Source: Magnetospirillum moscoviense
GTDB lineage: Bacteria; Pseudomonadota; Alphaproteobacteria; Rhodospirillales; Magnetospirillaceae
NCBI RefSeq assembly: GCF_001650635.1
Contig: NZ_LWQU01000130.1
Location: 124,001-188,000, forward strand
Length of the DNA: 64,000 nt
Direction: 5' to 3'
The translations under genes were made by a program, and so were the position numbers. Below the pieces are notes generated by a model, which saw only the letters and a list, made by a program, of their open reading frames with translations, searched no databases and was not told where the DNA came from. Shown in pieces: positions 1-64,000 of this stretch. How positions within the stretch are numbered: the first letter of the stretch is position 1; each line of letters starts with the position of its first letter.

Positions 1-381
1 CAATTCCTGCGCCGACTGGTCAAAAGCGACGATCCGCTGTGCCGGGGGGTGATGAGCACGCTCCATGCCGGCAGTACCTGGGTGGCGTCGCATTTCGGCC
101 TGATGCATCACGGCACGCTGCACTTCTGGTTCCCGGTCTACAATCCCGACCTGCAACCCTTCTCGCCCGGCCGCATCCTGGTGGCATCGCTGATCGGACA
201 GGCCGATGCCCTGGGAATTCGCTGCATCGACCGGGGCGTCGGCGACAGTCAGGCCAAACGTGATTTCGCCAACGCCGAACACACCTTCACCCGCGGATTG
301 TGGCATCGGCACACTGTCTCGGCGGGGCTGATCCGCGCCGGGCTTTCGCTGCGATGGCGGCTGGACGGGATGGGGGCTTAG
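1..381 (+). CDS. GNAT/CelD-like acyltransferase, C-terminal part (5' end outside window)
   Basis: The frame is open from base 1 to the stop at 379-381, so only the last 126 residues are present. Visible are a GSTWVASHFG stretch, the HFWFPVYNPD strand and an RGVGDSQAKRDFANAE-type ending. This is how the last third of the CelD/BcsL-like GNAT fold (Acetyltransf_6) ends. Such proteins acylate sugars or sit in polysaccharide loci, and a relative is encoded at 34317-35471. It is followed after 4 bp by a glycosyltransferase on the same strand, so the two probably share a transcript. The family call is solid; substrate and N-terminus are unknown. Confidence 0.7.
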   Translation, partial: QFLRRLVKSDDPLCRGVMSTLHAGSTWVASHFGLMHHGTLHFWFPVYNPDLQPFSPGRILVASLIGQADALGIRCIDRGVGDSQAKRDFANAEHTFTRGLWHRHTVSAGLIRAGLSLRWRLDGMGA

Positions 382-385
382 AAGC

Positions 386-1312
386 ATGCCGCACGAACTG
401 GTCAGCGTCGTCATCCCCGCCCATAATGCCGCCCGGACCCTTCACCGCGCCTTGGCGTCGGTGTTTATCCAAGACATCTCGCCGCTCGAGGTCATCGTCG
501 TCGATGACGGCAGTTCGGACCGCAGCGCCGATCTGGCCGCCGACTTCGCCGGCGGCGTGGTGCGGGTGATCCGGCTGGACCAGTGCCGGGGCGCCGCCAA
601 TGCCCGCAATCACGGCGTCGGCGCCGCACGCGGTGATCTGATCGCTTTTCTGGACGCCGACGACGAATGGATGCCAACCAAGCTGGCTCGTCAGACGGAT
701 CTGCTGCGGGCCAATCCGGCCATGGATTTCGTGTCCTGCGGCGCCCGACTGATCGCGCCCGACGGCAGCGATTGCGGCAATCTCTATCCCGGCCGGCCGC
801 CGGCCTGGGGGCGTGAGGCCTGGCGGGTCCTGCTGGCCTACAACTTCATCGCCACCCCCAGCGTCGTCGTCCGCCGCCAGGCCTTGAATAAGGCGGGGGC
901 CTTCGACACGACGCTGAAGGTCGGCGAGGATCAGGATATGTGGATCCGCTTGGCCCTGGCCGGCGAACTGGGCTATGTCGATGCCATGCTGGTTCAGGTC
1001 CACGAGACGCCCAACAGCCTGTCCAATGGCAATTTCCAAGACCAGTTGGTCTATACCCTGCCGATGATCCGCCGCCATATCGCGGCCCAGCATGACCACC
1101 TGACCCCGCGCCAGGTCAACGCCATCATGGGCAACCGGCTGGGTCGGCTGGGCGGAGCGGCCCTGGGACGCGGCCTGCGCCGGGACGGCGCCGGCCTGAT
1201 CGTCCGCGCCATGGTTCGGGGAAATCGCCCCCTCAAGAACGCCTTGCTGCTGCTGCGCGCCGCCCTTCCGGTGGAATGGCTCAAGCGGGTTCTTCGGCGA
1301 CTTCATCGCTGA
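386..1312 (+). CDS. Family 2 glycosyltransferase
   Basis: A 308-residue GT-A fold transferase. The N-terminus has the family 2 signature VSVVIPAHNA (residues 6-15), the DDGSS nucleotide-sugar loop (40-44) and a DXD-like metal site FLDADDEW (88-95). There is no membrane segment apart from a basic, hydrophobic C-terminus, so it should act at the cytoplasmic face of the membrane on a lipid-linked glycan. It starts 4 bp after the CelD-like gene. Its last 32 bp overlap the 3' end of the opposite-strand flippase fusion. The sugar specificity cannot be read from sequence. Confidence 0.85.
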   Translation: MPHELVSVVIPAHNAARTLHRALASVFIQDISPLEVIVVDDGSSDRSADLAADFAGGVVRVIRLDQCRGAANARNHGVGAARGDLIAFLDADDEWMPTKLARQTDLLRANPAMDFVSCGARLIAPDGSDCGNLYPGRPPAWGREAWRVLLAYNFIATPSVVVRRQALNKAGAFDTTLKVGEDQDMWIRLALAGELGYVDAMLVQVHETPNSLSNGNFQDQLVYTLPMIRRHIAAQHDHLTPRQVNAIMGNRLGRLGGAALGRGLRRDGAGLIVRAMVRGNRPLKNALLLLRAALPVEWLKRVLRRLHR

Positions 1313-4001
1313 CCGTTCCCACCACCCGGGCGAGGAACCCATCCATATCCGCCCGCAATTCCTCCTTGCGCCGCAAGATCGCCAGATTGAGGATGTCGCG
1401 CGTGCCGACCATCCTGGTCAGGTGCGCCACGATCTCGGCGGCATTGGCGGTCGCCGCCGGCACGATCTCGGTCAGCCCCATCAGCTCGTAGAAGGCCCAG
1501 TTCTTGGAATCATAAGCCAGGTTAAGGGTGGGCACGCCGACATTGGTGGCCAGGATGCAGGAATGCAGCATCTCGCATAGATGGATATCCAACAGGGCGT
1601 ACCACGACAGCATCTCCTCTGGCGGGACATCGACCACGGTCAGCGGAATGCCGGCGCCTTGCAACAGCCGGGGGATCAGCCTTTCGGCGTCGGAATGGAC
1701 GAAATAGAAGATGCGGCAATGGTGGGTGCGGCCAAGCGCCTGCAACACTTCGACCACCAGCGGAAACAGGCGCACCAGCAGCCGCGTCGAGGCCGGTCCG
1801 TGAAAGGCGAGGTTGAGCCCCAGCCACACCGTGCCGTCCGGCCTTTGCCGCGTCGGCACGATCTCCTTGCCGGTCAACAGCAGCGCCGGGTCGGGGATCA
1901 GGACGGGCATGCTGGCTCCGACCGCCAGGGCTTGGCGCGTCACCGCGTCGCGCACCGAGGTCAGGGTCAAGGTATCGACGAATTGTTCAAGCAACGCCGT
2001 CGATTTCGCCGTCAGCACCGGCTGGCCGGTTTGCTGGGACAGCAGGCAATTCAGCCCCAAGCCGAACCCGACGATGGGGCAAGTCAGGCACCGATAGGCC
2101 TCGAGGTGCCGGGACAGTCGCTCCGGCAGGTTGCCGTCGGCATCGCACGAGATATAGCCGCCGCCGGCGATCACCACCAGATCGGCGCGCTGGTTGGCCA
2201 TGGTGACGAACGCCTTGTCGACCTGATCCCAGCCGAACTCGGTGATATCGATATCGCCGGGAAAGGCGCTGCGCAGCAACTGGATCGTGGCGCGCCGAAT
2301 GGCGCTGTCGCCCCGGTTGGAATCAATGCGATCCTGGTAGGTGCTGTAATGGAAGTCCCACCGCCGCCACACCCGCCATTGGGCGATATCCAGCATCCGC
2401 CGGACGCGATTGCGGCCCCAGGCCAGCGGCGTCCTGGCCATGGGGCGTCCTTCGGCCTGGGACGAGAAGGTGCTGACGACGAAAATCCGGAGATGGCGGG
2501 ATTGCGGCTCAAGGATCGACTGGGCCGGCTTGCGGGCGAAAGCGCTGATCAGGGCATATTCCGGCCCGGGCGGACGGCCGGCCAGCCACCACAGGAGCAA
2601 CAGGCTGGCGGCGTAGGTCGAAGCCCCCAGACCGATGTCGAAGATCAGCCGTACCGGCGCCAGATCGGGAAAATGGGGATGGACCCAGCGGACCGCCGCC
2701 GCCATGGCGACGGCGGACAAGGCCGGCCGCCACAGCCGGATCAGCCAATCGCCGGGGCGCAGGGGAACGATCCGCGACAGGGCGACGAACACCCCGGGAA
2801 TGAACGCCAAGGTCACCATCGTGCGGGTGGCGGCGACGGTCTCGACCGAGCCCAGCCACGCGGCGGCGACGATCGCCGGAACCGTCAGCGCAGCGCGGCT
2901 GACCGCTAAGGCGGCGCTGGTTCGGGCGTGGCCCGACGCCCCGATCAGGGTGATGCCGCTTTGCATGATCGCATAGAACGCTCCGCTCATGGCCAGCCAT
3001 TCGACCAACGGCACCGCCTTGCTCCAGCGCGGCCCCAGCAGAACGGCGACAAAGTCCTCGGCCACCAGCATCACCCCGGTGGCGGTAGCGCAGACCACCA
3101 GGGCGGTGGTCGCGAACACCCCCAGATAGGCGTCGGCCAGGGCGGACTTGTCGCCGGCGATCCGCGAGAAGATGGGGAACAGGGCCCGGCTGGCGGGCAG
3201 GATCAGTTCGACGGTCGGAGCCGTGGCGGCATCGGCGGCGACGTTGTAATTGCCCATGGTGGCGGCATCGGTGGTGTTGCCGACGACCACTTCGTCGATC
3301 TTGTCTTGCAGGAACTGGGCGACATGGACCAGCAGCATCCAGGCGGAGAACGACCAGATTTCGGCCGTCTTGGTCAGGCACAGGCGGGGACGATAGGGAT
3401 GAACCATGTAGCTGATCGCCACGGCGAAAACGCGGCCGCCCAGAATGCCCAGGACCAGGGCCCAATAGCTTTGCAGCCACAACGCCACCGCGATGGTGAA
3501 GATGAAGGTGATGACCCGCTGGGCGACCTGATAGGAATATTCCTTGGAAAACTGCAGGTCCTTGCGAAAGGCAACCACACCGATATTCTCGAAGCCACCG
3601 ATGAAGGCCCGCAAGGCCAGCACCTCGATGATGTCGATGGCGCGCGGCTCATGGAAGAAGCCGGCGGCCCACGGCGCCAGTCCCCATAAGATCAAGGTGA
3701 TGGCGGTGCCGATCAGGATCGACATGGTCCATACCGTATCGAAATGCTCGCGACTGGGATCGGGATGACGGATCAGGGCCAGGATCTGCCCGGTCTGGCC
3801 GAAAACCTCGACCAATCCGATCACCAGCACCGCCATGGCCGCCAACCCGAAATCTTCGGGCGACAGTAGCCGGGCCAGGATGAAGGTATTGACTAGGCCG
3901 ATGGACCGCAGCGTCCAGCGCAGCGCCACCATCCAGGCCGAGCTTCGAACCAGGCTGCGGTTGACGTTGAAGACCGGCACCCGCGAGATCGCGTCACTCA
4001 T
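1281..4001 (-). CDS. Wzx-type flippase fused to polysaccharide pyruvyltransferase
   Basis: A single 906-codon frame carrying two activities. Residues about 1-480 form a MOP-superfamily oligosaccharide flippase with the conserved N-terminal LVNTFILARLLSPEDFG motif and a dozen hydrophobic segments. A homologue lies at 37901-39403. Residues about 505-906 are a pyruvyltransferase (CsaB/WcaK-like) domain: DLVVIAGGGYIS, LTSVRDAVT, LIPDPALLL and the late LCEMLHSCILATNVGVP histidine region. No stop separates the halves. Start: ATG 4001 overlaps the deacetylase stop as ATGAGTGA; ATG 4007 is also possible, but its AAGAAA Shine-Dalgarno sits too close. Predicted role: export of a repeat unit plus ketal-pyruvate decoration. 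A separate pyruvyltransferase gene is the usual arrangement, so the fusion is notable. Confidence 0.85.
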   Translation of the reverse strand: MSDAISRVPVFNVNRSLVRSSAWMVALRWTLRSIGLVNTFILARLLSPEDFGLAAMAVLVIGLVEVFGQTGQILALIRHPDPSREHFDTVWTMSILIGTAITLILWGLAPWAAGFFHEPRAIDIIEVLALRAFIGGFENIGVVAFRKDLQFSKEYSYQVAQRVITFIFTIAVALWLQSYWALVLGILGGRVFAVAISYMVHPYRPRLCLTKTAEIWSFSAWMLLVHVAQFLQDKIDEVVVGNTTDAATMGNYNVAADAATAPTVELILPASRALFPIFSRIAGDKSALADAYLGVFATTALVVCATATGVMLVAEDFVAVLLGPRWSKAVPLVEWLAMSGAFYAIMQSGITLIGASGHARTSAALAVSRAALTVPAIVAAAWLGSVETVAATRTMVTLAFIPGVFVALSRIVPLRPGDWLIRLWRPALSAVAMAAAVRWVHPHFPDLAPVRLIFDIGLGASTYAASLLLLWWLAGRPPGPEYALISAFARKPAQSILEPQSRHLRIFVVSTFSSQAEGRPMARTPLAWGRNRVRRMLDIAQWRVWRRWDFHYSTYQDRIDSNRGDSAIRRATIQLLRSAFPGDIDITEFGWDQVDKAFVTMANQRADLVVIAGGGYISCDADGNLPERLSRHLEAYRCLTCPIVGFGLGLNCLLSQQTGQPVLTAKSTALLEQFVDTLTLTSVRDAVTRQALAVGASMPVLIPDPALLLTGKEIVPTRQRPDGTVWLGLNLAFHGPASTRLLVRLFPLVVEVLQALGRTHHCRIFYFVHSDAERLIPRLLQGAGIPLTVVDVPPEEMLSWYALLDIHLCEMLHSCILATNVGVPTLNLAYDSKNWAFYELMGLTEIVPAATANAAEIVAHLTRMVGTRDILNLAILRRKEELRADMDGFLARVVGTVSDEVAEEPA

Positions 4002-5037
4002 GGACATCGCTTTCTTGGAGATTGGAGAGCGAGCGCAGCCGTCCCAGATGGCGGCGTTGCCGCAGAAACAACCATGTGGCAAGGCGATGGCGCTGCAGAC
4101 GCCCGTGATTGTCGGCGATGTGTTGGGCCGCGATTTCCACCCGTCCCAAAACGGCCGCCGGCCGGCCGGCATTCAGCAGGTTGAGAACGCCGTCGCTGGT
4201 GAACAGCACCTTGAACCCGGCGGAAAAGGCGGCAGAGATCAGCGCCGGGGAATAGCGTCCATGGGGAAACGACATGGCGGGCCGGAAGGCCCCGGCCAGA
4301 CTGCCCTCCAGGGCTCGCCACGACCGTTCGAGGTCTTCGAGCGGTTCAGCCATCATGGTCAGCGGCAGATGGGCCGCGCCATGCGACCCAACCTGCATGC
4401 CCGCCGCGACCAAGTCCCGAAGCCGCCCAGGCGTCAGCATGTGACGGGGTGATTCCTGGTCGATCCATGGCAACAGCGCCTGGTGGCGACAGCCGGGGGC
4501 GACGGCGCCATAGCGCACCAGGAGATCGAGGGCGGCGCAGTCGGCCGGAGGCGGTGCGCCATCCCCCTCGACCGCGTTCCATAATTGCGTGACGCTGGCC
4601 CGTTGGTCGCGCATGGCCGCCAGTAGCACCTCTTGCCACCAATACGGTCGCTCATCGAAGATCGCGTCGCTGCTGGCAAACGTCACCGCCGACATCGCCT
4701 CGGCCGCCAGGATCGGCGCCGCGTATTCAAGGTTGTCGTCCCAGCCATCGTCGAAGGTGATCAGCAGGCTGCGCCCGGGCAGAACGCCGCCGCCGCCCTG
4801 GGCGGCCATGACCGCATCGACATCGACGACGACATAATGACGGCGAAAGAAGGCCAGGCACTGGCCAAACAGTTCGGTGCTGACGGTGTAGGCCGGGTCC
4901 GCTCCGGCCAGGCGGGCGGCGGGAAGCACCCGGTGGAACATGACCACCGTCAGGGTCTGACGGTTCTTCAGGCGATGAACGGCATCAAGAAGACCGATCC
5001 GGTCGCCGCAGATCTTCGCCGCGTCGCGAACGCCCAT
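3994..5037 (-). CDS. Polysaccharide deacetylase (NodB domain)
   Basis: A 347-residue carbohydrate esterase family 4-type protein. The metal/catalytic motifs are TFDDGW (residues 94-99) and SHGAAH (218-223), with a later SFPHGRYSP loop. No signal peptide is evident, so it may act on lipid-linked sugars in the cytoplasm or at the membrane, as several deacetylases in such loci appear to. The start is chosen at ATG 5037 because AAGGAG lies 9 nt upstream; longer upstream frames have no ribosome site. Its stop overlaps the start of the flippase-pyruvyltransferase fusion, implying translational coupling and joint work on one glycan. Confidence 0.85.
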   Translation of the reverse strand: MGVRDAAKICGDRIGLLDAVHRLKNRQTLTVVMFHRVLPAARLAGADPAYTVSTELFGQCLAFFRRHYVVVDVDAVMAAQGGGGVLPGRSLLITFDDGWDDNLEYAAPILAAEAMSAVTFASSDAIFDERPYWWQEVLLAAMRDQRASVTQLWNAVEGDGAPPPADCAALDLLVRYGAVAPGCRHQALLPWIDQESPRHMLTPGRLRDLVAAGMQVGSHGAAHLPLTMMAEPLEDLERSWRALEGSLAGAFRPAMSFPHGRYSPALISAAFSAGFKVLFTSDGVLNLLNAGRPAAVLGRVEIAAQHIADNHGRLQRHRLATWLFLRQRRHLGRLRSLSNLQESDVHE

Positions 5038-5083
5038 GGCCGACCGCTCCTTGTCGTCTCGGCCTCCCCGGAGTGGGAAGGCG

Positions 5084-7609
5084 TTAATGCCGATACATCG
5101 TCGCCGACGCCTCCAGATTGCGGATGTTCGCGAAGGTGATGACCACTCCGTCGATGGAATTGTCCTTGGTGCGGTATGGCGATATGCGCACCCGATAGCG
5201 CTGCCCATCCCGGGCGTCGGCCTCACGTTCCTTGAAGGTCTCGGAGCCCAGGACCGCCTCGACATCATCGACCAGATGCGGATAGTCGAGAACGCTGACC
5301 ATGTCCGACAGCGGGCGACCGACATCGGCCGGCATCAGCTTGAAAAGCTTGGTGGCCGATGGGGTGTAGCGGCGCAGGTGCATCCCGCCGTCCAGGAATA
5401 TGGTGGCGACGTCCATGCAATTGAGAAGATTTTCCGTGTCGTTCTGGGCCGAGATCAGGCTGTCGATCTTGGCTTGGCGCTCGACGAGGATGGCCTGCAG
5501 TTCCTCGTTCATCGCCTGCACCTCCTCCTTCGCGGTCATCAATTCCTCGTTGGCGGATTGCAGGTCCTCGTTGCTGGAGGTCAACTCGTTGACCGAAGAC
5601 CGCATTTCCTCGCGCATGACCAGCAAGGCGTCGCGCGCTTCCAGCAATTCCCAGGCATGGCCGTTACGGGCCAAAGCGGCCATCACCGGTCCTTTCGCCG
5701 CCGATTCCGGCCTCACCACGTTTTGAAAGACCACCAGCAGGCGGTCGCGCAGGGATTCTGGACTGTCGATCAACTGAACCGTGACGGCGACGACTTGCAT
5801 CGTTCCGTTGATCTTGATCTCGACATCCTCGCCGCGAATCGTCCCGCCCTGCTGCTGGGCGCGGCGGATCAGGCCGGGCAGGACCGTCCGCAAGGCGCCA
5901 CGCGCCATCGCATGGATGTTCAGGTTGACCTTGCCCGCCGCCGGTTCCAGATACGGCCCGATCTGCCCGCTGATATAGAGCAGATCGCCCGATCCGCTGA
6001 TCAACACTGCCGGCGGAGCATAGGTCTGCTGGATCAGCTGATCGGTCAAGGTCGCGAAACTATCCAGCACGACCGCCCGCGGCGGCATGGAAGCCGTCTC
6101 GTCGGAACGGCCGGGTGTCGCGCCGGGATGCGGCTTGACCTCCGGCGCGGGCGGATCGAGCCGCCGGAACAGATGTGCCGCCCCCCCCACCGGTGCGAAT
6201 AGACTGGCCGGCGGACCGGCACTTTCTGATCCGCCAAGAAGAAGCGTTCCGCCAGAATTCAACGCGTAACTGAAAATTGGCATCAATTTCGCTCGGAGGG
6301 CATCATTGAAGTATATCAGCAAATTACGGCATGATATGAAATCAAGCTTGCTGAATGGCGTGTCTACAATGATGTTATGGTGGGCGAATACTACCATATT
6401 CCTTATTTTCTTACACACATGGTATTTTCCATCATCCTCGACGAAGAATTGCGCAAGCCGCTCTGGGGACATGGTGGCGGCAATCGCGCCGGAATAGCAC
6501 CCCTTGCGAGCCAGGATGACCGCCTCATGATCGAGATCGGAGGCATAGATCAGCACCTTTACCCTGTCTGCGGACTTACTGCGTTCCATGGCCTCGCGGA
6601 ACAAGATCGCCAGGGAATAGGCTTCTTCACCGGTCGAGCATCCGGGAACCCAGGCCCGCACCGCGGCGCCATCGGATCGTCTTGCCAGGATCTCCGGGAT
6701 CGTCGTCCTCTCCAGCTCCTCCCAGACCTCGGGATCGCGGAAGAACGCGGTGACGCCGATCAGCAACTCACGGGACAGCAAGTCGAGTTCGTGCGGATTG
6801 CCGAGCAAATAGGTCTGGTAATCGGCCAGATTGGCGATCTGATTGAGCGCAATGCGCCGCTCGATCCGTCGGATCAGGACCGTGCGTTTGTACAGTGAAT
6901 AGTCATTGCCGCCATGGCGGCGCAGCAACGTGATGATCTCGTCAAGCTTGCCCTGGATCAAAGCTTCCGCCGCCGCATCTCCAGGCCTGGCCCGGATCGG
7001 ATGTTTGAGATAGGCGGCGATCAGCGCGGGCATGTCCTCGGGCCGCGCCACGATATCGACGCCTCCCGCCGCGATGACCACCCGGGGAATGCCGTCGGAC
7101 TGGGCACCGGCCGGGTCCTGAATCAGCGCCAGCCCAGCCCGTTCCCTGATCGCACCCAGACCGGCCACCCCATCGGCTTCCAGTCCCGAAAGCACCACGC
7201 CGATGGCGTCCTGCTGCCGATCCTCGGCCAGCGAGCGAAAGAAGGCGTCGATGGGCAAACGCATGCCATGCCGCTCGAAAGCCGGCGCCAGAGACAACAT
7301 TCCGTGATGGATCGAAACGTCCTTGTCGGGCGGGACGACGTAGACCACGTTCGCCTCCACCACCATGCCATCGCTGACGGGGACCACGGTCATCCGGGTG
7401 ACCGGACGCAGCAACTCGGCCAGAGCGCCGGCATGGTCCGACGACAAATGCTGGATAAGGACAAAGGCCATGCCGCTGTCGGCGGGAACGCTGGACAGAA
7501 ACCGTTCGGTGGCATCCAGGCCTCCGGCCGAACATCCGATGCCAACAATCGGCAGTCCAAGGGCGGACGGAGCCGGCCGAGAACGGAGATCACCGGATGA
7601 CAGAGCCAT
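5084..7609 (-). CDS. CheB-CheR hybrid with C-terminal coiled coil and PAS domain
   Basis: An 841-residue chemotaxis-type hybrid. A CheB methylesterase-like domain comes first, with GIGCSAGG (nucleophile Ser), IQHLSSDH (His) and VVLSGLEADG (Asp loop). A CheR methyltransferase domain follows, with RRIERRIALNQ and the SAM site WVPGCSTGEEAYS. Then come a PAS-like region, a glutamate-rich coiled coil (SANEEL, AMNEELQA repeats, about residues 620-690) and a final PAS fold. There is no histidine-kinase module, so it is a sensor/adaptor rather than a full kinase. ATG 7609 is preferred over ATG 7663 because the predicted -10 box at 7640-7645 lies downstream of 7663. AGGTGGG precedes 7609, though closely. 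Confidence 0.85.
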   Translation of the reverse strand: MALSSGDLRSRPAPSALGLPIVGIGCSAGGLDATERFLSSVPADSGMAFVLIQHLSSDHAGALAELLRPVTRMTVVPVSDGMVVEANVVYVVPPDKDVSIHHGMLSLAPAFERHGMRLPIDAFFRSLAEDRQQDAIGVVLSGLEADGVAGLGAIRERAGLALIQDPAGAQSDGIPRVVIAAGGVDIVARPEDMPALIAAYLKHPIRARPGDAAAEALIQGKLDEIITLLRRHGGNDYSLYKRTVLIRRIERRIALNQIANLADYQTYLLGNPHELDLLSRELLIGVTAFFRDPEVWEELERTTIPEILARRSDGAAVRAWVPGCSTGEEAYSLAILFREAMERSKSADRVKVLIYASDLDHEAVILARKGCYSGAIAATMSPERLAQFFVEDDGKYHVCKKIRNMVVFAHHNIIVDTPFSKLDFISCRNLLIYFNDALRAKLMPIFSYALNSGGTLLLGGSESAGPPASLFAPVGGAAHLFRRLDPPAPEVKPHPGATPGRSDETASMPPRAVVLDSFATLTDQLIQQTYAPPAVLISGSGDLLYISGQIGPYLEPAAGKVNLNIHAMARGALRTVLPGLIRRAQQQGGTIRGEDVEIKINGTMQVVAVTVQLIDSPESLRDRLLVVFQNVVRPESAAKGPVMAALARNGHAWELLEARDALLVMREEMRSSVNELTSSNEDLQSANEELMTAKEEVQAMNEELQAILVERQAKIDSLISAQNDTENLLNCMDVATIFLDGGMHLRRYTPSATKLFKLMPADVGRPLSDMVSVLDYPHLVDDVEAVLGSETFKEREADARDGQRYRVRISPYRTKDNSIDGVVITFANIRNLEASATMYRH

Positions 7610-7639
7610 TTCCCACCTAACTCGATAGCTGAACCCCGG

Positions 7640-7686
7640 ATAATAGAACCAGGGAACGCTCATCTAATACATTCGGAAAATACCCA
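7640..7686 (-). promoter_or_regulatory. Predicted activator-dependent promoter for the CheB-CheR gene
   Basis: Reading the minus strand, TGGGTATTTTCCGA (7686-7673) is followed after exactly 27 nt by TATTAT (7645-7640), a 5/6 match to the sigma-70 -10 consensus. There is no good -35 hexamer between them. The same element recurs at 8757, 12852, 22038, 34214, 44981 and 53158. The implied transcription start near 7633 leaves a short leader to ATG 7609. Confidence 0.6.
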
Positions 7687-7986
7687 GCCAAGATACCGGC
7701 CAAAGCCAAGGAACTTACACGGATGCCGACAACGCCTCCGACACCATTAGCGCCATTTTCATCACGATTTTCCTGTTGTTAGTTTTGTTGATATGATTTT
7801 TGTAATGCCATCCTTACACAATTTCCACATTATTTTAATGCAATGAATGAGTGAATTCCGACACTTATATACGTTATACGATGCTATACACTACACATAC
7901 TGTCACACTTGAAACACATTGCACGAAAATCAGCTTTGAAATCTTGCCACATCATTGGTGGCAGCAATTATTTAGGAGATAATTCG
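7664..7986. other. AT-rich intergenic region between divergent genes
   Basis: About 320 bp, markedly richer in A+T than the flanking genes. Apart from the TTTCCGA element for the minus-strand gene, it has several TATA-like stretches at 7867-7893 that could be -10 boxes for the plus-strand small gene. No ORF with a ribosome site was found here. Confidence 0.5.
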
Positions 7987-8250
7987 ATGTTACTCCCCCC
8001 TGTTCCTAATAGACTTAGCCTTCACGCGATTTCGATGCACCTTCTTTGGGCGAAAACCAATTGGCAGAACGTGCAGGAAGAGGCCTTGGACGGCTGCAGC
8101 GCCGCACAAGAACTGGTCTGCGCCCACAAGACGCATCACACCGTCTCCGTGGACACACTGAAGTCGTATCTGGCCCACCTCGCGTCGCGCCAGAACACCT
8201 GGAGCACTGCGACCGACGAAGGCCCCGCCAACGGCGCCATTCTCGCCTGA
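7987..8250 (+). CDS. Small hypothetical protein (87 aa)
   Basis: Not recognised. The start at ATG 7987 has a good Shine-Dalgarno (TTTAGGAGAT, AGGAG 8 nt upstream), which is better than the track-length start at 7909 with none. The product is soluble-looking, with His/Trp-containing helices (ISMHLLWAKTNWQ) and a C-terminal ADEG/NGA-type tail. There is no signal peptide or Cys pair. It ends 28 bp before a perfect 11-bp hairpin shared with a convergent gene of almost the same length. The strong ribosome site and GC-typical codon use in its second half argue for a real gene. Confidence 0.55.
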   Translation: MLLPPVPNRLSLHAISMHLLWAKTNWQNVQEEALDGCSAAQELVCAHKTHHTVSVDTLKSYLAHLASRQNTWSTATDEGPANGAILA

Positions 8251-8278
8251 CCTGCCGACATGGCAGCCCCACAACCAA

Positions 8279-8306
8279 GCCCGCCTTCCATGCCTGGAAG
8301 GCGGGC
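8279..8306. terminator. Perfect 11-bp hairpin between convergent genes
   Basis: The arms GCCCGCCTTCC and GGAAGGCGGGC are fully complementary around a 6-nt loop. It lies between two convergent small genes, so it could end both transcripts. There is no T-run on either side, so termination may need Rho. Confidence 0.6.
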
Positions 8307-8353
8307 TGGCTGTTCACGCATCCGGGCCGCGACCGGGGTGCTTCTCGACCAGA

Positions 8354-8620
8354 TCATTTGGATCCCGGCCACCGTGGCGGCATTTGCCCGGTGTGACGGA
8401 CATAGCGCAACGCCAGCGACGCCTCGTGCAGGTGGCCGATAAGACCGTCCATCCGCGTAACAATCTCCATTTCCACCCGCGCCCCATCGACAACAGGAAA
8501 GCAGTTGCGATGAAGTAATTGCTCCGCCTCCGCCGCGAGTTTTAGCGCAACCGCATTCAACTCGTAAGCTATAACGGCAATTGTGGATTCCGGCTCACGC
8601 ATATTCCTTTGCACGCTCAT
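8354..8620 (-). CDS. Small hypothetical protein (88 aa)
   Basis: Not recognised. ATG 8620 has GGGAGAG about 8 nt upstream; the longer frame to 8698 starts in low-complexity AT-rich DNA and lacks a ribosome site. The product is mostly helical and soluble (NAVALKLAAEAEQLLH), with a basic, proline-rich tail. A promoter of the TTTCCGA type lies about 100-150 nt upstream, which ties it to the regulation of the EPS locus. Function unknown. Confidence 0.55.
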   Translation of the reverse strand: MSVQRNMREPESTIAVIAYELNAVALKLAAEAEQLLHRNCFPVVDGARVEMEIVTRMDGLIGHLHEASLALRYVRHTGQMPPRWPGSK

Positions 8621-8941
8621 GACACGTCTCTCCCATGAAATTTTTTTATTTGTGACGCAGACTGGAAAAAAACAGACGAAAACACTACCACCCCACATCG
8701 TGGTCGCTGCTTTTTCCCATGACCACGGTAGCGAGACACCGGGGCGGTGGGTATCTTCGGGAAATACTCAATCAATACTTATAGATATCATTCATGGCAA
8801 ATACATGGCTACATTCTAGTTATTCAGCGATCAGAGAACATGCCTCCGACACCTTACCGAAGCAAAATAAACAATTCACCACGAATGACCTGAAAACAAA
8901 AATCAAATGCCAAACTAACAAACATTATGGACAGCCACATA
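8621..8941. other. AT-rich intergenic region
   Basis: About 320 bp between divergent genes. It contains the TTTCCGA-type promoter for the minus-strand gene. A weak GG-N10-GC match (8796-8809) could be a sigma-54 promoter for the plus-strand transglycosylase. No convincing ORF. Confidence 0.45.
8725..8770 (-). promoter_or_regulatory. Predicted activator-dependent promoter for the 88-aa gene
   Basis: On the minus strand TGAGTATTTCCCGA (8770-8757) is followed after 26 nt by TACCGT (8730-8725), a weak TAnnnT -10. It has one mismatch (C for T) in the TTTCCGA core. It belongs to the seven-member promoter family described in the findings. Confidence 0.4.
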
Positions 8942-9796
8942 ATGAATACCACGTCGATTATATTCATGGTTTTTGCTGCGGCCATGCTCGGGAGCACCAT
9001 GGCTCACGCCCAGTATGACGAGGATGCCAGCGGCGAAGCCGCCCGCGCCATGGCCCTGCACTGTCCCTCGGCCGAGGCCGGCAGTGCCGAATCCCAATAC
9101 CATCTGGGTTGGATGTATCTGTCGGGACGTGGCGTCAGGCGAGACGCCGTCAAAGCCGGGCGCTGGCTGGCCGATGCCGCCGCCAATGGCGACCCGCAGG
9201 CGGCCGCCGTGATGGAACGCTTCCGGATTGGCTCGGATGGCCTGGCGGCCCGATGCGCCTTGCGGAAGCCGCCACCGGGGCCGGCCGCATGGCGCGCCGT
9301 CGCCGCCCCGGCCGAGGTCGCCAGGCTTGTTTCCGACCTCGCCCCGCTGCACGGATTGGACCCCCGCCTGGTCTTGGCCGTGATCCAGGTGGAATCCGCC
9401 TTTCGGGCCGACGCGGTCTCGCCGCGCAACGCGCAAGGCCTGATGCAGGTGATTCCAGCAACCGCTGAACGGTTCGGAATCGATGACCCGCTGGACGTCC
9501 GCGGCAACCTGACCGCCGGCATGAAATACCTGCGGTGGCTGCTGTCTTATTTCCGCGGCGACGTCTCGCTGTCGCTGGCCGCCTACAATGCCGGGGAAAA
9601 GCGGGTGTTCGATTATGGCGGCATTCCGCCATTCCCCGAGACCAGGGCCTATGTCCTTCGCATCCGAACCTATTACCCCGCACTTCGCCACCCCTTCGAC
9701 CCGCAGGTGGCGGCAGGAAGCGGTCGTCCCTGGCCGGCCATCTGTTCCGGGGACGATGTCACCGAGCCACCGGTTCGTTGCCCGACCGCCGACTGA
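8942..9796 (+). CDS. Lytic transglycosylase with Sel1-like repeat
   Basis: About 284 residues with an N-terminal signal peptide (hydrophobic core ending TMAHA), so periplasmic. One Sel1/TPR-like repeat (YHLGWMYLSGRGV, then GRWLADAAANGD) precedes a goose-type SLT domain: IQVESAF with catalytic Glu151, GLMQVIPAT, and LAAYNAG near the end. Such enzymes cleave peptidoglycan glycan strands, often to let envelope machines through the wall. The start at 8942 gives a normal signal peptide and has GGACAG upstream; ATG 8927 would add five residues. It is followed by manC after 27 bp, so probably co-transcribed. Confidence 0.85.
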   Translation: MNTTSIIFMVFAAAMLGSTMAHAQYDEDASGEAARAMALHCPSAEAGSAESQYHLGWMYLSGRGVRRDAVKAGRWLADAAANGDPQAAAVMERFRIGSDGLAARCALRKPPPGPAAWRAVAAPAEVARLVSDLAPLHGLDPRLVLAVIQVESAFRADAVSPRNAQGLMQVIPATAERFGIDDPLDVRGNLTAGMKYLRWLLSYFRGDVSLSLAAYNAGEKRVFDYGGIPPFPETRAYVLRIRTYYPALRHPFDPQVAAGSGRPWPAICSGDDVTEPPVRCPTAD

Positions 9797-9823
9797 CCCA
9801 TTCTTCTTCAGGAGTCTCGTCCG

Positions 9824-11227
9824 ATGAAGCACCCGACCCCGGTAATCCTGTCCGGCAGCGCCGATTCCCAATTGTGGCCGCTGTCGCGCGACCTCACTCC
9901 CAAGCAATTCCTGGAATTGACGGCATCGCGCACGCCGCTCCAGGAAACCGCCCTGCGGTTGGATCATCCGCCGATCGTGGTGTGCAGCGCCGAGCATCGC
10001 TTCATCGTCGCCGAGCAGTTGGGGCAGATCGATGTCGCCCCCTTGGCGCTGGTGATCGAACCGGTCGGGCGCGGCACCGCGCCGGCGGCGGCGGTGGCGG
10101 CGTTGATCCTGGCCGACATGGATCCCGATGCCCTGATGCTGCTGATGCCGTCCGACCACCTGGTCGGCGATCCCGCCGCCTTGCGCCGTGCGGTCGAGGT
10201 GGCGACAATGCTGGCCGAATCGGGGGCCATGGTCGCCTTTGGCATTACCGCCACCACCGACAACCCCGCCTATGGATATATCCGGATCGGCAAGCCGCTT
10301 GCGGGCGGCTACCGGGTCGATCGGTTCGTCGAAAAGCCGGGCCAAACAGCCGCCCGGGAATACCTGGCTTCGGCCGAGTATTGCTGGAACAGCGGCATCT
10401 ACCTGCTGCCGGTCGGTCTGTACCTGGCCGAGTTGGAGGCCTTCGCCCCCGGCACGGTCGCCCTGTGCCGCGACGCCCTGGCGCAAGGCCGGTCCGAGTC
10501 GAAGTTCATTCACCTGGATGATCAGGCCTTTGCCCAAATACCGGCGCAGTCGATCGATCATGCGGTGATGGAGCACTCCTCCAAGCTGGCGGCGGTCCCC
10601 GTCGATATGGGCTGGTCCGATATCGGATCGTGGGCGAAGCTGTGGCGCGAATCGCCAAGGGACGGCGACGACAACGCGATTATCGGCGATGTCGTCGCCC
10701 TGCAATCGTCGGGCTGCTACCTGCGCAGCGAAGACCGGCTGCTGACGGCGATCGGGCTGACCGACCTGGTCGTGGTGGTCACCGACGACGCCGTGCTGGT
10801 CACCGACAAGGCGCACGAACACGACATCGGCACCATGGTCACGCATCTGAAACAAGATGGCCGCGCCGAGGTGAGCACCGGAACCAGGGGCTGGCGGCCG
10901 TGGGGGTGGTTCGAGACCATCGAGGAAGGCGAGCGTTTCAAGGTCAAGCAGATCCACGTCGAGCCAGGCGGCAAACTCTCGCTGCAGAAACATTGGCATC
11001 GTTCGGAACATTGGGTGGTGGTCAAGGGGACGGCAATGGTCACCCGGGGCGAAACCACCCACATCCTGCGCGAGAACGAATCCATTTTCATCCCCGCCAC
11101 CATGGCGCACCGGCTGGAAAATCCGGGACGGGTCCCGCTGCTGCTGATCGAGGTGCAATCCGGCGAATATGTCGGCGAGGACGACATCGTGCGCATGGAC
11201 GATGTTTACGGACGCTCGGACCGGTAA
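9824..11227 (+). CDS. manC: Mannose-1-phosphate guanylyltransferase / mannose-6-phosphate isomerase
   Basis: A 467-residue bifunctional-type ManC/AlgA protein that would make GDP-mannose for EPS. The C-terminal cupin isomerase part is intact, with LSLQKHWHRSEHW at about 385-397. The N-terminal nucleotidyltransferase keeps TPKQFL, RFVEKP, WNSGIYLL and GWSDIGSW. However, the glycine-rich signature, normally GGSGTRLWP, reads GSADSQLWP (residues 11-19), losing the conserved Arg and two glycines, so GMP transfer may be impaired. The ribosome site AGGAG is well placed. It follows the transglycosylase in an apparent operon. Confidence 0.9.
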   Translation: MKHPTPVILSGSADSQLWPLSRDLTPKQFLELTASRTPLQETALRLDHPPIVVCSAEHRFIVAEQLGQIDVAPLALVIEPVGRGTAPAAAVAALILADMDPDALMLLMPSDHLVGDPAALRRAVEVATMLAESGAMVAFGITATTDNPAYGYIRIGKPLAGGYRVDRFVEKPGQTAAREYLASAEYCWNSGIYLLPVGLYLAELEAFAPGTVALCRDALAQGRSESKFIHLDDQAFAQIPAQSIDHAVMEHSSKLAAVPVDMGWSDIGSWAKLWRESPRDGDDNAIIGDVVALQSSGCYLRSEDRLLTAIGLTDLVVVVTDDAVLVTDKAHEHDIGTMVTHLKQDGRAEVSTGTRGWRPWGWFETIEEGERFKVKQIHVEPGGKLSLQKHWHRSEHWVVVKGTAMVTRGETTHILRENESIFIPATMAHRLENPGRVPLLLIEVQSGEYVGEDDIVRMDDVYGRSDR

Positions 11228-11230
11228 GGA

Positions 11231-11455
11231 TCAGTCCACATCATCGTCGCGGGATTCGGGCGGAGATGGCGCCTGGCCGACGGCCGGCCCGGGATCCAGC
11301 CAGCTGCGGCCGCAATAGGGCTGCCACCGCGGCGGATCAGAACACCAGCCGCCGACATTGTCGTCCGCGTTGGGAACGATCAGATCGATGAATTCACCCG
11401 GGGAATTACGCGTCGTCACGGCAACGACGCCGTGGATTTCCGTCGGAGGCGCCAT
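11231..11455 (-). CDS. Small hypothetical protein (74 aa)
   Basis: Not recognised. This short frame starts 13 bp after the stop of another small minus-strand gene and ends 4 bp from the manC stop. The product is acidic and rich in Pro, Asp and Trp, with two cysteines (WCSDPPRWQPYCG). The ribosome site is weak. It is supported mainly by position: otherwise over 500 bp would be empty in a dense region. Confidence 0.4.
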   Translation of the reverse strand: MAPPTEIHGVVAVTTRNSPGEFIDLIVPNADDNVGGWCSDPPRWQPYCGRSWLDPGPAVGQAPSPPESRDDDVD

Positions 11456-11467
11456 GGCGGGGTCCGA

Positions 11468-11680
11468 TCATGCCGAAAGGATGGAAGAAAGTCGCCGATG
11501 GACCTTGGCTCTCAGGGGATCGGCCATCGGCGGCGCAAGGCAGGTCAGGGCCAGACCGGCGCTCCAGCGTATCCCCTCCGGTTCCTCTCCGATCCGCCAC
11601 AGGACGAACCGGAGCATCGCATCGGCCATCTCATCCGGGGGCGTGCCCTGAGGCAAAACCGGGATGGGAACGCTGTTCAT
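11468..11680 (-). CDS. Small hypothetical protein (70 aa)
   Basis: Not recognised. ATG 11680 has AAAGG 8 nt upstream, favouring it over the longer frame to 11740. The product is a helical, slightly amphipathic protein (MADAMLRFVLWRIG). It probably forms a two-gene unit with the 74-aa frame just downstream. It lies downstream of the PEP-CTERM gene on the same strand, 74 bp after its stop, so it could be read through from that sigma-54 promoter. Confidence 0.45.
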   Translation of the reverse strand: MNSVPIPVLPQGTPPDEMADAMLRFVLWRIGEEPEGIRWSAGLALTCLAPPMADPLRAKVHRRLSSILSA

Positions 11681-11754
11681 GACGTCGCCTTTCGCACCAC
11701 CGCCTTGGCGGGCGCAGCCGGAAGGGCCACGTCCGATCAAAGGACCAATTGCGG

Positions 11755-12627
11755 TCAGACCTTCGGGCCCTGCCGACGACGAGCCAGGCCAAGGCCGGCA
11801 AGGCCAAGGGCCAGAAGCGCCAAAGAGCCCGGCTCGGGCACATCGACCAAGTGGCCGATCAGACGAAAGCCACCGCCGGAGACGGATTCATAGCCGCCGC
11901 CATAGCCGCCCACACACCCCGAGCCGTCATTGATGGCAACGCGATTGCCGTCGGCCATGGTGACTGCGCCGCTGGTCGCGTTGATCCCGGCCAACGCCCT
12001 GCCGCAGGCGATCTGCGCGAACGGAGCAAGCGTAATGCTGGTGTTGGCAAGGATATTTCCCAAAAACAGCGTGCTGTCGCCCAGCGTCGCCGAACTCCCG
12101 ACTTGCCAATACACGCCGTCGGCGGGATCACCATTGATCAGCGAGACCACCGATGACGACGCCGTCGTCAGCGTGCTGCCAATCTCGAACAGGAACACCG
12201 AATTGCTGACACCCTGAGAATCAAGGGTCAACACCCCGGTCAACTGCGCCGACGTGGCAAATTTGTAGACGCCGGGATAAAGAGTCAGCCCGCCCAGATC
12301 CACCCCTGTCAAAACCTGAGTCGGCAGCTGAAGGGCCAGGAAATTATATGCGACCAGGGCGTCGGCCTGGGCGAGTTGCGACACAGTCGTGCTGGACAAT
12401 GCGCCGCCGGTGATGGTGGCGGGGGGAAATCCGGTAACGGAATTGGTGGGGGCTGCCCCGACGTTGCCGTCGATGGTGGTGGCTCCGGAACTGGTGACCC
12501 CGCCGCCGCCCAGGACGGCAAAGGTGCTTGCGGTGTCGCTCAGAAGAAGCGAGGCCGAGGCGGGTGAATAACAGGCGACAGCCAATGTCAGGCCAATCGT
12601 CGATGAAATGAGATTTCTGGTTTTCAC
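11755..12627 (-). CDS. PEP-CTERM protein with DUF3494 (ice-binding-like) domain
   Basis: 290 residues: signal peptide (hydrophobic core ending SPASAS), then one DUF3494 beta-solenoid-type domain (TIDGNVG, LYPGVYKF, FLFEIGSTL, GRALAGINATSGAVTM), then a C-terminal sorting signal. The signal is VPEPG, a hydrophobic helix and RRRQ. It should be exported, processed by the exosortase encoded at 42082-43629 and displayed or released with the EPS. DUF3494 proteins include ice-binding proteins and adhesins; antifreeze activity is not implied. The start is GTG 12627, supported by a strong GAGGAG 8 nt upstream; longer ATG frames have none. A sigma-54 promoter lies at 12709-12724. Confidence 0.9.
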   Translation of the reverse strand: MKTRNLISSTIGLTLAVACYSPASASLLLSDTASTFAVLGGGGVTSSGATTIDGNVGAAPTNSVTGFPPATITGGALSSTTVSQLAQADALVAYNFLALQLPTQVLTGVDLGGLTLYPGVYKFATSAQLTGVLTLDSQGVSNSVFLFEIGSTLTTASSSVVSLINGDPADGVYWQVGSSATLGDSTLFLGNILANTSITLAPFAQIACGRALAGINATSGAVTMADGNRVAINDGSGCVGGYGGGYESVSGGGFRLIGHLVDVPEPGSLALLALGLAGLGLARRRQGPKV

Positions 12628-12708
12628 GTGCGTGTCTCCTCGACAGCAACCGACGTCCATGACGGGCTCCGGAAATTCCCCCTTAAGTTCACAATACCCA
12701 CCAAACCA

Positions 12709-12724
12709 AGCAATAAACGGGCCA
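12709..12724 (-). promoter_or_regulatory. Sigma-54 (-24/-12) promoter of the PEP-CTERM/DUF3494 gene
   Basis: On the minus strand TGGCCC-N5-TTGCT gives the invariant GG and GC with a 10-nt gap. It is close to the consensus TGGCAC-N5-TTGCW. The leader to GTG 12627 would be about 70 nt. The activator is probably PrsR (25915-27285). Confidence 0.7.
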
Positions 12725-12851
12725 ACCTCTGAATAGCGCGGAACGGCTGGCATGTTGCGGTCGCACATTATGGTTCCTGTAAAGCCAGCCTTTCAGTCTA
12801 CCCAAGGACTTCAAACGCCTTCCTATGCGCAAGTAAGTATCCGACGCGGGT

Positions 12852-12897
12852 TAAGTGTTTTCCGATGATGATGCCACCAGGCGGAGCACAATAAGAT
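12852..12897 (+). promoter_or_regulatory. Predicted activator-dependent promoter for the epimerase
   Basis: TAAGTGTTTTCCGA (12852-12865), two mismatches from the family consensus, is followed after 26 nt by TAAGAT (12892-12897). The leader to ATG 12979 would be about 75 nt. Confidence 0.4.
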
Positions 12898-12978
12898 ATG
12901 CAGGCAAGCTCGGATGCCGGACCTTCCGCCGATCCAAGTCTGTTGATATTATGGCAATATGTCCGGGGTCTTGACGAC

Positions 12979-13965
12979 ATGTCGATATACCTGATCACCG
13001 GAGGCGCCGGTTTTATTGGCAGCCATCTTGCGGAATGGCTCTTGAACGAGGGCCATGCGGTACGAATTCTCGATGATCTCTCCACCGGACGACGAGAAAA
13101 TGTGCCGGACGGCGCCCGTCTGGTCATCGGTGACGTCGCCGATCCGAACGCCGCCATGGCGGCCATGGTCGGTACGGCCGGCTGCTTTCACCTGGCGGCG
13201 ATCGCCTCGGTCCCAAAGAGCAACGAGGACTGGCTGGGCACGCATCGCACCAACCTGAGCGGAACCATCGCGATCCTGAACGCCGCACGCCGATGCGGGC
13301 GGATTCCGGTGGTTTACGCGTCGTCGGCGGCGGTGTATGGCGACAACCCCACCATGCCCCTGGACGAAGCGGCCCGCACCCTGCCGCTCAGCGCCTATGG
13401 CGCCGACAAGTTGGGGTGCGAGTTGCACGCCCGGATCGGCACCCTGGTCCACGGCATTCCCTCGACCGGATTTCGCTTCTTCAACGTCTATGGCCCCCGC
13501 CAGGACCCCCATTCACCCTATTCGGGGGTCATATCGATCTTCGCCAACCGCCTGCTGGCGGGAAGTCCGGTCACCGTCTTCGGTGACGGCCTGCAGACCC
13601 GCGACTTCATCTATGTGGGCGACGTGGTCGATCATCTGGTCGCCGCCATGCGGCACCCGCCGCCAACCGCCAGGATCTTCAACGCCTGCACCGGCAGACA
13701 AACCACCCTGCTTCACCTGATCGAGATCTTGGGCGGATTGATCCATGTCACGCCGCGAATCGACTTCGCCGCCGCCCATTCCAGCGACATCCGCCATTCC
13801 CTGGGGTCGCCCGACCTTTGCGTGCGGGAACTGGGCGTCCGCGCCGCGACCGGCCTGCCACGGGGGCTCGAGGCCACCTTGGACTCTCTGCGCGGCCTGC
13901 CGGCCGGCGGGATTGTGGAATTCCCACACCGTGTTCACCAAAGCAGGCTGGGCCGATTCATTTAG
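12979..13965 (+). CDS. NAD-dependent sugar epimerase/dehydratase
   Basis: A 328-residue extended short-chain dehydrogenase. The NAD-binding GGAGFIG lies at residues 8-14, SSAAVYG in the middle, and the catalytic Tyr140-xxx-Lys144 pair in SAYGADKLG. NVYGPRQDP and GDGLQTRDFIYVGD are typical of UDP-sugar 4-epimerases (GalE/WbpP-like). It likely supplies a nucleotide sugar for the EPS. ATG 12979 begins exactly at the Rossmann fold; the upstream in-frame ATG 12898 would add a non-conserved tail and overlaps the predicted -10 box. Substrate not determinable. Confidence 0.85.
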   Translation: MSIYLITGGAGFIGSHLAEWLLNEGHAVRILDDLSTGRRENVPDGARLVIGDVADPNAAMAAMVGTAGCFHLAAIASVPKSNEDWLGTHRTNLSGTIAILNAARRCGRIPVVYASSAAVYGDNPTMPLDEAARTLPLSAYGADKLGCELHARIGTLVHGIPSTGFRFFNVYGPRQDPHSPYSGVISIFANRLLAGSPVTVFGDGLQTRDFIYVGDVVDHLVAAMRHPPPTARIFNACTGRQTTLLHLIEILGGLIHVTPRIDFAAAHSSDIRHSLGSPDLCVRELGVRAATGLPRGLEATLDSLRGLPAGGIVEFPHRVHQSRLGRFI

Positions 13966-13992
13966 GCTTCGCTGATCATCGCTGCTATACCT

Positions 13993-14016
13993 CGCTGACC
14001 GGCCTGACCGTCAGCG
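13993..14016 (+). terminator. 7-bp hairpin after the epimerase gene
   Basis: The arms CGCTGAC and GTCAGCG flank a 10-nt loop. It lies just before a G-run that could serve as ribosome site for the 38-aa gene, so it may be a weak terminator or a leader structure. Confidence 0.35.
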
Positions 14017-14027
14017 GGGGATCATCC

Positions 14028-14144
14028 ATGACCGAAAGCAGCACCCCGTCACCCAAGGGCTTCGCCCTGATCGTCGTCTTGTCGGTCCAGGCCCTGGTCT
14101 GGCTGGCCATCGGAATTGGCATCGGCTACTGGCTGGCGCCATAA
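14028..14144 (+). CDS. Small single-pass membrane protein (38 aa)
   Basis: A very short frame with a G-rich ribosome site (GGGGG, about 8 nt upstream). The product is a polar N-terminus followed by one hydrophobic helix (ALIVVLSVQALVWLAIGIG) ending GYWLAP. The size and topology are those of small membrane proteins that associate with larger envelope complexes. It follows the epimerase by 62 bp. No homologue recognised; a second small membrane protein is encoded at 36722-36886. Confidence 0.45.
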   Translation: MTESSTPSPKGFALIVVLSVQALVWLAIGIGIGYWLAP

Positions 14145-14253
14145 CCCGTCGCCGCCCCGGCCGGCCGTCGCCGAAGCGCGCTGAAGGCACGCCGCCGCCG
14201 GGCCGAGCGATGTCGCCAAACTTTACACTGCAGCACGAGATGAATATTCTTTA

Positions 14254-14270
14254 GCGTTGTTTTTCAACGC
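14254..14270 (+). promoter_or_regulatory. Inverted repeat upstream of the second PEP-CTERM promoter
   Basis: GCGTTG, a T5 spacer, then CAACGC: a perfect 6-bp dyad ending 10 bp before the -24 element of the sigma-54 promoter. It could bind a regulator, or form a small hairpin in the plus transcript. It is close to the promoter for a sigma-54 enhancer site. Confidence 0.35.
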
Positions 14271-14279
14271 CTTAGCCAT

Positions 14280-14296
14280 GTGGCACGATTCCTGCG
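14280..14296 (+). promoter_or_regulatory. Sigma-54 (-24/-12) promoter of the second PEP-CTERM gene
   Basis: GTGGCACGATTCCTGCG contains TGGCAC-N5-CTGC with the invariant GG (14282-14283) and GC (14294-14295) 10 nt apart. That is one mismatch from the core consensus. It lies 65 bp upstream of ATG 14361. Confidence 0.75.
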
Positions 14297-14360
14297 TCAG
14301 AACCGTTACCCGCTTGCAATATTCATTCGCAGCGATGGTCTGATCAAAGGAAATTTCAAA

Positions 14361-15122
14361 ATGGCATTCATCAACTCTCTCAAGTATGCCGGCGTCATCA
14401 GTGTCGGCATCCTGGCCATCGCCCTTGGCACCCCTGCCCAGGCCGGTGAAATCACCATCGACTTCACCGCCGCGTCGCCGATCGGCAGCGGCATCACCTA
14501 CGACCTTACCTTCACGCTGAACACCGCCGACTACATCAACGCCCACCACAACCAGGCGGCCCCCACCATCGCCAATCCCAGCGCCGTCATCAATTACGGG
14601 GCGTACACCATCAATTCCATCACCGGCTCCCTGACCAAGATCCTGGTGGCCGACAACAGCGTGCTGGCCTCGGGCACGTTGAGCACCCTGCAGCCGGTCG
14701 GCACCGTCGTCGGCGCCAACAATCCCACCGACAACCTGATGTATCCGCTGCTTGCCAGCGGCAGCTCGCTGATCCTGGACGGCGACGGCAATGCCCAGAC
14801 CGACACCGGTCCGGCCATGGACGTCAACGCCTTCGCCTTCGATGATCAGGGCTTCGCCTTCCTGATCGGTTCGCAGTTGGTGCAATTGACGGCGGACCTG
14901 GCCAATACCGGCCTCTACGTCCTGACCACCCCGACCGTCACCGTCCTGCTGCGTCAGGGCAGCACCAACTTCCAGTTCGAATCCTTCAGCAACGTCCGCC
15001 AGGTGCCGGCCCCCGCTCCGCTCGCCCTGCTGGGTGTCGGCCTGCTCGGCCTGGGCATGATCCGCCGCCGCAAGAACGCGGATACCGGCGTCAGCAGCCC
15101 GCAGGACGCGGTCACTGCTTAA
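14361..15122 (+). CDS. PEP-CTERM-like surface protein (VPAPAP variant)
   Basis: 253 residues: signal peptide (SLKYAGVISVGILAIALG, cut near AQAG), a beta-rich middle low in Cys and charge, then a sorting signal. The signal is VPAPAP, a hydrophobic helix and RRRKN. The tail runs 16 residues past the arginines, longer than usual. It should be handled by exosortase XrtA. ATG 14361 has AAAGGA about 10 nt upstream; the in-frame ATG 14280 overlaps the sigma-54 promoter and is rejected. It is followed by the small double-glycine peptide gene. The middle domain is not recognised. Confidence 0.85.
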   Translation: MAFINSLKYAGVISVGILAIALGTPAQAGEITIDFTAASPIGSGITYDLTFTLNTADYINAHHNQAAPTIANPSAVINYGAYTINSITGSLTKILVADNSVLASGTLSTLQPVGTVVGANNPTDNLMYPLLASGSSLILDGDGNAQTDTGPAMDVNAFAFDDQGFAFLIGSQLVQLTADLANTGLYVLTTPTVTVLLRQGSTNFQFESFSNVRQVPAPAPLALLGVGLLGLGMIRRRKNADTGVSSPQDAVTA

Positions 15123-15252
15123 TCGCACGACATTCAGAAGATCGTATTGCCACGACACCGCATATTTCAACCAACCCGGCGCCAGTGCTGACGGGCCTTC
15201 ATTAAGTCGACACATGCCGGGGGGCGATACAGAAATTGAAATGGAGAAAACT

Positions 15253-15411
15253 ATGTCCACCAATCAAACCAGCAACGACAAGAATAAGCCTGATCCGATG
15301 AAGGACAAGAAGGCCGACGAGATCAAGAAGCCCCATGAACTGACCCCGGAAGAGCTTAAAAAGGTCTCGGGCGGCAAGCTGGGTGCTCCGATCTACAAGA
15401 AAAAGCCCTGA
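15253..15411 (+). CDS. Double-glycine leader peptide, probable cargo of the NHLM exporter
   Basis: A 52-residue peptide. A Lys/Asp-rich N-terminus precedes the leader motif ELTPEELKKVSGG (residues 29-41), a classic GG cleavage site for C39 peptidases. The remaining core KLGAPIYKKKP is 11 residues, basic, and lacks Cys, Ser and Thr, so no lanthionine or thiazole chemistry is possible. ATG 15253 has GGAGAAAACT directly upstream; ATG 15241 is the alternative. The adaptor and the C39-peptidase ABC exporter follow immediately. Whether the product is a bacteriocin, a signal or something else is unknown. Confidence 0.75.
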   Translation: MSTNQTSNDKNKPDPMKDKKADEIKKPHELTPEELKKVSGGKLGAPIYKKKP

Positions 15412-15527
15412 TCCTAAACCAGGCCGTTAAGTGATGTCGCCGCAGGAGCCGGAGCAAACAAGCCCGTCCCCTGCGGCGCCTTCGCCTTTCCCGCCGGGAG
15501 CGAGTCCCGGATTGGAGGCACCGACCG

Positions 15528-16793
15528 ATGGCCCGACAGATCTTCCGCCAGACATCGCTGGATCACCTTTCGACACCGGAGCAACTGGATCAGGTCATGC
15601 ACGTCACCTCATCGGCGGCGTGGGTGACCATCGCCACCATGTTCGTGGTGGTGGCGGCCGGGCTGGTCTGGAGTTTCATCGGCACCGTGCCGATCAAGGT
15701 CACCGGGCGGGGAATTCTGATCAGCCCCGGCGGCGTGCTGGACGTCATTTCATCGAGCCAGGGTCGCATCACCCGCTTTCTGGTCGTCCCCGGCGACTGG
15801 GTGGAAAGCGGCACCGTGGTCGCCCATGTCGCGCAGCCAGACATCGAAAGCCAGTTGGACGTCGCCAGGGCCGAGGCCTTCGAGGCGCAAAACCAATTGC
15901 AGCGGATCATGGAGTTCCAGCAGCGCGAACGGACGGCCCAAGGCGGCTTCCTGACCCAGAAGCGTGCGGTCCTGGCCCAGGAACTGAGCTTCCTCGAGGA
16001 CCGGCTGAAATGGCTGCGCGAACGCGAGACCGTCGATTCCGAGCTGACCGCCAAGGGCTTGATCGCCCGCAACCGGGTCATCGACACCAAGATCGAAATC
16101 AACACCACCAGGGAAAAGGCGGCCCGGGCGGCCAACGAAATCAAACGTCTCGACCTTGAGGAAAGCAACCTCGGCATGCTCAAGGAGAAGGAGCAGATCG
16201 AGCAGAAGCTGAAGATCGCCGGTATCCAAAGAAAGGAAGAAGCCACCCACGACGCGCTGAAGCGCAAGGGTGAACTGGTCAGCCCCTATTCCGGTCGGAT
16301 CGTCGAATTCAAGGTCAATGCCGGTGAAGTGATCGAAAGCGGGCGCGCCTTGTTCTCGATGCTGCCGCAAGCCCAAAGCGGCCGCCGCCGCACCGATCTG
16401 ATGGCCGAACTCTATGTCCGCCCCGAAGACGGCAAGAAGGTCCAGCCGGGGATGCATGTGCAGATCTCGCCATCCACCGTGAAGCGCGAGGAATACGGCT
16501 TCATGGAAGGCACGGTGACCAGCGTTGCCACCATTCCATCGACCGAGGAGGGCATGCTGCGCAAGCTGAAGAACAAGCAATTGGCCCAGCAATTGTCCGG
16601 CGGCGGGGCCCCGTTCGAGGTGGCGGTCGAACTCTCGCTCGATCCCGGCTCGCGCAATGGCTTCAAATGGTCGTCATCGGCTGGACCCGAGACGGAAATC
16701 AACCCCGGGACCCTGGCCGAAGGCACCATTACCGTCCGCCGCGTCCACCTGATCGGTTTGTTGATTCCCTTGTTCGAACGCCTGTTCGAATGA
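15528..16793 (+). CDS. HlyD-family adaptor of an NHLM-type peptide exporter
   Basis: 421 residues. A short cytoplasmic N-terminus is followed by one membrane helix (about 30-52), then a biotinyl-lipoyl-like half (VTGRGILISPGG), a long coiled coil (about 105-235) and a second lipoyl half (VSPYSGRIVEFKVNAGEVIESG) with a beta-barrel region. This is the periplasmic membrane-fusion protein that joins the ABC exporter to the outer part of the pathway. It overlaps the downstream exporter gene by ATGA. The start at ATG 15528 has a weak ribosome site. Fits the NHLM bacteriocin-system secretion family. Confidence 0.85.
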   Translation: MARQIFRQTSLDHLSTPEQLDQVMHVTSSAAWVTIATMFVVVAAGLVWSFIGTVPIKVTGRGILISPGGVLDVISSSQGRITRFLVVPGDWVESGTVVAHVAQPDIESQLDVARAEAFEAQNQLQRIMEFQQRERTAQGGFLTQKRAVLAQELSFLEDRLKWLRERETVDSELTAKGLIARNRVIDTKIEINTTREKAARAANEIKRLDLEESNLGMLKEKEQIEQKLKIAGIQRKEEATHDALKRKGELVSPYSGRIVEFKVNAGEVIESGRALFSMLPQAQSGRRRTDLMAELYVRPEDGKKVQPGMHVQISPSTVKREEYGFMEGTVTSVATIPSTEEGMLRKLKNKQLAQQLSGGGAPFEVAVELSLDPGSRNGFKWSSSAGPETEINPGTLAEGTITVRRVHLIGLLIPLFERLFE

Positions 16794-18976
16794 CCCGGCC
16801 CTCGCCCATTTGGCCGGCCACCGGAAACCGGATCCGCGTCCCCACCATCTTGCAAATGGAAGCGGTGGAATGCGGAGCCGCCTGCCTGGCGATGATCCTT
16901 GGCCATTACGGCCGCCACATACCGTTGGAAGTCCTGCGCTACGAGTGCGGCGTGTCCCGCGACGGGTCCTCGGCCAGCGGCATGGTCAAGGCGGCCAGAT
17001 CCGAAGGGCTCGTCGCCACGGGGTTCACCTGCGAACCCGAGGCGCTGGGCACCATCCCCCGGCCCTTCGTGGTCTTTTGGAACTTCAACCACTTCATCGT
17101 CGTCGAAGGGTTCTCGCGCCACGGGGTCTATGTCAACGATCCCGCCAGCGGCCCGCGTGCGGTCCCGTGGGCCGAATTCGACACCGCCTTCACCGGCATT
17201 GTCCTGACCTTCGCCCCCGGCCCATCCTTCACCCGGTGGGGACGGCGACGCAGCGTCTGGGACGGGTTGATCCGGCGCCTGCACGACACCGGCACAGCGG
17301 TCGCCTTCGTCGCCCTGGTCAGCCTGGGACTGGTGGTTCCGGGCCTGCTGGTGCCGGCCCTTTCCCGCATCTTCGTCGATTACATCCTGATCCAGGGTTT
17401 TTCCGACTGGCTGACGCCGCTTTTGATCGGCATGGGTGCGGCAGCGCTTTTGCGGGCGTTCCTGACCTGGTTGCGCCAGCACACCCTGCTGCGCCTGCAG
17501 ACAAAGCTGGTCCTGCGCGGGGCGTCCGCCCTGTTGTGGCAGGTGCTGCGCCTGCCGATGCGCTTCTTCTCGCAGCGTTATGCCGGCGACATCGCCTCGC
17601 GCGTCATGCTGAACGACCGCGTCTCGGAGCTTCTGGCCGGCGATCTGGCCGTCACCGCCCTGAGCCTGGTCACCATGGCGGTCTACGGCGCCATCATGGC
17701 CGAATTCGACCTGGTCCTGACCGGCCTGGCCGTCATCTTCGCCGCCCTGAACCTGGCAGCCTTCGCGCTGGTGGCCCGCCGCCTTTCGGACGCCTCGCTG
17801 AAACTGCTGCAAGATGAAGGAAAGCTGATCGGCGTCGCCATGCAGGGACTGCAGATCATCGAAAGCATCAAGGCCAGCGGAGCCGAGGATTTGTTGTTCA
17901 GCCGCTGGGCCGGCCACCTGGCCAAGGTGGTCAATACCGAACAGGACCTGTCCCGGACCCGCGTGCTGCTGGGGATGTCCCCCATCCTTCTCTCGATGCT
18001 GGGCTCGGCCGCTATCCTGATCGTGGGTGGCTTCCGGGTGATGGACGGCACCATCAGCATCGGAACCCTGGTGGCCTTCCAGGCGCTGATGTTCAGCTTC
18101 TCGGCCCCCCTGGTCGATCTGGTCCATCTGGGGGGCCAGGTTCACGAAGCGGCCGCCGACATCACCCGCCTGGACGACGTTCTGGTCCACGAGATCGATG
18201 CCGAGTTCCGCCCCGCCGCCTTAGAGGGCGTTCCACCGCGCGAGCCAGGCCGGCTGAAGCTGGCGGGCCGAGTGCAGCTTCGCGGCGTCACCTTCGGCTT
18301 CAGTCCCACCGCGCCGCCTTTGATCAAGGACTTCTCGCTGGACCTGGAACCGGGAACCCGGGTGGCCTTGGTCGGCGCCTCGGGCAGCGGCAAATCGACC
18401 ATCGGCCGATTGATCGCCGGCCTGTACCAGCCGTGGGGCGGCACGATCATGTTCGACGGCATCGCGGCCGCCACCATCGACCGCGCGGCTTTGCGGGAAT
18501 CGCTGGCCTTTGTCGATCAGGACGTGATGCTTTTTCGCGGCACCGTCTCGGACAATATCAGCCTGTGGGACCCGACCATGCCCGACGAGCGCATCATCCG
18601 GGCCGGCCGCGACGCCCAGATCCACGACGAGATCAACGCCCGCCCGGAAGGATACGACTACCAGCTGCGCGAGGGCGGCCAGAATTTCAGCGGCGGCCAA
18701 CGCCAGCGCATCGAAATCGCCCGCGCCCTGGCCACCCATCCGGCGGTGCTGATCCTGGACGAGGCCACCAGCGCCATGGACAGCGCGGTCGAGCGCCAAG
18801 TCATCGACAGCATTCGCTGGCGCGGCTGCGCCTGCCTGATCATCGCCCATCGGCTGTCCACCATCCGCGACTGCGACGAAATCATCGTCCTCGACCGGGG
18901 CAGCGTGCAGGAACGGGGACGCCACGACGCCCTGATCGCCGCCGACGGTCTTTACCGGCAATTGGTCGAGAGTTGA
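16790..18976 (+). CDS. NHLM-type ABC exporter with C39 peptidase domain
   Basis: 728 residues: C39 peptidase domain with Cys28 (AVECGAACL), His101 (NFNHFIVVEGF) and Asp117 (YVNDPASG), all intact; a six-helix exporter domain (about 160-460); and an ATPase with Walker A GASGSGKST (529-537), signature FSGGQRQR and Walker B VLILDEATSAMD. It should cleave the GG leader and export the core peptide. ATG 16790 overlaps the adaptor stop as ATGA, so I prefer it over the frame-extended start at 16667. Confidence 0.92.
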   Translation: MTRPSPIWPATGNRIRVPTILQMEAVECGAACLAMILGHYGRHIPLEVLRYECGVSRDGSSASGMVKAARSEGLVATGFTCEPEALGTIPRPFVVFWNFNHFIVVEGFSRHGVYVNDPASGPRAVPWAEFDTAFTGIVLTFAPGPSFTRWGRRRSVWDGLIRRLHDTGTAVAFVALVSLGLVVPGLLVPALSRIFVDYILIQGFSDWLTPLLIGMGAAALLRAFLTWLRQHTLLRLQTKLVLRGASALLWQVLRLPMRFFSQRYAGDIASRVMLNDRVSELLAGDLAVTALSLVTMAVYGAIMAEFDLVLTGLAVIFAALNLAAFALVARRLSDASLKLLQDEGKLIGVAMQGLQIIESIKASGAEDLLFSRWAGHLAKVVNTEQDLSRTRVLLGMSPILLSMLGSAAILIVGGFRVMDGTISIGTLVAFQALMFSFSAPLVDLVHLGGQVHEAAADITRLDDVLVHEIDAEFRPAALEGVPPREPGRLKLAGRVQLRGVTFGFSPTAPPLIKDFSLDLEPGTRVALVGASGSGKSTIGRLIAGLYQPWGGTIMFDGIAAATIDRAALRESLAFVDQDVMLFRGTVSDNISLWDPTMPDERIIRAGRDAQIHDEINARPEGYDYQLREGGQNFSGGQRQRIEIARALATHPAVLILDEATSAMDSAVERQVIDSIRWRGCACLIIAHRLSTIRDCDEIIVLDRGSVQERGRHDALIAADGLYRQLVES

Positions 18977-18979
18977 GCC

Positions 18980-21922
18980 ATGCCCGCGCGCAGCCAGACC
19001 CCGGTCCTAGACCCCGTCATCCGCGACCGGATCGAGAGCGAAGGCGAAACCCTGTTGCTGGAATCCGGTGCGGCCCACGTCTTCGCCGACGCGTCCAGCG
19101 TCTGGTTCATCCAGCAGGGCACCATCGAACTGTTCGCCATCCAACGTCGGGACGGAATGCAAACCGGGCCGCGTGAGCATCTGTGCACGCTGTCGGCCGG
19201 CGGCCTGATCTGGGGGATCAGCCAGGATCCCGATCACGACGGCATCCACCTGCTGGCCCTGGCCAACGGCGATTGCCGTCTGTCTGGCATCGCCGTCGCC
19301 TCGCTGAAACTCTGGGGCCGCCGGAACACCTTGACCCTGCCGCTGGCCGATTGCATCGATTCGTGGATCGAGGGCCTGTCGTCCGGGGTCGCCAAGAGCA
19401 TTACGCCCCGCAGCCAGCCGCGGCGGTCCATCGCCGCCGGCCAGAATCTGTGTGTGGCCGAAGCCGATCGAATCGTCAGCCACCGCGGGGTGACCTGGGC
19501 GCAATTGGGGCCGGGAATCGCCTTCTATATCGATATCCAGGCGGTCGGGAGCGAGGACGGGACGATTCTGGTTCCGCTGACACCGCAGGGTTGGCTGCGC
19601 GCAGGTGGTGTTCGCGCGCTCAAGGGAATGGCGACCACCGATATCTTGCACGCCGACCGCATATCGCTGCGGATGAACGCCTTTCACCAATGGGTCCTTC
19701 ATAATCTGGCATTCGGTTTTCGCGATGTCGCGTCGGTCGAGAATGCCCGCCTCACGCGGCGAGCCCTTCAACTGACCAGCGACACCAAGAGCACCTTCTT
19801 CGGCTTCGCCAAGCTCATGGATCCAGCGATCCGGCGCGGCGCGGCGCCGGTCGGGGGTGATTGCCTGTTCGAATGCTGCCGAGCCATCGGCGCGGCATCG
19901 GACATCACCTTCACCCGCCCGCCAATGGCCAAGTGGCGCCGGATCGAAGACCCGGCAATGTCGGCCGAAGACATCGCCGCCGCCTCGCAGGTCCGCATGC
20001 GCTCGGTCAGCCTGCCGCCGGGTTGGTGGCGGCAAGATGGCGGGCCGCTGCTCGCCTTTCGCAAGGATGACGGGGCGCCGGTGGCCTTGCTGCACAAATC
20101 GGCCGCGGTCACCATCATGCTCGATCCGGCCACCGCCACCGAAGTGGTGGTGACCGAAGCGGTGGCGCAAACCTTGGCGCCGCTCGCCTGGTCCTTCTAT
20201 GCCGGGCTGCCCGATCACCCCGCTGACCTGCTCGACCTGATGCGGCTTTGCTTCAAGCCGTGCAAGGCCGATCTGCTGGCCATCGCCATGGCCGGCGCCT
20301 TAGGCGGACTGGTCGCCACCGTCATCCCACTGGCGACCGGCTATGTGTTCGATTCCGTCATTCCCGGACACCACAGCATGGAGATGCTGCAGGTCGGCGC
20401 CGCCATCATCACCGCCGCATTCGCCGCCGCAGCCTTTGAGTTCAGCCGCAGCATCGCCCAGTTGCGCGTCGAGGGACGCATCGCCGGAATTGCCCAGGCC
20501 GCCATCATGGATCGCCTGCTGCGTCTGCCCGCCGTGTTCTTCGGCGAATATTCCGCCGGCGATCTGGCCCAAAGGACCATGGTCATCGAGATCGCCCGCA
20601 AGAGCCTGACCGGTATCGTGACGGCCTCGCTGGTTTCGGGGGCGTTTTCCGTCTTCAGTTTCGGGTTGTTGATCGGCTATTCCCCGATCGCCGCGCTGGT
20701 GACCGGATCGCTGATCCTGATCCTGGCCGCCGTGACGCTGGCCGCCGGATTGCGGCTGATGACCGTCACCGCCCGGGTGCAGGACGTCTCGGGGCGGATC
20801 AGCGGCCTGCTGCTCGAGATCATCACCGGCATCACCAAGCTCAGGATCGCCGGCGCCGAGGAACGCGCCTTCAACAATTGGGGCGACGATTTCAGCAAGC
20901 TCCAGGCCGGCGAGTTGCACTCGAAGCGCATTCACAATCGCTTCCTGGTGTTCTGGAGCGCCTTCGAGATCGTCGGGCCAGGATGCATTTTCGCCACCAT
21001 CGGCTTGATCAGCCAGGCGGGGATGAGCACCGGCACGTTCCTGGCCTTCGTTGCGGCATTCTCCGGCCTGATGGCGTCGCTGTTCGCCCTGTCCAAGTCG
21101 GTGATCACGGTCTTTTCGGTGGTACCGCTCTATCGCCGCGCGGCGCCCATCATGCAAACAGTCCCGGAAACCACCGCCACCAAGGCCGATCCCGGCCGCC
21201 TGAGCGGCGCCCTGGAACTCAACACCGTGTCCTTCCGTTATGCCCCCAACGCCCCGTTCGCCCTTCATGGTCTGTCCCTGACGGTCAGGCCCGGCGAATT
21301 GATCGCCGTGGTCGGGCCGTCCGGCTCGGGAAAATCGACCTTGATGCGGTTGCTGCTGGGCATCGGCCAGCCGGAATCCGGTGCGGTCTATTACGACGGC
21401 CGGGACCTGCGCGGCCTGAACGTGCGATCGGTGCGCCGCCAGATCGGCGTGGTCATGCAAAACGGTCGGCTGATGCCCGGATCCCTTTACGAGAACATCA
21501 AGGGCGCGACGCGCGCCGACATCGACGAGTGCTGGGATATCGCCGCCCGGGTGGGGTTGGCGGACGACATCATGGCCATGCCCATGGGGATGCACACCTT
21601 GCTGACCGATGGAACCAGTACGCTTTCCGGAGGCCAAGTCCAGCGCATGCTGATCGCCCGCGCGCTGGTCGGCAAACCGGCCCTGTTGCTGCTGGATGAA
21701 GCGACCAGCGCCCTGGACAACAAGACCCAGGCGGTGGTGATGCGAAACCTGGATCACCTGTCGGTGACCCGGATCGTCATCGCCCACCGTCTGAGTACCG
21801 TCATCAATGCCGACCGCATCTACGTCCTCACGGATGGTCGCATCGTGGAATCCGGCTCGTATCAACAGCTGATGGACAATAATGGGGTCTTTTCGACTTT
21901 CGCCTATCGCCAGAACTTGTGA
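18980..21922 (+). CDS. Second NHLM-type ABC exporter subunit
   Basis: 980 residues, starting 3 bp after the first exporter. About 1-400 is a large N-terminal region without the C39 triad, in the position of the cyclic-nucleotide-binding-like region of NHLM second subunits. An exporter membrane domain (about 430-720) follows, then an ATPase with Walker A GPSGSGKST (779-787), signature LSGGQVQR, Walker B LLLLDEATSALD and a late IAHRLST switch His. It probably pairs with the C39 subunit as a heterodimer. The operon ends at a hairpin 28 bp further on. Confidence 0.9.
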   Translation: MPARSQTPVLDPVIRDRIESEGETLLLESGAAHVFADASSVWFIQQGTIELFAIQRRDGMQTGPREHLCTLSAGGLIWGISQDPDHDGIHLLALANGDCRLSGIAVASLKLWGRRNTLTLPLADCIDSWIEGLSSGVAKSITPRSQPRRSIAAGQNLCVAEADRIVSHRGVTWAQLGPGIAFYIDIQAVGSEDGTILVPLTPQGWLRAGGVRALKGMATTDILHADRISLRMNAFHQWVLHNLAFGFRDVASVENARLTRRALQLTSDTKSTFFGFAKLMDPAIRRGAAPVGGDCLFECCRAIGAASDITFTRPPMAKWRRIEDPAMSAEDIAAASQVRMRSVSLPPGWWRQDGGPLLAFRKDDGAPVALLHKSAAVTIMLDPATATEVVVTEAVAQTLAPLAWSFYAGLPDHPADLLDLMRLCFKPCKADLLAIAMAGALGGLVATVIPLATGYVFDSVIPGHHSMEMLQVGAAIITAAFAAAAFEFSRSIAQLRVEGRIAGIAQAAIMDRLLRLPAVFFGEYSAGDLAQRTMVIEIARKSLTGIVTASLVSGAFSVFSFGLLIGYSPIAALVTGSLILILAAVTLAAGLRLMTVTARVQDVSGRISGLLLEIITGITKLRIAGAEERAFNNWGDDFSKLQAGELHSKRIHNRFLVFWSAFEIVGPGCIFATIGLISQAGMSTGTFLAFVAAFSGLMASLFALSKSVITVFSVVPLYRRAAPIMQTVPETTATKADPGRLSGALELNTVSFRYAPNAPFALHGLSLTVRPGELIAVVGPSGSGKSTLMRLLLGIGQPESGAVYYDGRDLRGLNVRSVRRQIGVVMQNGRLMPGSLYENIKGATRADIDECWDIAARVGLADDIMAMPMGMHTLLTDGTSTLSGGQVQRMLIARALVGKPALLLLDEATSALDNKTQAVVMRNLDHLSVTRIVIAHRLSTVINADRIYVLTDGRIVESGSYQQLMDNNGVFSTFAYRQNL

Positions 21923-21950
21923 CGCCCGGACGTCGCCCCCCTATGGATTG

Positions 21951-21972
21951 CGGGTGCAGTCGCTTGCACCCG
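21951..21972 (+). terminator. 8-bp hairpin ending the NHLM operon
   Basis: CGGGTGCA and TGCACCCG are perfectly complementary with a 6-nt loop, 28 bp after the last exporter gene. There is no T-run. Near-identical short copies of CCATGGATTG-like sequence flank it (about 21940 and 21985). Confidence 0.5.
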
Positions 21973-22037
21973 GTCGAGGGAGCCCCATGGATTGACGTTC
22001 ATCAAATTAAATACATTCAAATAAATTTTCTGGAACC

Positions 22038-22083
22038 TGCGTAATTTCCGAACCTATCTAATTGTTTTTCATCAATGTAGCCT
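22038..22083 (+). promoter_or_regulatory. Predicted activator-dependent promoter for the priming glycosyltransferase/prs genes
   Basis: TGCGTAATTTCCGA (22038-22051) is followed after 26 nt by TAGCCT (22078-22083), a weak -10. The leader to ATG 22265 would be about 175 nt. Confidence 0.45.
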
Positions 22084-22264
22084 GCACAAATCAATTTTTC
22101 TCAGTTACTGCACTTACCTTTACTTCGCTCTACTTAACACACAAGCAAAATATTGCCGCATATATGAAACTATTCTTTTGCGCTTTTTCTTATTGGCGTC
22201 ATGTATCAGCATAACCACGTCATTATTTCCACTTGCTCTAGGCAAGTGGTTAGTGGAGGCAGTC

Positions 22265-23698
22265 ATGTTCCGCCTATTCAAGCACTACGTTAACGGCCCA
22301 TCCATTCTCCTGTCAGCAGTAGAAACATTCTTTCTGTTTGGGCTTGCGATCATAACATACGACATATTCAGGTCGCTTAATTTAAACATCAATCCGAATA
22401 TTGGTGGAGCCGGAGCAACGTATATGGCCCTGCTGACAACAACCAGCATGGCATGCGTCGGGATGTACAACAGACAGCATTTCATGAATTACTCAGATAT
22501 CATCTCACGAATCACCGTCATCATACCGGCGATACTTATTATTATTGTTTCAGCACTCTTAATTCGCGACTATGTGACAGATGTCGAGCGCATCAACGGC
22601 GACTACATGTTTTTCTTTGTTGTGCTCAGTGCATTCTCGCTGTCATTGCTCGCGTGGCGCGCCATCTTCATCAAGGTGATCGACCGCACCGCCACCTTCA
22701 AACGGCGAGTTCTGATCCTGGGAACCGGCAGCCGCGCCGCCAACATCGAGAAGCTCAGCCAGGAACACCGTCACAAGACCATCAGCATCATCGGCTATCT
22801 CCGCCTGGGTTCGCGGCCGGTTCATCCGCATTCGGATGCGGGCGGACGGCGCAATGGCGAACGGCGCGCCGATTTCTGGGTCGCACCGGCCGAACTCGCC
22901 CAGTTCTGCCAGGCCAACGACGTCGAGGAAGTGGTGGTGGCCAGCACCGAACGCCGGGGCATGCTGCCGGTCAGCGAGTTGCTGGCCTGCAAGTTCCAAG
23001 GCACCCAGATCACCGAATATGCATCGTTCTGGGAACGCGAAAGCGGCCAGGTCGATCCCGACGAGATCAGCCCCAGCTGGATGCTGTTCTCGGACAGCTT
23101 CGGACTGGGCATCGTGCGCCGATTCGTCAAACGTGGTTTCGACATCGTGGTCAGCAGCCTGGTGCTGGTTCTGACCCTGCCGATCACCATCCCCACCGCA
23201 TTGCTGATCCTGCTGGAAAGCCGTGGACCGCTGTTCTATCGGCAAGAGCGGGTCGGGCTGCACGGCAAGCCGTTCATGGTCTTGAAGTTCCGTAGCATGG
23301 GCACCGACGCCGAAAAGAACGGCCCGGTCTGGGCGGCCAAGAACGATCCGCGGGTCACCCGGGTCGGGGCCTTCATCCGCAAGGTCAGAATCGACGAGAT
23401 CCCGCAGGTCATCAACGTGCTCTGCGGCGACATGTCCTTCGTCGGGCCCCGCCCCGAGCGGCCGGTGTTCGTCGAGGCCTTGGCGCGCAAGATCCCCTAT
23501 TACAACGAACGCCACGTCATCAAGCCCGGCATCACCGGTTGGGCACAGATCAACTATCCGTACGGCGCCACGGAACACGACGCCAAGATGAAGCTGGCAT
23601 ACGACCTGTACAGCATCAAGAACGGCGGACTTTTCCTGGACATCATCATCATGATGCAAACCGTCAAGGCCGTTATTTGGCACGACGGCGCCCGTTAG
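22265..23698 (+). CDS. XrtA-system priming sugar transferase (undecaprenyl-phosphate type)
   Basis: 477 residues with about four N-terminal membrane helices, a CoA-binding-like Rossmann region (VLILGTGSRAANIEKL), and a C-terminal bacterial sugar transferase domain. The latter has a fifth helix, LFYRQERVG, FMVLKFRSM, KVRIDEIPQVINVL and GDMSFVGPRPE. It should load the first sugar phosphate onto undecaprenyl phosphate. ATG 22265 has GGAGG 5 nt upstream and begins with MFRLFKHYV, typical of the family, so the longer frame from 22178 is rejected. A hairpin separates it from prsK. Confidence 0.9.
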   Translation: MFRLFKHYVNGPSILLSAVETFFLFGLAIITYDIFRSLNLNINPNIGGAGATYMALLTTTSMACVGMYNRQHFMNYSDIISRITVIIPAILIIIVSALLIRDYVTDVERINGDYMFFFVVLSAFSLSLLAWRAIFIKVIDRTATFKRRVLILGTGSRAANIEKLSQEHRHKTISIIGYLRLGSRPVHPHSDAGGRRNGERRADFWVAPAELAQFCQANDVEEVVVASTERRGMLPVSELLACKFQGTQITEYASFWERESGQVDPDEISPSWMLFSDSFGLGIVRRFVKRGFDIVVSSLVLVLTLPITIPTALLILLESRGPLFYRQERVGLHGKPFMVLKFRSMGTDAEKNGPVWAAKNDPRVTRVGAFIRKVRIDEIPQVINVLCGDMSFVGPRPERPVFVEALARKIPYYNERHVIKPGITGWAQINYPYGATEHDAKMKLAYDLYSIKNGGLFLDIIIMMQTVKAVIWHDGAR

Positions 23699-23699
23699 A

Positions 23700-23736
23700 G
23701 CACTTTCCGATCTGACGGGGTCGGATCGGAAAGTGC
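23700..23736 (+). terminator. 13-bp perfect hairpin between the sugar transferase and prsK
   Basis: The arms GCACTTTCCGATC and GATCGGAAAGTGC flank an 11-nt loop. It begins 2 nt after the stop codon. No T-run follows, so it could attenuate rather than stop transcription into prsKRT, or be a REP-like palindrome. Confidence 0.5.
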
Positions 23737-23803
23737 GACAAGCCCGCGCGGACCCGGCCACGGGCCGTACAGACAAATCGAGATGCATGACGGAGGAATT
23801 CAT

Positions 23804-25918
23804 TTGAGCGACATGTTCGATGCCGCCAGCTACGGAATTTGCGCCATTGCCTATGGTGGCCTGGCGGCCATCGCCTTGAACTCCGAGACCGAAGGGATGA
23901 GGCGGCGGCACTTCGTGGTCGCCGGACTGGCCACCGCCCTGTGGGCCGGACTGATCGCCGCAACCTGGCTGATGGCGATTCCTGCGGCGCTGCTCAATCT
24001 GAGCGAGGTGCTGCGCGTCGGCAGCTGGCTTTATTTCCTGCTGACCTTGTGGGGGCGCCTGGACGACAGCCGCGGCGCCACCGTCCGGCGCATCCTGGTC
24101 ACCCGCGCCTTTGTTCCCATTGTCGTGGTGATCGGTCTCGTCGCCCTTCCCACGTCTCTCGACATCGGCGCGTTGCACGAGCAGGCATTGCCGATCAAGG
24201 CCCTGGTCAACATCGTCTTGCCGGTAATCGGTCTGCTGCTGATCGAGAACCTGCTGCGGATCAGCGGCACGACCGGCCGGTGGGCCATCAAGCATCTGGG
24301 CCTGGGCCTGGGCGCGGCGCTGTCGTTCGATTTCTTCATCTATTCCGACGCCCTGGTGCAAGGCGCCGTCGGCGAGGTGTTCGTCACCGCCCGCGCCCTG
24401 GTCGCCATCCTGATCGTCCCCTTGCTGTGGGTCTCGTTCCATCGGCTGCGGACCTGGAAAAGGGATGCCGAAATCCGCCTGATCGCCTCGCCCAAGGCCG
24501 CTTTCTACACCATGGCGCTGGTGGCCAGCGGTTCGTACCTGCTGGTGATGGCCGGCGTCGCCTATTACATCCGCATCGTCGGCGGCAAATGGGGCGCGCC
24601 GTTGCAGATCGCCTTCATGGTGGCGGCGCTGTTGATCATGCTGGTCAGCATCGCCTCGTCGCGATTGAAGTCCCACGCCAAGATCTTCGTTCTCAAGAAC
24701 TTCTTCGCCTATCGCTACGATTACCGCGAGGAATGGCTGCATTTCCTGCAGATCATGTCGGCACAGCAGCCGTCGGCCCTGGCCCCTCGCCTGGTCCGCG
24801 CCATGGCCGACCTGATGGATTGCCCGGCCAGTGCGCTGTGGGTCCTGCTCGGCCCCGAGCAGTGCTTCTTCTCGGCCGCCGCCTGGAACTTGCCGCCGCC
24901 CCACCCGCCGGTTCGCTCGGATTGCGCCATGATCGGCTTCTTTCGCCGCACCGGCCGGGTCATCGACATGGATGAATACCGCAAGGCCCCTGCACGATAC
25001 GAGGGAACCATCCTTCCCGACTGGATCGTCGCCCGCCCGGCGGTGTGGCTGGTGGTGCCCTTGGTCCATCGCGGCGACGTTCTGGGCTTCGTGGTTCTCG
25101 ATCAGGCCCGGGCACCTCGCCGCCTGGACTGGGAGGATCGCGACCTCTTGGATACCACCGCCATTCAGGCCGCCAGCTACCTGGCCGAGGAACTGACCAC
25201 CGAAGCCTTGCGCGCGGCGCACCGCCTCGAGGATTTCAATCGGCAATTCTCTTTCGTCGTGCACGACATCAAGAACGTGGTCGGACAGATGTCGCTGCTG
25301 CTGGGAAATGCCAAGACCCACGGCGACAACCCCGATTTCCAGAAGGACATGCTGGAAACCGTCGGCAATTCCGTCAGCCGGATGCGCGCCATGCTGGAAC
25401 AGTTGGCGATCCAGCGCCAACCGCCGGCGCCGCCGCAAGTTCTGGACCTGGCGACCATTCTTGACGGCGTCGCCGCCCATTGGGGCAAAAGTGCCGCCAA
25501 CCTGACCTTTGCCCCCCCGGCACAGCCGGTCTTCGCCCCGGTCGATCCGACGAAACTGGTCTCGGCGCTCGACTTGCTGATCGACAACGCCCTGACGGCG
25601 GTCGCCCTCTCGGGGTCGGTGGAACTGCGCCTTTGCACCGCTCCCGGCCACGCCCTGATCGAGGTTGCCGACGACGGTCCCGGCATGGATGCCGCCTTCA
25701 TCGCCACCGAGCTGTTCCGCCCGCTGGCCTCGACCAAACCCGCGGGCTACGGGATCGGCGCCTTCCAGACCCGCCATCTGGTGGGCGAAATGGGCGGCCG
25801 CCTGGAAGTCGATTCCATCCCCGATCACGGCACCACCATGCGGATCGTTTTGCCCCTGGCCGCCGCCCCGTCAGCACTTCCCGATGAAACCTCTGTCTTG
25901 AAGGCACGACACGGATGA
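23804..25918 (+). CDS. prsK: XrtA-system sensor histidine kinase PrsK
   Basis: About 704 residues. Six or more N-terminal membrane helices (residues 5-290) come first, then a GAF-like region, then a kinase core: H-box FVVHDIKNVVGQ with His487, N-box LIDNALTAV, and G-box DDGPGM. PrsK is the sensor paired with the sigma-54 activator PrsR in XrtA/PEP-CTERM systems. The start is TTG 23804, because GGAGG lies 7 nt upstream. ATG 23783 lies upstream of that ribosome site and ATG 23813 is too far from it. The stop overlaps the prsR start as ATGA. Confidence 0.9.
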   Translation: MSDMFDAASYGICAIAYGGLAAIALNSETEGMRRRHFVVAGLATALWAGLIAATWLMAIPAALLNLSEVLRVGSWLYFLLTLWGRLDDSRGATVRRILVTRAFVPIVVVIGLVALPTSLDIGALHEQALPIKALVNIVLPVIGLLLIENLLRISGTTGRWAIKHLGLGLGAALSFDFFIYSDALVQGAVGEVFVTARALVAILIVPLLWVSFHRLRTWKRDAEIRLIASPKAAFYTMALVASGSYLLVMAGVAYYIRIVGGKWGAPLQIAFMVAALLIMLVSIASSRLKSHAKIFVLKNFFAYRYDYREEWLHFLQIMSAQQPSALAPRLVRAMADLMDCPASALWVLLGPEQCFFSAAAWNLPPPHPPVRSDCAMIGFFRRTGRVIDMDEYRKAPARYEGTILPDWIVARPAVWLVVPLVHRGDVLGFVVLDQARAPRRLDWEDRDLLDTTAIQAASYLAEELTTEALRAAHRLEDFNRQFSFVVHDIKNVVGQMSLLLGNAKTHGDNPDFQKDMLETVGNSVSRMRAMLEQLAIQRQPPAPPQVLDLATILDGVAAHWGKSAANLTFAPPAQPVFAPVDPTKLVSALDLLIDNALTAVALSGSVELRLCTAPGHALIEVADDGPGMDAAFIATELFRPLASTKPAGYGIGAFQTRHLVGEMGGRLEVDSIPDHGTTMRIVLPLAAAPSALPDETSVLKARHG

Positions 25919-27285
25919 ACGACGACAAACGCAAAATCCTGGTCATCGAGGATGATCTGGGCCTTCGCACCCAGTTAAAATGGGCGCTGGCCAACTTCGA
26001 GGTCCTGGTCGCCGAAGACGGCCCCAAGGCCCTGCACCAGTTCGAACGCAAGCGCCCCCCGGTGGTCATCTTGGATCTGGGGCTGCCCCCCGATCCCAAT
26101 GGCGCCAGCGAAGGGCTTGCCACCCTCGAGAAGCTGCTGAAACTAGCGCCCCTGACCAAGGTCATCGTCGCCAGCGGCAACGACGAGCGGGGCAACGCCT
26201 TGAAGGCGATCGAGCTCGGCGCTTATGACTTCTATCCGAAGCCGGCCGACCTTGATGTCATGCGGCTGATCATCGACCGCGCCCTGACCTTGCACGATCT
26301 GGAAGAGGAAAACGAGCAACTGGCGCTGGGACGAACCTCGCCCCTGGCCGGGTTGGTGGCGTCGTCGCCGGAAATGCTGGGCCTGTGCCGCAGCGCCGAA
26401 CGGGTCGCCACCGCCAATATCGCCGTGCTGATCACCGGAGAAAGCGGCACCGGCAAGGAAATCCTGGCCCGGGCGGTGCACGATCTCAGTGCCCGCGCCC
26501 ACCAACGCTTCGTTGCCATCAATTGCGCGGCCATTCCCGACAATCTGCTGGAAAGCGAATTGTTCGGCCACGAAAAAGGGGCCTTCACCGGCGCGGTCAA
26601 ACAGACCATCGGCAAGGTCGAGCAGGCCCATCATGGCACCTTGTTCCTGGACGAGATCGGCGACATGCCCCTGTCGCTGCAGGCCAAGCTGCTGCGCTTC
26701 CTGCAAAACCGCACCATCGAGAGAATCGGCGGCCGCAAGGAGATCGAAGTCGATGTCCGCGTCCTGTCGGCCACCAATCGCGACCTTGCCGCGATGATGA
26801 CCGACGGATCGTTCCGCGAGGATCTTTATTATCGTCTGAACGAAGTCAGCATGCACATGCCGCCGCTGCGCGACCGCCCCGGCGACGCCATCCTTCTGGC
26901 CCGCTACTTCCGGGCCAAATATGCCAAGGACTTCCAGCGCGCCCCCAAGACCTTCACCACCGATGCCCTGGCGGCCATCGCCCGTTACCGATGGCCCGGC
27001 AATGTCCGCGAACTGGAAAATCGGGTCAAGCGGGCGATGCTGATGGCCGATGGCAAGGCGATCTCGAGCGCCGACCTCGAGCTATGCGACGATACCGACA
27101 TCCTGCAGATGCCGACCCTGCGCCAGATCCGCGCGCAGGCCGAGGCCGAAGCGGTCCTCCGCGCCCTGGCCATCACCGACAACAATGTCTCGGATGCGTC
27201 GCAACTTCTGGGCGTGTCGCGCCCGACACTCTACGAAATCATGCACGCCGCCAACATGCCCATCAATAGGAGGGACCGGTCATGA
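25915..27285 (+). CDS. prsR: Sigma-54-dependent response regulator PrsR
   Basis: 456 residues: receiver domain with the acidic pair at 13-14 and phosphoacceptor Asp54 (VVILDLGL); AAA+ domain with Walker A GESGTGKE (175-182) and the sigma-54 contact loop GAFTGA (222-227), both intact; and a Fis-type helix-turn-helix (NVSDASQLLGVSRPTLYEIM). It should activate sigma-54 promoters. Two such promoters lie in this window, both in front of PEP-CTERM genes (12709-12724 and 14280-14296). Overlaps prsK and prsT by ATGA at both ends, so the three are translationally coupled. Confidence 0.93.
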   Translation: MNDDKRKILVIEDDLGLRTQLKWALANFEVLVAEDGPKALHQFERKRPPVVILDLGLPPDPNGASEGLATLEKLLKLAPLTKVIVASGNDERGNALKAIELGAYDFYPKPADLDVMRLIIDRALTLHDLEEENEQLALGRTSPLAGLVASSPEMLGLCRSAERVATANIAVLITGESGTGKEILARAVHDLSARAHQRFVAINCAAIPDNLLESELFGHEKGAFTGAVKQTIGKVEQAHHGTLFLDEIGDMPLSLQAKLLRFLQNRTIERIGGRKEIEVDVRVLSATNRDLAAMMTDGSFREDLYYRLNEVSMHMPPLRDRPGDAILLARYFRAKYAKDFQRAPKTFTTDALAAIARYRWPGNVRELENRVKRAMLMADGKAISSADLELCDDTDILQMPTLRQIRAQAEAEAVLRALAITDNNVSDASQLLGVSRPTLYEIMHAANMPINRRDRS

Positions 27286-30068
27286 AACTCGCGCTTCTCT
27301 GCGTCACGACGATGTTGATCGCCGGAACCGCCCATGCGTCCCAGAACTCGGCCGCGGACATCTCGGAAAGCGGCCGGCTTCTGACGGCCGGCCGGGCCTT
27401 GATCCAGAACGGGGAATATCGCCCGGCGATGATCCAGTTGAAGAAGGCGGTCAAGGCCGATCCCGGCAACGCCGAGGCCAGATTCGAACTGGGGCTGCTG
27501 CATTTCCGCGGCGGCGATTTCCTGGCGGCGGAAAAGGAATTCCTCCTGGCCCGCGAAGGCGGCTTCGATCTCGCCCAGGTCAATCCGCTGCTGGCGAACA
27601 CCTATCTGGCCGCGGGCAAGTTCCAGCGCGTCCTGGACGACATCGCGCCGTGCCCCGCCGATCCGGCCTGCAAGGCCGATGTGCTGGCCTTGCGGGCGCG
27701 CGCCTTTCTGGCCCTGCGCAAGCCGGACGACGCCGACAAGGAATCCCTGGCCGCGCTGGCCGCCGACCCGGATAGCGAGACCGGGCGGACCACCCGGGCC
27801 ATCATCTTGATGGTGCGCAACGACAATGGCGAGGCCGAGCGGATCATCGACGCGGTCTTGCTCGGCAATCCGAGAAACGGCGAGGCCCAGACCGCCAAGG
27901 GGGACCTGCGCCGCCGGGCCGGCGACCTTGATACCGCCCGCATCCATTACCAAACGGCGCTGGAAACCGCGCCCAACGACACCCGGATTCGCCAGAGCCA
28001 GGCCTTGACGCTGATGGCGTTGGGCAAGGACGACGAGGCCAGGGCCGAGATCACCCAGGTCCTGGGCCTGACCCCGAAGGCGCCGATGGCGCTATACCTC
28101 AAGGCGGCCTTGCTGGTCCGGGCGAATAAAATTCCCGAGGCCCTGGACACGGTCCGCCCGGCGGAATCGGCCATCGCCCAGATCCCCCAGGGGACCTTCC
28201 TGCTGGCCTTGATCCATTCGCGCAGCAACAATCTGGAAGAGGCGGTGAACTATGCCACCAAGTTCCACAATACCGCCCCGGACAGCCTTGTCGGCGCGAA
28301 GCTGCTGGCCGATATCCACTTCCGCCTGCACGCCTTTCCCAAGGTCATCGCCATCCTGGCTCCGCTGCGCGACCGCCTGGGCGACGACGACGAGAGCTTA
28401 AGCCTGCTGGGTTCGGCTTACCTGGCCGAGGGCCAGATCAAGGAAGCCAACGAGCTGCTGACCGAAGCGGCCAAGACCAGGCCCAACGATCCCTCGACCC
28501 GCGCCCGGCTGGCCTTAAGCCGCGCCGGTCAAGCCTCGACCCGCGAGGAAGGCATCCGCGAGCTGGAAGGCCTTGTCGCCAGCGGGGCCGACACCGCGCA
28601 GGTGGATCTGGCCCTGGTCTCGAGCCATATCGGTAACGGCGATTACGACAAGGCCATCGCCGCCGCAGCCGCTATGGCCGCCCGTCAGCCCAAAGCCCCC
28701 CTGCCGCCGACCTTGAGCGGGGCCGCCCGGTTGGCGAAGGGCGATCGGCCGGGGGCGCGCGGCGACTTCCAGTCCGCGCTGGCCGGGAACCCCGATTACG
28801 TCCCGGCCGCCGTCTATCTGTCCGAATTGGACATGCAGGACGGATTGTTCGATTCCGCCCGCCGCACGCTCGACACCATCTTGAAGCGCAAGCCGGGCGA
28901 TCTGCGTGCCTTGCAGGCGCGCGCACAGGTCGAGACCCGGGCGAACAAGCCGGCGGCGTCCATTCCCTTCCTGGAAACGGCGATAAGGCTGCATCCGGGG
29001 GAAATCCCGCCGCGCGTCTACCTGCTGCGGGCGCATTCGGCCACCGGCGACAAGAACAAGCTGGCCGCCACCGCCTTGGACCTGGCGCGGACCCAATCGG
29101 GCAATCCGGCCGCCATCGATCTGGCGGCGCGAGCCTTGTTGTCGGTAGGACGATCCGAGGACGGGCTGAACCTTTATCGCCAGATGCAGACCCGGTTCCC
29201 CGACATGGCGCAATCCCACGAACGCTATGGTCAGGCCCTGGCCCTGCTGGGACGCGACGACGAAGCCCGCACCGCGTTCGATCGCGCCATTTCCGCCGAG
29301 CCGCGCGCCCTGTCCGCCTGGATCAACCGGATCGCCCTGGAACGCAAGATAAGCGGCCATGATGCGGCCATGGCCATGGCCGAAACCGCCAGAATTCGAA
29401 ACCCCGACGTCCCGGCCGCCCAGGTGATCCAAGGCGACCTGCTGTCGTCGGCCGGAGACGCGGCGCAAGCCGAGACCGCGTATCGCAAGGCCTTCGAGCA
29501 AGCGCCGTCATCGGTCACCGTGGTACGCCTGTTCCATGCGCTGGCCAGAAAGGGCGACTCCGCCGCCGCCGGCAATCTGCTGACGACCTGGCTGAAGGCC
29601 AACCCCGACGATTCCAGCGTGCGGGTGGTGCTGGCCGGCCACAAATCCCTGCACCGAGACTATCGTGGCGCCGCCGCCGAGTACGAGGCCGTCGCGGTCA
29701 AATTGCCCCGCAATGCCGCCGTGCTGAACAACCTGGCCTGGACCTACGGTCATCTGGGTGATGCCAGGGCGGTCGAGACGGCCAGACGCGCCTATTCCAT
29801 GTCGCCGGACAGTCCGGCCATCATGGACACTTACGGCAGCCTGCTCTATCGCGACGGCCTGCGGCCCCAGGGCCGGGAATTGGTGAAGCGGGCCTTCGCC
29901 GCCACACCCGGCGACCCGCAGGTGGCCTATCACATGGCCGTCATCTTGGTGGACAGCAAGGACCTGCCCGAAGCCCGCTCCATCTTGAAGGGCGTGGTGG
30001 ACTCGAAGGTGGCCTTCGACGGCGCCGACGAGGCCCGCAAGCTTTATTCCGACTTGAGCGGGAGCTGA
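27282..30068 (+). CDS. prsT: XrtA-system TPR-repeat protein PrsT
   Basis: 928 residues, a signal peptide (LALLCVTTMLIAGTAHAS) and then tetratricopeptide repeats nearly to the end (for example GNAEARFELGLLHFRGGDF and AAVLNNLAWTYGHLGD). Many family members are lipoproteins, but no lipobox Cys is seen here. PrsT is the usual third gene after prsK and prsR; its role is not settled, probably a periplasmic scaffold for EPS or protein export. It overlaps prsR by ATGA and is followed after 3 bp by a glycosyltransferase gene. Confidence 0.9.
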   Translation: MKLALLCVTTMLIAGTAHASQNSAADISESGRLLTAGRALIQNGEYRPAMIQLKKAVKADPGNAEARFELGLLHFRGGDFLAAEKEFLLAREGGFDLAQVNPLLANTYLAAGKFQRVLDDIAPCPADPACKADVLALRARAFLALRKPDDADKESLAALAADPDSETGRTTRAIILMVRNDNGEAERIIDAVLLGNPRNGEAQTAKGDLRRRAGDLDTARIHYQTALETAPNDTRIRQSQALTLMALGKDDEARAEITQVLGLTPKAPMALYLKAALLVRANKIPEALDTVRPAESAIAQIPQGTFLLALIHSRSNNLEEAVNYATKFHNTAPDSLVGAKLLADIHFRLHAFPKVIAILAPLRDRLGDDDESLSLLGSAYLAEGQIKEANELLTEAAKTRPNDPSTRARLALSRAGQASTREEGIRELEGLVASGADTAQVDLALVSSHIGNGDYDKAIAAAAAMAARQPKAPLPPTLSGAARLAKGDRPGARGDFQSALAGNPDYVPAAVYLSELDMQDGLFDSARRTLDTILKRKPGDLRALQARAQVETRANKPAASIPFLETAIRLHPGEIPPRVYLLRAHSATGDKNKLAATALDLARTQSGNPAAIDLAARALLSVGRSEDGLNLYRQMQTRFPDMAQSHERYGQALALLGRDDEARTAFDRAISAEPRALSAWINRIALERKISGHDAAMAMAETARIRNPDVPAAQVIQGDLLSSAGDAAQAETAYRKAFEQAPSSVTVVRLFHALARKGDSAAAGNLLTTWLKANPDDSSVRVVLAGHKSLHRDYRGAAAEYEAVAVKLPRNAAVLNNLAWTYGHLGDARAVETARRAYSMSPDSPAIMDTYGSLLYRDGLRPQGRELVKRAFAATPGDPQVAYHMAVILVDSKDLPEARSILKGVVDSKVAFDGADEARKLYSDLSGS

Positions 30069-30071
30069 CCC

Positions 30072-31301
30072 ATGGACACCGACGGCAACCGTCCCTTGCG
30101 GGTCCTGACCTTCTCGACCCTGTTTCCCAATGCGGCGCAGCCGGTCAACGGCGTTTTCGTCGAAAACCGCCTGAGCCACCTGGTCCAAAGCGGCGAGATC
30201 ACCGCCCGCGTCGTCGCACCTGTCCCGTGGGTTCCCCAACCCTTGGTCCGGCCCGGCCGCTGGGATCGCATCGCCGCCGCGCCGGACCATGAGGAGCGCC
30301 ATGGACTTGGCGTATGGCATCCGCGCTATCCGGTGATCCCCAAGATGGGCATGAGCGTCGCACCATTGCTGATGTATCTGGGCGTGCGCAACACCGTCGC
30401 CCGCCTGCTGGCCGCTGCGGATTGCGACCTGATCGACGCCCACTATTTCTATCCCGACGGGGTTGCCGCCGCCCTGCTCGCGCGGCAATTCAAGAAGCCG
30501 CTGGTGATCACAGCCCGCGGCACCGATCTCAATCTGATCCCCCGTTTCGCCCTGCCGCGCGCCCAGATCCGCTGGGCGGCCCGGCGGGCCGACGGATTGA
30601 TCACCGTTTGCCACGCCTTGAAGCAGCCTTTGATCTCGTTGGGCATTCCGGCCGAATCGGTGACGGTCCTGCGCAACGGCGTCGATCTGCAGGCCTTTCG
30701 GCCGCGAGACCGGGCGGCGGCGCGCCAGAGTCTGGGGGTATCGGGTCCGGTTGTCGTCTCGGTGGGGCTGCTGATCGAACGCAAAGGCCATCATCTGGTC
30801 ATCGACGCCGTTGCGCGGATGCCCGAACTCACCTTGCTGATCGCCGGCGACGGCCCCGAGCGGTCCGCCCTGACGGCAAGGGCCGCCGCCGCCGGCCTGG
30901 ACGGGCGGGTCCGTTTCCTGGGCGAGGTGGCGCATCGCGACCTGCCCGACATCTACGGCGCCGCCGACGCCCTGGTCCTGGCCTCGAGCCGGGAAGGCTG
31001 GGCCAACGTCTTGCTGGAATCCATGGCCTGCGGCACCCCGGTGGTGGCCACCGATGTCTGGGGCTCGGGCGAGGCGGTCACCTGCCCGGAAGCCGGCCTG
31101 CTGATGCCCCAACGTTCCCCCGACGCGATCGTGGCGGCACTATCGGCCCTGCTCGCCGCGCCGCCCGACCGGGCCGCCACCCGCCGCCACGCCGAGCAAT
31201 TCAGTTGGGACGCGACGACCACCGGGCAATTGTCGCTGTTTCGCCGAATCGTCGCCGGCCACGGTCATCCGCAGCGCACGGCCAGGATGGTGGCGGCATG
31301 A
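30072..31301 (+). CDS. Family 4 glycosyltransferase
   Basis: 409 residues, GT-B fold. The N-terminus RVLTFSTLFPNAAQP and GVFVENRL contains the acceptor-side loop. The C-terminal half has LLIAGDGPERSAL, VRFLGEVAH, and the donor-binding E-x7-E region ASSREGWANVLLESMACGTPVVATD. It begins 3 bp after prsT and overlaps the next glycosyltransferase by ATGA. Part of the prs operon; likely adds a sugar to the EPS repeat. Confidence 0.88.
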   Translation: MDTDGNRPLRVLTFSTLFPNAAQPVNGVFVENRLSHLVQSGEITARVVAPVPWVPQPLVRPGRWDRIAAAPDHEERHGLGVWHPRYPVIPKMGMSVAPLLMYLGVRNTVARLLAAADCDLIDAHYFYPDGVAAALLARQFKKPLVITARGTDLNLIPRFALPRAQIRWAARRADGLITVCHALKQPLISLGIPAESVTVLRNGVDLQAFRPRDRAAARQSLGVSGPVVVSVGLLIERKGHHLVIDAVARMPELTLLIAGDGPERSALTARAAAAGLDGRVRFLGEVAHRDLPDIYGAADALVLASSREGWANVLLESMACGTPVVATDVWGSGEAVTCPEAGLLMPQRSPDAIVAALSALLAAPPDRAATRRHAEQFSWDATTTGQLSLFRRIVAGHGHPQRTARMVAA

Positions 31302-32443
31302 GCCAGTCTTCCCCCCGCACCCTTCTGCACGTCTTCCCGTCCTTCGCCATCGGGGGCGCGCAGATGCGCATGGTCCAGCTGGCCAACCATTTCGGGCCTC
31401 GCTATCGCCATCTCATCATCTCGATGAACGGCAATTGCGATGCTCTGGGCCGGCTTGCCCCCGACATCGATGCGCGCCAGTTGGAGATTCCGGTCAGGAA
31501 ATCCGGGCTGTGGTCCAATCTGAACACCTTCCGCCAGGTGCTGAAGGATGAGCGGCCCGATCTTCTGGTCACCTCGAACTGGGGGACCATCGAATGGGCG
31601 TTGGCCAATATCCCGGGATTATGCCCACACCTGCACATGGAAGACGGCTTCGGGCCGGACGAGGTGGCGCGCCAGCTGCCACGCCGGGTGATGACCAGGC
31701 GCCTGGCCTTGCGCCGCACCACCGTCATGCTGCCATCGCAAACGCTTTACAGCATCGCCAGGAACGTCTGGCATTTGCCCAAGGACAGGCTGCGCCACAT
31801 TCCCAACGGCGTCGATTGCCGTCGCTTCGGCGGCCAGGCCGACGACGGACTGGCGGCACGGCTGGGGCTGAATGGACCCGAACCGGTGATCGGCACGGTG
31901 GCGACGTTGCGGTCGGAAAAGAACCTGTCGCGATTGCTGAAGGCCTTCGCGCTGGTGTCGGCCACCCGCCCCGCCCGGCTGGTGATCATCGGCGACGGGC
32001 CGGACATGCCCTGTCTGACCACCCTGGCCCGCGTGCTGGGATTGACCGACCGGGTGGTCTTCACCGGCGCCATGGCCGCCCCCGAAAGCCTTCTGCCGGC
32101 CTTCACCATCTTCGCCCTGTCATCCAATACCGAACAGATGCCGTTGTCGGTGCTGGAAGCGATGGCGGCCGGCAAGCCGGTGGCGGCCACCGATGTCGGC
32201 GACGTCCGCGACATGGTTTGCCGGGAAAACCGGCCCTTCGTGGTTGCCCCCCGGACTCAGGCGCTGGCCCAGTCCATCGGCGCCTTGTTGGACGACCCGG
32301 CCCAAGCCGGACGCATCGGCGCAGCCAATGCCGACCACGCCCGCGCCACCTTCGATGAATCCTTGATGTTCCTCGCCTATGGCGCCCTGTTCGACGGCCC
32401 CACCCCGGCCAGGACCCGGCGGACATTGTCGTCCCAGGTATAG
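31298..32443 (+). CDS. Family 4 glycosyltransferase
   Basis: 381 residues, GT-B fold. The N-terminal FPSFAIGGAQMRMVQLAN is the glycine-rich start of family 4 enzymes. Later come IPNGVDCRRF, GTVATLRSEKNL, LVIIGDGPD and the donor motif SSNTEQMPLSVLEAMAAGKPVAATDVG. ATG 31298 overlaps the previous stop as ATGA; the much longer frame reaching to 30314 is a read-through of the other gene's antiphase. Its last 67 bp overlap the 3' end of the opposite-strand glycosyltransferase. Confidence 0.88.
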   Translation: MSQSSPRTLLHVFPSFAIGGAQMRMVQLANHFGPRYRHLIISMNGNCDALGRLAPDIDARQLEIPVRKSGLWSNLNTFRQVLKDERPDLLVTSNWGTIEWALANIPGLCPHLHMEDGFGPDEVARQLPRRVMTRRLALRRTTVMLPSQTLYSIARNVWHLPKDRLRHIPNGVDCRRFGGQADDGLAARLGLNGPEPVIGTVATLRSEKNLSRLLKAFALVSATRPARLVIIGDGPDMPCLTTLARVLGLTDRVVFTGAMAAPESLLPAFTIFALSSNTEQMPLSVLEAMAAGKPVAATDVGDVRDMVCRENRPFVVAPRTQALAQSIGALLDDPAQAGRIGAANADHARATFDESLMFLAYGALFDGPTPARTRRTLSSQV

Positions 32444-33534
32444 CCCTTGTCGTCGATGGTGCGCGTGGCGCTGCGGCCCAGTCGTCCGCGAAGAGCCTCG
32501 TCGCTGCACAATTGCGCGATCCGCTCGCGGAAGTGGGCCGGGTCATCGGGACGAAACAGCAGGGCATTGTCGCCATCGGTCAGGATTTCGCGGATGTTGG
32601 GCTGGTCAGGCGCGATGATGGCGCGGCCAAGCCCCATATATTCGAACAGCTTGAGCGGCGAGGCGTAGGGCTCGACCCGCGGATTGAGGGCAATGTCGAA
32701 GGCCGCGACATAGTCGGAAACCCGGTCGCGCCCGACCAGCCCGATGCAGGTGACGCAATCCGCCATACCCAGCCGCGCGGCCTGATCGATGACCGCCGCC
32801 AGGCCGGGGCCCTCGCCCGCAATCAGGAAATGCAGGGAGGCTGGGTTCTCCAGCGCGGCCATCGCCGTCAGCACGTCCGGCAGCCGATGCCAGTCGCGAA
32901 CGAAGCCGACGAAGCCCAGCACGACCTTGCCGGTCAGGCCCAATTCCGCCCGGATCGCCGTTCCGTTGCCGTCAAGGGGGAAGCGTTGCCGGTCGATACC
33001 GTTGGGCACCACCCGGATGCGCCGTTCGGCCACCCCGGCGGCGCGCAGGAAGTCGGCAAGAACCTCGGTCACCGGAAAGGTCATGTCGGCGCCGCACCAC
33101 ACCGCCCGTTCGCTCCAGCCGGCCAGCGCTTTCAGGGCCAAGCCGCCATGGCGGTCGCGTTCGTGGGCGAGAGGTGAATTGACCTCGAGCAGATAGGGAA
33201 TGTCGGCCCATCGCTTCATCCACAATCCGGCCAGGAAGAACAGGTTGTAGCGCTCGTAAAGCACGTCGGGACCGAAGGCGGCGCAGGCCCGTTCCAGCCG
33301 GAAGAAGGCCGGCACCGAATAGGCCAGTTCGAGAACCTCGTAAAGCACCCTGGGCAGCAGCCGCTTGATCCGCGCCACCACACCGCCGTCATGGCCGAAG
33401 GACGCGCCCTTGGCCCCGCCCGGAGCCACCACCAGGACCTCGTGGCCCTGGCGCCGCATCGCCGCCACCATTTCCTCGATATGGACGTCCTGGCCATCCC
33501 GCGACGCCGTACGGTGGTGATAGAGAATCTTCAT
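32377..33534 (-). CDS. Family 4 glycosyltransferase
   Basis: 385 residues. The N-terminus MKILYHHRTASRDGQDVHIEEM resembles a family 4 subgroup common in XrtA loci. The donor half contains VVPNGIDRQRFP, LGFVGFVRDWHRL, FLIAGEGPGL and the E-x7-E-like VEPYASPLKLFEYMGLGRAI. ATG 33534 overlaps the PilZ gene stop as ATGA, so the two are translationally coupled. The in-frame upstream extension to 33594 runs into the PilZ gene and is rejected. The 3' end overlaps the convergent glycosyltransferase by 67 bp. Confidence 0.88.
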   Translation of the reverse strand: MKILYHHRTASRDGQDVHIEEMVAAMRRQGHEVLVVAPGGAKGASFGHDGGVVARIKRLLPRVLYEVLELAYSVPAFFRLERACAAFGPDVLYERYNLFFLAGLWMKRWADIPYLLEVNSPLAHERDRHGGLALKALAGWSERAVWCGADMTFPVTEVLADFLRAAGVAERRIRVVPNGIDRQRFPLDGNGTAIRAELGLTGKVVLGFVGFVRDWHRLPDVLTAMAALENPASLHFLIAGEGPGLAAVIDQAARLGMADCVTCIGLVGRDRVSDYVAAFDIALNPRVEPYASPLKLFEYMGLGRAIIAPDQPNIREILTDGDNALLFRPDDPAHFRERIAQLCSDEALRGRLGRSATRTIDDKGYTWDDNVRRVLAGVGPSNRAP

Positions 33535-34136
33535 CCCGACCGGGGCCAATACTTGCTCATGTGGCGGATGGAATCGATGAATCCGCGCGCCCAATGGCCT
33601 CGTTCGTCAGGGGTTTGATAGGGATTGAGCACTTCCATCGCCGCATCCATCTCCTCGATGGCGGGGTCGATCTGCTCGCGCGCGACGAAGCAGCCCTCGG
33701 CATAAATCCGCGCCAAGGCGGTGCCGGTGGCGCGGGGGGCGGACAGTCCCACCGTCTCCGTCCACCGTCCGGTGCGGTCATAGGTGGAATGGTGCCCCAG
33801 CAGCCGTGGCTGTGGCGCCGCATACGGCAAGTATGGCAGCGGGTCCCGGGTGACGTTGAACAATGTCGACATCGCGCCCTCGTCAAGGAAGTCATCGAAC
33901 TGGCAGTGCAGACCTTCCCTGCCACTATTCACAACATTACAAAACAACGACCTTCGGTGAACCTTCAGGTCGATCCGATTTTCTTTTAATGGATTCGGAG
34001 AACCAATCATTGCGACGCATAATCCGCCGCTGCTGAGATTGGTGATGACGCCAAGGCTCCCGTTTTTCGCCTTGCTGACAACAACGGCTTTTTGCGACGA
34101 CAAATATCTTATGCCGTGACGTAACTCTGAATTCAT
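33531..34136 (-). CDS. PilZ-domain protein with unidentified C-terminal half
   Basis: 201 residues. The N-terminal PilZ domain has the c-di-GMP binding pieces RHGIR (RxxxR, residues 6-10) and NLSSGG (N-x-S-x-x-G). About residues 90-201 match no domain I recognise; they look soluble and end in a Trp- and Tyr-rich helix. Position and overlap with a glycosyltransferase suggest c-di-GMP control of EPS sugar transfer. ATG 34136 is chosen because residues 1-6 lead straight into the PilZ motif. It is AT-rich at the 5' end and GC-rich at the 3' end. Confidence 0.75.
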   Translation of the reverse strand: MNSELRHGIRYLSSQKAVVVSKAKNGSLGVITNLSSGGLCVAMIGSPNPLKENRIDLKVHRRSLFCNVVNSGREGLHCQFDDFLDEGAMSTLFNVTRDPLPYLPYAAPQPRLLGHHSTYDRTGRWTETVGLSAPRATGTALARIYAEGCFVAREQIDPAIEEMDAAMEVLNPYQTPDERGHWARGFIDSIRHMSKYWPRSG

Positions 34137-34180
34137 GACTTTATAAATCCACATATGGCATCTTATTTATAACATCCAAA

Positions 34181-34227
34181 AACATAATCAACCGACCATC
34201 GACCAATCCAGTATCGGAAAATACTCA
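34181..34227 (-). promoter_or_regulatory. Predicted activator-dependent promoter for the PilZ-glycosyltransferase unit
   Basis: On the minus strand TGAGTATTTTCCGA (34227-34214) is followed after 27 nt by TATGTT (34186-34181). AGTAT and ATACT around the core also form a small dyad. The leader to ATG 34136 would be about 40 nt. Confidence 0.55.
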
Positions 34228-34316
34228 TACCACGCATAACGCAATCAAAGACGACTTCATATTTCAATTCTTGCTGTAGCATAAACCATTGCCCGAACAA
34301 TTGCTGGTGAGCAAAG

Positions 34317-35471
34317 ATGAGTTGTGTGGCCACGTTCACTCCCGGCCCGGTGCCACCCGGATTAGAGGAGGAGTGGCGGGACCTGGAAAGCAAATCCTCG
34401 GGCTCGGCCTTCCTGTCCTGGCCGTGGATTGCCGCGACAGGGATCGCCCAGGAGGCGGACACGGTGCTGGTCCGGGTCAGGGACGACGGACGGACCATCG
34501 GCCTCGGCTTGTTGGGAATGGGGCACAGCCGGCTTTTCGCGCTACGGCCGCCCGCCCTGCATCTCAATGAATCCGGTTATCCGGCACGCGACCGGATCAT
34601 GACGGAATATAACGGGCTGCTGACGTTGGCCGGCAGGGAAAGCGAAGCCGCCTGGGCCTTGCTGGCCGCCATGAAGACAGACAAGAGCTGTGGGAAACGG
34701 GATCTGGCCCTGTCGGGCGTCGCCGGCCACTGGCGCCCGCTGTGCCATGGCCTGGGGCTGGCGACATGTCTGCTGCGCCCACCGCAATCCGCCCCCTTCG
34801 CCGCCCTGCAAATTCGGCCCGAACACGATCTGCTGGCCGCCATGACGCGAAACAGCCGCCAGCAGATTCGCCGGTCCATGCGCCACTACGAAGCCCATTC
34901 GCCACTGATCCTGGACCGGGCGAGCGACGCCGCGCAGGCGCTTGAGTGGCTGGACCGGCTCGAGGCGCTGCATACCCGTTCGTGGCGCCAACGCGGCAAG
35001 GCCGGCGCGTTTGCCGATCCCGCCTTCGGGGATTTCCACCGCCGCCTGATCTCGACCGGCTTTCACGAGGGGGTGACGGACCTTTTGCGCATCCAGAGCG
35101 GCGGCGAGGTCATCGGCTATCTCTATAACCTGCGCTGGCGGGGCGTGGCCTATGCCTACCAGAGCGGTTTTCGCTTCGATGACCACGCCCAGGCTCGGCC
35201 GGGCCTGGTGGCCCATGTCCTGGCCATGCAGCTTTATCGCGGCGAAGGCCTGACCACCTATCGTTTCCTGGCCGGCCAATCCCGCTACAAGACCAGCCTG
35301 GCCTCGGGGCAGGACGAGTTGGCGTGGATCCTGGCCTATCGGCCCGGTCCGCTGCGCTGGCTGGCGAGCATCGCCGAACGCACCATCGGCGCCATCGGCG
35401 CGATCGCAGCCCGCTCGACCATGCCGCGCAGGATCGAGGAAAAGGCCTGCAGCAACAAGAAGCCGTCGTAA
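34317..35471 (+). CDS. GNAT/CelD-like acyltransferase
   Basis: 384 residues of the CelD/BcsL-like GNAT type. The C-terminal acyl-CoA fold shows VIGYLYNLRWRGVAYAYQSGF, HVLAMQLYRGEG and the terminal YRFLAGQSRYKTSLA motif. A relative is cut at the window start. It probably modifies EPS sugars with an acyl group. ATG 34317 follows GGTGAGCAAAG. Its last 136 bp overlap the 3' end of the convergent ligase gene, beyond the conserved core of both proteins. Confidence 0.8.
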   Translation: MSCVATFTPGPVPPGLEEEWRDLESKSSGSAFLSWPWIAATGIAQEADTVLVRVRDDGRTIGLGLLGMGHSRLFALRPPALHLNESGYPARDRIMTEYNGLLTLAGRESEAAWALLAAMKTDKSCGKRDLALSGVAGHWRPLCHGLGLATCLLRPPQSAPFAALQIRPEHDLLAAMTRNSRQQIRRSMRHYEAHSPLILDRASDAAQALEWLDRLEALHTRSWRQRGKAGAFADPAFGDFHRRLISTGFHEGVTDLLRIQSGGEVIGYLYNLRWRGVAYAYQSGFRFDDHAQARPGLVAHVLAMQLYRGEGLTTYRFLAGQSRYKTSLASGQDELAWILAYRPGPLRWLASIAERTIGAIGAIAARSTMPRRIEEKACSNKKPS

Positions 35472-36637
35472 TAGGCCATGGACAGCGCCGCCCCACCCAC
35501 ATAGAAGCCGACCAGGCTGACCTCGACCATCGAGGCGAGATCGCCCGCCCATGCCAGTTCCGGCCGCCCGCGACAATGCTTGATCACCATGCGCGTGTTG
35601 CGCACCGACAGCAAGGCGATCAGCAGATACAGGAACAAGGCGGGAAAGCCGTGCTCGCCCAGGACCTGGAAATAGATGCTGTGCGCCGCATGGGTCTCGG
35701 CATTGGGGAAATAGTAATTATAAACCATCTTCAGCTGCGGCCCGGCGAACCCCGCCCCCAGCGGGAAATGGTCGGTGGCGAAGTTGGTGGCCACTTTCCA
35801 GGCGGTCAGCCGCCCCTGGAAGGATTCGTCGGTCTGGGCCCCGTCGATGGACTGGACGCGATCGAAGAAGGCCGGCGGCATGACCAGCACGGCCCCGGCC
35901 ACCAGCACGGCCGCGACCACCAGTTGGACCACCTTGCGCCCGCTGCGCAGCCAGAAGAACCCGGCCACCACCGCCAAGGCGATCAGCCCGCCCCGGGAAT
36001 AGCTGCCCAGGACGGTGGCGATCTGCAGCGGAAAGGTCAGGCCGATACCGATGCGCAGCCAACGGTTCCTGGTATGGAGGAACAGGTAATAGGCCAGCGG
36101 CAATGTCATCACCACCGCCAGCGCCAGATGATTGTTGTCGCGAATGATGGTGTTGTCGGGCCCGTAGACGTGATAGGCGCCCCCCTTGAGCAGGGTGAAC
36201 ACCCCGCCCTTGGCGCCAAAGAAGCCGATCGAGATGACCATGACCCAGACCATGGCGTGCAGCCTGGCCTTGCTGTCGATCATCGCCAGGCACAGAAAGA
36301 TAAAGGCATAAATCTTGACGACGCGCCCCCACAGCGGCCACGACCAGTCGGGATCAACGGCGAACAGCGAATCGAAGCTCATCCAGATGACCAGGGCGAC
36401 CATCAGCCACGGCAGACCATCCCCCGGCCATCGCCGGCTCCCGCCCGACAGCAACCACGCCGCCCCGGTGACCACGGCCACACCGAAATTGAACGGCCAG
36501 CCCAGGGCGAAGCCATAGACCATCATGTGGGGATTCATGATGGTGAGCCACCCCCAGGTCAGCGTCCCGGCATAGGGATAGCGCAACGCCACTCCCAAGA
36601 AAAATATAATTGCCACAAGAAGCACGATGTCCCGCAT
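35336..36637 (-). CDS. O-antigen-ligase-like membrane protein, XrtA-associated
   Basis: 433 residues, about ten membrane helices with one long periplasmic loop (roughly 250-330). Family features include MRDIVLLVAIIFFLGVALRY at the N-terminus, NPHMMVYGFA, a Ser-Arg-Gly pore motif SYSRGGLIA, and THAAHSIYFQVLGEHG in the loop (ligase His). These fit the exosortase A-associated O-ligase group. Probable role: EPS polymerisation or attachment. ATG 36637 is chosen as the family's usual N-terminus; a TTG start at 36661 is possible. The 3' end overlaps the acyltransferase by 136 bp. Confidence 0.87.
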   Translation of the reverse strand: MRDIVLLVAIIFFLGVALRYPYAGTLTWGWLTIMNPHMMVYGFALGWPFNFGVAVVTGAAWLLSGGSRRWPGDGLPWLMVALVIWMSFDSLFAVDPDWSWPLWGRVVKIYAFIFLCLAMIDSKARLHAMVWVMVISIGFFGAKGGVFTLLKGGAYHVYGPDNTIIRDNNHLALAVVMTLPLAYYLFLHTRNRWLRIGIGLTFPLQIATVLGSYSRGGLIALAVVAGFFWLRSGRKVVQLVVAAVLVAGAVLVMPPAFFDRVQSIDGAQTDESFQGRLTAWKVATNFATDHFPLGAGFAGPQLKMVYNYYFPNAETHAAHSIYFQVLGEHGFPALFLYLLIALLSVRNTRMVIKHCRGRPELAWAGDLASMVEVSLVGFYVGGAALSMAYYDGFLLLQAFSSILRGMVERAAIAPMAPMVRSAMLASQRSGPGR

Positions 36638-36695
36638 GAAATCTGTTATATATCCAAACAAGCCTACCAGATAACTTATTCATCACCTGGTATCG

Positions 36696-36737
36696 TGAGT
36701 ATTTTCCGCAACTGATGCAGTATGGATACTCATATGG
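36696..36737. promoter_or_regulatory. Inverted TGAGTAT/ATACTCA repeat with TTTCCG core
   Basis: TGAGTATTTTCCGC (36696-36709) matches the recurrent promoter element, but no -10 sits 26-27 nt on. ATACTCATATGG (36726-36737) completes an inverted repeat with TGAGTAT. The same 12-mer occurs at 43676-43687 near xrtA. A binding site in either direction is possible. Confidence 0.4.
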
Positions 36738-36886
36738 AAGGCTTCATACTTCTTCTGTCGATTGTCGGCATCGGAATCGTCATCTTGTGGGCCCGACGCA
36801 ATGACAAGGTCCCGCTGGATGGCGAGACCACCGGATTGCTGGCCATGGGGACGGCAGGGCCAAAACGCAAGCGAGAGCGTGAATGA
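36722..36886 (+). CDS. Small single-pass membrane protein (54 aa), coupled to a deacetylase
   Basis: A 54-codon frame too short for most gene finders. Residues about 7-23 form one membrane helix (GFILLLSIVGIGIVILW) followed by ARRNDK and a basic C-terminal tail ending KRKRERE. Its TGA overlaps the ATG of the downstream deacetylase (ATGA at 36883-36886), strong evidence that it is translated. ATG 36734 is an alternative start. A TTTCCG element and a TGAGTAT/ATACTCA inverted repeat sit at and just before the start. No homologue recognised. Confidence 0.6.
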   Translation: MDTHMEGFILLLSIVGIGIVILWARRNDKVPLDGETTGLLAMGTAGPKRKRERE

Positions 36887-37914
36887 AACCAGACGAAACC
36901 CGACTGGCCTTCCCGGCGCCGGATCGCTTCATCCACTTTCCGGTCGACAGCCCGCCCCTGCTGCTGGTCATCGTCGATGCCGAAGAGGAGTTCGACTGGA
37001 CCAGCTATCGCCGCACCGCCGTCAGCGTCGACAACATCGCCCGGCAGATCCTGGCGCAGGAGGTGCTGGACCGCTTCGGCGTGGTTCCGACCTATATGGT
37101 CGATTATCCGGTGGCATCGCAGGACCAAGGAATCCGTCCCCTGGCCGAGTTTCTCGCCGACGGGCGGTGCCGGATCGGCGCGCAGTTGCATTCGTGGGTC
37201 ACGCCGCCGTTCGACGAGGAAATTTCCCCTCACACCTCGTTCGCCGGCAACCTGCCCCAGGCGCTGGAAAGCGCCAAGATCAAGCGACTGACCACCGCCA
37301 TCGAAACCAGCTTCGGGGTGCGCCCCACCATCTACCGCGCCGGCCGCTACGGCTTTGGCCGCAACACGGCTGCCGCACTGTGCACGCACGGCTACAACAT
37401 CGATTGCAGCGTCCTGCCCTGGGTCAATCTTCAACCGCGCCACGGCCCCGATTTCAGCGCCTTCGGCCCCGATCCGTTCTGGCTGGACCCCGACCGCAGC
37501 CTGCTGGAGCTGCCGCTGACGGCAGGAATGGTGGGGCTGATGGATCGCCTGGGCCTGGCCGAGACGGTCTATCCATGGACGACCTCGCCATTGGCGGCCA
37601 GGTTGCGCCTGCCGGCGGTGATGTCGCGCCTGCGCCTGCTGGACCGCATCCCGCTCACCCCGGAAGGCACCACCCTGGCCGAGGCCAAACGGGTCACCCG
37701 CTGGCTGGCCGCCGCCGGCCATCGCCTGTTCTCGGTTTCCTATCACAGTTCATCGCTGCTGGTCGGCGGCACGCCCTATGTCCGCAACCAGGCCGACCTG
37801 ACCGCCCTGCTGGATTGGCTTCAGGGCTATCTGGACTTCTTCTTCGACGAGATGGCGGGCAAGGCGGCCACGCCGCAGGACATCCGCAGCCGGGCCCTCG
37901 ATGGACCCGGCTGA
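36883..37914 (+). CDS. Polysaccharide deacetylase (WalW-like)
   Basis: 343 residues. A NodB-like fold in which the first motif is LLVIVDAEEEFDW rather than TFDDG. Later motifs are the GAQLHSWVTPPF metal His and PTIYRAGRYGFGRNT. The WalW-type variant is common in EPS loci. No signal peptide is seen, so it likely acts at the cytoplasmic side. Its ATG overlaps the stop of the small membrane protein, and its 3' end overlaps the flippase by 14 bp, giving a tight three-gene unit. Confidence 0.8.
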   Translation: MKPDETRLAFPAPDRFIHFPVDSPPLLLVIVDAEEEFDWTSYRRTAVSVDNIARQILAQEVLDRFGVVPTYMVDYPVASQDQGIRPLAEFLADGRCRIGAQLHSWVTPPFDEEISPHTSFAGNLPQALESAKIKRLTTAIETSFGVRPTIYRAGRYGFGRNTAAALCTHGYNIDCSVLPWVNLQPRHGPDFSAFGPDPFWLDPDRSLLELPLTAGMVGLMDRLGLAETVYPWTTSPLAARLRLPAVMSRLRLLDRIPLTPEGTTLAEAKRVTRWLAAAGHRLFSVSYHSSSLLVGGTPYVRNQADLTALLDWLQGYLDFFFDEMAGKAATPQDIRSRALDGPG

Positions 37915-39403
37915 CACCGGCACCGTCGGTCGGGCCATGGTCCGCGGCACGCTGTGGATGGTGTCGATGCGTTGGGTCATCCGGCTGATCGGCCTGGTCA
38001 ACACCGCCATCCTCGCCCGCCTGCTCAGCCCCACCGATTTCGGGCTGGTCGCCGTGGCGATGATCGCCGTCGATCTGATCATCACCATCACCGACGGCGA
38101 TATCGAGATGGCGCTGGTGCGCGCCGCCGACGCGCCTGCCGAATTGCTGCACACCGGCTGGACCTTGAAGATCATCGCCGGCATCGTCGCCTGGGGTCTG
38201 GTCACCGCCCTGGCCGTGCCGGTCTCGATCCATTTCGGCGACCCGCGCATCGCCGACATCTTGCGCATCGTAGCCCTTCGGCCGCTGATCCTGGGCTTCG
38301 AAAGCATCGGAATCATCTGGTTCCGCCGCACTTTGAATTTCGCCATGGAGTTCCGCTATCTGGTCGGACAGCGGGTGCTGAGCTTCCTGTCCGGCATCGC
38401 GCTGGTCCTGGTCTTGCGCGATTATTCCGCCCTGGCCTGGTCGATGCCGGCCCAGGCTTTGGTAACCGTGGCGCTGAGCCATGCCATCGCCCCGGCGACG
38501 CCGGGCCTGCGCCTGAGCCTGTCCTGCTGGCGCGATTTCTGGCAGTTCTCACGCTGGCAGATTCTGTTCAACGCCGCCCGGCTGGCCGGCGAACGCTGCG
38601 ACCCGCTGGTGATCAGCCGGCTGGGCACCCTGGGCGAGACCGGCCTTTATGTGGTCGGCTTCGACCTGGCGATGATGCCGACGCGCGAGATCATGCTGCC
38701 GGCAGGACGCGCGCTGATGCCGACCTATGCCCGGGTCGCCCATGATGCCAAGGCGTTGGCAGGCAGCTTTCGCCTGGTCCTGGGGTTCGCCGCCATCATC
38801 GCCTGCGCCGTCGGCGTCGGCATGTCGGTCATCGCCGAGGATGCGGTCCTTGTGGTGTTGGGCGAGCAATGGCGGGGCGCCATTCCCTTCGTCCGTTGGC
38901 TGGGCATCTTCGGCGCCCTGGAAGGGGTGTGGCTGATGCTGGACCCGGTGCTGATCGCCAGCGGTCGGGAACGGACCTTGGCCTTCGCCAACCTGGCCTT
39001 CGCCGTCATCGCCGTCATCGCCGTCACCGCCGCCGCCACTGTGCTGGGCATCGACGCCATTCCGGCCGCGCGCATCGCGGTGATGGTGGCTGTCCTGGCC
39101 GGCATCTTCGTCCGCATCCTGGCCTGGAAGTGGATTTCCCCGGCGGAGCTGGCGTCGATCCTGTGGCGTCCGGTGGCCGCTGCGGCGGGGATGGCGGCGG
39201 CCATCACCCTGCTGCACCCCGACAGCCTGTCATCGCCTCTGGCCGGAATGGCCGTGGATATCGCCCTCGGCGCCGCGGTCTATCCGGCGCTCCTGCTGGG
39301 CTTATGGCGGCTGTCCGGATGCCCCGGGGGGCCTGAGTCCGCCTTGCTAGGCACAGCCCTGGCCCGCTGGCGTCACAGAAGGACGCCCGGGCCTGACGGA
39401 TAG
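37901..39403 (+). CDS. Wzx-type oligosaccharide flippase
   Basis: 500 residues, MOP superfamily, about 12-14 membrane helices. The N-terminal RLIGLVNTAILARLLSPTDFG is almost the same as in the flippase half of the fusion at 1281-4001, so the two are paralogues. It should flip a lipid-linked repeat unit to the periplasm. ATG 37901 lies 14 bp inside the deacetylase 3' end. The 3' end overlaps the convergent YdcF gene by 31 bp. Confidence 0.9.
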   Translation: MDPADTGTVGRAMVRGTLWMVSMRWVIRLIGLVNTAILARLLSPTDFGLVAVAMIAVDLIITITDGDIEMALVRAADAPAELLHTGWTLKIIAGIVAWGLVTALAVPVSIHFGDPRIADILRIVALRPLILGFESIGIIWFRRTLNFAMEFRYLVGQRVLSFLSGIALVLVLRDYSALAWSMPAQALVTVALSHAIAPATPGLRLSLSCWRDFWQFSRWQILFNAARLAGERCDPLVISRLGTLGETGLYVVGFDLAMMPTREIMLPAGRALMPTYARVAHDAKALAGSFRLVLGFAAIIACAVGVGMSVIAEDAVLVVLGEQWRGAIPFVRWLGIFGALEGVWLMLDPVLIASGRERTLAFANLAFAVIAVIAVTAAATVLGIDAIPAARIAVMVAVLAGIFVRILAWKWISPAELASILWRPVAAAAGMAAAITLLHPDSLSSPLAGMAVDIALGAAVYPALLLGLWRLSGCPGGPESALLGTALARWRHRRTPGPDG

Positions 39404-40155
39404 GCCATGCGATAAAAGGCCTGCCCCAGTATCTCGTGAAAGGCGAGATAGCTGTTCTGCATCGCCCTGGCCGAGGGCAGGAATTCGCGGACCCATTCGC
39501 CGACACGGCCGCCCCGACCGGATCGATCGACCGTGAAGGCGGTCGGGGCCGCCATCACGGTCAGTCCCGCCCCCTCGAACACCCGCTTAGCCCGGGGCAT
39601 GTGCCAGGCATGGGTGACCAGGATGACCCAGGAAATCCCGTCGGCCTTCAAGATGGCGGAAGCCCGCACGGCATTCTCGTGGGTATCCTGGGACAGCCCC
39701 TCGACCCAGGATACCGGCACCTGGAAATCCTCGGTCAAGGAACGCTGCATGACCGATGCCAGACTGAAGAATTGGCCAGATGGCACGCCGCCGCCGACCA
39801 GGACCGGCAATCCGGTGGCCCGGTGCACCACCGCGCCGTAACGCAGACGCTCCAGGGTCATCGAGCCGGGGGACGGCGCGACATATTCAGGCGTCGATCT
39901 GGCCTCGGCGCTCAGGATGACGATCGCCCCGCCGCCGTCCGGCCACGGCTCGTCCACCGCCATCGGCGGAATGACTTCCAAGGCGGCCAGGATGCCGTCG
40001 CCGACCGCAGGGGTGGACAACAGATAAAGCAGGAACAGGGCGGCCACGGCCAGCCGCCGCATCACCGCGCCGGCCCGCCACAACATCAGTCCGACGACCG
40101 CGAAGATCAGAAGCGATGCTGGCGGCAGAATGATCGTTTTGAGGATCTCATACAT
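39373..40155 (-). CDS. YdcF/ElyC-like membrane protein (DUF218)
   Basis: 260 residues with two N-terminal membrane helices, then a DUF218 domain: GGGAIVILSAEA, DTHENAVRASAIL and VILVTHAWHMPRAKRVF. Members (ElyC, SanA, YdcF) affect envelope and undecaprenyl-lipid metabolism. ATG 40155 overlaps the amidotransferase stop by 8 bp, so it is the last gene of the xrtA minus-strand operon. Confidence 0.85.
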   Translation of the reverse strand: MYEILKTIILPPASLLIFAVVGLMLWRAGAVMRRLAVAALFLLYLLSTPAVGDGILAALEVIPPMAVDEPWPDGGGAIVILSAEARSTPEYVAPSPGSMTLERLRYGAVVHRATGLPVLVGGGVPSGQFFSLASVMQRSLTEDFQVPVSWVEGLSQDTHENAVRASAILKADGISWVILVTHAWHMPRAKRVFEGAGLTVMAAPTAFTVDRSGRGGRVGEWVREFLPSARAMQNSYLAFHEILGQAFYRMAYPSGPGVLL

Positions 40156-42082
40156 GGTAGCCGTTGACCTCGCCCGGTTGACGAAGCGGCACTTGGGCCG
40201 CGTGGGACAAAAACGCCTCGAACATCAGCAGCAGCCACAGCGCCGCCGAATGGTCATGGCGACCGGACGCGTGCTGGCCGACCAGCCGGCGCACCTCGTC
40301 CATGTCGAAGATTCCGCTACCCTCCAGGGTCCGCCCGGCCGCCATGGCCTGCAGGCGGGGCAGCAGCGCCCCGCGGAACCACCGCGCCAACGGCATCGAA
40401 AACCCCTGCTTGGGACGATAGAGCAGATCGGAATCGACCAAGGGCTCGACGGCGCGCTTCAGCACCGCCTTGCCCTCGCCGCCCTTCAGCTTCAGATCGG
40501 GGGCCAGTCCGGCGCTCCACTCGGCCAGCCGGCAATCAAGAAGCGGCGCGCGCACTTCCAGCGAATGGGCCATGCTGGCCCGATCGACCTTGACCAGAAT
40601 GCCACCCGGCAGCCAGGTCTTCATATCCAGATACTGCACCTGCAGCACCGCATCGTCGGTATCGGCCCGGCGCATATGCCCGCGCAGCACCTCGACGGCG
40701 CCATAGCCCTGGAGGTCGCGGCGAAAGGCGGGGCTGAACAGCCGCGCCCGGCCGGCATCATCGATCGCCGATACCGCCTGGAAATATCCGTCGCAGGTCT
40801 CGAGCGCCAGTTCCTGGAAGGTGGTCCTGGCGCGAAACCGGCGCGGCGCCCAATCGGCCTTGGGATAGGCGCGGCCAAGAAAGCCGAACAACGGTCGGCG
40901 GATGGCGGCAGGGATCAGGCGGCGCGCCGCTTCGGTCCGGGCATGCAGGGCGTAGCGCCGATAGCCGGCGAACAATTCGTCGCCGCCATCCCCCGACAGC
41001 GCCACCGTGACCCGCTGGCGGGCCAGGGCGCAGACCCGGTAGGTGGGCATGGCCGAACTGTCGCCGAACGGTTCGTCATAGATTTCCGCCAGCCGGTCCA
41101 GCAGCGAGAAATCATCGGTGCCGACCGTTCGGCTGTGATGGTCGGTGGCGTATCGCCGGGCCATGCGCAGCGCATAGGCGCTTTCGTCGAAGCGGGCGTC
41201 GTCGAAGGCGATCGAGAACGTCTTGACCGGCTCGGCGGTCAGGCCGGCCATCACCGCGACCACCGCGCTGGAATCCACGCCCCCCGACAGGAAGGCCCCC
41301 AGCGGCACTTCGGACACCAGCCGCAGGCGGGTCGCCTCGGTCAGGCGCTCGATCAACTCAGCCCTGGCCTGGTCCATGTCGGTCACGGCCGGCCGATGGA
41401 AACCCAGATCCCAGAAGGGCTGGATCCGGGGGCTGGCCTCGCCGCGCCGCCACACCAGGAGGTGGGCGGCCGGCAACTTCCTGACCGCGCGATAGATCGA
41501 GCGCGGATCGGGGATGTAGCCGAAGGCGAAATAATCCTCGACGGCCAGCGGATCGAGATCGCGGGGCACTGCCGGACAGGCCAGCAGCGCCTTCAGTTCC
41601 GACCCGAATACCAGCATCCCGTCGGCGAGCGCGCCGTAATATAGCGGCTTCTTGCCCAGGTGATCGCGGGCCAGGACCAGGGTCTGTCGGTCCTCGTCCC
41701 ACAGGGCGAAGGCGAACATGCCGCGAAACCGCCGGACCGAATCCTCGCCCCACTGCTCCCAGGCATGGACGATGACCTCGGTATCGCTGTGGGTGCGAAA
41801 GACATGGCCCAGGGACTGGAGCTCGACGGCCAGGTCATGGAAATTGTAGATCTCGCCATTGAAGACCACCACCACCCGACCGTCTTCGTTGTAAAGCGGC
41901 TGATGGCCGCCGCCGACATCGATGATCGCCAGGCGGCGATGTCCCAGGCCGATTCCCGGTCCGACATGCTCGCCCCGGCCGTCGGGGCCGCGATGGGCTA
42001 AGGAATCGGTCATCCGCCGCAGGGTGGCGCCGTCGATTTCGCGACAGCCCCGGCTATCGAACAGGCCGGCCAATCCACACAT
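40148..42082 (-). CDS. XrtA-system asparagine-synthase-like amidotransferase
   Basis: 644 residues. An N-terminal class II glutaminase has nucleophile Cys2 (MCGLAGLFD), HRRLAIIDV and FNGEIYNFHDL. A synthetase-type ATP pyrophosphatase has FLSGGVDSSAV (about 267) and ALSGDGGDELFAGYRRY. Members in XrtA loci are thought to aminate a sugar or lipid of the EPS, not aspartate. ATG 42082 shares its first base with the xrtA stop (TGATG). The longer upstream frame is antiphase to xrtA. Confidence 0.9.
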   Translation of the reverse strand: MCGLAGLFDSRGCREIDGATLRRMTDSLAHRGPDGRGEHVGPGIGLGHRRLAIIDVGGGHQPLYNEDGRVVVVFNGEIYNFHDLAVELQSLGHVFRTHSDTEVIVHAWEQWGEDSVRRFRGMFAFALWDEDRQTLVLARDHLGKKPLYYGALADGMLVFGSELKALLACPAVPRDLDPLAVEDYFAFGYIPDPRSIYRAVRKLPAAHLLVWRRGEASPRIQPFWDLGFHRPAVTDMDQARAELIERLTEATRLRLVSEVPLGAFLSGGVDSSAVVAVMAGLTAEPVKTFSIAFDDARFDESAYALRMARRYATDHHSRTVGTDDFSLLDRLAEIYDEPFGDSSAMPTYRVCALARQRVTVALSGDGGDELFAGYRRYALHARTEAARRLIPAAIRRPLFGFLGRAYPKADWAPRRFRARTTFQELALETCDGYFQAVSAIDDAGRARLFSPAFRRDLQGYGAVEVLRGHMRRADTDDAVLQVQYLDMKTWLPGGILVKVDRASMAHSLEVRAPLLDCRLAEWSAGLAPDLKLKGGEGKAVLKRAVEPLVDSDLLYRPKQGFSMPLARWFRGALLPRLQAMAAGRTLEGSGIFDMDEVRRLVGQHASGRHDHSAALWLLLMFEAFLSHAAQVPLRQPGEVNGYHV

Positions 42083-43629
42083 CAGCGCCCCCGCCCGGAC
42101 AAGGTGTCGAAGGCCGCCGACTGTCCCGACAGGAAATCGTGCAGCGCCTCGGCTGCCGCCGCTTCGCCCGAATCCGCCGAGGTTGCGGCCATCACCAGCA
42201 CCGCGTGGCGGTGCCCGGCCAGTTCCGCCTTCAGGTCGGCAAGGGCGACCGGCCAGCCCGGTCGGTGCCAGCCATCGCCGGTCCAGAACAGCGACCAGAT
42301 CACCCGGCGACGATGCCCATTGGCCTCGAGGTCCTTCTGAACCGGAACCTGCAGGCCGCCGATCGGTTCGGCCGCGACCTGTCGGGCGATGCGGGTCCAC
42401 CCGTCGCCGGCACCGACCCAACGCTCGACGCCCACCAGCTTGCCCCGCCGGACCGGCCGGTCCAGTGCGGCCATGACGAAATGAATCCGATGGCCATTCC
42501 CGCCGCAATCGATGGCCGCCAGGCTATCGACCTCGGCGACATCGGCCGACCATTCCGGGTCGGCAGCCAATTTTCCCAGCACCCCGCAGGACAGGACCGG
42601 CAAGGCGAGGGCCGCCCGCGCCTCGGCCGACCACATCACCCACACCAGGGCCGGGGCCAAAATCACCAGCACCGCCGCGACGGCGGTTGCCGAAAGGATT
42701 GCGGCACGGGGCGCCGAACGCTCACGCGGCGGGATTTTTCCGGGGCCATGGTCCTGGCGCCATCGCACCCCCAAGGCCATGCCGCCCAGCAGCAGCACCG
42801 AAAAGAAAGCCCAGCCATAAAGGATGTGGTCGTCGGCGATGTTGCCGACATCTTCGATCAGGTGGGCGATGGCGATGATCAGGAAAACCCGCAAGGCATT
42901 GCCGGCCACCGCCAGCACCACCATCCCCAGCACGAAGGCCAGCCGCCGCCCCCAGGTCCGGTAAACCAGTTCGGCATAGGCCAGCGCGGTGGCCAGCGCG
43001 GCCAGCACGAAATTGAGCCCGGCGCAGCCCGGCGCGACCAGGTAGGTCCCGGACGCCACCTCGATGGTCAGTCCGTCGAGGAAATTGTCGATGCCGACCA
43101 GTTCCAGCAATCGGGCCGCCGCATGGGCGGTGAAGGATTGCAGCATCGGCACCAGGAATTCCCCGCTGGGCACCAGAAGCCACAGATAGCCGAACGGCAG
43201 CAGCAGCAGCCCATAGAGGCGCCAGCCCAACTGGGTCAGCAGAACGCCCTGGATCATGCCGACGATGGCGAATTGCGCGGCCTCGGCCACACCCGACAGG
43301 GTGGACAGCACCCAGACCCCGCCGAAGGCCAGGATGATGGCGCCGCCCCACAGGGTCGGTCGCGGCGAAAATCCGCGCAGTTCCGCCCGCTTGGCCCACA
43401 GCATGAAGGCGAAGACCGGCAAAATAAGGAGTCCGTGGCTATAGGCGCTGGAACTCAGCCACAACCCGACCGCTGCACGCACGTCCCCCCGGAACAGGAC
43501 CACGATCAACAGGAAGACCAGGCACACGCCCCCAACCGCCAAAGACCATGTCCGGCCATCGACAACCTGACTTGCGTCACCGCCCTCACGGGTGCCAGGA
43601 CCACTCGGCAAATCACGACAATCTTTCAT
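42082..43629 (-). CDS. xrtA: Exosortase A with fused EpsI-like domain
   Basis: 515 residues. About eight membrane helices (30-325) carry the exosortase catalytic residues: Cys202 (VAPGCAGLNF), Arg247 (GNALRVFL) and His268 (DDHILYGW). From about 330 on, one more helix leads to a periplasmic EpsI/DUF3485-type domain. XrtA cleaves the PEP-CTERM tail and is thought to transfer the protein to a lipid-linked glycan or other acceptor. ATG 43629 is chosen; ATG 43665 is an alternative, and neither has a strong ribosome site. First gene of a three-gene minus-strand operon. Confidence 0.92.
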   Translation of the reverse strand: MKDCRDLPSGPGTREGGDASQVVDGRTWSLAVGGVCLVFLLIVVLFRGDVRAAVGLWLSSSAYSHGLLILPVFAFMLWAKRAELRGFSPRPTLWGGAIILAFGGVWVLSTLSGVAEAAQFAIVGMIQGVLLTQLGWRLYGLLLLPFGYLWLLVPSGEFLVPMLQSFTAHAAARLLELVGIDNFLDGLTIEVASGTYLVAPGCAGLNFVLAALATALAYAELVYRTWGRRLAFVLGMVVLAVAGNALRVFLIIAIAHLIEDVGNIADDHILYGWAFFSVLLLGGMALGVRWRQDHGPGKIPPRERSAPRAAILSATAVAAVLVILAPALVWVMWSAEARAALALPVLSCGVLGKLAADPEWSADVAEVDSLAAIDCGGNGHRIHFVMAALDRPVRRGKLVGVERWVGAGDGWTRIARQVAAEPIGGLQVPVQKDLEANGHRRRVIWSLFWTGDGWHRPGWPVALADLKAELAGHRHAVLVMAATSADSGEAAAAEALHDFLSGQSAAFDTLSGRGR

Positions 43630-43666
43630 GCAGACCACACCAAGCACTGACAAGGTTTTGTTCATC

Positions 43667-43687
43667 TGAGTACATATACTCATATGG
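43667..43687. promoter_or_regulatory. TGAGTA-CATA-TACTCA dyad between xrtA and a divergent glycosyltransferase
   Basis: A perfect 6-bp dyad (43667-43682) in the 120-bp divergent region. The 12-mer ATACTCATATGG (43676-43687) recurs at 36726-36737. It is a candidate operator shared by xrtA and the glycosyltransferase. Confidence 0.4.
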
Positions 43688-43750
43688 GCGTTAGTAGTGT
43701 GCGTACATTTTTTTATATACAAACAATCCATTGATGTAACAATTTTCACC

Positions 43751-44962
43751 ATGAACCATTTATTGCTACTTTGCCAGCGGATACCTTACCCCCCCAACAA
43801 GGGGGATAAGCTCCGGTCGTTCTCGATCCTGAAGCACCTGTCCAAATCGTGGCGGGTCCATCTGGGCTGTTTCATCGATGCCCCCGAGGACTGGGACTAT
43901 GTCGATGATCTGCGCCCCTATTGCCTGGACATCTGCTGCATCGGCCTGAACCGGCGCAGCGCCAAGCTGCGCAGTCTGTCGGGGCTGTTCAACGGCACCT
44001 CGATGAGCGAGCCCTACTTCCGCAGCCGGCGTTTGCAGGCATGGGTCGATAGCGTCTTGCTCAACCTTCGCCCGCCCGCCGCCTTTCTGTATTCCTCGGT
44101 CATGGGGCAATATCTGCGCCCCGACGCGCCCTATCGCCCCGAGCGGGTGGTGATGGATTTCGTCGATGTCGATTCCGACAAATGGCGCCAGTATGCGGAC
44201 ATGCGCCCATGGCCGCTCAGTTGGGTGTTCGAGCGGGAAAGCCGCTATCTTCTGGCCTACGACGCCCAAATCGCCGCTGCAGTCGATGCTTGCGTCTTCG
44301 TCTCGTCCGCCGAGGCGGCGTTGTTTCGCGATCTGGTTCCGGCAGCCTCTGCCAAGACCGTCACAATTTCCAACGGTGTCGATACCGACTTCTTCGCCCC
44401 CGACGCCGCACGGCCAAATCCGTTCCCCCCGGGAACGCGCCCCGTGGTGTTCACCGGGGCAATGGATTACTGGCCGAACGAGGACGCCGTCACCTGGTTC
44501 GCCGAAAGCATGCTCCCGACCATTCGCCGCTCGGTGCCGGACGCGGCGTTCTTCATCGTCGGCAGCAATCCGACCGCCCGGGTCAATCGCCTGAGGGCCC
44601 TGCCCGGCGTCACCGTCACCGGCCGCGTGGCGGACATCCGCCCCTATCTGGCCCATGCGGCGGTCTGCGTCGCCCCGATGCGGGTGGCGCGCGGCATTCA
44701 GAACAAGGTGCTGGAAGGCATGGCAATGGCCAAGGTGGTGATCACCACCGGACCCGGCTACGAGGGCATCGACGCCGTAGCCGGGCGCGATCTGTTGCTT
44801 GCCGACAATACCGCCACCTTCATCTCGGCGACGGTGAAGGCCCTGAACGACCCGGCCGGGTCCTCGATCGGCGAGGCGGCCAGGCGCCGCATCCTCGGCT
44901 CCTATGACTGGGACGACAAACTGGCGGCGCTGGAACGCCTGCTCGTTCCGGTCAAAGGATGA
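43751..44962 (+). CDS. XrtA-system family 4 glycosyltransferase (Stp1-like)
   Basis: 403 residues. The N-terminus LLLLCQRIPYPPNKGDKLRSF is the hallmark of the TIGR03087/Stp1 group of PEP-CTERM-locus glycosyltransferases. The C-terminal half has ISNGVDTDFFAPD, VFTGAMDYWPNEDAV, and PMRVARGIQNKVLEGMAMAKVV. ATG 43751 begins the conserved N-terminus, so the extension to 43697 is rejected. Divergent from xrtA. Confidence 0.9.
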   Translation: MNHLLLLCQRIPYPPNKGDKLRSFSILKHLSKSWRVHLGCFIDAPEDWDYVDDLRPYCLDICCIGLNRRSAKLRSLSGLFNGTSMSEPYFRSRRLQAWVDSVLLNLRPPAAFLYSSVMGQYLRPDAPYRPERVVMDFVDVDSDKWRQYADMRPWPLSWVFERESRYLLAYDAQIAAAVDACVFVSSAEAALFRDLVPAASAKTVTISNGVDTDFFAPDAARPNPFPPGTRPVVFTGAMDYWPNEDAVTWFAESMLPTIRRSVPDAAFFIVGSNPTARVNRLRALPGVTVTGRVADIRPYLAHAAVCVAPMRVARGIQNKVLEGMAMAKVVITTGPGYEGIDAVAGRDLLLADNTATFISATVKALNDPAGSSIGEAARRRILGSYDWDDKLAALERLLVPVKG

Positions 44963-44980
44963 GGTGCGGCAACCGGCGCA

Positions 44981-45027
44981 TGAGTAGTTTCCGACCCTGG
45001 CCGCCATCAAGGGCGGGCGCTTATCGT
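44981..45027 (+). promoter_or_regulatory. Predicted activator-dependent promoter for the EPS export operon
   Basis: TGAGTAGTTTCCGA (44981-44994) is followed after 27 nt by TATCGT (45022-45027), with a leader of about 50 nt to ATG 45083. No -35 hexamer is visible. Confidence 0.5.
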
Positions 45028-45082
45028 CGCTGCCTGCGGGCCGCCGGGCTGATTTCTTGTTCGCACCAAAGGGGGCCACACC

Positions 45083-45706
45083 ATGATCGCGCGCAACATC
45101 TTCGCCGCGGCAAGCGTCTTGATCGCCACCGCGTTGCTGGCCGCCTGCTCGGTTCCGGGTCCCGACGCCCCAGCCACGATCTCGCCGGGATCGGCCGTCA
45201 CCAGGGACTACACCATCGGCCCCGGCGATCAGCTGCAGGTCTTCGTGTGGCGCAGTCCCGAATTGTCCACAATGGTCCGGGTCCGCCCGGACGGACGCAT
45301 CTCGGTCCCGCTGATCGACGATCTGGCGGTCGAAGGCAAGACACCCTCGGCAGTGGGGCGCGAGATCGAGCAGAAGCTGTCGGAATTCGTCAAGGGGACG
45401 GTGGTCACGGTGATGATGACCGATTTCGTCGGACCGCTGGACCGCCAGATCCGCGTCATCGGCGAAGCATCCAAACCGCAATCGATCAGCTATCGCAACG
45501 GCATCACCGTGCTGGACGTCATCATCTTGTCCGGTGGCCTGACCCAGTATGCCGCCGGCAACCGGGCGTCGATCGTGCGAGCCGTCGATGGTCGAAGAAT
45601 GATTTACCGGGTCCGCCTGGACGATCTGCTGAACGACGGCGACATCTCGGCCAATGTGCCGGTCGCGCCGGGCGACATCCTGATCATCCCGCAAAGCTAC
45701 TTCTGA
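45083..45706 (+). CDS. XrtA-system EPS export lipoprotein (Wza-like)
   Basis: 207 residues. Lipoprotein signal with lipobox LLAAC (Cys22), then a polysaccharide export domain (DYTIGPGDQLQVFVWRSPEL, RVRPDGRISVPL) and one SLBB-type repeat (IRVIGEASKPQSISYRNG). It should form the outer-membrane EPS channel with the beta-barrel encoded downstream. GGGGG precedes ATG 45083. First gene of the export operon. Confidence 0.92.
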   Translation: MIARNIFAAASVLIATALLAACSVPGPDAPATISPGSAVTRDYTIGPGDQLQVFVWRSPELSTMVRVRPDGRISVPLIDDLAVEGKTPSAVGREIEQKLSEFVKGTVVTVMMTDFVGPLDRQIRVIGEASKPQSISYRNGITVLDVIILSGGLTQYAAGNRASIVRAVDGRRMIYRVRLDDLLNDGDISANVPVAPGDILIIPQSYF

Positions 45707-45764
45707 GTGGACAGGACCCCGTGATCGACGCCGAACCGCTGTCGGACGGAACAAGAGGCGCCCC

Positions 45765-47396
45765 ATGAACACCATCATTCCAGCGGCATTCTGGACCGAA
45801 CTCCGGGCCTATTGGCGTCAGCGGCGGATTATCCTGGCCATCGGCTGGATCGTGTCGGTCGGCGGCTGGCTGGTGATCATCGTGCTGCCCGACCGCTACG
45901 ACGCCATGACCCGCATCTATGTCGATACCGAGAACCTGCTGACGCCGCTGCTGCGCAACATCACCGTGCAGGCCGACGTGATCAAGCAGATCGAGGTCTT
46001 GCAGCGGACCTTGCTCAATCGCAAGAACATGGCCTCGGTGGCCCATTCCGCCGACCTTGATCTCGACCTGGAATCCGAGCAGGACAAGGAACGCCTTTAT
46101 ACCAAGCTTTCCAGGCAGATCGTCGTCAAGACCGAGGGCAACAACCTGTTCTCGGTCACCTATTCCAATTCCGATCCGCAGATGGCCAAGAAGATCGTCG
46201 AGGCCCTGCTGAACATCTTCGTCGAGACCAACCTGGGCCAGAACCGTTCGAGCATGGGCAACGCCCGCAATTTCATCGAGAACGAAATCGCCAATTACGA
46301 ACGCAAACTGAAGCAGGCCGACAGCCGCCTGGCCGAGTTCAGGTCCCGCCATGTCGGCGTCCTGGCCGGCGAGGGCAACGTCAGCTTTTCGACCCGCATC
46401 GACGCCGCCCAGCGCGAGCTGACCATCGCCAAGGCGAAGGTCGAAGACATGATCGCGCTACGCGCCCTGCTGAACGCCAATCTCGCCACCATCTCGCCCT
46501 ATCACGATGTGGATTCGCCGGGGTCGGTGATCATCTCGGGCGGGACGGCGACCCAGATGTCGGCCCGGGGCCGCGTCCAGCTACTGGAAACCGAGATGAA
46601 CCAGTTGCAGGCCCGCTATACCGAACTGCACCCCGATGTCGTCGCCACCCGGCGCTCGCTGGAGCATGCGCGCCAGCAGGCCGAGCGCGAGGCCCTGCAG
46701 CCCAGCGACGAAAAAGGCGCGCGCGGCGGCGGACGGGGGCGTGCCTCCAATCCGCTTTACGAACAGGTCAAGCTGCGGCTGATCCAGGCGGAAGCGGATC
46801 TGGGCCAGGCGCAAAGCCGCGCCAGAATCGCCAGCGACGAGGCCAGCCGCCTGCAGACCCTGGCCGAGGGCGCCCCGGCCATCGAGGCAGAGGCGGCGGA
46901 CCTGAACCGCGAATACGGCGTGATCAAGGCCAAGTACGAGGAATTGCTGGGCCGGCGCGAATCGGCCCGTCTGAGCGAGGCCGCGGAAACCAGGGGCGAC
47001 AAGATCCAGTTCCGCATCATCGAGGCCCCACAGGTTCCCACCAGCCCGGCATTCCCCAACCGGCCGCTGCTGGTGACGGCGGTGCTGGTCATGGCCCTGG
47101 CCGCCGGCGGTGGCGTGGTCTTTCTCCGCCAAGCCATCGACGACACCATTGGATCGACGGCAATCCTGGCGGCGAGATTCAATCTTCGGGTCTACGGCAC
47201 CATGCCCCTTGTCGACAATGTGGTCGGACGGGCGCGGCGGCGGATCGAAGTCCGCAACTTCACCTTCGCCGCCGGCGGCCTGTTCGCGGTCTATATCGTG
47301 ATCCTGGCGACAGCCTTCGCCCAACAGGCATTTCCCTCGCTGCTTCGCCTGGACGTGCCCGCCATCCTGCAAAGGGTACTGAACCATGTCGGTTGA
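45765..47396 (+). CDS. XrtA-system polysaccharide chain-length protein (Wzz-like)
   Basis: 543 residues: N-terminal Wzz helix (about 20-42), a large periplasmic part with long coiled coils (about 170-220 and 260-400), and a C-terminal helix near 490 before a short cytoplasmic tail. YDAMTRIYVDTENLLTPLL at 45-65 and FRIIEAPQVPTSPAFPNRP near 425 are typical. It controls EPS polymer length with the kinase encoded next, which overlaps it by 11 bp. Confidence 0.92.
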   Translation: MNTIIPAAFWTELRAYWRQRRIILAIGWIVSVGGWLVIIVLPDRYDAMTRIYVDTENLLTPLLRNITVQADVIKQIEVLQRTLLNRKNMASVAHSADLDLDLESEQDKERLYTKLSRQIVVKTEGNNLFSVTYSNSDPQMAKKIVEALLNIFVETNLGQNRSSMGNARNFIENEIANYERKLKQADSRLAEFRSRHVGVLAGEGNVSFSTRIDAAQRELTIAKAKVEDMIALRALLNANLATISPYHDVDSPGSVIISGGTATQMSARGRVQLLETEMNQLQARYTELHPDVVATRRSLEHARQQAEREALQPSDEKGARGGGRGRASNPLYEQVKLRLIQAEADLGQAQSRARIASDEASRLQTLAEGAPAIEAEAADLNREYGVIKAKYEELLGRRESARLSEAAETRGDKIQFRIIEAPQVPTSPAFPNRPLLVTAVLVMALAAGGGVVFLRQAIDDTIGSTAILAARFNLRVYGTMPLVDNVVGRARRRIEVRNFTFAAGGLFAVYIVILATAFAQQAFPSLLRLDVPAILQRVLNHVG

Positions 47397-48273
47397 TCGC
47401 CCCGACGGCGGCTCGCTTGCCGAACGCGTCGCCAGCCGTCTGGGCGGCGGCCACACGATGCCGATGCCGCCGCCCAGGATCATCGAAGCCGCCGTGCCCA
47501 TCGCGGCGCCGGAAGTCGATGAGACGATCGTCCCGGTCAATCCGGGCGGCGCCTTCCTCGACATCAATTTCGCCAGATTGCAGGCCGCCGGCTTCATCAC
47601 CCCCGACACCGGGCGAACCGCCAGCACCGAGGCCATCCGCGCCATCAAGCGCCAGCTGCTGAAGACCGCCTTTCCCAACGGGCGCAAGGGCGTTTCCGGT
47701 GGCAGCCACCATGACAACGTCATCATGGTCACCAGCTCCATGCCCGGCGAGGGCAAGACCTTCCTGGCCCTGAACCTGGCCATGAGCTTCTGCGCCGAAC
47801 ACGATCTGTACGTCTTGTTGATCGATGGTGACGGTCATCGCCGTTTCCTGGGCGACTTGCTGGGTGCCCGCGAAGGATGCGGGCTGGTCGATATCCTGGT
47901 GGACAAGACTTTGCAGGTCGGCGACCTGATCCAACGGACCAGCGTGCCGAACCTGTCGTTCGTCTCGGGCGGCAGGTCGCACCCGCACTCGGCGGAATTG
48001 CTGGCCAGCAAGCAATTCGGCCTGTTGATGCAGGAACTGGCGGCCCGCTACCCCGACCGCATCATCATCATCGACACCCCGCCGATCCTGGCCAGTACCG
48101 AAGCTGTCGTGCTGTCCGGCTATGTCGGCCAGACGCTGGTCATCGTCGAAAACGACCGCACCACGGTCAGACAGCTTCGACGAACCCTCGACATGCTGGA
48201 AGGAGCAAGAAATCTTGGCTGCATACTCAATCTGGTGCCGGAAGAAGAAAATTTTTCTGGTTACGGATATTAA
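47386..48273 (+). CDS. XrtA-system tyrosine autokinase (BY-kinase)
   Basis: 295 residues, soluble. Walker A SSMPGEGKT is at 117-125 and Walker B IIIIDTPPIL near 225-235; the C-terminus FSGYGY carries two tyrosines as autophosphorylation sites. The second Walker motif, normally a variant of LLIDADLRRP, reads LLIDGDGHRR (144-153), an unusual change at the conserved Asp-Ala-Asp. Partner of the chain-length protein, whose 3' end it overlaps. Confidence 0.9.
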   Translation: MSVDRPDGGSLAERVASRLGGGHTMPMPPPRIIEAAVPIAAPEVDETIVPVNPGGAFLDINFARLQAAGFITPDTGRTASTEAIRAIKRQLLKTAFPNGRKGVSGGSHHDNVIMVTSSMPGEGKTFLALNLAMSFCAEHDLYVLLIDGDGHRRFLGDLLGAREGCGLVDILVDKTLQVGDLIQRTSVPNLSFVSGGRSHPHSAELLASKQFGLLMQELAARYPDRIIIIDTPPILASTEAVVLSGYVGQTLVIVENDRTTVRQLRRTLDMLEGARNLGCILNLVPEEENFSGYGY

Positions 48274-48338
48274 AACTTTGACGGGTACGGTCGTTAATCC
48301 GACTCTTGTGTCGGATATTGCCAACCCGGGAGGCAGAA

Positions 48339-50039
48339 TTGCGCATTAAGACGGCCGTATCGATCTCCGGCATCCTTTTGTTGGCTGCGCAGCCGACTTT
48401 GGCCCAGCAGGCCGACACGCCCCAACGCCCGACGTCCCAATTGGCGCCGCAATCGCTGCTGAATGCCGGGGCCGGAGGATATGGGGCGGCGCCGCTATTT
48501 GCCCCCTTCCCCACCGCGGGCGCCTTGCTGCCGCCGTCATTCCAGGTTCCCGACCTGAAGCCGCAAGCCGACGCGCCCCGCCCGGTGGCCGTCACCGTCA
48601 GTGCGGCCGGCCGCGAGAAATTCACCAACAACGTCTACAGGACCGCCGGCCCGACAAAGTCGGACTTCGTCACCACCGCCAATGGCACGGTCGCCGCCGA
48701 TGTCGATAGCCGTCTGATCAAGGGCGGGCTGAAGTACGGCCTGGGCTACGACAAATACGCCACCTATTCCGAGATGGACGGCTTCCGCCACAACGGCATC
48801 GGGCTGTTCGACGCCGAACTGATCGATCAGCGGCTGTTCCTGGCCGCCAGGGCCAGCGTCAGCGAGCAAAGCGTCAGCCAACGGGAACATACCGGCCAGA
48901 CCGGGCAGTCCACCGGCGCCGGCAGCACCTCGGCCGGCAACACCGTCCGCGTCTACACCCAAAGCATCGCGCCACGCTTCCAACAGCGCTTCGGCGATGT
49001 CGCGCTGGGGCAGATTTCCTACCACCATGACGAAACCCGTTACGAGGACGTCTCGAAGGCGCAATCCGCTTCGACCAGTTCGACGGCGGCGGTCAAGGCG
49101 GCCGATCTCGACAAAAGCGTGACCGACGGCGGCCGTCTTGAGGTCCGCAGCGGAGAATCATTCTCGCGGCTGCTGTGGGATTACACCGGCGACGTCGATC
49201 ACGAGGAAACCAAAGGCCGGACCTACGACCAGGTCAGCAACACCCTGGGCGCCGAATACCGCCTATCCGGCGATTTCAGCCTGCTTGCCGCCGTCGGCAA
49301 CGATTATATCCACAGCAATTCGGTCGATCTGGACAAGTATGGCGGTGTTTTCTATACCGGCGGCGTCCATTGGACGCCATCGCCCGCCACCGATCTGCGA
49401 TTCGGCCTTGGCCATCGCTACGACCGCCCCAACTGGATCATCCTGGGCGCCCACTGGCTGGGTCCACGCACGGTCTTGCGCGTGTCGTCGGATTCCGGCA
49501 TCACCACCGACGCGCTGTCCTTCGAGAAGGCCCTGAACGCGGTCCGCCGCGACGAGACCGGTAATTTCGTCAATCCCTTCTCGGGCTTCGAGGCCGACCC
49601 CGCCACATCGCCGTTCACCCGCTCCAATGCGATCTATTGGCAACGCAACACCGACTTCGTGCTGCGCCACGACGAAGTGCGCGACAGCTTCGCCCTGTCG
49701 GTCCGCCTGGCGGAACAGCGCATCCTGGGCGGCTATAGCGGATCGAGCACGACGACATTGGCCAGCGGATCGGCCACGTCCAAGGGGGCCAGCCTGTCGT
49801 GGCGGCACCACCTCACCCCCGCCATCAGCAGCATGGCGATGATTTCGCAGTCCGACACGATCGTCAGCGACACCACACCCGGCCGGACCACCCAAAGAAA
49901 GGGCAGCGCGGAACTCAGCTACTCCATGAACCCGACATTGTTGGGGTCCCTGGGATACAGCGTGGCGACCACGTCGCCGACACCGGCCGGGAGCATCCGC
50001 GAGGATGTCATTGCGGTCGGAATCAAGAAAACCTTCTAG
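48339..50039 (+). CDS. XrtA-system outer-membrane beta-barrel protein
   Basis: 566 residues. Signal peptide (KTAVSISGILLLAAQPTLA), a Pro/Gln-rich linker, then alternating aromatic/polar strands to the end (for example KYGLGYDKYATYSEM, LRFGLGHRYDRPNWIILG), ending ...IKKTF, a typical barrel C-terminus with terminal Phe. It fits the PEP-CTERM-locus hypothetical/porin family. The start is TTG 48339, because GGGAGG lies 5 nt upstream; the in-frame upstream ATG 48306 has none. Confidence 0.85.
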   Translation: MRIKTAVSISGILLLAAQPTLAQQADTPQRPTSQLAPQSLLNAGAGGYGAAPLFAPFPTAGALLPPSFQVPDLKPQADAPRPVAVTVSAAGREKFTNNVYRTAGPTKSDFVTTANGTVAADVDSRLIKGGLKYGLGYDKYATYSEMDGFRHNGIGLFDAELIDQRLFLAARASVSEQSVSQREHTGQTGQSTGAGSTSAGNTVRVYTQSIAPRFQQRFGDVALGQISYHHDETRYEDVSKAQSASTSSTAAVKAADLDKSVTDGGRLEVRSGESFSRLLWDYTGDVDHEETKGRTYDQVSNTLGAEYRLSGDFSLLAAVGNDYIHSNSVDLDKYGGVFYTGGVHWTPSPATDLRFGLGHRYDRPNWIILGAHWLGPRTVLRVSSDSGITTDALSFEKALNAVRRDETGNFVNPFSGFEADPATSPFTRSNAIYWQRNTDFVLRHDEVRDSFALSVRLAEQRILGGYSGSSTTTLASGSATSKGASLSWRHHLTPAISSMAMISQSDTIVSDTTPGRTTQRKGSAELSYSMNPTLLGSLGYSVATTSPTPAGSIREDVIAVGIKKTF

Positions 50040-50046
50040 CGAGTCG

Positions 50047-51045
50047 ATGTACACGAAATATTACGGCCTGACGGATCTCCCTTTCCAGCTCACCCCCGAC
50101 CCTCGCTTCTTCTTCGAGAGCACGGTCCACCGCAAAGCCATGTCGCATCTGCTGTTCGGACTGGAACAGAGCGAGGGCTTCATCGTCATCACCGGCGACG
50201 TCGGCGCCGGCAAGACCACCATCCTCAGTCATCTGCTGGCCACCCTGGATTCCTTGGCCTACGTCACCGCCAAGATCGTCAGCTCGCACCTGGCCGGCGA
50301 CGACATGCTGCGCGCCGTCGCCGCCGCCTTCGACCTGCCCTTCGCCAATATCGACAAGGCGACGCTGCTGTGCCGGATCGAGGACTTCCTGATCGGCAAT
50401 CATCAAGAGGGCAAGCGGACCCTGCTTCTGGTCGATGAAGCCCAGAACGTGCCGCCCCAGGCGCTGGAGGAGTTGCGGATGCTCTCCAATTTCCAGGTCG
50501 GCGCCAAGGTGCCGCTGCAAAGCTTCCTACTGGCGCAGCCGCAATTCCGGCGCACCCTGGCCAGCCCGAATCTCGAGCAGTTCCGCCAACGCATCATCGC
50601 CTCGTTCCACCTGGGTCCGATGGGGGCGGCCGAAACCAGCGAGTATGTCCGCCACCGCCTGTCCGTGGTCGGCTGGAATGACAACCCGCACTTCACCGAA
50701 GAGGCGCTGGCCGACATCTTTCTTCACACCGGCGGCGTTCCCCGCAAGATCAACACCCTGTGCTCGCGAATCATGCTGTTCGGCTTCCTCGATGAACTGC
50801 ATACCGTGGATCGGGAGGTGGTCAAAAGCGTCATCGACGACCTGTCGCATGAAACCAGCCAGGTCCTGGACCGCTCGGGCGATCGAACCGAGGGGGTGAT
50901 GCTTTCGAGCGATTCCACGCCGCTTCACCAGCGCCTCGCCAGCATCGAACGAACCGTCGAACGTCACGGCCGCGCCCTGAAATACTTTTCCTACGCCATC
51001 GAACGAGGGCTGCACGAAGAATCCGGCGACACCGATCCCGAATAA
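50047..51045 (+). CDS. XrtA-associated ATPase (ExeA/GspA-like)
   Basis: 332 residues. AAA-type ATPase beginning MYTKYYGLTDLPFQLTPDPRFFF, with Walker A GDVGAGKTT (about 57-65) and Walker B LLLVDEAQNVPP, then a C-terminal four-helix region. Resembles ExeA-like ATPases and the PEP-CTERM/XrtA ATPase family. ATG 50047 starts at the family N-terminus; the extension to 50005 overlaps the barrel gene. Exact role in EPS export not known. Confidence 0.9.
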   Translation: MYTKYYGLTDLPFQLTPDPRFFFESTVHRKAMSHLLFGLEQSEGFIVITGDVGAGKTTILSHLLATLDSLAYVTAKIVSSHLAGDDMLRAVAAAFDLPFANIDKATLLCRIEDFLIGNHQEGKRTLLLVDEAQNVPPQALEELRMLSNFQVGAKVPLQSFLLAQPQFRRTLASPNLEQFRQRIIASFHLGPMGAAETSEYVRHRLSVVGWNDNPHFTEEALADIFLHTGGVPRKINTLCSRIMLFGFLDELHTVDREVVKSVIDDLSHETSQVLDRSGDRTEGVMLSSDSTPLHQRLASIERTVERHGRALKYFSYAIERGLHEESGDTDPE

Positions 51046-51054
51046 GGAACCGAC

Positions 51055-51951
51055 ATGCCCGGCACCAATCCAACCTATCGAACCAAATGTTTCGAGCCCC
51101 TGCGTCAGGGTGGCCGGCTGGTCAATGCCATGTCGGTGGATGTCGAGGACTATTTCCAGGTTCAGGCCTTGGCCGGGGCCATCGACCGCAAGGATTGGGA
51201 CCGCCAGCCACGGCGGGTGGAAGACAACACCAACCGCATCCTTGAACTGTTCGCCCGCCACGCGGTCAAGGCCACCTTCTTCACCCTGGGCTGGATCGCC
51301 GAGCGCCATCCGACCCTGGTGCGGCGAATCGTCGCCGAAGGACACGAACTGGCCAGCCACGGCAGCGAGCACCGCCGCGCCGATCATCAGGACGCCGACA
51401 GCTTCCGCCAGGATATCCGCCGCTCCAAGGCCCTGCTGGAGGACCTGTCGGGCGTCCAGGTGTGCGGTTATCGCGCCCCCACCTTCTCGATCAGCGACCG
51501 CAATCTGTGGGCTTTCGCGATCCTTGCCGACGAAGGCTATACCTATTCGTCCAGCGTCTATCCGGTCCAGCGGGACAATTACGGAATGCCCGGCGCGCCG
51601 CGCTTCGCCTTCTTCCCCCTGGTCGGCATGGCATTCGAGGAATACCCCATCACCACCGTCCGGCTTGGCCAACGCAACCTGCCGGGCGGTGGCGGGGGAT
51701 TCTTCAGGCTGCTGCCCTATACCCTTAGCCGGGCGGCGATTTCCACCGTCAATACCGGCGACGACAAGCCGGCCATTTTCTATCTGCATCCCTGGGAAAT
51801 CGACCCGGGTCAACCGCGGGTCAAGCCGCTCGGCTTCAAGTCCCGGCTTCGCCACTACCTCAATCTCGGCAAGACAGCAGGGCGCCTGGATCGGCTGTTG
51901 TCCGATTTCGCCTGGGATCGCATGGACCGGGTCTTTCGCCCGGGGACATAA
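51055..51951 (+). CDS. XrtA-system polysaccharide deacetylase
   Basis: 298 residues, NodB fold: NAMSVDVEDYFQVQ (residues 24-37, catalytic Asp), ELASHGSEHRR (metal His), GYRAPTFSI and FYLHPWEID near the end (catalytic His). No signal peptide is seen. This is the deacetylase usually encoded beside the XrtA export genes. ATG 51055 is 9 bp after the ATPase stop. Confidence 0.92.
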   Translation: MPGTNPTYRTKCFEPLRQGGRLVNAMSVDVEDYFQVQALAGAIDRKDWDRQPRRVEDNTNRILELFARHAVKATFFTLGWIAERHPTLVRRIVAEGHELASHGSEHRRADHQDADSFRQDIRRSKALLEDLSGVQVCGYRAPTFSISDRNLWAFAILADEGYTYSSSVYPVQRDNYGMPGAPRFAFFPLVGMAFEEYPITTVRLGQRNLPGGGGGFFRLLPYTLSRAAISTVNTGDDKPAIFYLHPWEIDPGQPRVKPLGFKSRLRHYLNLGKTAGRLDRLLSDFAWDRMDRVFRPGT

Positions 51952-51970
51952 CCACAGGGAAACCACCGAC

Positions 51971-53014
51971 ATGGCCGTCACCATCAAGGTACTGGATGAT
52001 CAACAGTGGCTGGCCTGGGACCGCTTCGTCCTGGCCGAATGCCCGGATGCGACCTTCTTTCATCGCTATGGTTGGAAAAACGTCATCGAATCCGTCTATG
52101 GGCAGAAAGGGCACTATCTTTATGCCGAACGCGACGGAAGGATCGTCGGAATCCTGCCCTTGGTTCACGTCAAGAGCCGACTGTTCGGCAACCGCCTGAT
52201 CTCGACCGCCTTCACCATCGGCGGCGGGGTGGCGGCGCTGGATGACGAGGCCCATGCGGCGCTCGATGCCGAAGCGGTCCGGCTGATGGAATCCCTGGGG
52301 GCCGACAGCCTGGAGCTGCGCCGACCGCCCCGCCCGCACCAAGGCGACGGCTGGCGCGCCCAGACCGAAATCTACGCCAATTTCTCGCGCCCCATCGCCG
52401 CCACCGACGAAGAATGCCTGAAGCAGATACCGCGCAAACAGCGGGCCGTGGTGCGCAAGGCCATCGACGCGCGGTTGCTGGTCGAGGAACACGAGACCGA
52501 ACCCAGCCGGTTCTTCCCGCTCTACGCCTTCAGCATGCGCAACATGGGGACGCCGGTGTTCGGCCGGAGCTTCTTCACCGCCCTGATGAAGGAATTCGCC
52601 GGCAGCTGCGATTGCCTGACCGTAACCTATCAGGGAATGGCCATTTCCAGCGTCCTGAACTTCTATTTCCGCGGCTCGGTCATGCCTTATTACACCGGCT
52701 GCCTGCCCATGGCCCGCGATCTGGGCGCCAACGATTTCATGTATTGGCGCCTGATGCGCCATGCCCATGACCATGGCTTCACCATATTCGATTTCGGTCG
52801 GTCGAAAGTGGGCTCCGGACCGTTCAGCTTCAAGAAGAATTGGGGGTTCGAGCCGGATCCCATCCGCCACGAATTCAAGGTCAGGGGCGGCGGCGAGCCG
52901 GCCGAGATCAACCCGCTCAATCCCAAATACCGATTGTTCATCGCCGCATGGAAACGCTTGCCGCTTCCGGTCGCCAACCGCCTGGGGCCGCATGTGGTGC
53001 GCCATATAGGTTAG
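51971..53014 (+). CDS. XrtA-system FemAB-like protein
   Basis: 347 residues, two GNAT-like halves as in FemAB/LPXTG-type transferases. Conserved pieces include PDATFFHRYGWKNVIESVYGQ, NRLISTAFTIGGG and the late FDFGRSKVGSGPFSFKKNWGF. It may add an amino acid or acyl group to a sugar-linked acceptor. ATG 51971 is 19 bp after the deacetylase stop. Last gene of the export operon, which ends at a row of hairpins. Confidence 0.9.
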   Translation: MAVTIKVLDDQQWLAWDRFVLAECPDATFFHRYGWKNVIESVYGQKGHYLYAERDGRIVGILPLVHVKSRLFGNRLISTAFTIGGGVAALDDEAHAALDAEAVRLMESLGADSLELRRPPRPHQGDGWRAQTEIYANFSRPIAATDEECLKQIPRKQRAVVRKAIDARLLVEEHETEPSRFFPLYAFSMRNMGTPVFGRSFFTALMKEFAGSCDCLTVTYQGMAISSVLNFYFRGSVMPYYTGCLPMARDLGANDFMYWRLMRHAHDHGFTIFDFGRSKVGSGPFSFKKNWGFEPDPIRHEFKVRGGGEPAEINPLNPKYRLFIAAWKRLPLPVANRLGPHVVRHIG

Positions 53015-53018
53015 GGCG

Positions 53019-53042
53019 GCGCGCCTTTAATCAGAGGCGCGC
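53019..53042 (+). terminator. Hairpin 1 after the export operon
   Basis: GCGCGCCT and AGGCGCGC with an 8-nt loop, 5 bp after the femAB-like stop. Probable terminator of the export operon. Confidence 0.55.
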
Positions 53043-53049
53043 TGCTCCA

Positions 53050-53089
53050 GCGCCCATTGAGGGCGCGGCCAAGCAAACCGGAGGTTTGC
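53050..53089 (+). repeat. Two short perfect hairpins
   Basis: GCGCCC-attga-GGGCGC (53050-53066) and GCAAACC-gga-GGTTTGC (53073-53089), both perfect, with 6 nt between them. Together with the flanking hairpins they form a structured RNA-like block. Confidence 0.5.
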
Positions 53090-53113
53090 GCCCGGCGAGG
53101 GACAACCAAAAAC

Positions 53114-53153
53114 TTAGACCATCGTGCCTCATATCTGAGGCTCGATGGTCTAA
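53114..53153. repeat. 40-bp imperfect palindrome
   Basis: TTAGACCATCG pairs with CGATGGTCTAA, and inside it GCCTCA with TGAGGC, leaving single T-T mismatches and a 4-nt loop. It looks like a REP-type palindrome or a terminator; it ends 5 bp before the algC promoter element. Confidence 0.55.
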
Positions 53154-53157
53154 CGCC

Positions 53158-53204
53158 TGGGTAGTTTCCGACGCTGATGGCAAGCATTGGACCCTGCCTA
53201 TACT
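53158..53204 (+). promoter_or_regulatory. Predicted activator-dependent promoter for algC
   Basis: TGGGTAGTTTCCGA (53158-53171) is followed after 27 nt by TATACT (53199-53204), a 5/6 -10 match. The leader to ATG 53404 would be about 190 nt. No -35 hexamer. Confidence 0.6.
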
Positions 53205-53403
53205 ATTAATCGGATGATCTCTGGCCGGTTACGAACGAACCGAACTCCTCGAACGAAACGGCCCTGGATGATTCGGAACACGCGAAGCCCCCACGCCCTC
53301 TCGGGGGCCGACCGTGACGGCTCCCGTGGCTGGCCTACCAATGCCCCCCAATCCAGGCGGCCGGCCACGGGATAGCCGTACCCCGTGCAGGGAACACCAT
53401 TGC

Positions 53404-54780
53404 ATGCCCCATGCCTTTCATCCGTCAATTCTGCGCGAATACGACATTCGCGGGATCGTCGGACAAACCCTGTCGTGCGCCGATGCCCATGCCCTTGGCC
53501 GGACCTTCGCCAGTCTGGTGTTTGAAAATGGCGGAAAAACGGTTTGCGTCGGCCTGGATGGACGGCTCAGCTCGCCCGAGCTGGAATCGGCCCTGGTCGG
53601 CGCCCTGGTGGCATCGGGGCTGACCGTCCACCGGATCGGCATGGGGCCGACCCCGATGCTTTATTATGCCGCCCATGTGGCCGACGCCGACGGGGCGATC
53701 ATGGTGACCGGATCGCACAACCCGGCAGATCATAACGGATTCAAGATCGTGCTGGCCGGCAAGCCCTTCTATGCCGATCAAATCCGCGATTTGGGCCGCC
53801 GCGCGGCGGCGGGAACCGGTCACTCCCGCGCAGGCGGCCGCGCGCTCGACATTCCGGTGATGGGCGCCTATGTCGATCGACTGCTCGAGGATTACCGCGG
53901 CCTGCGCCCGCTGACCGTCGTCTGGGATTCCGGCAACGGCGCCGCCGGCGACGTGATGACCCGATTGACGGCAGCCCTGCCGGGAACCCACATCCTGCTC
54001 AATGCCGAAATCGACGGCACCTTCCCCGCCCACCATCCCGACCCGACCGAGCCGAAAAACCTGATCCAGTTGATCGATACGGTTCGCCATCACGGCGCCG
54101 ATCTTGGCATCGCCTTCGACGGCGATGGCGATCGGATCGGCGTGGTCGATTCCCTGGGCCGGATCATGTGGGGCGATCAGCTGCTGATGCTGCTGGCCGA
54201 AGACATGCTGGCGACCCGCCCCGGCGCGATGGTGCTGGCCGACGTGAAATCCAGCCAGGCGCTGTTCGATCACGTCGCCGCCCTGGGAGGCCAGCCGGTG
54301 ATGTGCCCGACCGGCCATTCCCTGGTCAAGACCCGGATGGCTGAATCCGGTGCGCCGCTGGCCGGCGAGATGAGCGGCCACCTGTTCTTCGCCGACAGCT
54401 ATTTCGGCTATGACGATGCCCTTTATGCCGCCATTCGCTTCGTCGGCATGGTTTCGCGCTGGCAAGACACGACGCTGGCCCAGCGATACGATCGATTGCC
54501 CAGGCTGCACAACACGCCGGAACTCCGCATCCCCTGCCCCGACGACCGCAAGTTCGACGTGGTGTCCGAGGTCAGGAACCGACTGGTCGAGGCCGGAGCC
54601 GGCATGGTCGCCATCGATGGCGTCCGGGTCACCACCCGGGATGGCTGGTGGTTGTTGCGAGCCTCGAATACCCAGGCGACCCTGGTGGCCCGCTGCGAAT
54701 CGACCTCGGACGTCGGCCTGGCCCGCTTACGCCGGGCCTTGACCATCCAGTTGGCCGCCTCCGAGGTGGCGTTCCCGTGA
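53404..54780 (+). CDS. algC: Phosphomannomutase/phosphoglucomutase
   Basis: 458 residues, alpha-D-phosphohexomutase fold. Active-site phosphoserine Ser104 (MVTGSHNP), metal loop DGDGDR (239-244), GEMSGHLFF sugar specificity loop and the C-terminal VRVTTRDGWWLLRASNTQ phosphate-binding loop. It supplies Man-1-P or Glc-1-P for ManC and other nucleotide-sugar enzymes. ATG 53404 starts the conserved REYDIRG segment; GGGAA precedes it. Convergent with the cyclase gene, 3 bp apart. Confidence 0.93.
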   Translation: MPHAFHPSILREYDIRGIVGQTLSCADAHALGRTFASLVFENGGKTVCVGLDGRLSSPELESALVGALVASGLTVHRIGMGPTPMLYYAAHVADADGAIMVTGSHNPADHNGFKIVLAGKPFYADQIRDLGRRAAAGTGHSRAGGRALDIPVMGAYVDRLLEDYRGLRPLTVVWDSGNGAAGDVMTRLTAALPGTHILLNAEIDGTFPAHHPDPTEPKNLIQLIDTVRHHGADLGIAFDGDGDRIGVVDSLGRIMWGDQLLMLLAEDMLATRPGAMVLADVKSSQALFDHVAALGGQPVMCPTGHSLVKTRMAESGAPLAGEMSGHLFFADSYFGYDDALYAAIRFVGMVSRWQDTTLAQRYDRLPRLHNTPELRIPCPDDRKFDVVSEVRNRLVEAGAGMVAIDGVRVTTRDGWWLLRASNTQATLVARCESTSDVGLARLRRALTIQLAASEVAFP

Positions 54781-54783
54781 TGC

Positions 54784-56268
54784 TCAGCCGATCTGCGCGG
54801 AATTGAAGAAACGCATCGTGTTGCGCCCGGAGCCCTTGGCCTTGTACATCGCCAGATCGGCGTTCTTGAGCAAGGTCGTGACGGATTCCTCCTGCCCCCG
54901 GCTCAAGGCGACGCCGAAGCTGGCGGTGCACTGAAACGGAATTCCGCCCAGATCACAAGGCTGCGCAATGGCCTCGCGGATCTTCTCGCCCAACTGGGCG
55001 ACCTGGGCGGCGGCCGCCGCGCCATCGGGGCTCAGATCTTCGAAAATCAACACGAACTCGTCTCCGCCCAGCCGGGCGACGGTATCGCCGGCCCGGACAT
55101 TGGCCAGAATGCGTCGGGCCATTTCGACCAGAAGCTGATCGCCGATATCGTGGCCGCGCGTGTCGTTCAGGCTCTTGAAATTGTCGAGATCAAGGAAAAC
55201 CACGGCGGCATGGTGTCCGGACCGGGTGGCCCCCACCAGGGCCTGGCTGATCCGGTCGTGGAGCAGGCGCCGGTTGGGCAGATTGGTAAGGGCATCGTAA
55301 TAGGCAAGGTGGCGGATCACCGCCTCGGCCTCCTTGTCCTTGGTGACCTCGGAGAAGGCGCCGACATAGTGGGTGGTGGTGCCGTCGGGGGCGACGACCG
55401 CCGAGATGGTCAGCCATTCCGCATACAATTCGCCGTTTTTGCGCCTGTTCCACATCTCTCCCTGCCAATATTTTTCCTCGATCAGGGTTTGGCGAATCTG
55501 CTGATAGAAACCCTTGTCCTGCCTGCCGGAGACCAGAAGGACCCGTTTGCGCCCGATCGCTTCCTGTGCACTGAAGCCGGTCAGTCGGGTGAAGGCCCGG
55601 TTGACGCGAAGAATCACCCCGTCGGGGTCGGTGACGACCATGCCTTCGTGCGACTCGAAGGCGATGGCGGCAATACGCATCTCGACTTCGGCCTTCTTGC
55701 GCGCGGTGATGTCGGTGACCGCCAGACGGACGGCGCGATCCGCCTGGCCGCCGATGCGCAGATAATCCAGGCCGGCCTCGAAAGCGGTGCCGTCATCAAG
55801 AATCAGCGTCAGTTCGCAACTGTGCTTTCCGCCATGCTTGACGGCGTGATGGAAGTTCTTCTGCCAGCCCTCGCGGTCCTGCTGCGCGACAAGGCTGGAA
55901 AATTGCTGCTGAACAAGATCCCTGCGCTCGCGCTTCAGCAAGGCCGCCGCGGTCAGGCTCAATTCCTCGATCAGGCCGGACTTGTTCAGGGTGACGTATC
56001 CGACCGGGGCGAACTCGTACAGGTCCATATAGCGATCGCGTGACTTGACCAGATCCGCTTGGGTCTGGCGCAGGGTCTCGTTTTGCATCTCCAGTTCGAT
56101 CTGATGCACCTGAAGTTCATGCAGCAGCTGATCCGGCGACAGGGCGGGCACTTTGGGGGGAGTGCGGATGAACGTCGCCTCCGCCTCGGCTCGGAGCTGC
56201 GGTGTCGTCCGATTGGCCGGAGGACATTTCGAGCAGGAGTTCCGGGCGGAAACAACCGACTTGTTCAT
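54784..56268 (-). CDS. Diguanylate cyclase with two PAS domains
   Basis: 494 residues. A helical start (about 40-75) is followed by a PAS domain (YEFAPVGYVTLNKSGLI), a second PAS/PAC (IAFESHEGMVVTDPDGVI to AFSEVTKDKEAE), and a GGDEF domain with intact GGDEF (401-405) and inhibition-site RAGD (392-395), so it should make c-di-GMP and be feedback-controlled. No membrane helix is seen. Next to an EPS locus containing a PilZ protein, it is a candidate source of its c-di-GMP. Confidence 0.9.
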   Translation of the reverse strand: MNKSVVSARNSCSKCPPANRTTPQLRAEAEATFIRTPPKVPALSPDQLLHELQVHQIELEMQNETLRQTQADLVKSRDRYMDLYEFAPVGYVTLNKSGLIEELSLTAAALLKRERRDLVQQQFSSLVAQQDREGWQKNFHHAVKHGGKHSCELTLILDDGTAFEAGLDYLRIGGQADRAVRLAVTDITARKKAEVEMRIAAIAFESHEGMVVTDPDGVILRVNRAFTRLTGFSAQEAIGRKRVLLVSGRQDKGFYQQIRQTLIEEKYWQGEMWNRRKNGELYAEWLTISAVVAPDGTTTHYVGAFSEVTKDKEAEAVIRHLAYYDALTNLPNRRLLHDRISQALVGATRSGHHAAVVFLDLDNFKSLNDTRGHDIGDQLLVEMARRILANVRAGDTVARLGGDEFVLIFEDLSPDGAAAAAQVAQLGEKIREAIAQPCDLGGIPFQCTASFGVALSRGQEESVTTLLKNADLAMYKAKGSGRNTMRFFNSAQIG

Positions 56269-56326
56269 GGCACGGCACCTTCGGAAAATTCACGGGACCC
56301 GCGATGAAACTACGGATACCGGCAGG

Positions 56327-57046
56327 TCATGCACACAGCGGGCCACACAAATACAGCATTGGAAAATATGATTTTTCTTCCCGGGGACCGTTCGAGATGT
56401 CAAATCTGCCGACACCTTTCGCCGTGGGCGGCGCCTCGAATACGTGCTGGCGCCGTCGTAAAGGCGAGTGGGAGCGGTAGTTGGCCGATAGGACAGAAGC
56501 GACCACCCTGGACTTTCGCCAAGTTCGCGCCAGACCGGGAAAGCGCCGGGCGGTGTAGGTGATGGACGGGAAGGACTTGTTGCCGGCGTCCAGCATGCGG
56601 GCGCGCCCGGTGACCCTCATGGTGTCGGCTTCGACATCGGTCAGGGTCATGGTGATGGGCGGGTCCATATGGGGGCCGTTGAGATCGGTGGAGAGATAGG
56701 GTCGCCAAGTGATCTCGATCACCTGCTGGCTGATGGCGGCTCCCTCAAGGGCGTCGGTGATGTCGCTGCCGACATTATCGAGAGTGACGGTGATTTCCGG
56801 CACCGGAGCGGTATCCACCGGTGGCGGCGAGAACTCGAAGGCCAGTGCGGCGAAGGTCACCTGCTTGCCGCCATCGCGGGGAGCACCGGCCTCCAGCCGG
56901 GCGGTGAGATCGGCATGGTCGCGGACCACCCGGATCGGCTCGGTGAAGCTGGGATGCCAGATTTCCAGCGTATCGAGAATCACCGTCCCTGCCGGGGCTG
57001 ATGCGAACGCCTCCTTCAGCGCCTGGCTGAGAGCCGGATCAGGCAT
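56327..57046 (-). pseudogene. Phage-tail DUF1833 gene with abnormal 3' end
   Basis: About residues 1-170 (from MPDPALSQALKEAF to RRFPGLAR) fit the DUF1833 family of phage tail-region proteins, including TVILDTLEIWHPSF and ITWRPYLSTDLNGP. The following 65 residues look unlike any tail protein and are low in structure, suggesting that a deletion fused the gene to other DNA near 56530. ATG 57046 overlaps the previous gene's stop by 8 bp. Prophage remnant. Confidence 0.6.
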
Positions 57047-57362
57047 CGCGCCGGTCTCCATAGGGGCACAGGGTGCGGGCTTCCAGCAGCAGGCGGATCT
57101 GGTGGACGATCTCGGACAGGCCCTCGACCGCCGAGCGCAGGGCCTCGGTCTGGCGGGCCTGCTCCTCGACCACATGGGCGAAGGCCTCGACCGGGACACC
57201 GGAGGAATCCGGTTGCTCCCGCCGCCGCGACCATGGGATCGCCACCACGATCACCACGGCGATGATAGCGGCGATCTGAACGACGGGGGCGGCGCTGCCC
57301 CAGGCGCCGACATACTGGGTGGCGACACCCGCCCAGATGTCCGGGGATTGTTCCAATGCCAT
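57039..57362 (-). CDS. Small phage-type membrane protein
   Basis: 107 residues with one membrane helix (about 27-43, IAAIIAVVIVVAI) and a C-terminal coiled coil (EEQARQTEALRSAVEGLSEIV). It sits just upstream of the DUF1833 gene and overlaps its start, the usual order in tail modules. There is no ribosome site in front of ATG 57362, and the upstream DNA belongs to a truncated ATPase gene, so the native leader was lost. Confidence 0.5.
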   Translation of the reverse strand: MALEQSPDIWAGVATQYVGAWGSAAPVVQIAAIIAVVIVVAIPWSRRREQPDSSGVPVEAFAHVVEEQARQTEALRSAVEGLSEIVHQIRLLLEARTLCPYGDRRDA

Positions 57363-57367
57363 GATGA

Positions 57368-57835
57368 CAATTGGAAGCGGGGATTGGTGGCGATTTCCTC
57401 GATCTCGTTCTGACTGTAGATGTCGGCCTTGAACACCAAGTCACGCTCAAGCGAGACCGATACCGGGTCACCATCCTCATCCAGCACCTGAACGCTGTCG
57501 CCCCAGGGGCGCTCGGCGCGATAGCTGGTCCCGTGCTTGGTCTCCACCTCAAGCGCGATGGTGCCGCTGCCGAGATTGCCGCGCACGATCCCGTCAATGA
57601 TCTTGGCGCGGGGACGGCTGTCCGCCGGGTCGGGCATGAGATCGAGGACGTAGCGGATGAATTCCAGCACGGTGGTCTTGCCGGTGCCGCGCCCGCCGAT
57701 GATGCAATTCAGCCCATCGACAAACTCCAGTCGGGTACCGTCCAGAAATCCGCCCGAGACCTCGATTGCCTGAATTTTGTGGTGCGGCAAGGGACCGTTC
57801 AGATCGATGCCGTCCGGCGCATCCCAATCGTCCAT
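57368..57835 (-). pseudogene. Truncated AAA/SMC-type ATPase (N-terminal 156 residues)
   Basis: The N-terminus is intact: ATG 57835 with AGGAG upstream, then VDGLNCIIGGRGTGKTTVLEFIRYVL, a Walker A in the RecF/SMC style, and a beta-rich region. After NPRFQL the frame continues into phage DNA and shows no family likeness; Walker B, the coiled coil and signature are missing. A deletion joined it to the tail genes near 57365. Possibly from a defence or repair gene. Confidence 0.65.
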
Positions 57836-57879
57836 GTCACTCCTCTCCTTGGCCGACACCAAGCCCACAGCGGTTCTCC

Positions 57880-57914
57880 CTTGCAATTCTGACATCCGAT
57901 ATCATAATTGCAAG
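57880..57914. promoter_or_regulatory. 9-bp inverted repeat in a divergent promoter region
   Basis: CTTGCAATT and AATTGCAAG, 17 nt apart, with a GATATC palindrome inside. The right arm covers the ribosome site of the DUF4143 gene. Candidate operator for it and the divergent ATPase remnant. Confidence 0.4.
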
Positions 57915-57915
57915 G

Positions 57916-59088
57916 ATGATCGAACGCCGTCACCGCCCCGCCATCGAGAACCTGCTCCAGCGCCATCCGGCAGTAGCATTGCTCGGACCTCGCCAGAGTG
58001 GCAAGACCACGCTTGCGCTGGAAATCGGCGAGAGCCGCCAGTCCATCTATCTCGATCTCGAATCGCCTTCCGATCTGGCCAAGCTGGCGGAACCCGAACT
58101 GTACCTGGCCGCCCACGAAGACAAGCTGGTCATTCTCGACGAAGTCCAGCGTGTGCCTGATTTGTTCAAAGTCCTGCGCGGATTGATCGACGCGGGTCGG
58201 CGGCGAGGTCGGCGGTCTGACCGCTTCCTCTTGCTTGGGTCTGCCTCCATCGAACTCCTGAAGCAATCATCGGAGACACTGGCTGGGCGCATCGCCACGT
58301 TCGAGTTGACCCCGTTCGACGCTCAGGAAGTGGTAAAGGGCATCGGCGATATGGATCGCCACTGGCTGCGCGGCGGCTTCCCGGACAGCTTCCTGGCACC
58401 TGATGACCGCGACAGCGCCGAGTGGAGGCAGGCCTTCATCCGCACCTATCTGGAACGCGACATCCCTCAGTTGGGGCCACGGGTGCCGGCGGAAACCCTG
58501 CGCCGATTCTGGACCATGCTCACCCACGAACAAGGGGGGCTGCTCAACGCCGCGCGCATTGGCCAGGGCCTGGGGGTCGCCGGCGTCACCGTGGCTCGCT
58601 ATCTCGACCTGCTGGTCGACCTGCTGCTGGTGCGGCGGCTGACGCCGTGGATGTCCAATACCGGCAAGCGCATGGTCAAGTCGCCTCGCGTTTTCGTCCG
58701 CGACAGCGGCATCGTGCATACACTGCTGGGGCTGGAAACAATGGAAGACCTTCTCGGGCACCCGGTCGCCGGGAGCAGTTGGGAAGGCTATGTCATCGAG
58801 AACCTGCTGGCGGCAGCACCAGACAATGCCCAGGCCGGATTCTACCGGACGTCGGCGGGCGCCGAGGTGGATCTGATCCTGTCCACCGGACCTGGCCGGC
58901 TATGGGCCATCGAGATCAAGCGCAGCCTGTCACCGCAGCCATCGAAGGGATTCTGGCTGGCCTGCGACGACATCAAGCCCGATGCCCGTTTCGTGGTCTA
59001 TCCCGGCACCGAGCGATATCCTCTGAAGGATGACCTGGAGGCCATTGGGCTCACCGAGATGATGGCCTTGCTGGGGCCGAGGCCGTGA
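57916..59088 (+). CDS. AAA ATPase with DUF4143 domain
   Basis: 390 residues. N-terminal AAA_14 ATPase with Walker A LLGPRQSGKTTLA (about 23-35), Walker B LVILDEVQRVPDLF and sensor FLLLGSASIELL; a C-terminal DUF4143 nuclease-like fold (YRTSAGAEVDLIL...WAIEIKRS, with the Glu-Val-Asp and Glu-x-Lys residues of PD-(D/E)XK enzymes). Roles of the family are uncertain; often in mobile or defence contexts. ATG 57916 starts the conserved N-terminus and lies inside the inverted repeat region. Confidence 0.8.
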   Translation: MIERRHRPAIENLLQRHPAVALLGPRQSGKTTLALEIGESRQSIYLDLESPSDLAKLAEPELYLAAHEDKLVILDEVQRVPDLFKVLRGLIDAGRRRGRRSDRFLLLGSASIELLKQSSETLAGRIATFELTPFDAQEVVKGIGDMDRHWLRGGFPDSFLAPDDRDSAEWRQAFIRTYLERDIPQLGPRVPAETLRRFWTMLTHEQGGLLNAARIGQGLGVAGVTVARYLDLLVDLLLVRRLTPWMSNTGKRMVKSPRVFVRDSGIVHTLLGLETMEDLLGHPVAGSSWEGYVIENLLAAAPDNAQAGFYRTSAGAEVDLILSTGPGRLWAIEIKRSLSPQPSKGFWLACDDIKPDARFVVYPGTERYPLKDDLEAIGLTEMMALLGPRP

Positions 59089-59371
59089 CCCTCCTGCGCA
59101 GGATTTCGATTCCTAATGAGTCCATGGTGAGTCCATGGCGATTATCCAAACGCGCCCCGATGGGCGGCTAATTGTTTGATATTTCTATCGAATTTGGTTG
59201 CGGGGGCAGGCAACCAACGTTGTTTGCACGTCGATTGGGCTCCTCTGAACCACTTGAATATGTCCAAGTAACGGGAGGAGAACATGATCACGCGGAAACC
59301 GAGGAACATTATCGCCAAGTTGCCCAGCGCCTGTTGCAAACCTGTGGCGATCACTTTGGCCGGCATCCGTC
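59089..59371. other. Degenerate island DNA with tandem repeat
   Basis: No coherent gene. Two tandem copies of TGAGTCCATGG lie at 59117-59138. A 99-aa plus-strand frame (59172-59471) has no ribosome site of note and runs into the hsdR fragment out of frame. Confidence 0.4.
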
Positions 59372-60943
<1,572 letters not shown>

Positions 60944-61010
60944 TCACCACTGCCAAAGGCGCTTTTGCACCGCCCGCTCCGACGTTGTATAGTCGCAACC
61001 GGACCAGGAG

Positions 61011-61310
61011 ATGGACATGGATCGCGAGCAGGTCATGGCGGCACTGCGGGCTCACGAAGCGGAATTGCACCGCTTCGGTGTCGCGCATCTGTATCTGTTC
61101 GGCTCCGTCGCTCGCGAGCAGGCGCGGGCAGACAGCGATGTGGACCTTTTCTTCGATACCGACAATCCCCGTTTCAGCCTGATCGAACTGGTGGACATCC
61201 AGGAGCAGGTCAGCCGTATCCTGGGCACCGAATCCGACGTCATGACCCGTGCCAGCCTACATCCGATGCTTCGGCCCCGGATCGAATCCGAAGCGCTGCT
61301 GGTGTTCTGA
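61011..61310 (+). CDS. mntA: MntA-like minimal nucleotidyltransferase (antitoxin)
   Basis: 99 residues. Minimal nucleotidyltransferase with GSVAREQARADSDVDLF (Gly31-Ser32 and Asp43-x-Asp45). In MntA-HepT modules the nucleotidyltransferase neutralises HepT by adding nucleotide groups. ATG 61011 is one of two close ATGs (61017). The hepT-like gene begins 1 bp after its stop. Confidence 0.85.
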   Translation: MDMDREQVMAALRAHEAELHRFGVAHLYLFGSVAREQARADSDVDLFFDTDNPRFSLIELVDIQEQVSRILGTESDVMTRASLHPMLRPRIESEALLVF

Positions 61311-61311
61311 G

Positions 61312-61668
61312 ATGGGACTCACCGTCCTGCTTCGCCTTTCCGACATCATGGATGCGATCTCCGGCATTGAAGCCGTCATCGGCCAAGCCAGCTTCAAAAG
61401 CTATACCGACAATTGGGGCATGCAACGTGCCGTCGAACGCGGGCTGGAAATCATCTCCGAGGCCAGTCGCCATATTCCCGACGATCTCAAGGAACTGGCC
61501 CCGGACATTCCCTGGCGGCAGATTGCAGCCATCGGCAACCTGCTGCGGCACGAATACCAGCGTACCGACGTGCGGGCGACCTGGAATATCGTCGGCGAAC
61601 ATCTGCCCCCGCTGGCGGCCGCAATCCGACTGTTGACGGCGGAAGCCGAACGGCAGGAGCGGGAGTGA
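61312..61668 (+). CDS. hepT: HepT-like HEPN toxin
   Basis: 118 residues, all-helical DUF86/HEPN protein: RGLEIISEASRHIPDDLKE and IPWRQIAAIGNLLRHEYQRTD. The HEPN active site is normally R-x4-6-H; here His80 is present, but the Arg position before it reads Gly75 (AIGNLLRH), as in a subgroup of the family. RNase activity is therefore uncertain. It begins 1 bp after the antitoxin. Confidence 0.85.
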   Translation: MGLTVLLRLSDIMDAISGIEAVIGQASFKSYTDNWGMQRAVERGLEIISEASRHIPDDLKELAPDIPWRQIAAIGNLLRHEYQRTDVRATWNIVGEHLPPLAAAIRLLTAEAERQERE

Positions 61669-61684
61669 TCCCGCGCCGTTCTTC

Positions 61685-62068
61685 ATGATCTTATCCGAGG
61701 CGGACGAAATCGCCGCGATCATGGCTCGGCTGACGGCTCTGGATGCCGAACGCGCCGACCTTGAATCCAGGCTCACCCGCCTCCGCGCCCGCGAAGCCAA
61801 CCGTCGCGCCACGGATACCGAACGATCTCCAACGGCCCGCGTGACCGGCGCATCTCCCCCCGCCGCCAAGATCGCTCTGTTCCACTCGCTGTTCCGAGGA
61901 CGCGACGATGTCTTCCCCAAGCGCTGGAGCAATCCCAAGAGTGGCAAGTCGGGATACTCCCCGGCCTGCGCCAACGAATGGGTACCGCGCCTGAGCGGCA
62001 AACGGATCAAGGGCTACGACAGCCTGGGCTACCGTTGCGCTACGGCTTCGCCTGGGCCATTTCCGTGA
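61685..62068 (+). pseudogene. Fragment resembling a TOTE-type primase N-terminus
   Basis: About residues 60-101 (KIALFHSLFRGRDDVFPKRW, KSGKSGYSPACANEWV) look like the start of the AEP primase domain of TOTE conflict systems. The N-terminus is a coiled coil (ARLTALDAERADLESRLTRL). The frame ends soon after, before any catalytic Asp motif, in sequence unlike the family. So it is a remnant. My family call is from memory; confidence moderate. Confidence 0.5.
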
Positions 62069-62103
62069 TACAAAGACACGGCGACAATCACGGACGACAG
62101 CCA

Positions 62104-63885
62104 ATGACCATCCATGCTCCTCCATTGCCTTTGGCCGAGCGGGCCCGCCGACTGCGGCAAGCCGTGACGGAACTGGCGCTGGAAGCGCTGGCATTCTCGC
62201 CACGGGCCAAGGTCGAGACCACCGTCCGCGGCTGGCTGAGCAAGGGCTTTGATCCCACCGATCCGGACGGCGAAGCCGTGCTGGCGCGCGCCTTGGCCTT
62301 GGCCGCCGATCTGGCGATGGTCCTGCCCTCGACCAGCGGCAGCACCGCCATCGACCGCCTGCTGCGCCAGCGCCGCCCCGAACCGGGGGACGAGGACGCT
62401 TACGAAACCCTGCGGGAAATCCGCTTCCGCCTGCTGCGGATCAAGGGGGAGGACGGTGCCGGAATCCTGCTGCTCGACGACATCGCCAACGGCACCAAGT
62501 TGCGCCTCTACGACGACGCCCTGCCGACGATGCCGGGGCTGACGCTGGCGATGCGGCTGTGCCCGATTCCGGGAAGCGATGCCTTCATCGCCGTCAGTGC
62601 CGTCACCCCGCTCGATGACGCCACCCTGGCGGTGGCACTGCCCTTCATCCGGCCCGGAGGCAAGGGCCTGTCCAATCCCCATCGCTGCGCCGAGACAATC
62701 TATCGCCATGTCCTGCGCCATGGCGGGCTGGAGGTCCCCGGCCTCACCGACATTTCCGACCGCCTCGGCCAGTCGTCCGAATTTCCCTACGGCCCCGAGG
62801 ACAGCGACATTGACGCCCTGGCCTTCGCCTGGGCCGAAGCCGAACTCGGTGACGATGACCTTGCCCTCGCCCGCCGCATGGCCGATTCCGACAACCTGAT
62901 CGAAGCGGTGTCCACCGGCGCCTTCGCTCGCCACTGCGGGCGCGACGATCTGGCGGACGGCTACGGCAAGCTTGCATCGGTGATGATAGAAACGCTCCAG
63001 CGCCGGGCTCGCTCCGGCTGGGGTGGGCGGGCGCCATCGCTGGACGCCATCGCCGCCGAGATCGGCCGCAAGGTGGCGACGGGTGAACTTCCCCCGGTGG
63101 TGCGTGAATTGTTCGACGAACTGCGCCGACAAGTGCGGGTGCTGCCCGCCGGTTCCCACGGCGATGCCGATCTCGACCGCCTGATCCAGCGCATCCAGGC
63201 GCTCAGGGCCAAGACGGTCGACCAGGGCTGTACCGAACAGGAAGCCCTGGCCGCCGCCGAAAAGGTGGCGGAACTGCTGGACCGCTACGGCCTGTCGCTC
63301 AGCGAACTGGATTTGCGCCGCCAGGCCTGCGAGGGCGTCGGAATCGAGACCACCCGCCGCCGCACCGGCCCCATCGACGAATGCACCCCCTCGGTCGCCG
63401 CCTTCTTCGACTGCCGCACCTGGATCGAGAAAAATCCGGCCGGACTGCTGCGCCACGTCTTCTTCGGCCTGCCCGCCGATGTGGAGGCGGCCCATTACCT
63501 CTACGACCTGATCGAAATCACCTTCGCCACCGAGACCGATCGCTTCAAGGCTGGTGCCGTCTATGCCGAGTTGCATTCCAGCGAACGGCGCGGCGGCACC
63601 AATTCGTTCCAGGTCGGCCTGGGTCACGGCATCGCCCGCAAGCTGCACACCCTGCGCGAGGAGCGCGAGGCGGCGATGGTCCGCTCCACCGGGCGCGATC
63701 TGGTGCCGATCAAGGCGTCGGTCGTGGACGAAGAACTGAACCGCCTGGGCATCAAGTTCACGGTCAAGGACCGCCGGGCCGGCCGCACGGTGCTGACCGA
63801 CGCCTACGAAGCGGGACACGAGGCCGCCGACCGCTTCGATATCCATCCCGGCCTGCATCGCCGGGGGGGACGCAAAACCCGCTGA
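62104..63885 (+). CDS. DUF2786-like mobile-element protein
   Basis: 593 residues, soluble. The C-terminal third has a helical DUF2786-like segment (RIQALRAKTVDQGCTEQEALAAAEKVAELL) followed by a DUF7168-like region (GLPADVEAAHYLYDLIEITFATETDRFKAG). The first 370 residues are not recognised. Common in integrative elements, function unknown. ATG 62104 begins the frame's coding-like part; ATG 61978 overlaps the primase remnant. Confidence 0.7.
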   Translation: MTIHAPPLPLAERARRLRQAVTELALEALAFSPRAKVETTVRGWLSKGFDPTDPDGEAVLARALALAADLAMVLPSTSGSTAIDRLLRQRRPEPGDEDAYETLREIRFRLLRIKGEDGAGILLLDDIANGTKLRLYDDALPTMPGLTLAMRLCPIPGSDAFIAVSAVTPLDDATLAVALPFIRPGGKGLSNPHRCAETIYRHVLRHGGLEVPGLTDISDRLGQSSEFPYGPEDSDIDALAFAWAEAELGDDDLALARRMADSDNLIEAVSTGAFARHCGRDDLADGYGKLASVMIETLQRRARSGWGGRAPSLDAIAAEIGRKVATGELPPVVRELFDELRRQVRVLPAGSHGDADLDRLIQRIQALRAKTVDQGCTEQEALAAAEKVAELLDRYGLSLSELDLRRQACEGVGIETTRRRTGPIDECTPSVAAFFDCRTWIEKNPAGLLRHVFFGLPADVEAAHYLYDLIEITFATETDRFKAGAVYAELHSSERRGGTNSFQVGLGHGIARKLHTLREEREAAMVRSTGRDLVPIKASVVDEELNRLGIKFTVKDRRAGRTVLTDAYEAGHEAADRFDIHPGLHRRGGRKTR

Positions 63886-63924
63886 CGATGCCTCTTGCAT
63901 CCCACCGTCCGGCGACCTACCTTA

Positions 63925-63939
63925 TGTCAATGTTTGACA
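63925..63939 (+). promoter_or_regulatory. Dyad TGTCAA-tgt-TTGACA upstream of a ParD-like gene
   Basis: A perfect 6-bp dyad 13 bp before ATG 63953, in the position of an autoregulatory operator of a ribbon-helix-helix antitoxin. Confidence 0.5.
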
Positions 63940-63952
63940 TTCGAGGCTCATC

Positions 63953-64000
63953 ATGGCGACCAATGTGAGTTTGACGCCGGAACTGGAGCGTTTCGCCCGG
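63953..64000 (+). CDS. parD: ParD-like antitoxin (only first 16 codons in window)
   Basis: MATNVSLTPELERFAR is the typical N-terminal beta-strand start of ParD/RHH antitoxins. The rest, and the expected toxin gene, lie outside the window. Confidence 0.55.
   Translation, partial: MATNVSLTPELERFAR

Follow-up and report, generated by a model that had tools for sequence, protein, structure and literature searches.

Many proteobacterial PEP-CTERM genes (99 of 167) are preceded by a two-part upstream element: a 17-nt motif that ends in TTTACA and is proposed to be bound by PrsR is followed, after 32-92 nt, by a -24/-12 sigma-54 motif; the same report calls the stimulus of PrsK obscure (Haft et al. 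2006, PMC1569441). In Aquincola the PEP-CTERM gene pepA is RpoN1-dependent, with mapped TGGCAC and CTGCTT motifs, and EPS synthesis is reported to be independent of RpoN1 (Xia et al. 2023, PMC9850573). In Zoogloea, PrsK/PrsR and RpoN control PEP-CTERM genes and leave EPS synthesis unaffected: prsK and prsR mutants lose floc formation and keep EPS synthesis, and overexpression of PepA circumvents the defect (2022, as told in PMC9012009). In Rubrivivax gelatinosus a suppressor screen on EmbRS yielded hits in an EPS locus of the exosortase type that has PrsK/PrsR-like genes and, separately, in a GGDEF gene, bdcA; its authors suggest that the matrix is controlled by c-di-GMP (PMC3684757). An EPS locus and a GGDEF gene feature in the case described below as well; in the accessible text of that report control of the GGDEF gene by PrsR is not proposed, and in that of the Aquincola and Zoogloea accounts no link between PrsR and c-di-GMP is seen (PMC3684757, PMC9850573, PMC9012009).

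A search of the open-licence PMC literature likewise found no report of a link between PrsR and a diguanylate cyclase. To our knowledge, the full output of PrsR has not been mapped so far. What is not new, then, is the element (2006), an RpoN1-dependent PEP-CTERM gene (2023) and an EPS-independent control of flocs by PrsK/PrsR (2022). A sequence-only reading of the locus analysed here had proposed that matrix proteins, rather than EPS synthesis genes, are the targets of PrsR; because of the Aquincola and Zoogloea reports, this model is already in print for other bacteria. The new part is an element ahead of a diguanylate cyclase gene, which would couple the expression of matrix proteins to c-di-GMP.

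Judging by the elements found, how well they are conserved and how they rank across the genome, we put at roughly 80% the probability that PrsK/PrsR and sigma-54 would here switch on matrix proteins together with c-di-GMP synthesis, through three promoters in the EPS locus. Under this reading, PrsR, once phosphorylated by PrsK, would bind a TGTCG-N6-TTTACA box placed 52-53 nt upstream of the -24 element, and its GAFTGA loop would contact the sigma-54 polymerase; three promoters would thereby be opened, namely those of an ice-binding-like PEP-CTERM protein (gene 1), of a PepA-like PEP-CTERM protein (gene 2) and of a PAS-GGDEF diguanylate cyclase. Transcription from gene 2 may continue into a leader-peptide gene and an NHLP-type exporter. 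The EPS enzyme genes would not be direct targets; c-di-GMP could nevertheless reach them. If PrsR does drive the cyclase as well, then in these bacteria the floc or matrix switch would be tied to c-di-GMP--that is, one sensor may turn on both the matrix (glue) proteins and the biofilm signal--and this could explain a coordinated supply of matrix protein and polysaccharide activity without EPS genes as PrsR targets. Three defined candidate promoters result, which are suited to simple reporter work.

The window, that is, the whole 64-kb stretch of DNA that was analysed, contains XrtA, EPS genes and two substrates together and therefore a PEP-CTERM/exosortase A system (Table 1). PrsK and PrsR, which the sequence-only reading had already named, both exceed the cut-offs of their family models; the GAFTGA motif that it had noted in PrsR is present; and PrsT occurs beside them. 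The C-terminal part of XrtA resembles EpsI (TIGR02914, 36.9 bits, under the cut-off of 42.8). Gene 1 is clearly a PEP-CTERM protein. In gene 2 the sorting motif is of the PAP variant, which passes the NCBIfam cut-off (TIGR02595, 18.1 bits; cut-off 16) and falls slightly under that of Pfam (PF07589, 19.4; cut-off 20.7), and the similarity to PepA is weak (NF033554, 47; cut-off 80). The locus shares with the published description the 17-nt TTTACA motif, the sigma-54 motif 2 and the proximity of PEP-CTERM genes to PrsK/PrsR/PrsT and EPS genes; it differs in that all spacers in the window are 52-53 nt long and in that one element serves a diguanylate cyclase (compared with the accessible parts of PMC1569441). 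Motif 2, with its GG/GC core, lies 81 nt (gene 1, GTG at 12627), 64 nt (gene 2) and 61 nt (cyclase) from the start codon, within the published 23-221 nt.

Table 1. Coordinates of genes and putative regulatory sequences in the 64-kb window
Feature	Position	Strand	Evidence
Gene 1: PEP-CTERM protein with ice-binding-like domain	11755..12627	-	PF11999 156.5 bits; PF07589 32.5 bits
Sigma-54 site of gene 1, TTGGCCCGTTTATTGCT	12709..12725	-	kept in G073 orthologue
PrsR-box-like sequence of gene 1	12778..12794	-	right half CTTTACA intact, left half diverged (GAAAG); element score 21.8
PrsR box (motif 1) of gene 2, TGTCGCCAAACTTTACA	14211..14227	+	element score 38.9, matrix without window training
Sigma-54 site (motif 2) of gene 2, GTGGCACGATTCCTGCG	14280..14296	+	TTTACA-to-TGG distance 53 nt
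Gene 2: PEP-CTERM protein (PAP variant), weak similarity to PepA (floc protein)	14361..15122	+	TIGR02595, NF033554, PF07589
52-aa protein, double-glycine-type leader, ...LTPEELKKVSGG-KLGAPIYKKKP	15253..15411	+	no family match
NHLP-type export HlyD	15528..16793	+	TIGR03794 328.5 bits, cut-off 156.2
NHLP-type export ABC transporter 1 with peptidase	16667..18976	+	TIGR03796 1016.6 bits, cut-off 853.3; upstream-most ORF start, overlaps HlyD
NHLP-type export ABC transporter 2	18980..21922	+	TIGR03797 827 bits, cut-off 709.4
EpsB-type sugar transferase	22178..23698	+	TIGR03013 506 bits
PrsK histidine kinase	23783..25918	+	TIGR02916 589 bits, cut-off 300
PrsR sigma-54 activator: receiver, AAA+ with GAFTGA, Fis-type helix-turn-helix	25915..27285	+	TIGR02915 660 bits, cut-off 503
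PrsT TPR protein	27282..30068	+	TIGR02917 592 bits, cut-off 312
Exosortase A (XrtA)	42082..43752	-	TIGR03109 237 bits, cut-off 208
FemAB-like XrtA-system protein	51110..53014	+	TIGR03019
PAS-GGDEF diguanylate cyclase (predicted)	54784..56268	-	PF00990 160.4 bits; GGDEF and RxxD I-site (RAGD) in alignment
Sigma-54 site of diguanylate cyclase, GTGGCCCGCTGTGTGCA	56330..56346	-	spacer 52
PrsR box 5' of diguanylate cyclase, TGTCGGCAGATTTGACA	56398..56414	-	left half exact, TTGACA in place of TTTACA; element score 27.7

The sigma-54 consensus is TGGCACG-N4-TTGCW. The two sites on which the sequence-only reading had relied, TGGCCCGTTTATTGCT (minus strand, 12724-12709) and TGGCACGATTCCTGCG (plus strand, 14281-14296), are indeed present, each with GG-N10-GC, and agree with 11 (gene 1) and 10 (gene 2) of its 12 fixed positions. 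By itself GG-N10-GC is uninformative, and it occurs 1365 times in the window. Sites with this core and at least 10 consensus matches are far fewer (five in the window, these two among them); genome-wide, TGGCACGN5TGC occurs 17 times and the reversed pattern 12 times. The frequency of the bare core and the closeness of 17 to its control of 12 speak for chance matches in GC-rich sequence; a sigma-54 site alone is weak evidence, and the consensus was dropped as sole evidence. What makes both sites convincing, and is the decisive addition, is TTTACA: it occurs only four times in the window, both strands counted, and two of the four stand exactly 53 nt 5' of TGG (14222-14227, plus; 12783-12778, minus). 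Together with conservation in relatives and the genome-wide ranking given below, this spacing leaves the chance reading scarcely credible.

The box of gene 2 is the sole exact TGTCGN6TTTACA in the 4.16-Mb genome. Gene 1 has an orthologue (77% identical) in a genome of another genus, G073, which retains CTGAAAGG..GGCTTTACAGG plus TGGCCCGCTTATTGCT. That genes 1 and 2 carry the published, putatively PrsR- and sigma-54-responsive two-part element is thereby supported, although in gene 1 motif 1 is only half present. The claim that both PEP-CTERM genes are so equipped stands for the locus; it does not extend to the whole genome, the third PEP-CTERM gene of which, on contig C173, proved on inspection to lack the element.

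A third element, TGTCGGCAGATTTGACA-N51-GTGGCCCGCTGTGTGCA (56414-56330, minus strand), precedes the PAS-GGDEF gene, for which synthesis of c-di-GMP is predicted from a GGDEF domain with an intact active-site motif. Motif 1 alone was discarded as evidence, as its sites with up to two mismatches are barely more numerous genome-wide than in the control (387 versus 354). The pairing of motif 1 with sigma-54 sites was checked for the 26 near-exact sites of the whole genome (up to one mismatch; a further 361 have two mismatches), and a good sigma-54 match lies 30-95 nt downstream of just two of them: those of gene 2 (15.1 bits) and the cyclase gene (9.5 bits), the other 24 reaching at most 4.4. In 794,109 unique bases of this genome and its relatives (around PEP-CTERM, PrsK, NHLP and other matches), TTTACA forms 23 pairs with good sigma-54 sites, which ranks it first among its 60 letter permutations (next 9, median 2.5).

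For a scoring matrix, 21 pairs from beyond the window were available; five whose left half deviates were removed by hand, and the matrix was built from the other 16. The scores of the three window elements (Table 1) accordingly come from a matrix trained on none of them. Elements scoring at least 20 number 74, versus 4 in reversed sequence, where the two highest scores are 23.8 and 23.4, so that reversed sequence can equal the score of gene 1. A sequence-only model was also made from 21 elements, which include the three of the window, two of G073 and one of a second genome, G068. It ranks the three window elements first in the 4.16 Mb of this genome (E = 2.6e-8 for gene 2, 1.2e-6 for the cyclase and 5e-4 for gene 1; next 0.14), and in G073 it ranks the gene 2-like PEP-CTERM gene (PEP2) at 2.9e-9 and the cyclase at 3.6e-9, followed by the gene 1 orthologue at 0.17.

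An element scoring at least 20 stands ahead of 48 of 67 PEP-CTERM genes (15 of the 48 being members of the training set; 72 rows less five with cut upstream DNA) versus 8 of 836 other ORFs. The association is uneven (13 of 15 in G045, 10 of 14 in G060, 2 of 8 in G035), and it includes two of the three PEP-CTERM genes of G024, G032 and G058, where PrsK was not found; the two are those of G024 and G032, whose assemblies are 89 and 80% complete. Of the eight other ORFs, three are PEP-CTERM-like genes that the family search missed at its threshold, two encode small proteins with twin-arginine-like signals and adjoin HprK-like genes, one is the cyclase, and the two with the lowest scores, 22.5 and 23.4 (the latter ahead of an exosortase-like ORF of G002), do not stand out from the reversed control.

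This predominance of PEP-CTERM genes favours a narrower explanation, namely that PrsR acts on the two PEP-CTERM promoters alone and that the cyclase site arose by chance or is used by another sigma-54 activator. The distribution of the cyclase bears on this. Full-length orthologues were found in two of the 54 other genomes of the family that were searched (G073, 74%; G068, 71%; another genus), which makes the gene rare (3 of 55 genomes, its own included); among the family genomes with PrsK it occurs in 2 of 13, and its absence from the other 11 again suits the narrower explanation. So does G068, which has the cyclase element and in whose 99% complete assembly a search for PrsK found none. Against it, of the 26 near-exact boxes just that of the cyclase and one other have a correctly placed sigma-54 site; both orthologues keep the spacer of 52 and both motifs (scores 27.6 and 26.5, in G073 and G068, respectively; the left half of the box is weaker in G068); and G073 has PrsK, its two strong model matches being PEP2 and the cyclase. 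The narrower explanation is therefore judged improbable, and regulation of all three promoters by PrsR remains the preferred reading.

The aligned upstream DNA of the cyclase orthologues has a mean column identity of 70%, and the FemAB gene of the XrtA locus is close to the cyclase gene in each of the three genomes. Two farther relatives (56 and 50% identical, alignable from residue 73-77), in genomes without PrsK, have no element upstream. A search of genome contigs with the N-terminus of the cyclase was set aside: among the best 80 of 569 confirmed stretches it gave relatives of at most 55% identity, which had matched by way of a common LHELQVHQIELE stretch; close orthologues were not among them. 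The same best 80 of 569 served as a negative control: the 811,601 bases surrounding 79 PAS-domain relatives from other bacteria contain no element that scores 24 or more, with a minimum of 8 for motif 1 and of 7 for motif 2. Pfam revealed no PilZ receptor in 29 distinct ORFs of the window, some of which are probably spurious.

Because the cyclase element is conserved, the output of PrsR may exceed matrix proteins and could reach EPS synthesis via c-di-GMP. The matrix-protein model accordingly holds in part: genes 1 and 2 bear elements, and the EPS enzyme genes of the window bear none (at a score of at least 20, or with the model at E up to 5), but as a complete account it gives way to the third element, conserved in two orthologues.

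A further possibility is that PrsR additionally controls EPS enzyme genes directly, through weaker sites or through read-through from gene 2 into EpsB, PrsK, PrsR and PrsT, the latter amounting to positive autoregulation; this is compatible with the three-promoter explanation. The pepA gene of Aquincola has prsT on its downstream side and a putative terminator; behind gene 2, by contrast, comes a peptide-export array (compared with the available passages of PMC9850573): the order on the plus strand is gene 2, leader-peptide gene, NHLP-type HlyD, ABC1, ABC2, EpsB, PrsK, PrsR, PrsT. For direct control speak this shared strand from gene 2 to PrsT, the absence of a terminator-like site on the plus strand between gene 2 and the leader-peptide gene, an order of gene 2, NHLP genes, EpsB and PrsK that is constant in five genomes, and the borderline element by the exosortase-like ORF in G002, at reversed-control level. 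On the other hand, the 255-nt gap ahead of EpsB (22178) leaves room for a promoter of its own; the 116 nt between the peptide gene and HlyD are predicted to form a stable fold (-49.5 kcal/mol, z -2.46; 3 of 200 shuffles as good) that could attenuate transcription; the EPS enzyme genes of the window are without an element; and EPS synthesis was reported unaffected in the Zoogloea mutants (as told in PMC9012009). On balance direct control appears unlikely, though less so than a restriction of PrsR to the two PEP-CTERM promoters.

As in NHLP-type export (TIGR03794/03796/03797), HlyD, the peptidase-containing ABC1 and ABC2 all score above curated cut-offs; unlike it, the array stands in an exosortase/EPS locus, and the neighbouring leader peptide matches neither the NHLP nor the Nif11 leader precursor families. 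PrsK was found in 17 genomes (11 + 6), of which five (this one, G073, G035, G077 and G078) have an element-headed PEP2-like gene, NHLP genes, EpsB and PrsK in the same order. Nine others, all among the first eleven, were searched over the whole genome, and their PrsK contigs yielded no NHLP ABC1 (G002, G025 and G033 have one on a different contig); none was seen within 20-35 kb around PrsK in G063, G064 and G069. The leader peptide is present in this genome, G073, G077 and, by reading, G035; tblastn did not detect it in G078. This genome and G073, which represent two genera, have exactly the same predicted mature end, KLGAPIYKKKP, while the leaders differ; the peptide of G035 deviates. It is conceivable, if quite doubtful, that PrsK/PrsR would run a three-part aggregation programme, consisting of matrix proteins, c-di-GMP synthesis and the export of KLGAPIYKKKP as an extracellular signal or matrix component, perhaps with feedback on PrsK.

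Two further observations concern the placement of elements. Against the three-promoter reading, an ORF matching DUF1833 extends with its 3' end into the cyclase element. Two elements that point away from each other stand ahead of a PEP-CTERM-like gene and a gene for a receiver-domain protein in G063 and G064 (the domain being tested in G063 only), and because of this arrangement signalling genes may more widely be targets of PrsR.

PrsK occurs in only three of the 13 same-genus genomes, and in two of these three it belongs to a different type of locus, in which no NHLP gene adjoins it. This patchy distribution of the locus within the genus suggests either transfer or loss. A related genome, G068, retains the predicted PrsR/sigma-54 element of the diguanylate cyclase gene, and a search of G068 for PrsK found none; either PrsK/PrsR is absent from the assembly or the element there is served by another activator. 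In the window, the cyclase element is overlapped by the 3' tail of an ORF with a DUF1833 match, which is adjoined by AAA-domain ORFs; an inserted segment may have its border here.

Features discussed (window positions unless a fetched locus, L, is named)
Feature	Position	Remarks
ORF with DUF1833 match	56327-57199	match at residues 60-215 of 290
Cyclase element, G068	L217 10686-12303	
Divergent element pair, G063	L223 14086-15336	
Divergent element pair, G064	L224 7671-7878	
PrsR elements upstream of small proteins	L096 12785-13605; L092 11061-11157; L094 13555-13651	near PrsK in G042, G045, G060
Strong element, G045	L208 512 (G045:C150:74511)	
Leader-peptide gene	15253-15411	double-glycine-type leader; upstream of NHLP-type exporter

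In two genomes, divergent PrsR/sigma-54 elements lie upstream of a PEP-CTERM-like gene and of a 336-aa protein, respectively, the latter having a receiver domain (domain search on the G063 copy only). Other PrsR elements precede small proteins with twin-arginine-like signals, adjoined by what we take to be PqqD-like and HprK-like genes; a family search of one such protein gave no match. The L208 element, which scores strongly (39.5) and was among the 16 training elements of the scoring matrix, has no clear downstream gene. The third PEP-CTERM gene of the window's genome (L104, G000:C173:5663; 20.1 bits) was checked for a PrsR element and has none.

The predicted mature end of the leader peptide comprises 11 residues, KLGAPIYKKKP, and is the same in G073 (L218), where the leader has diverged. 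Outside the window locus, the window's own genome carries two more NHLP-type ABC1 genes (L069 on C169 and L070 on C128).
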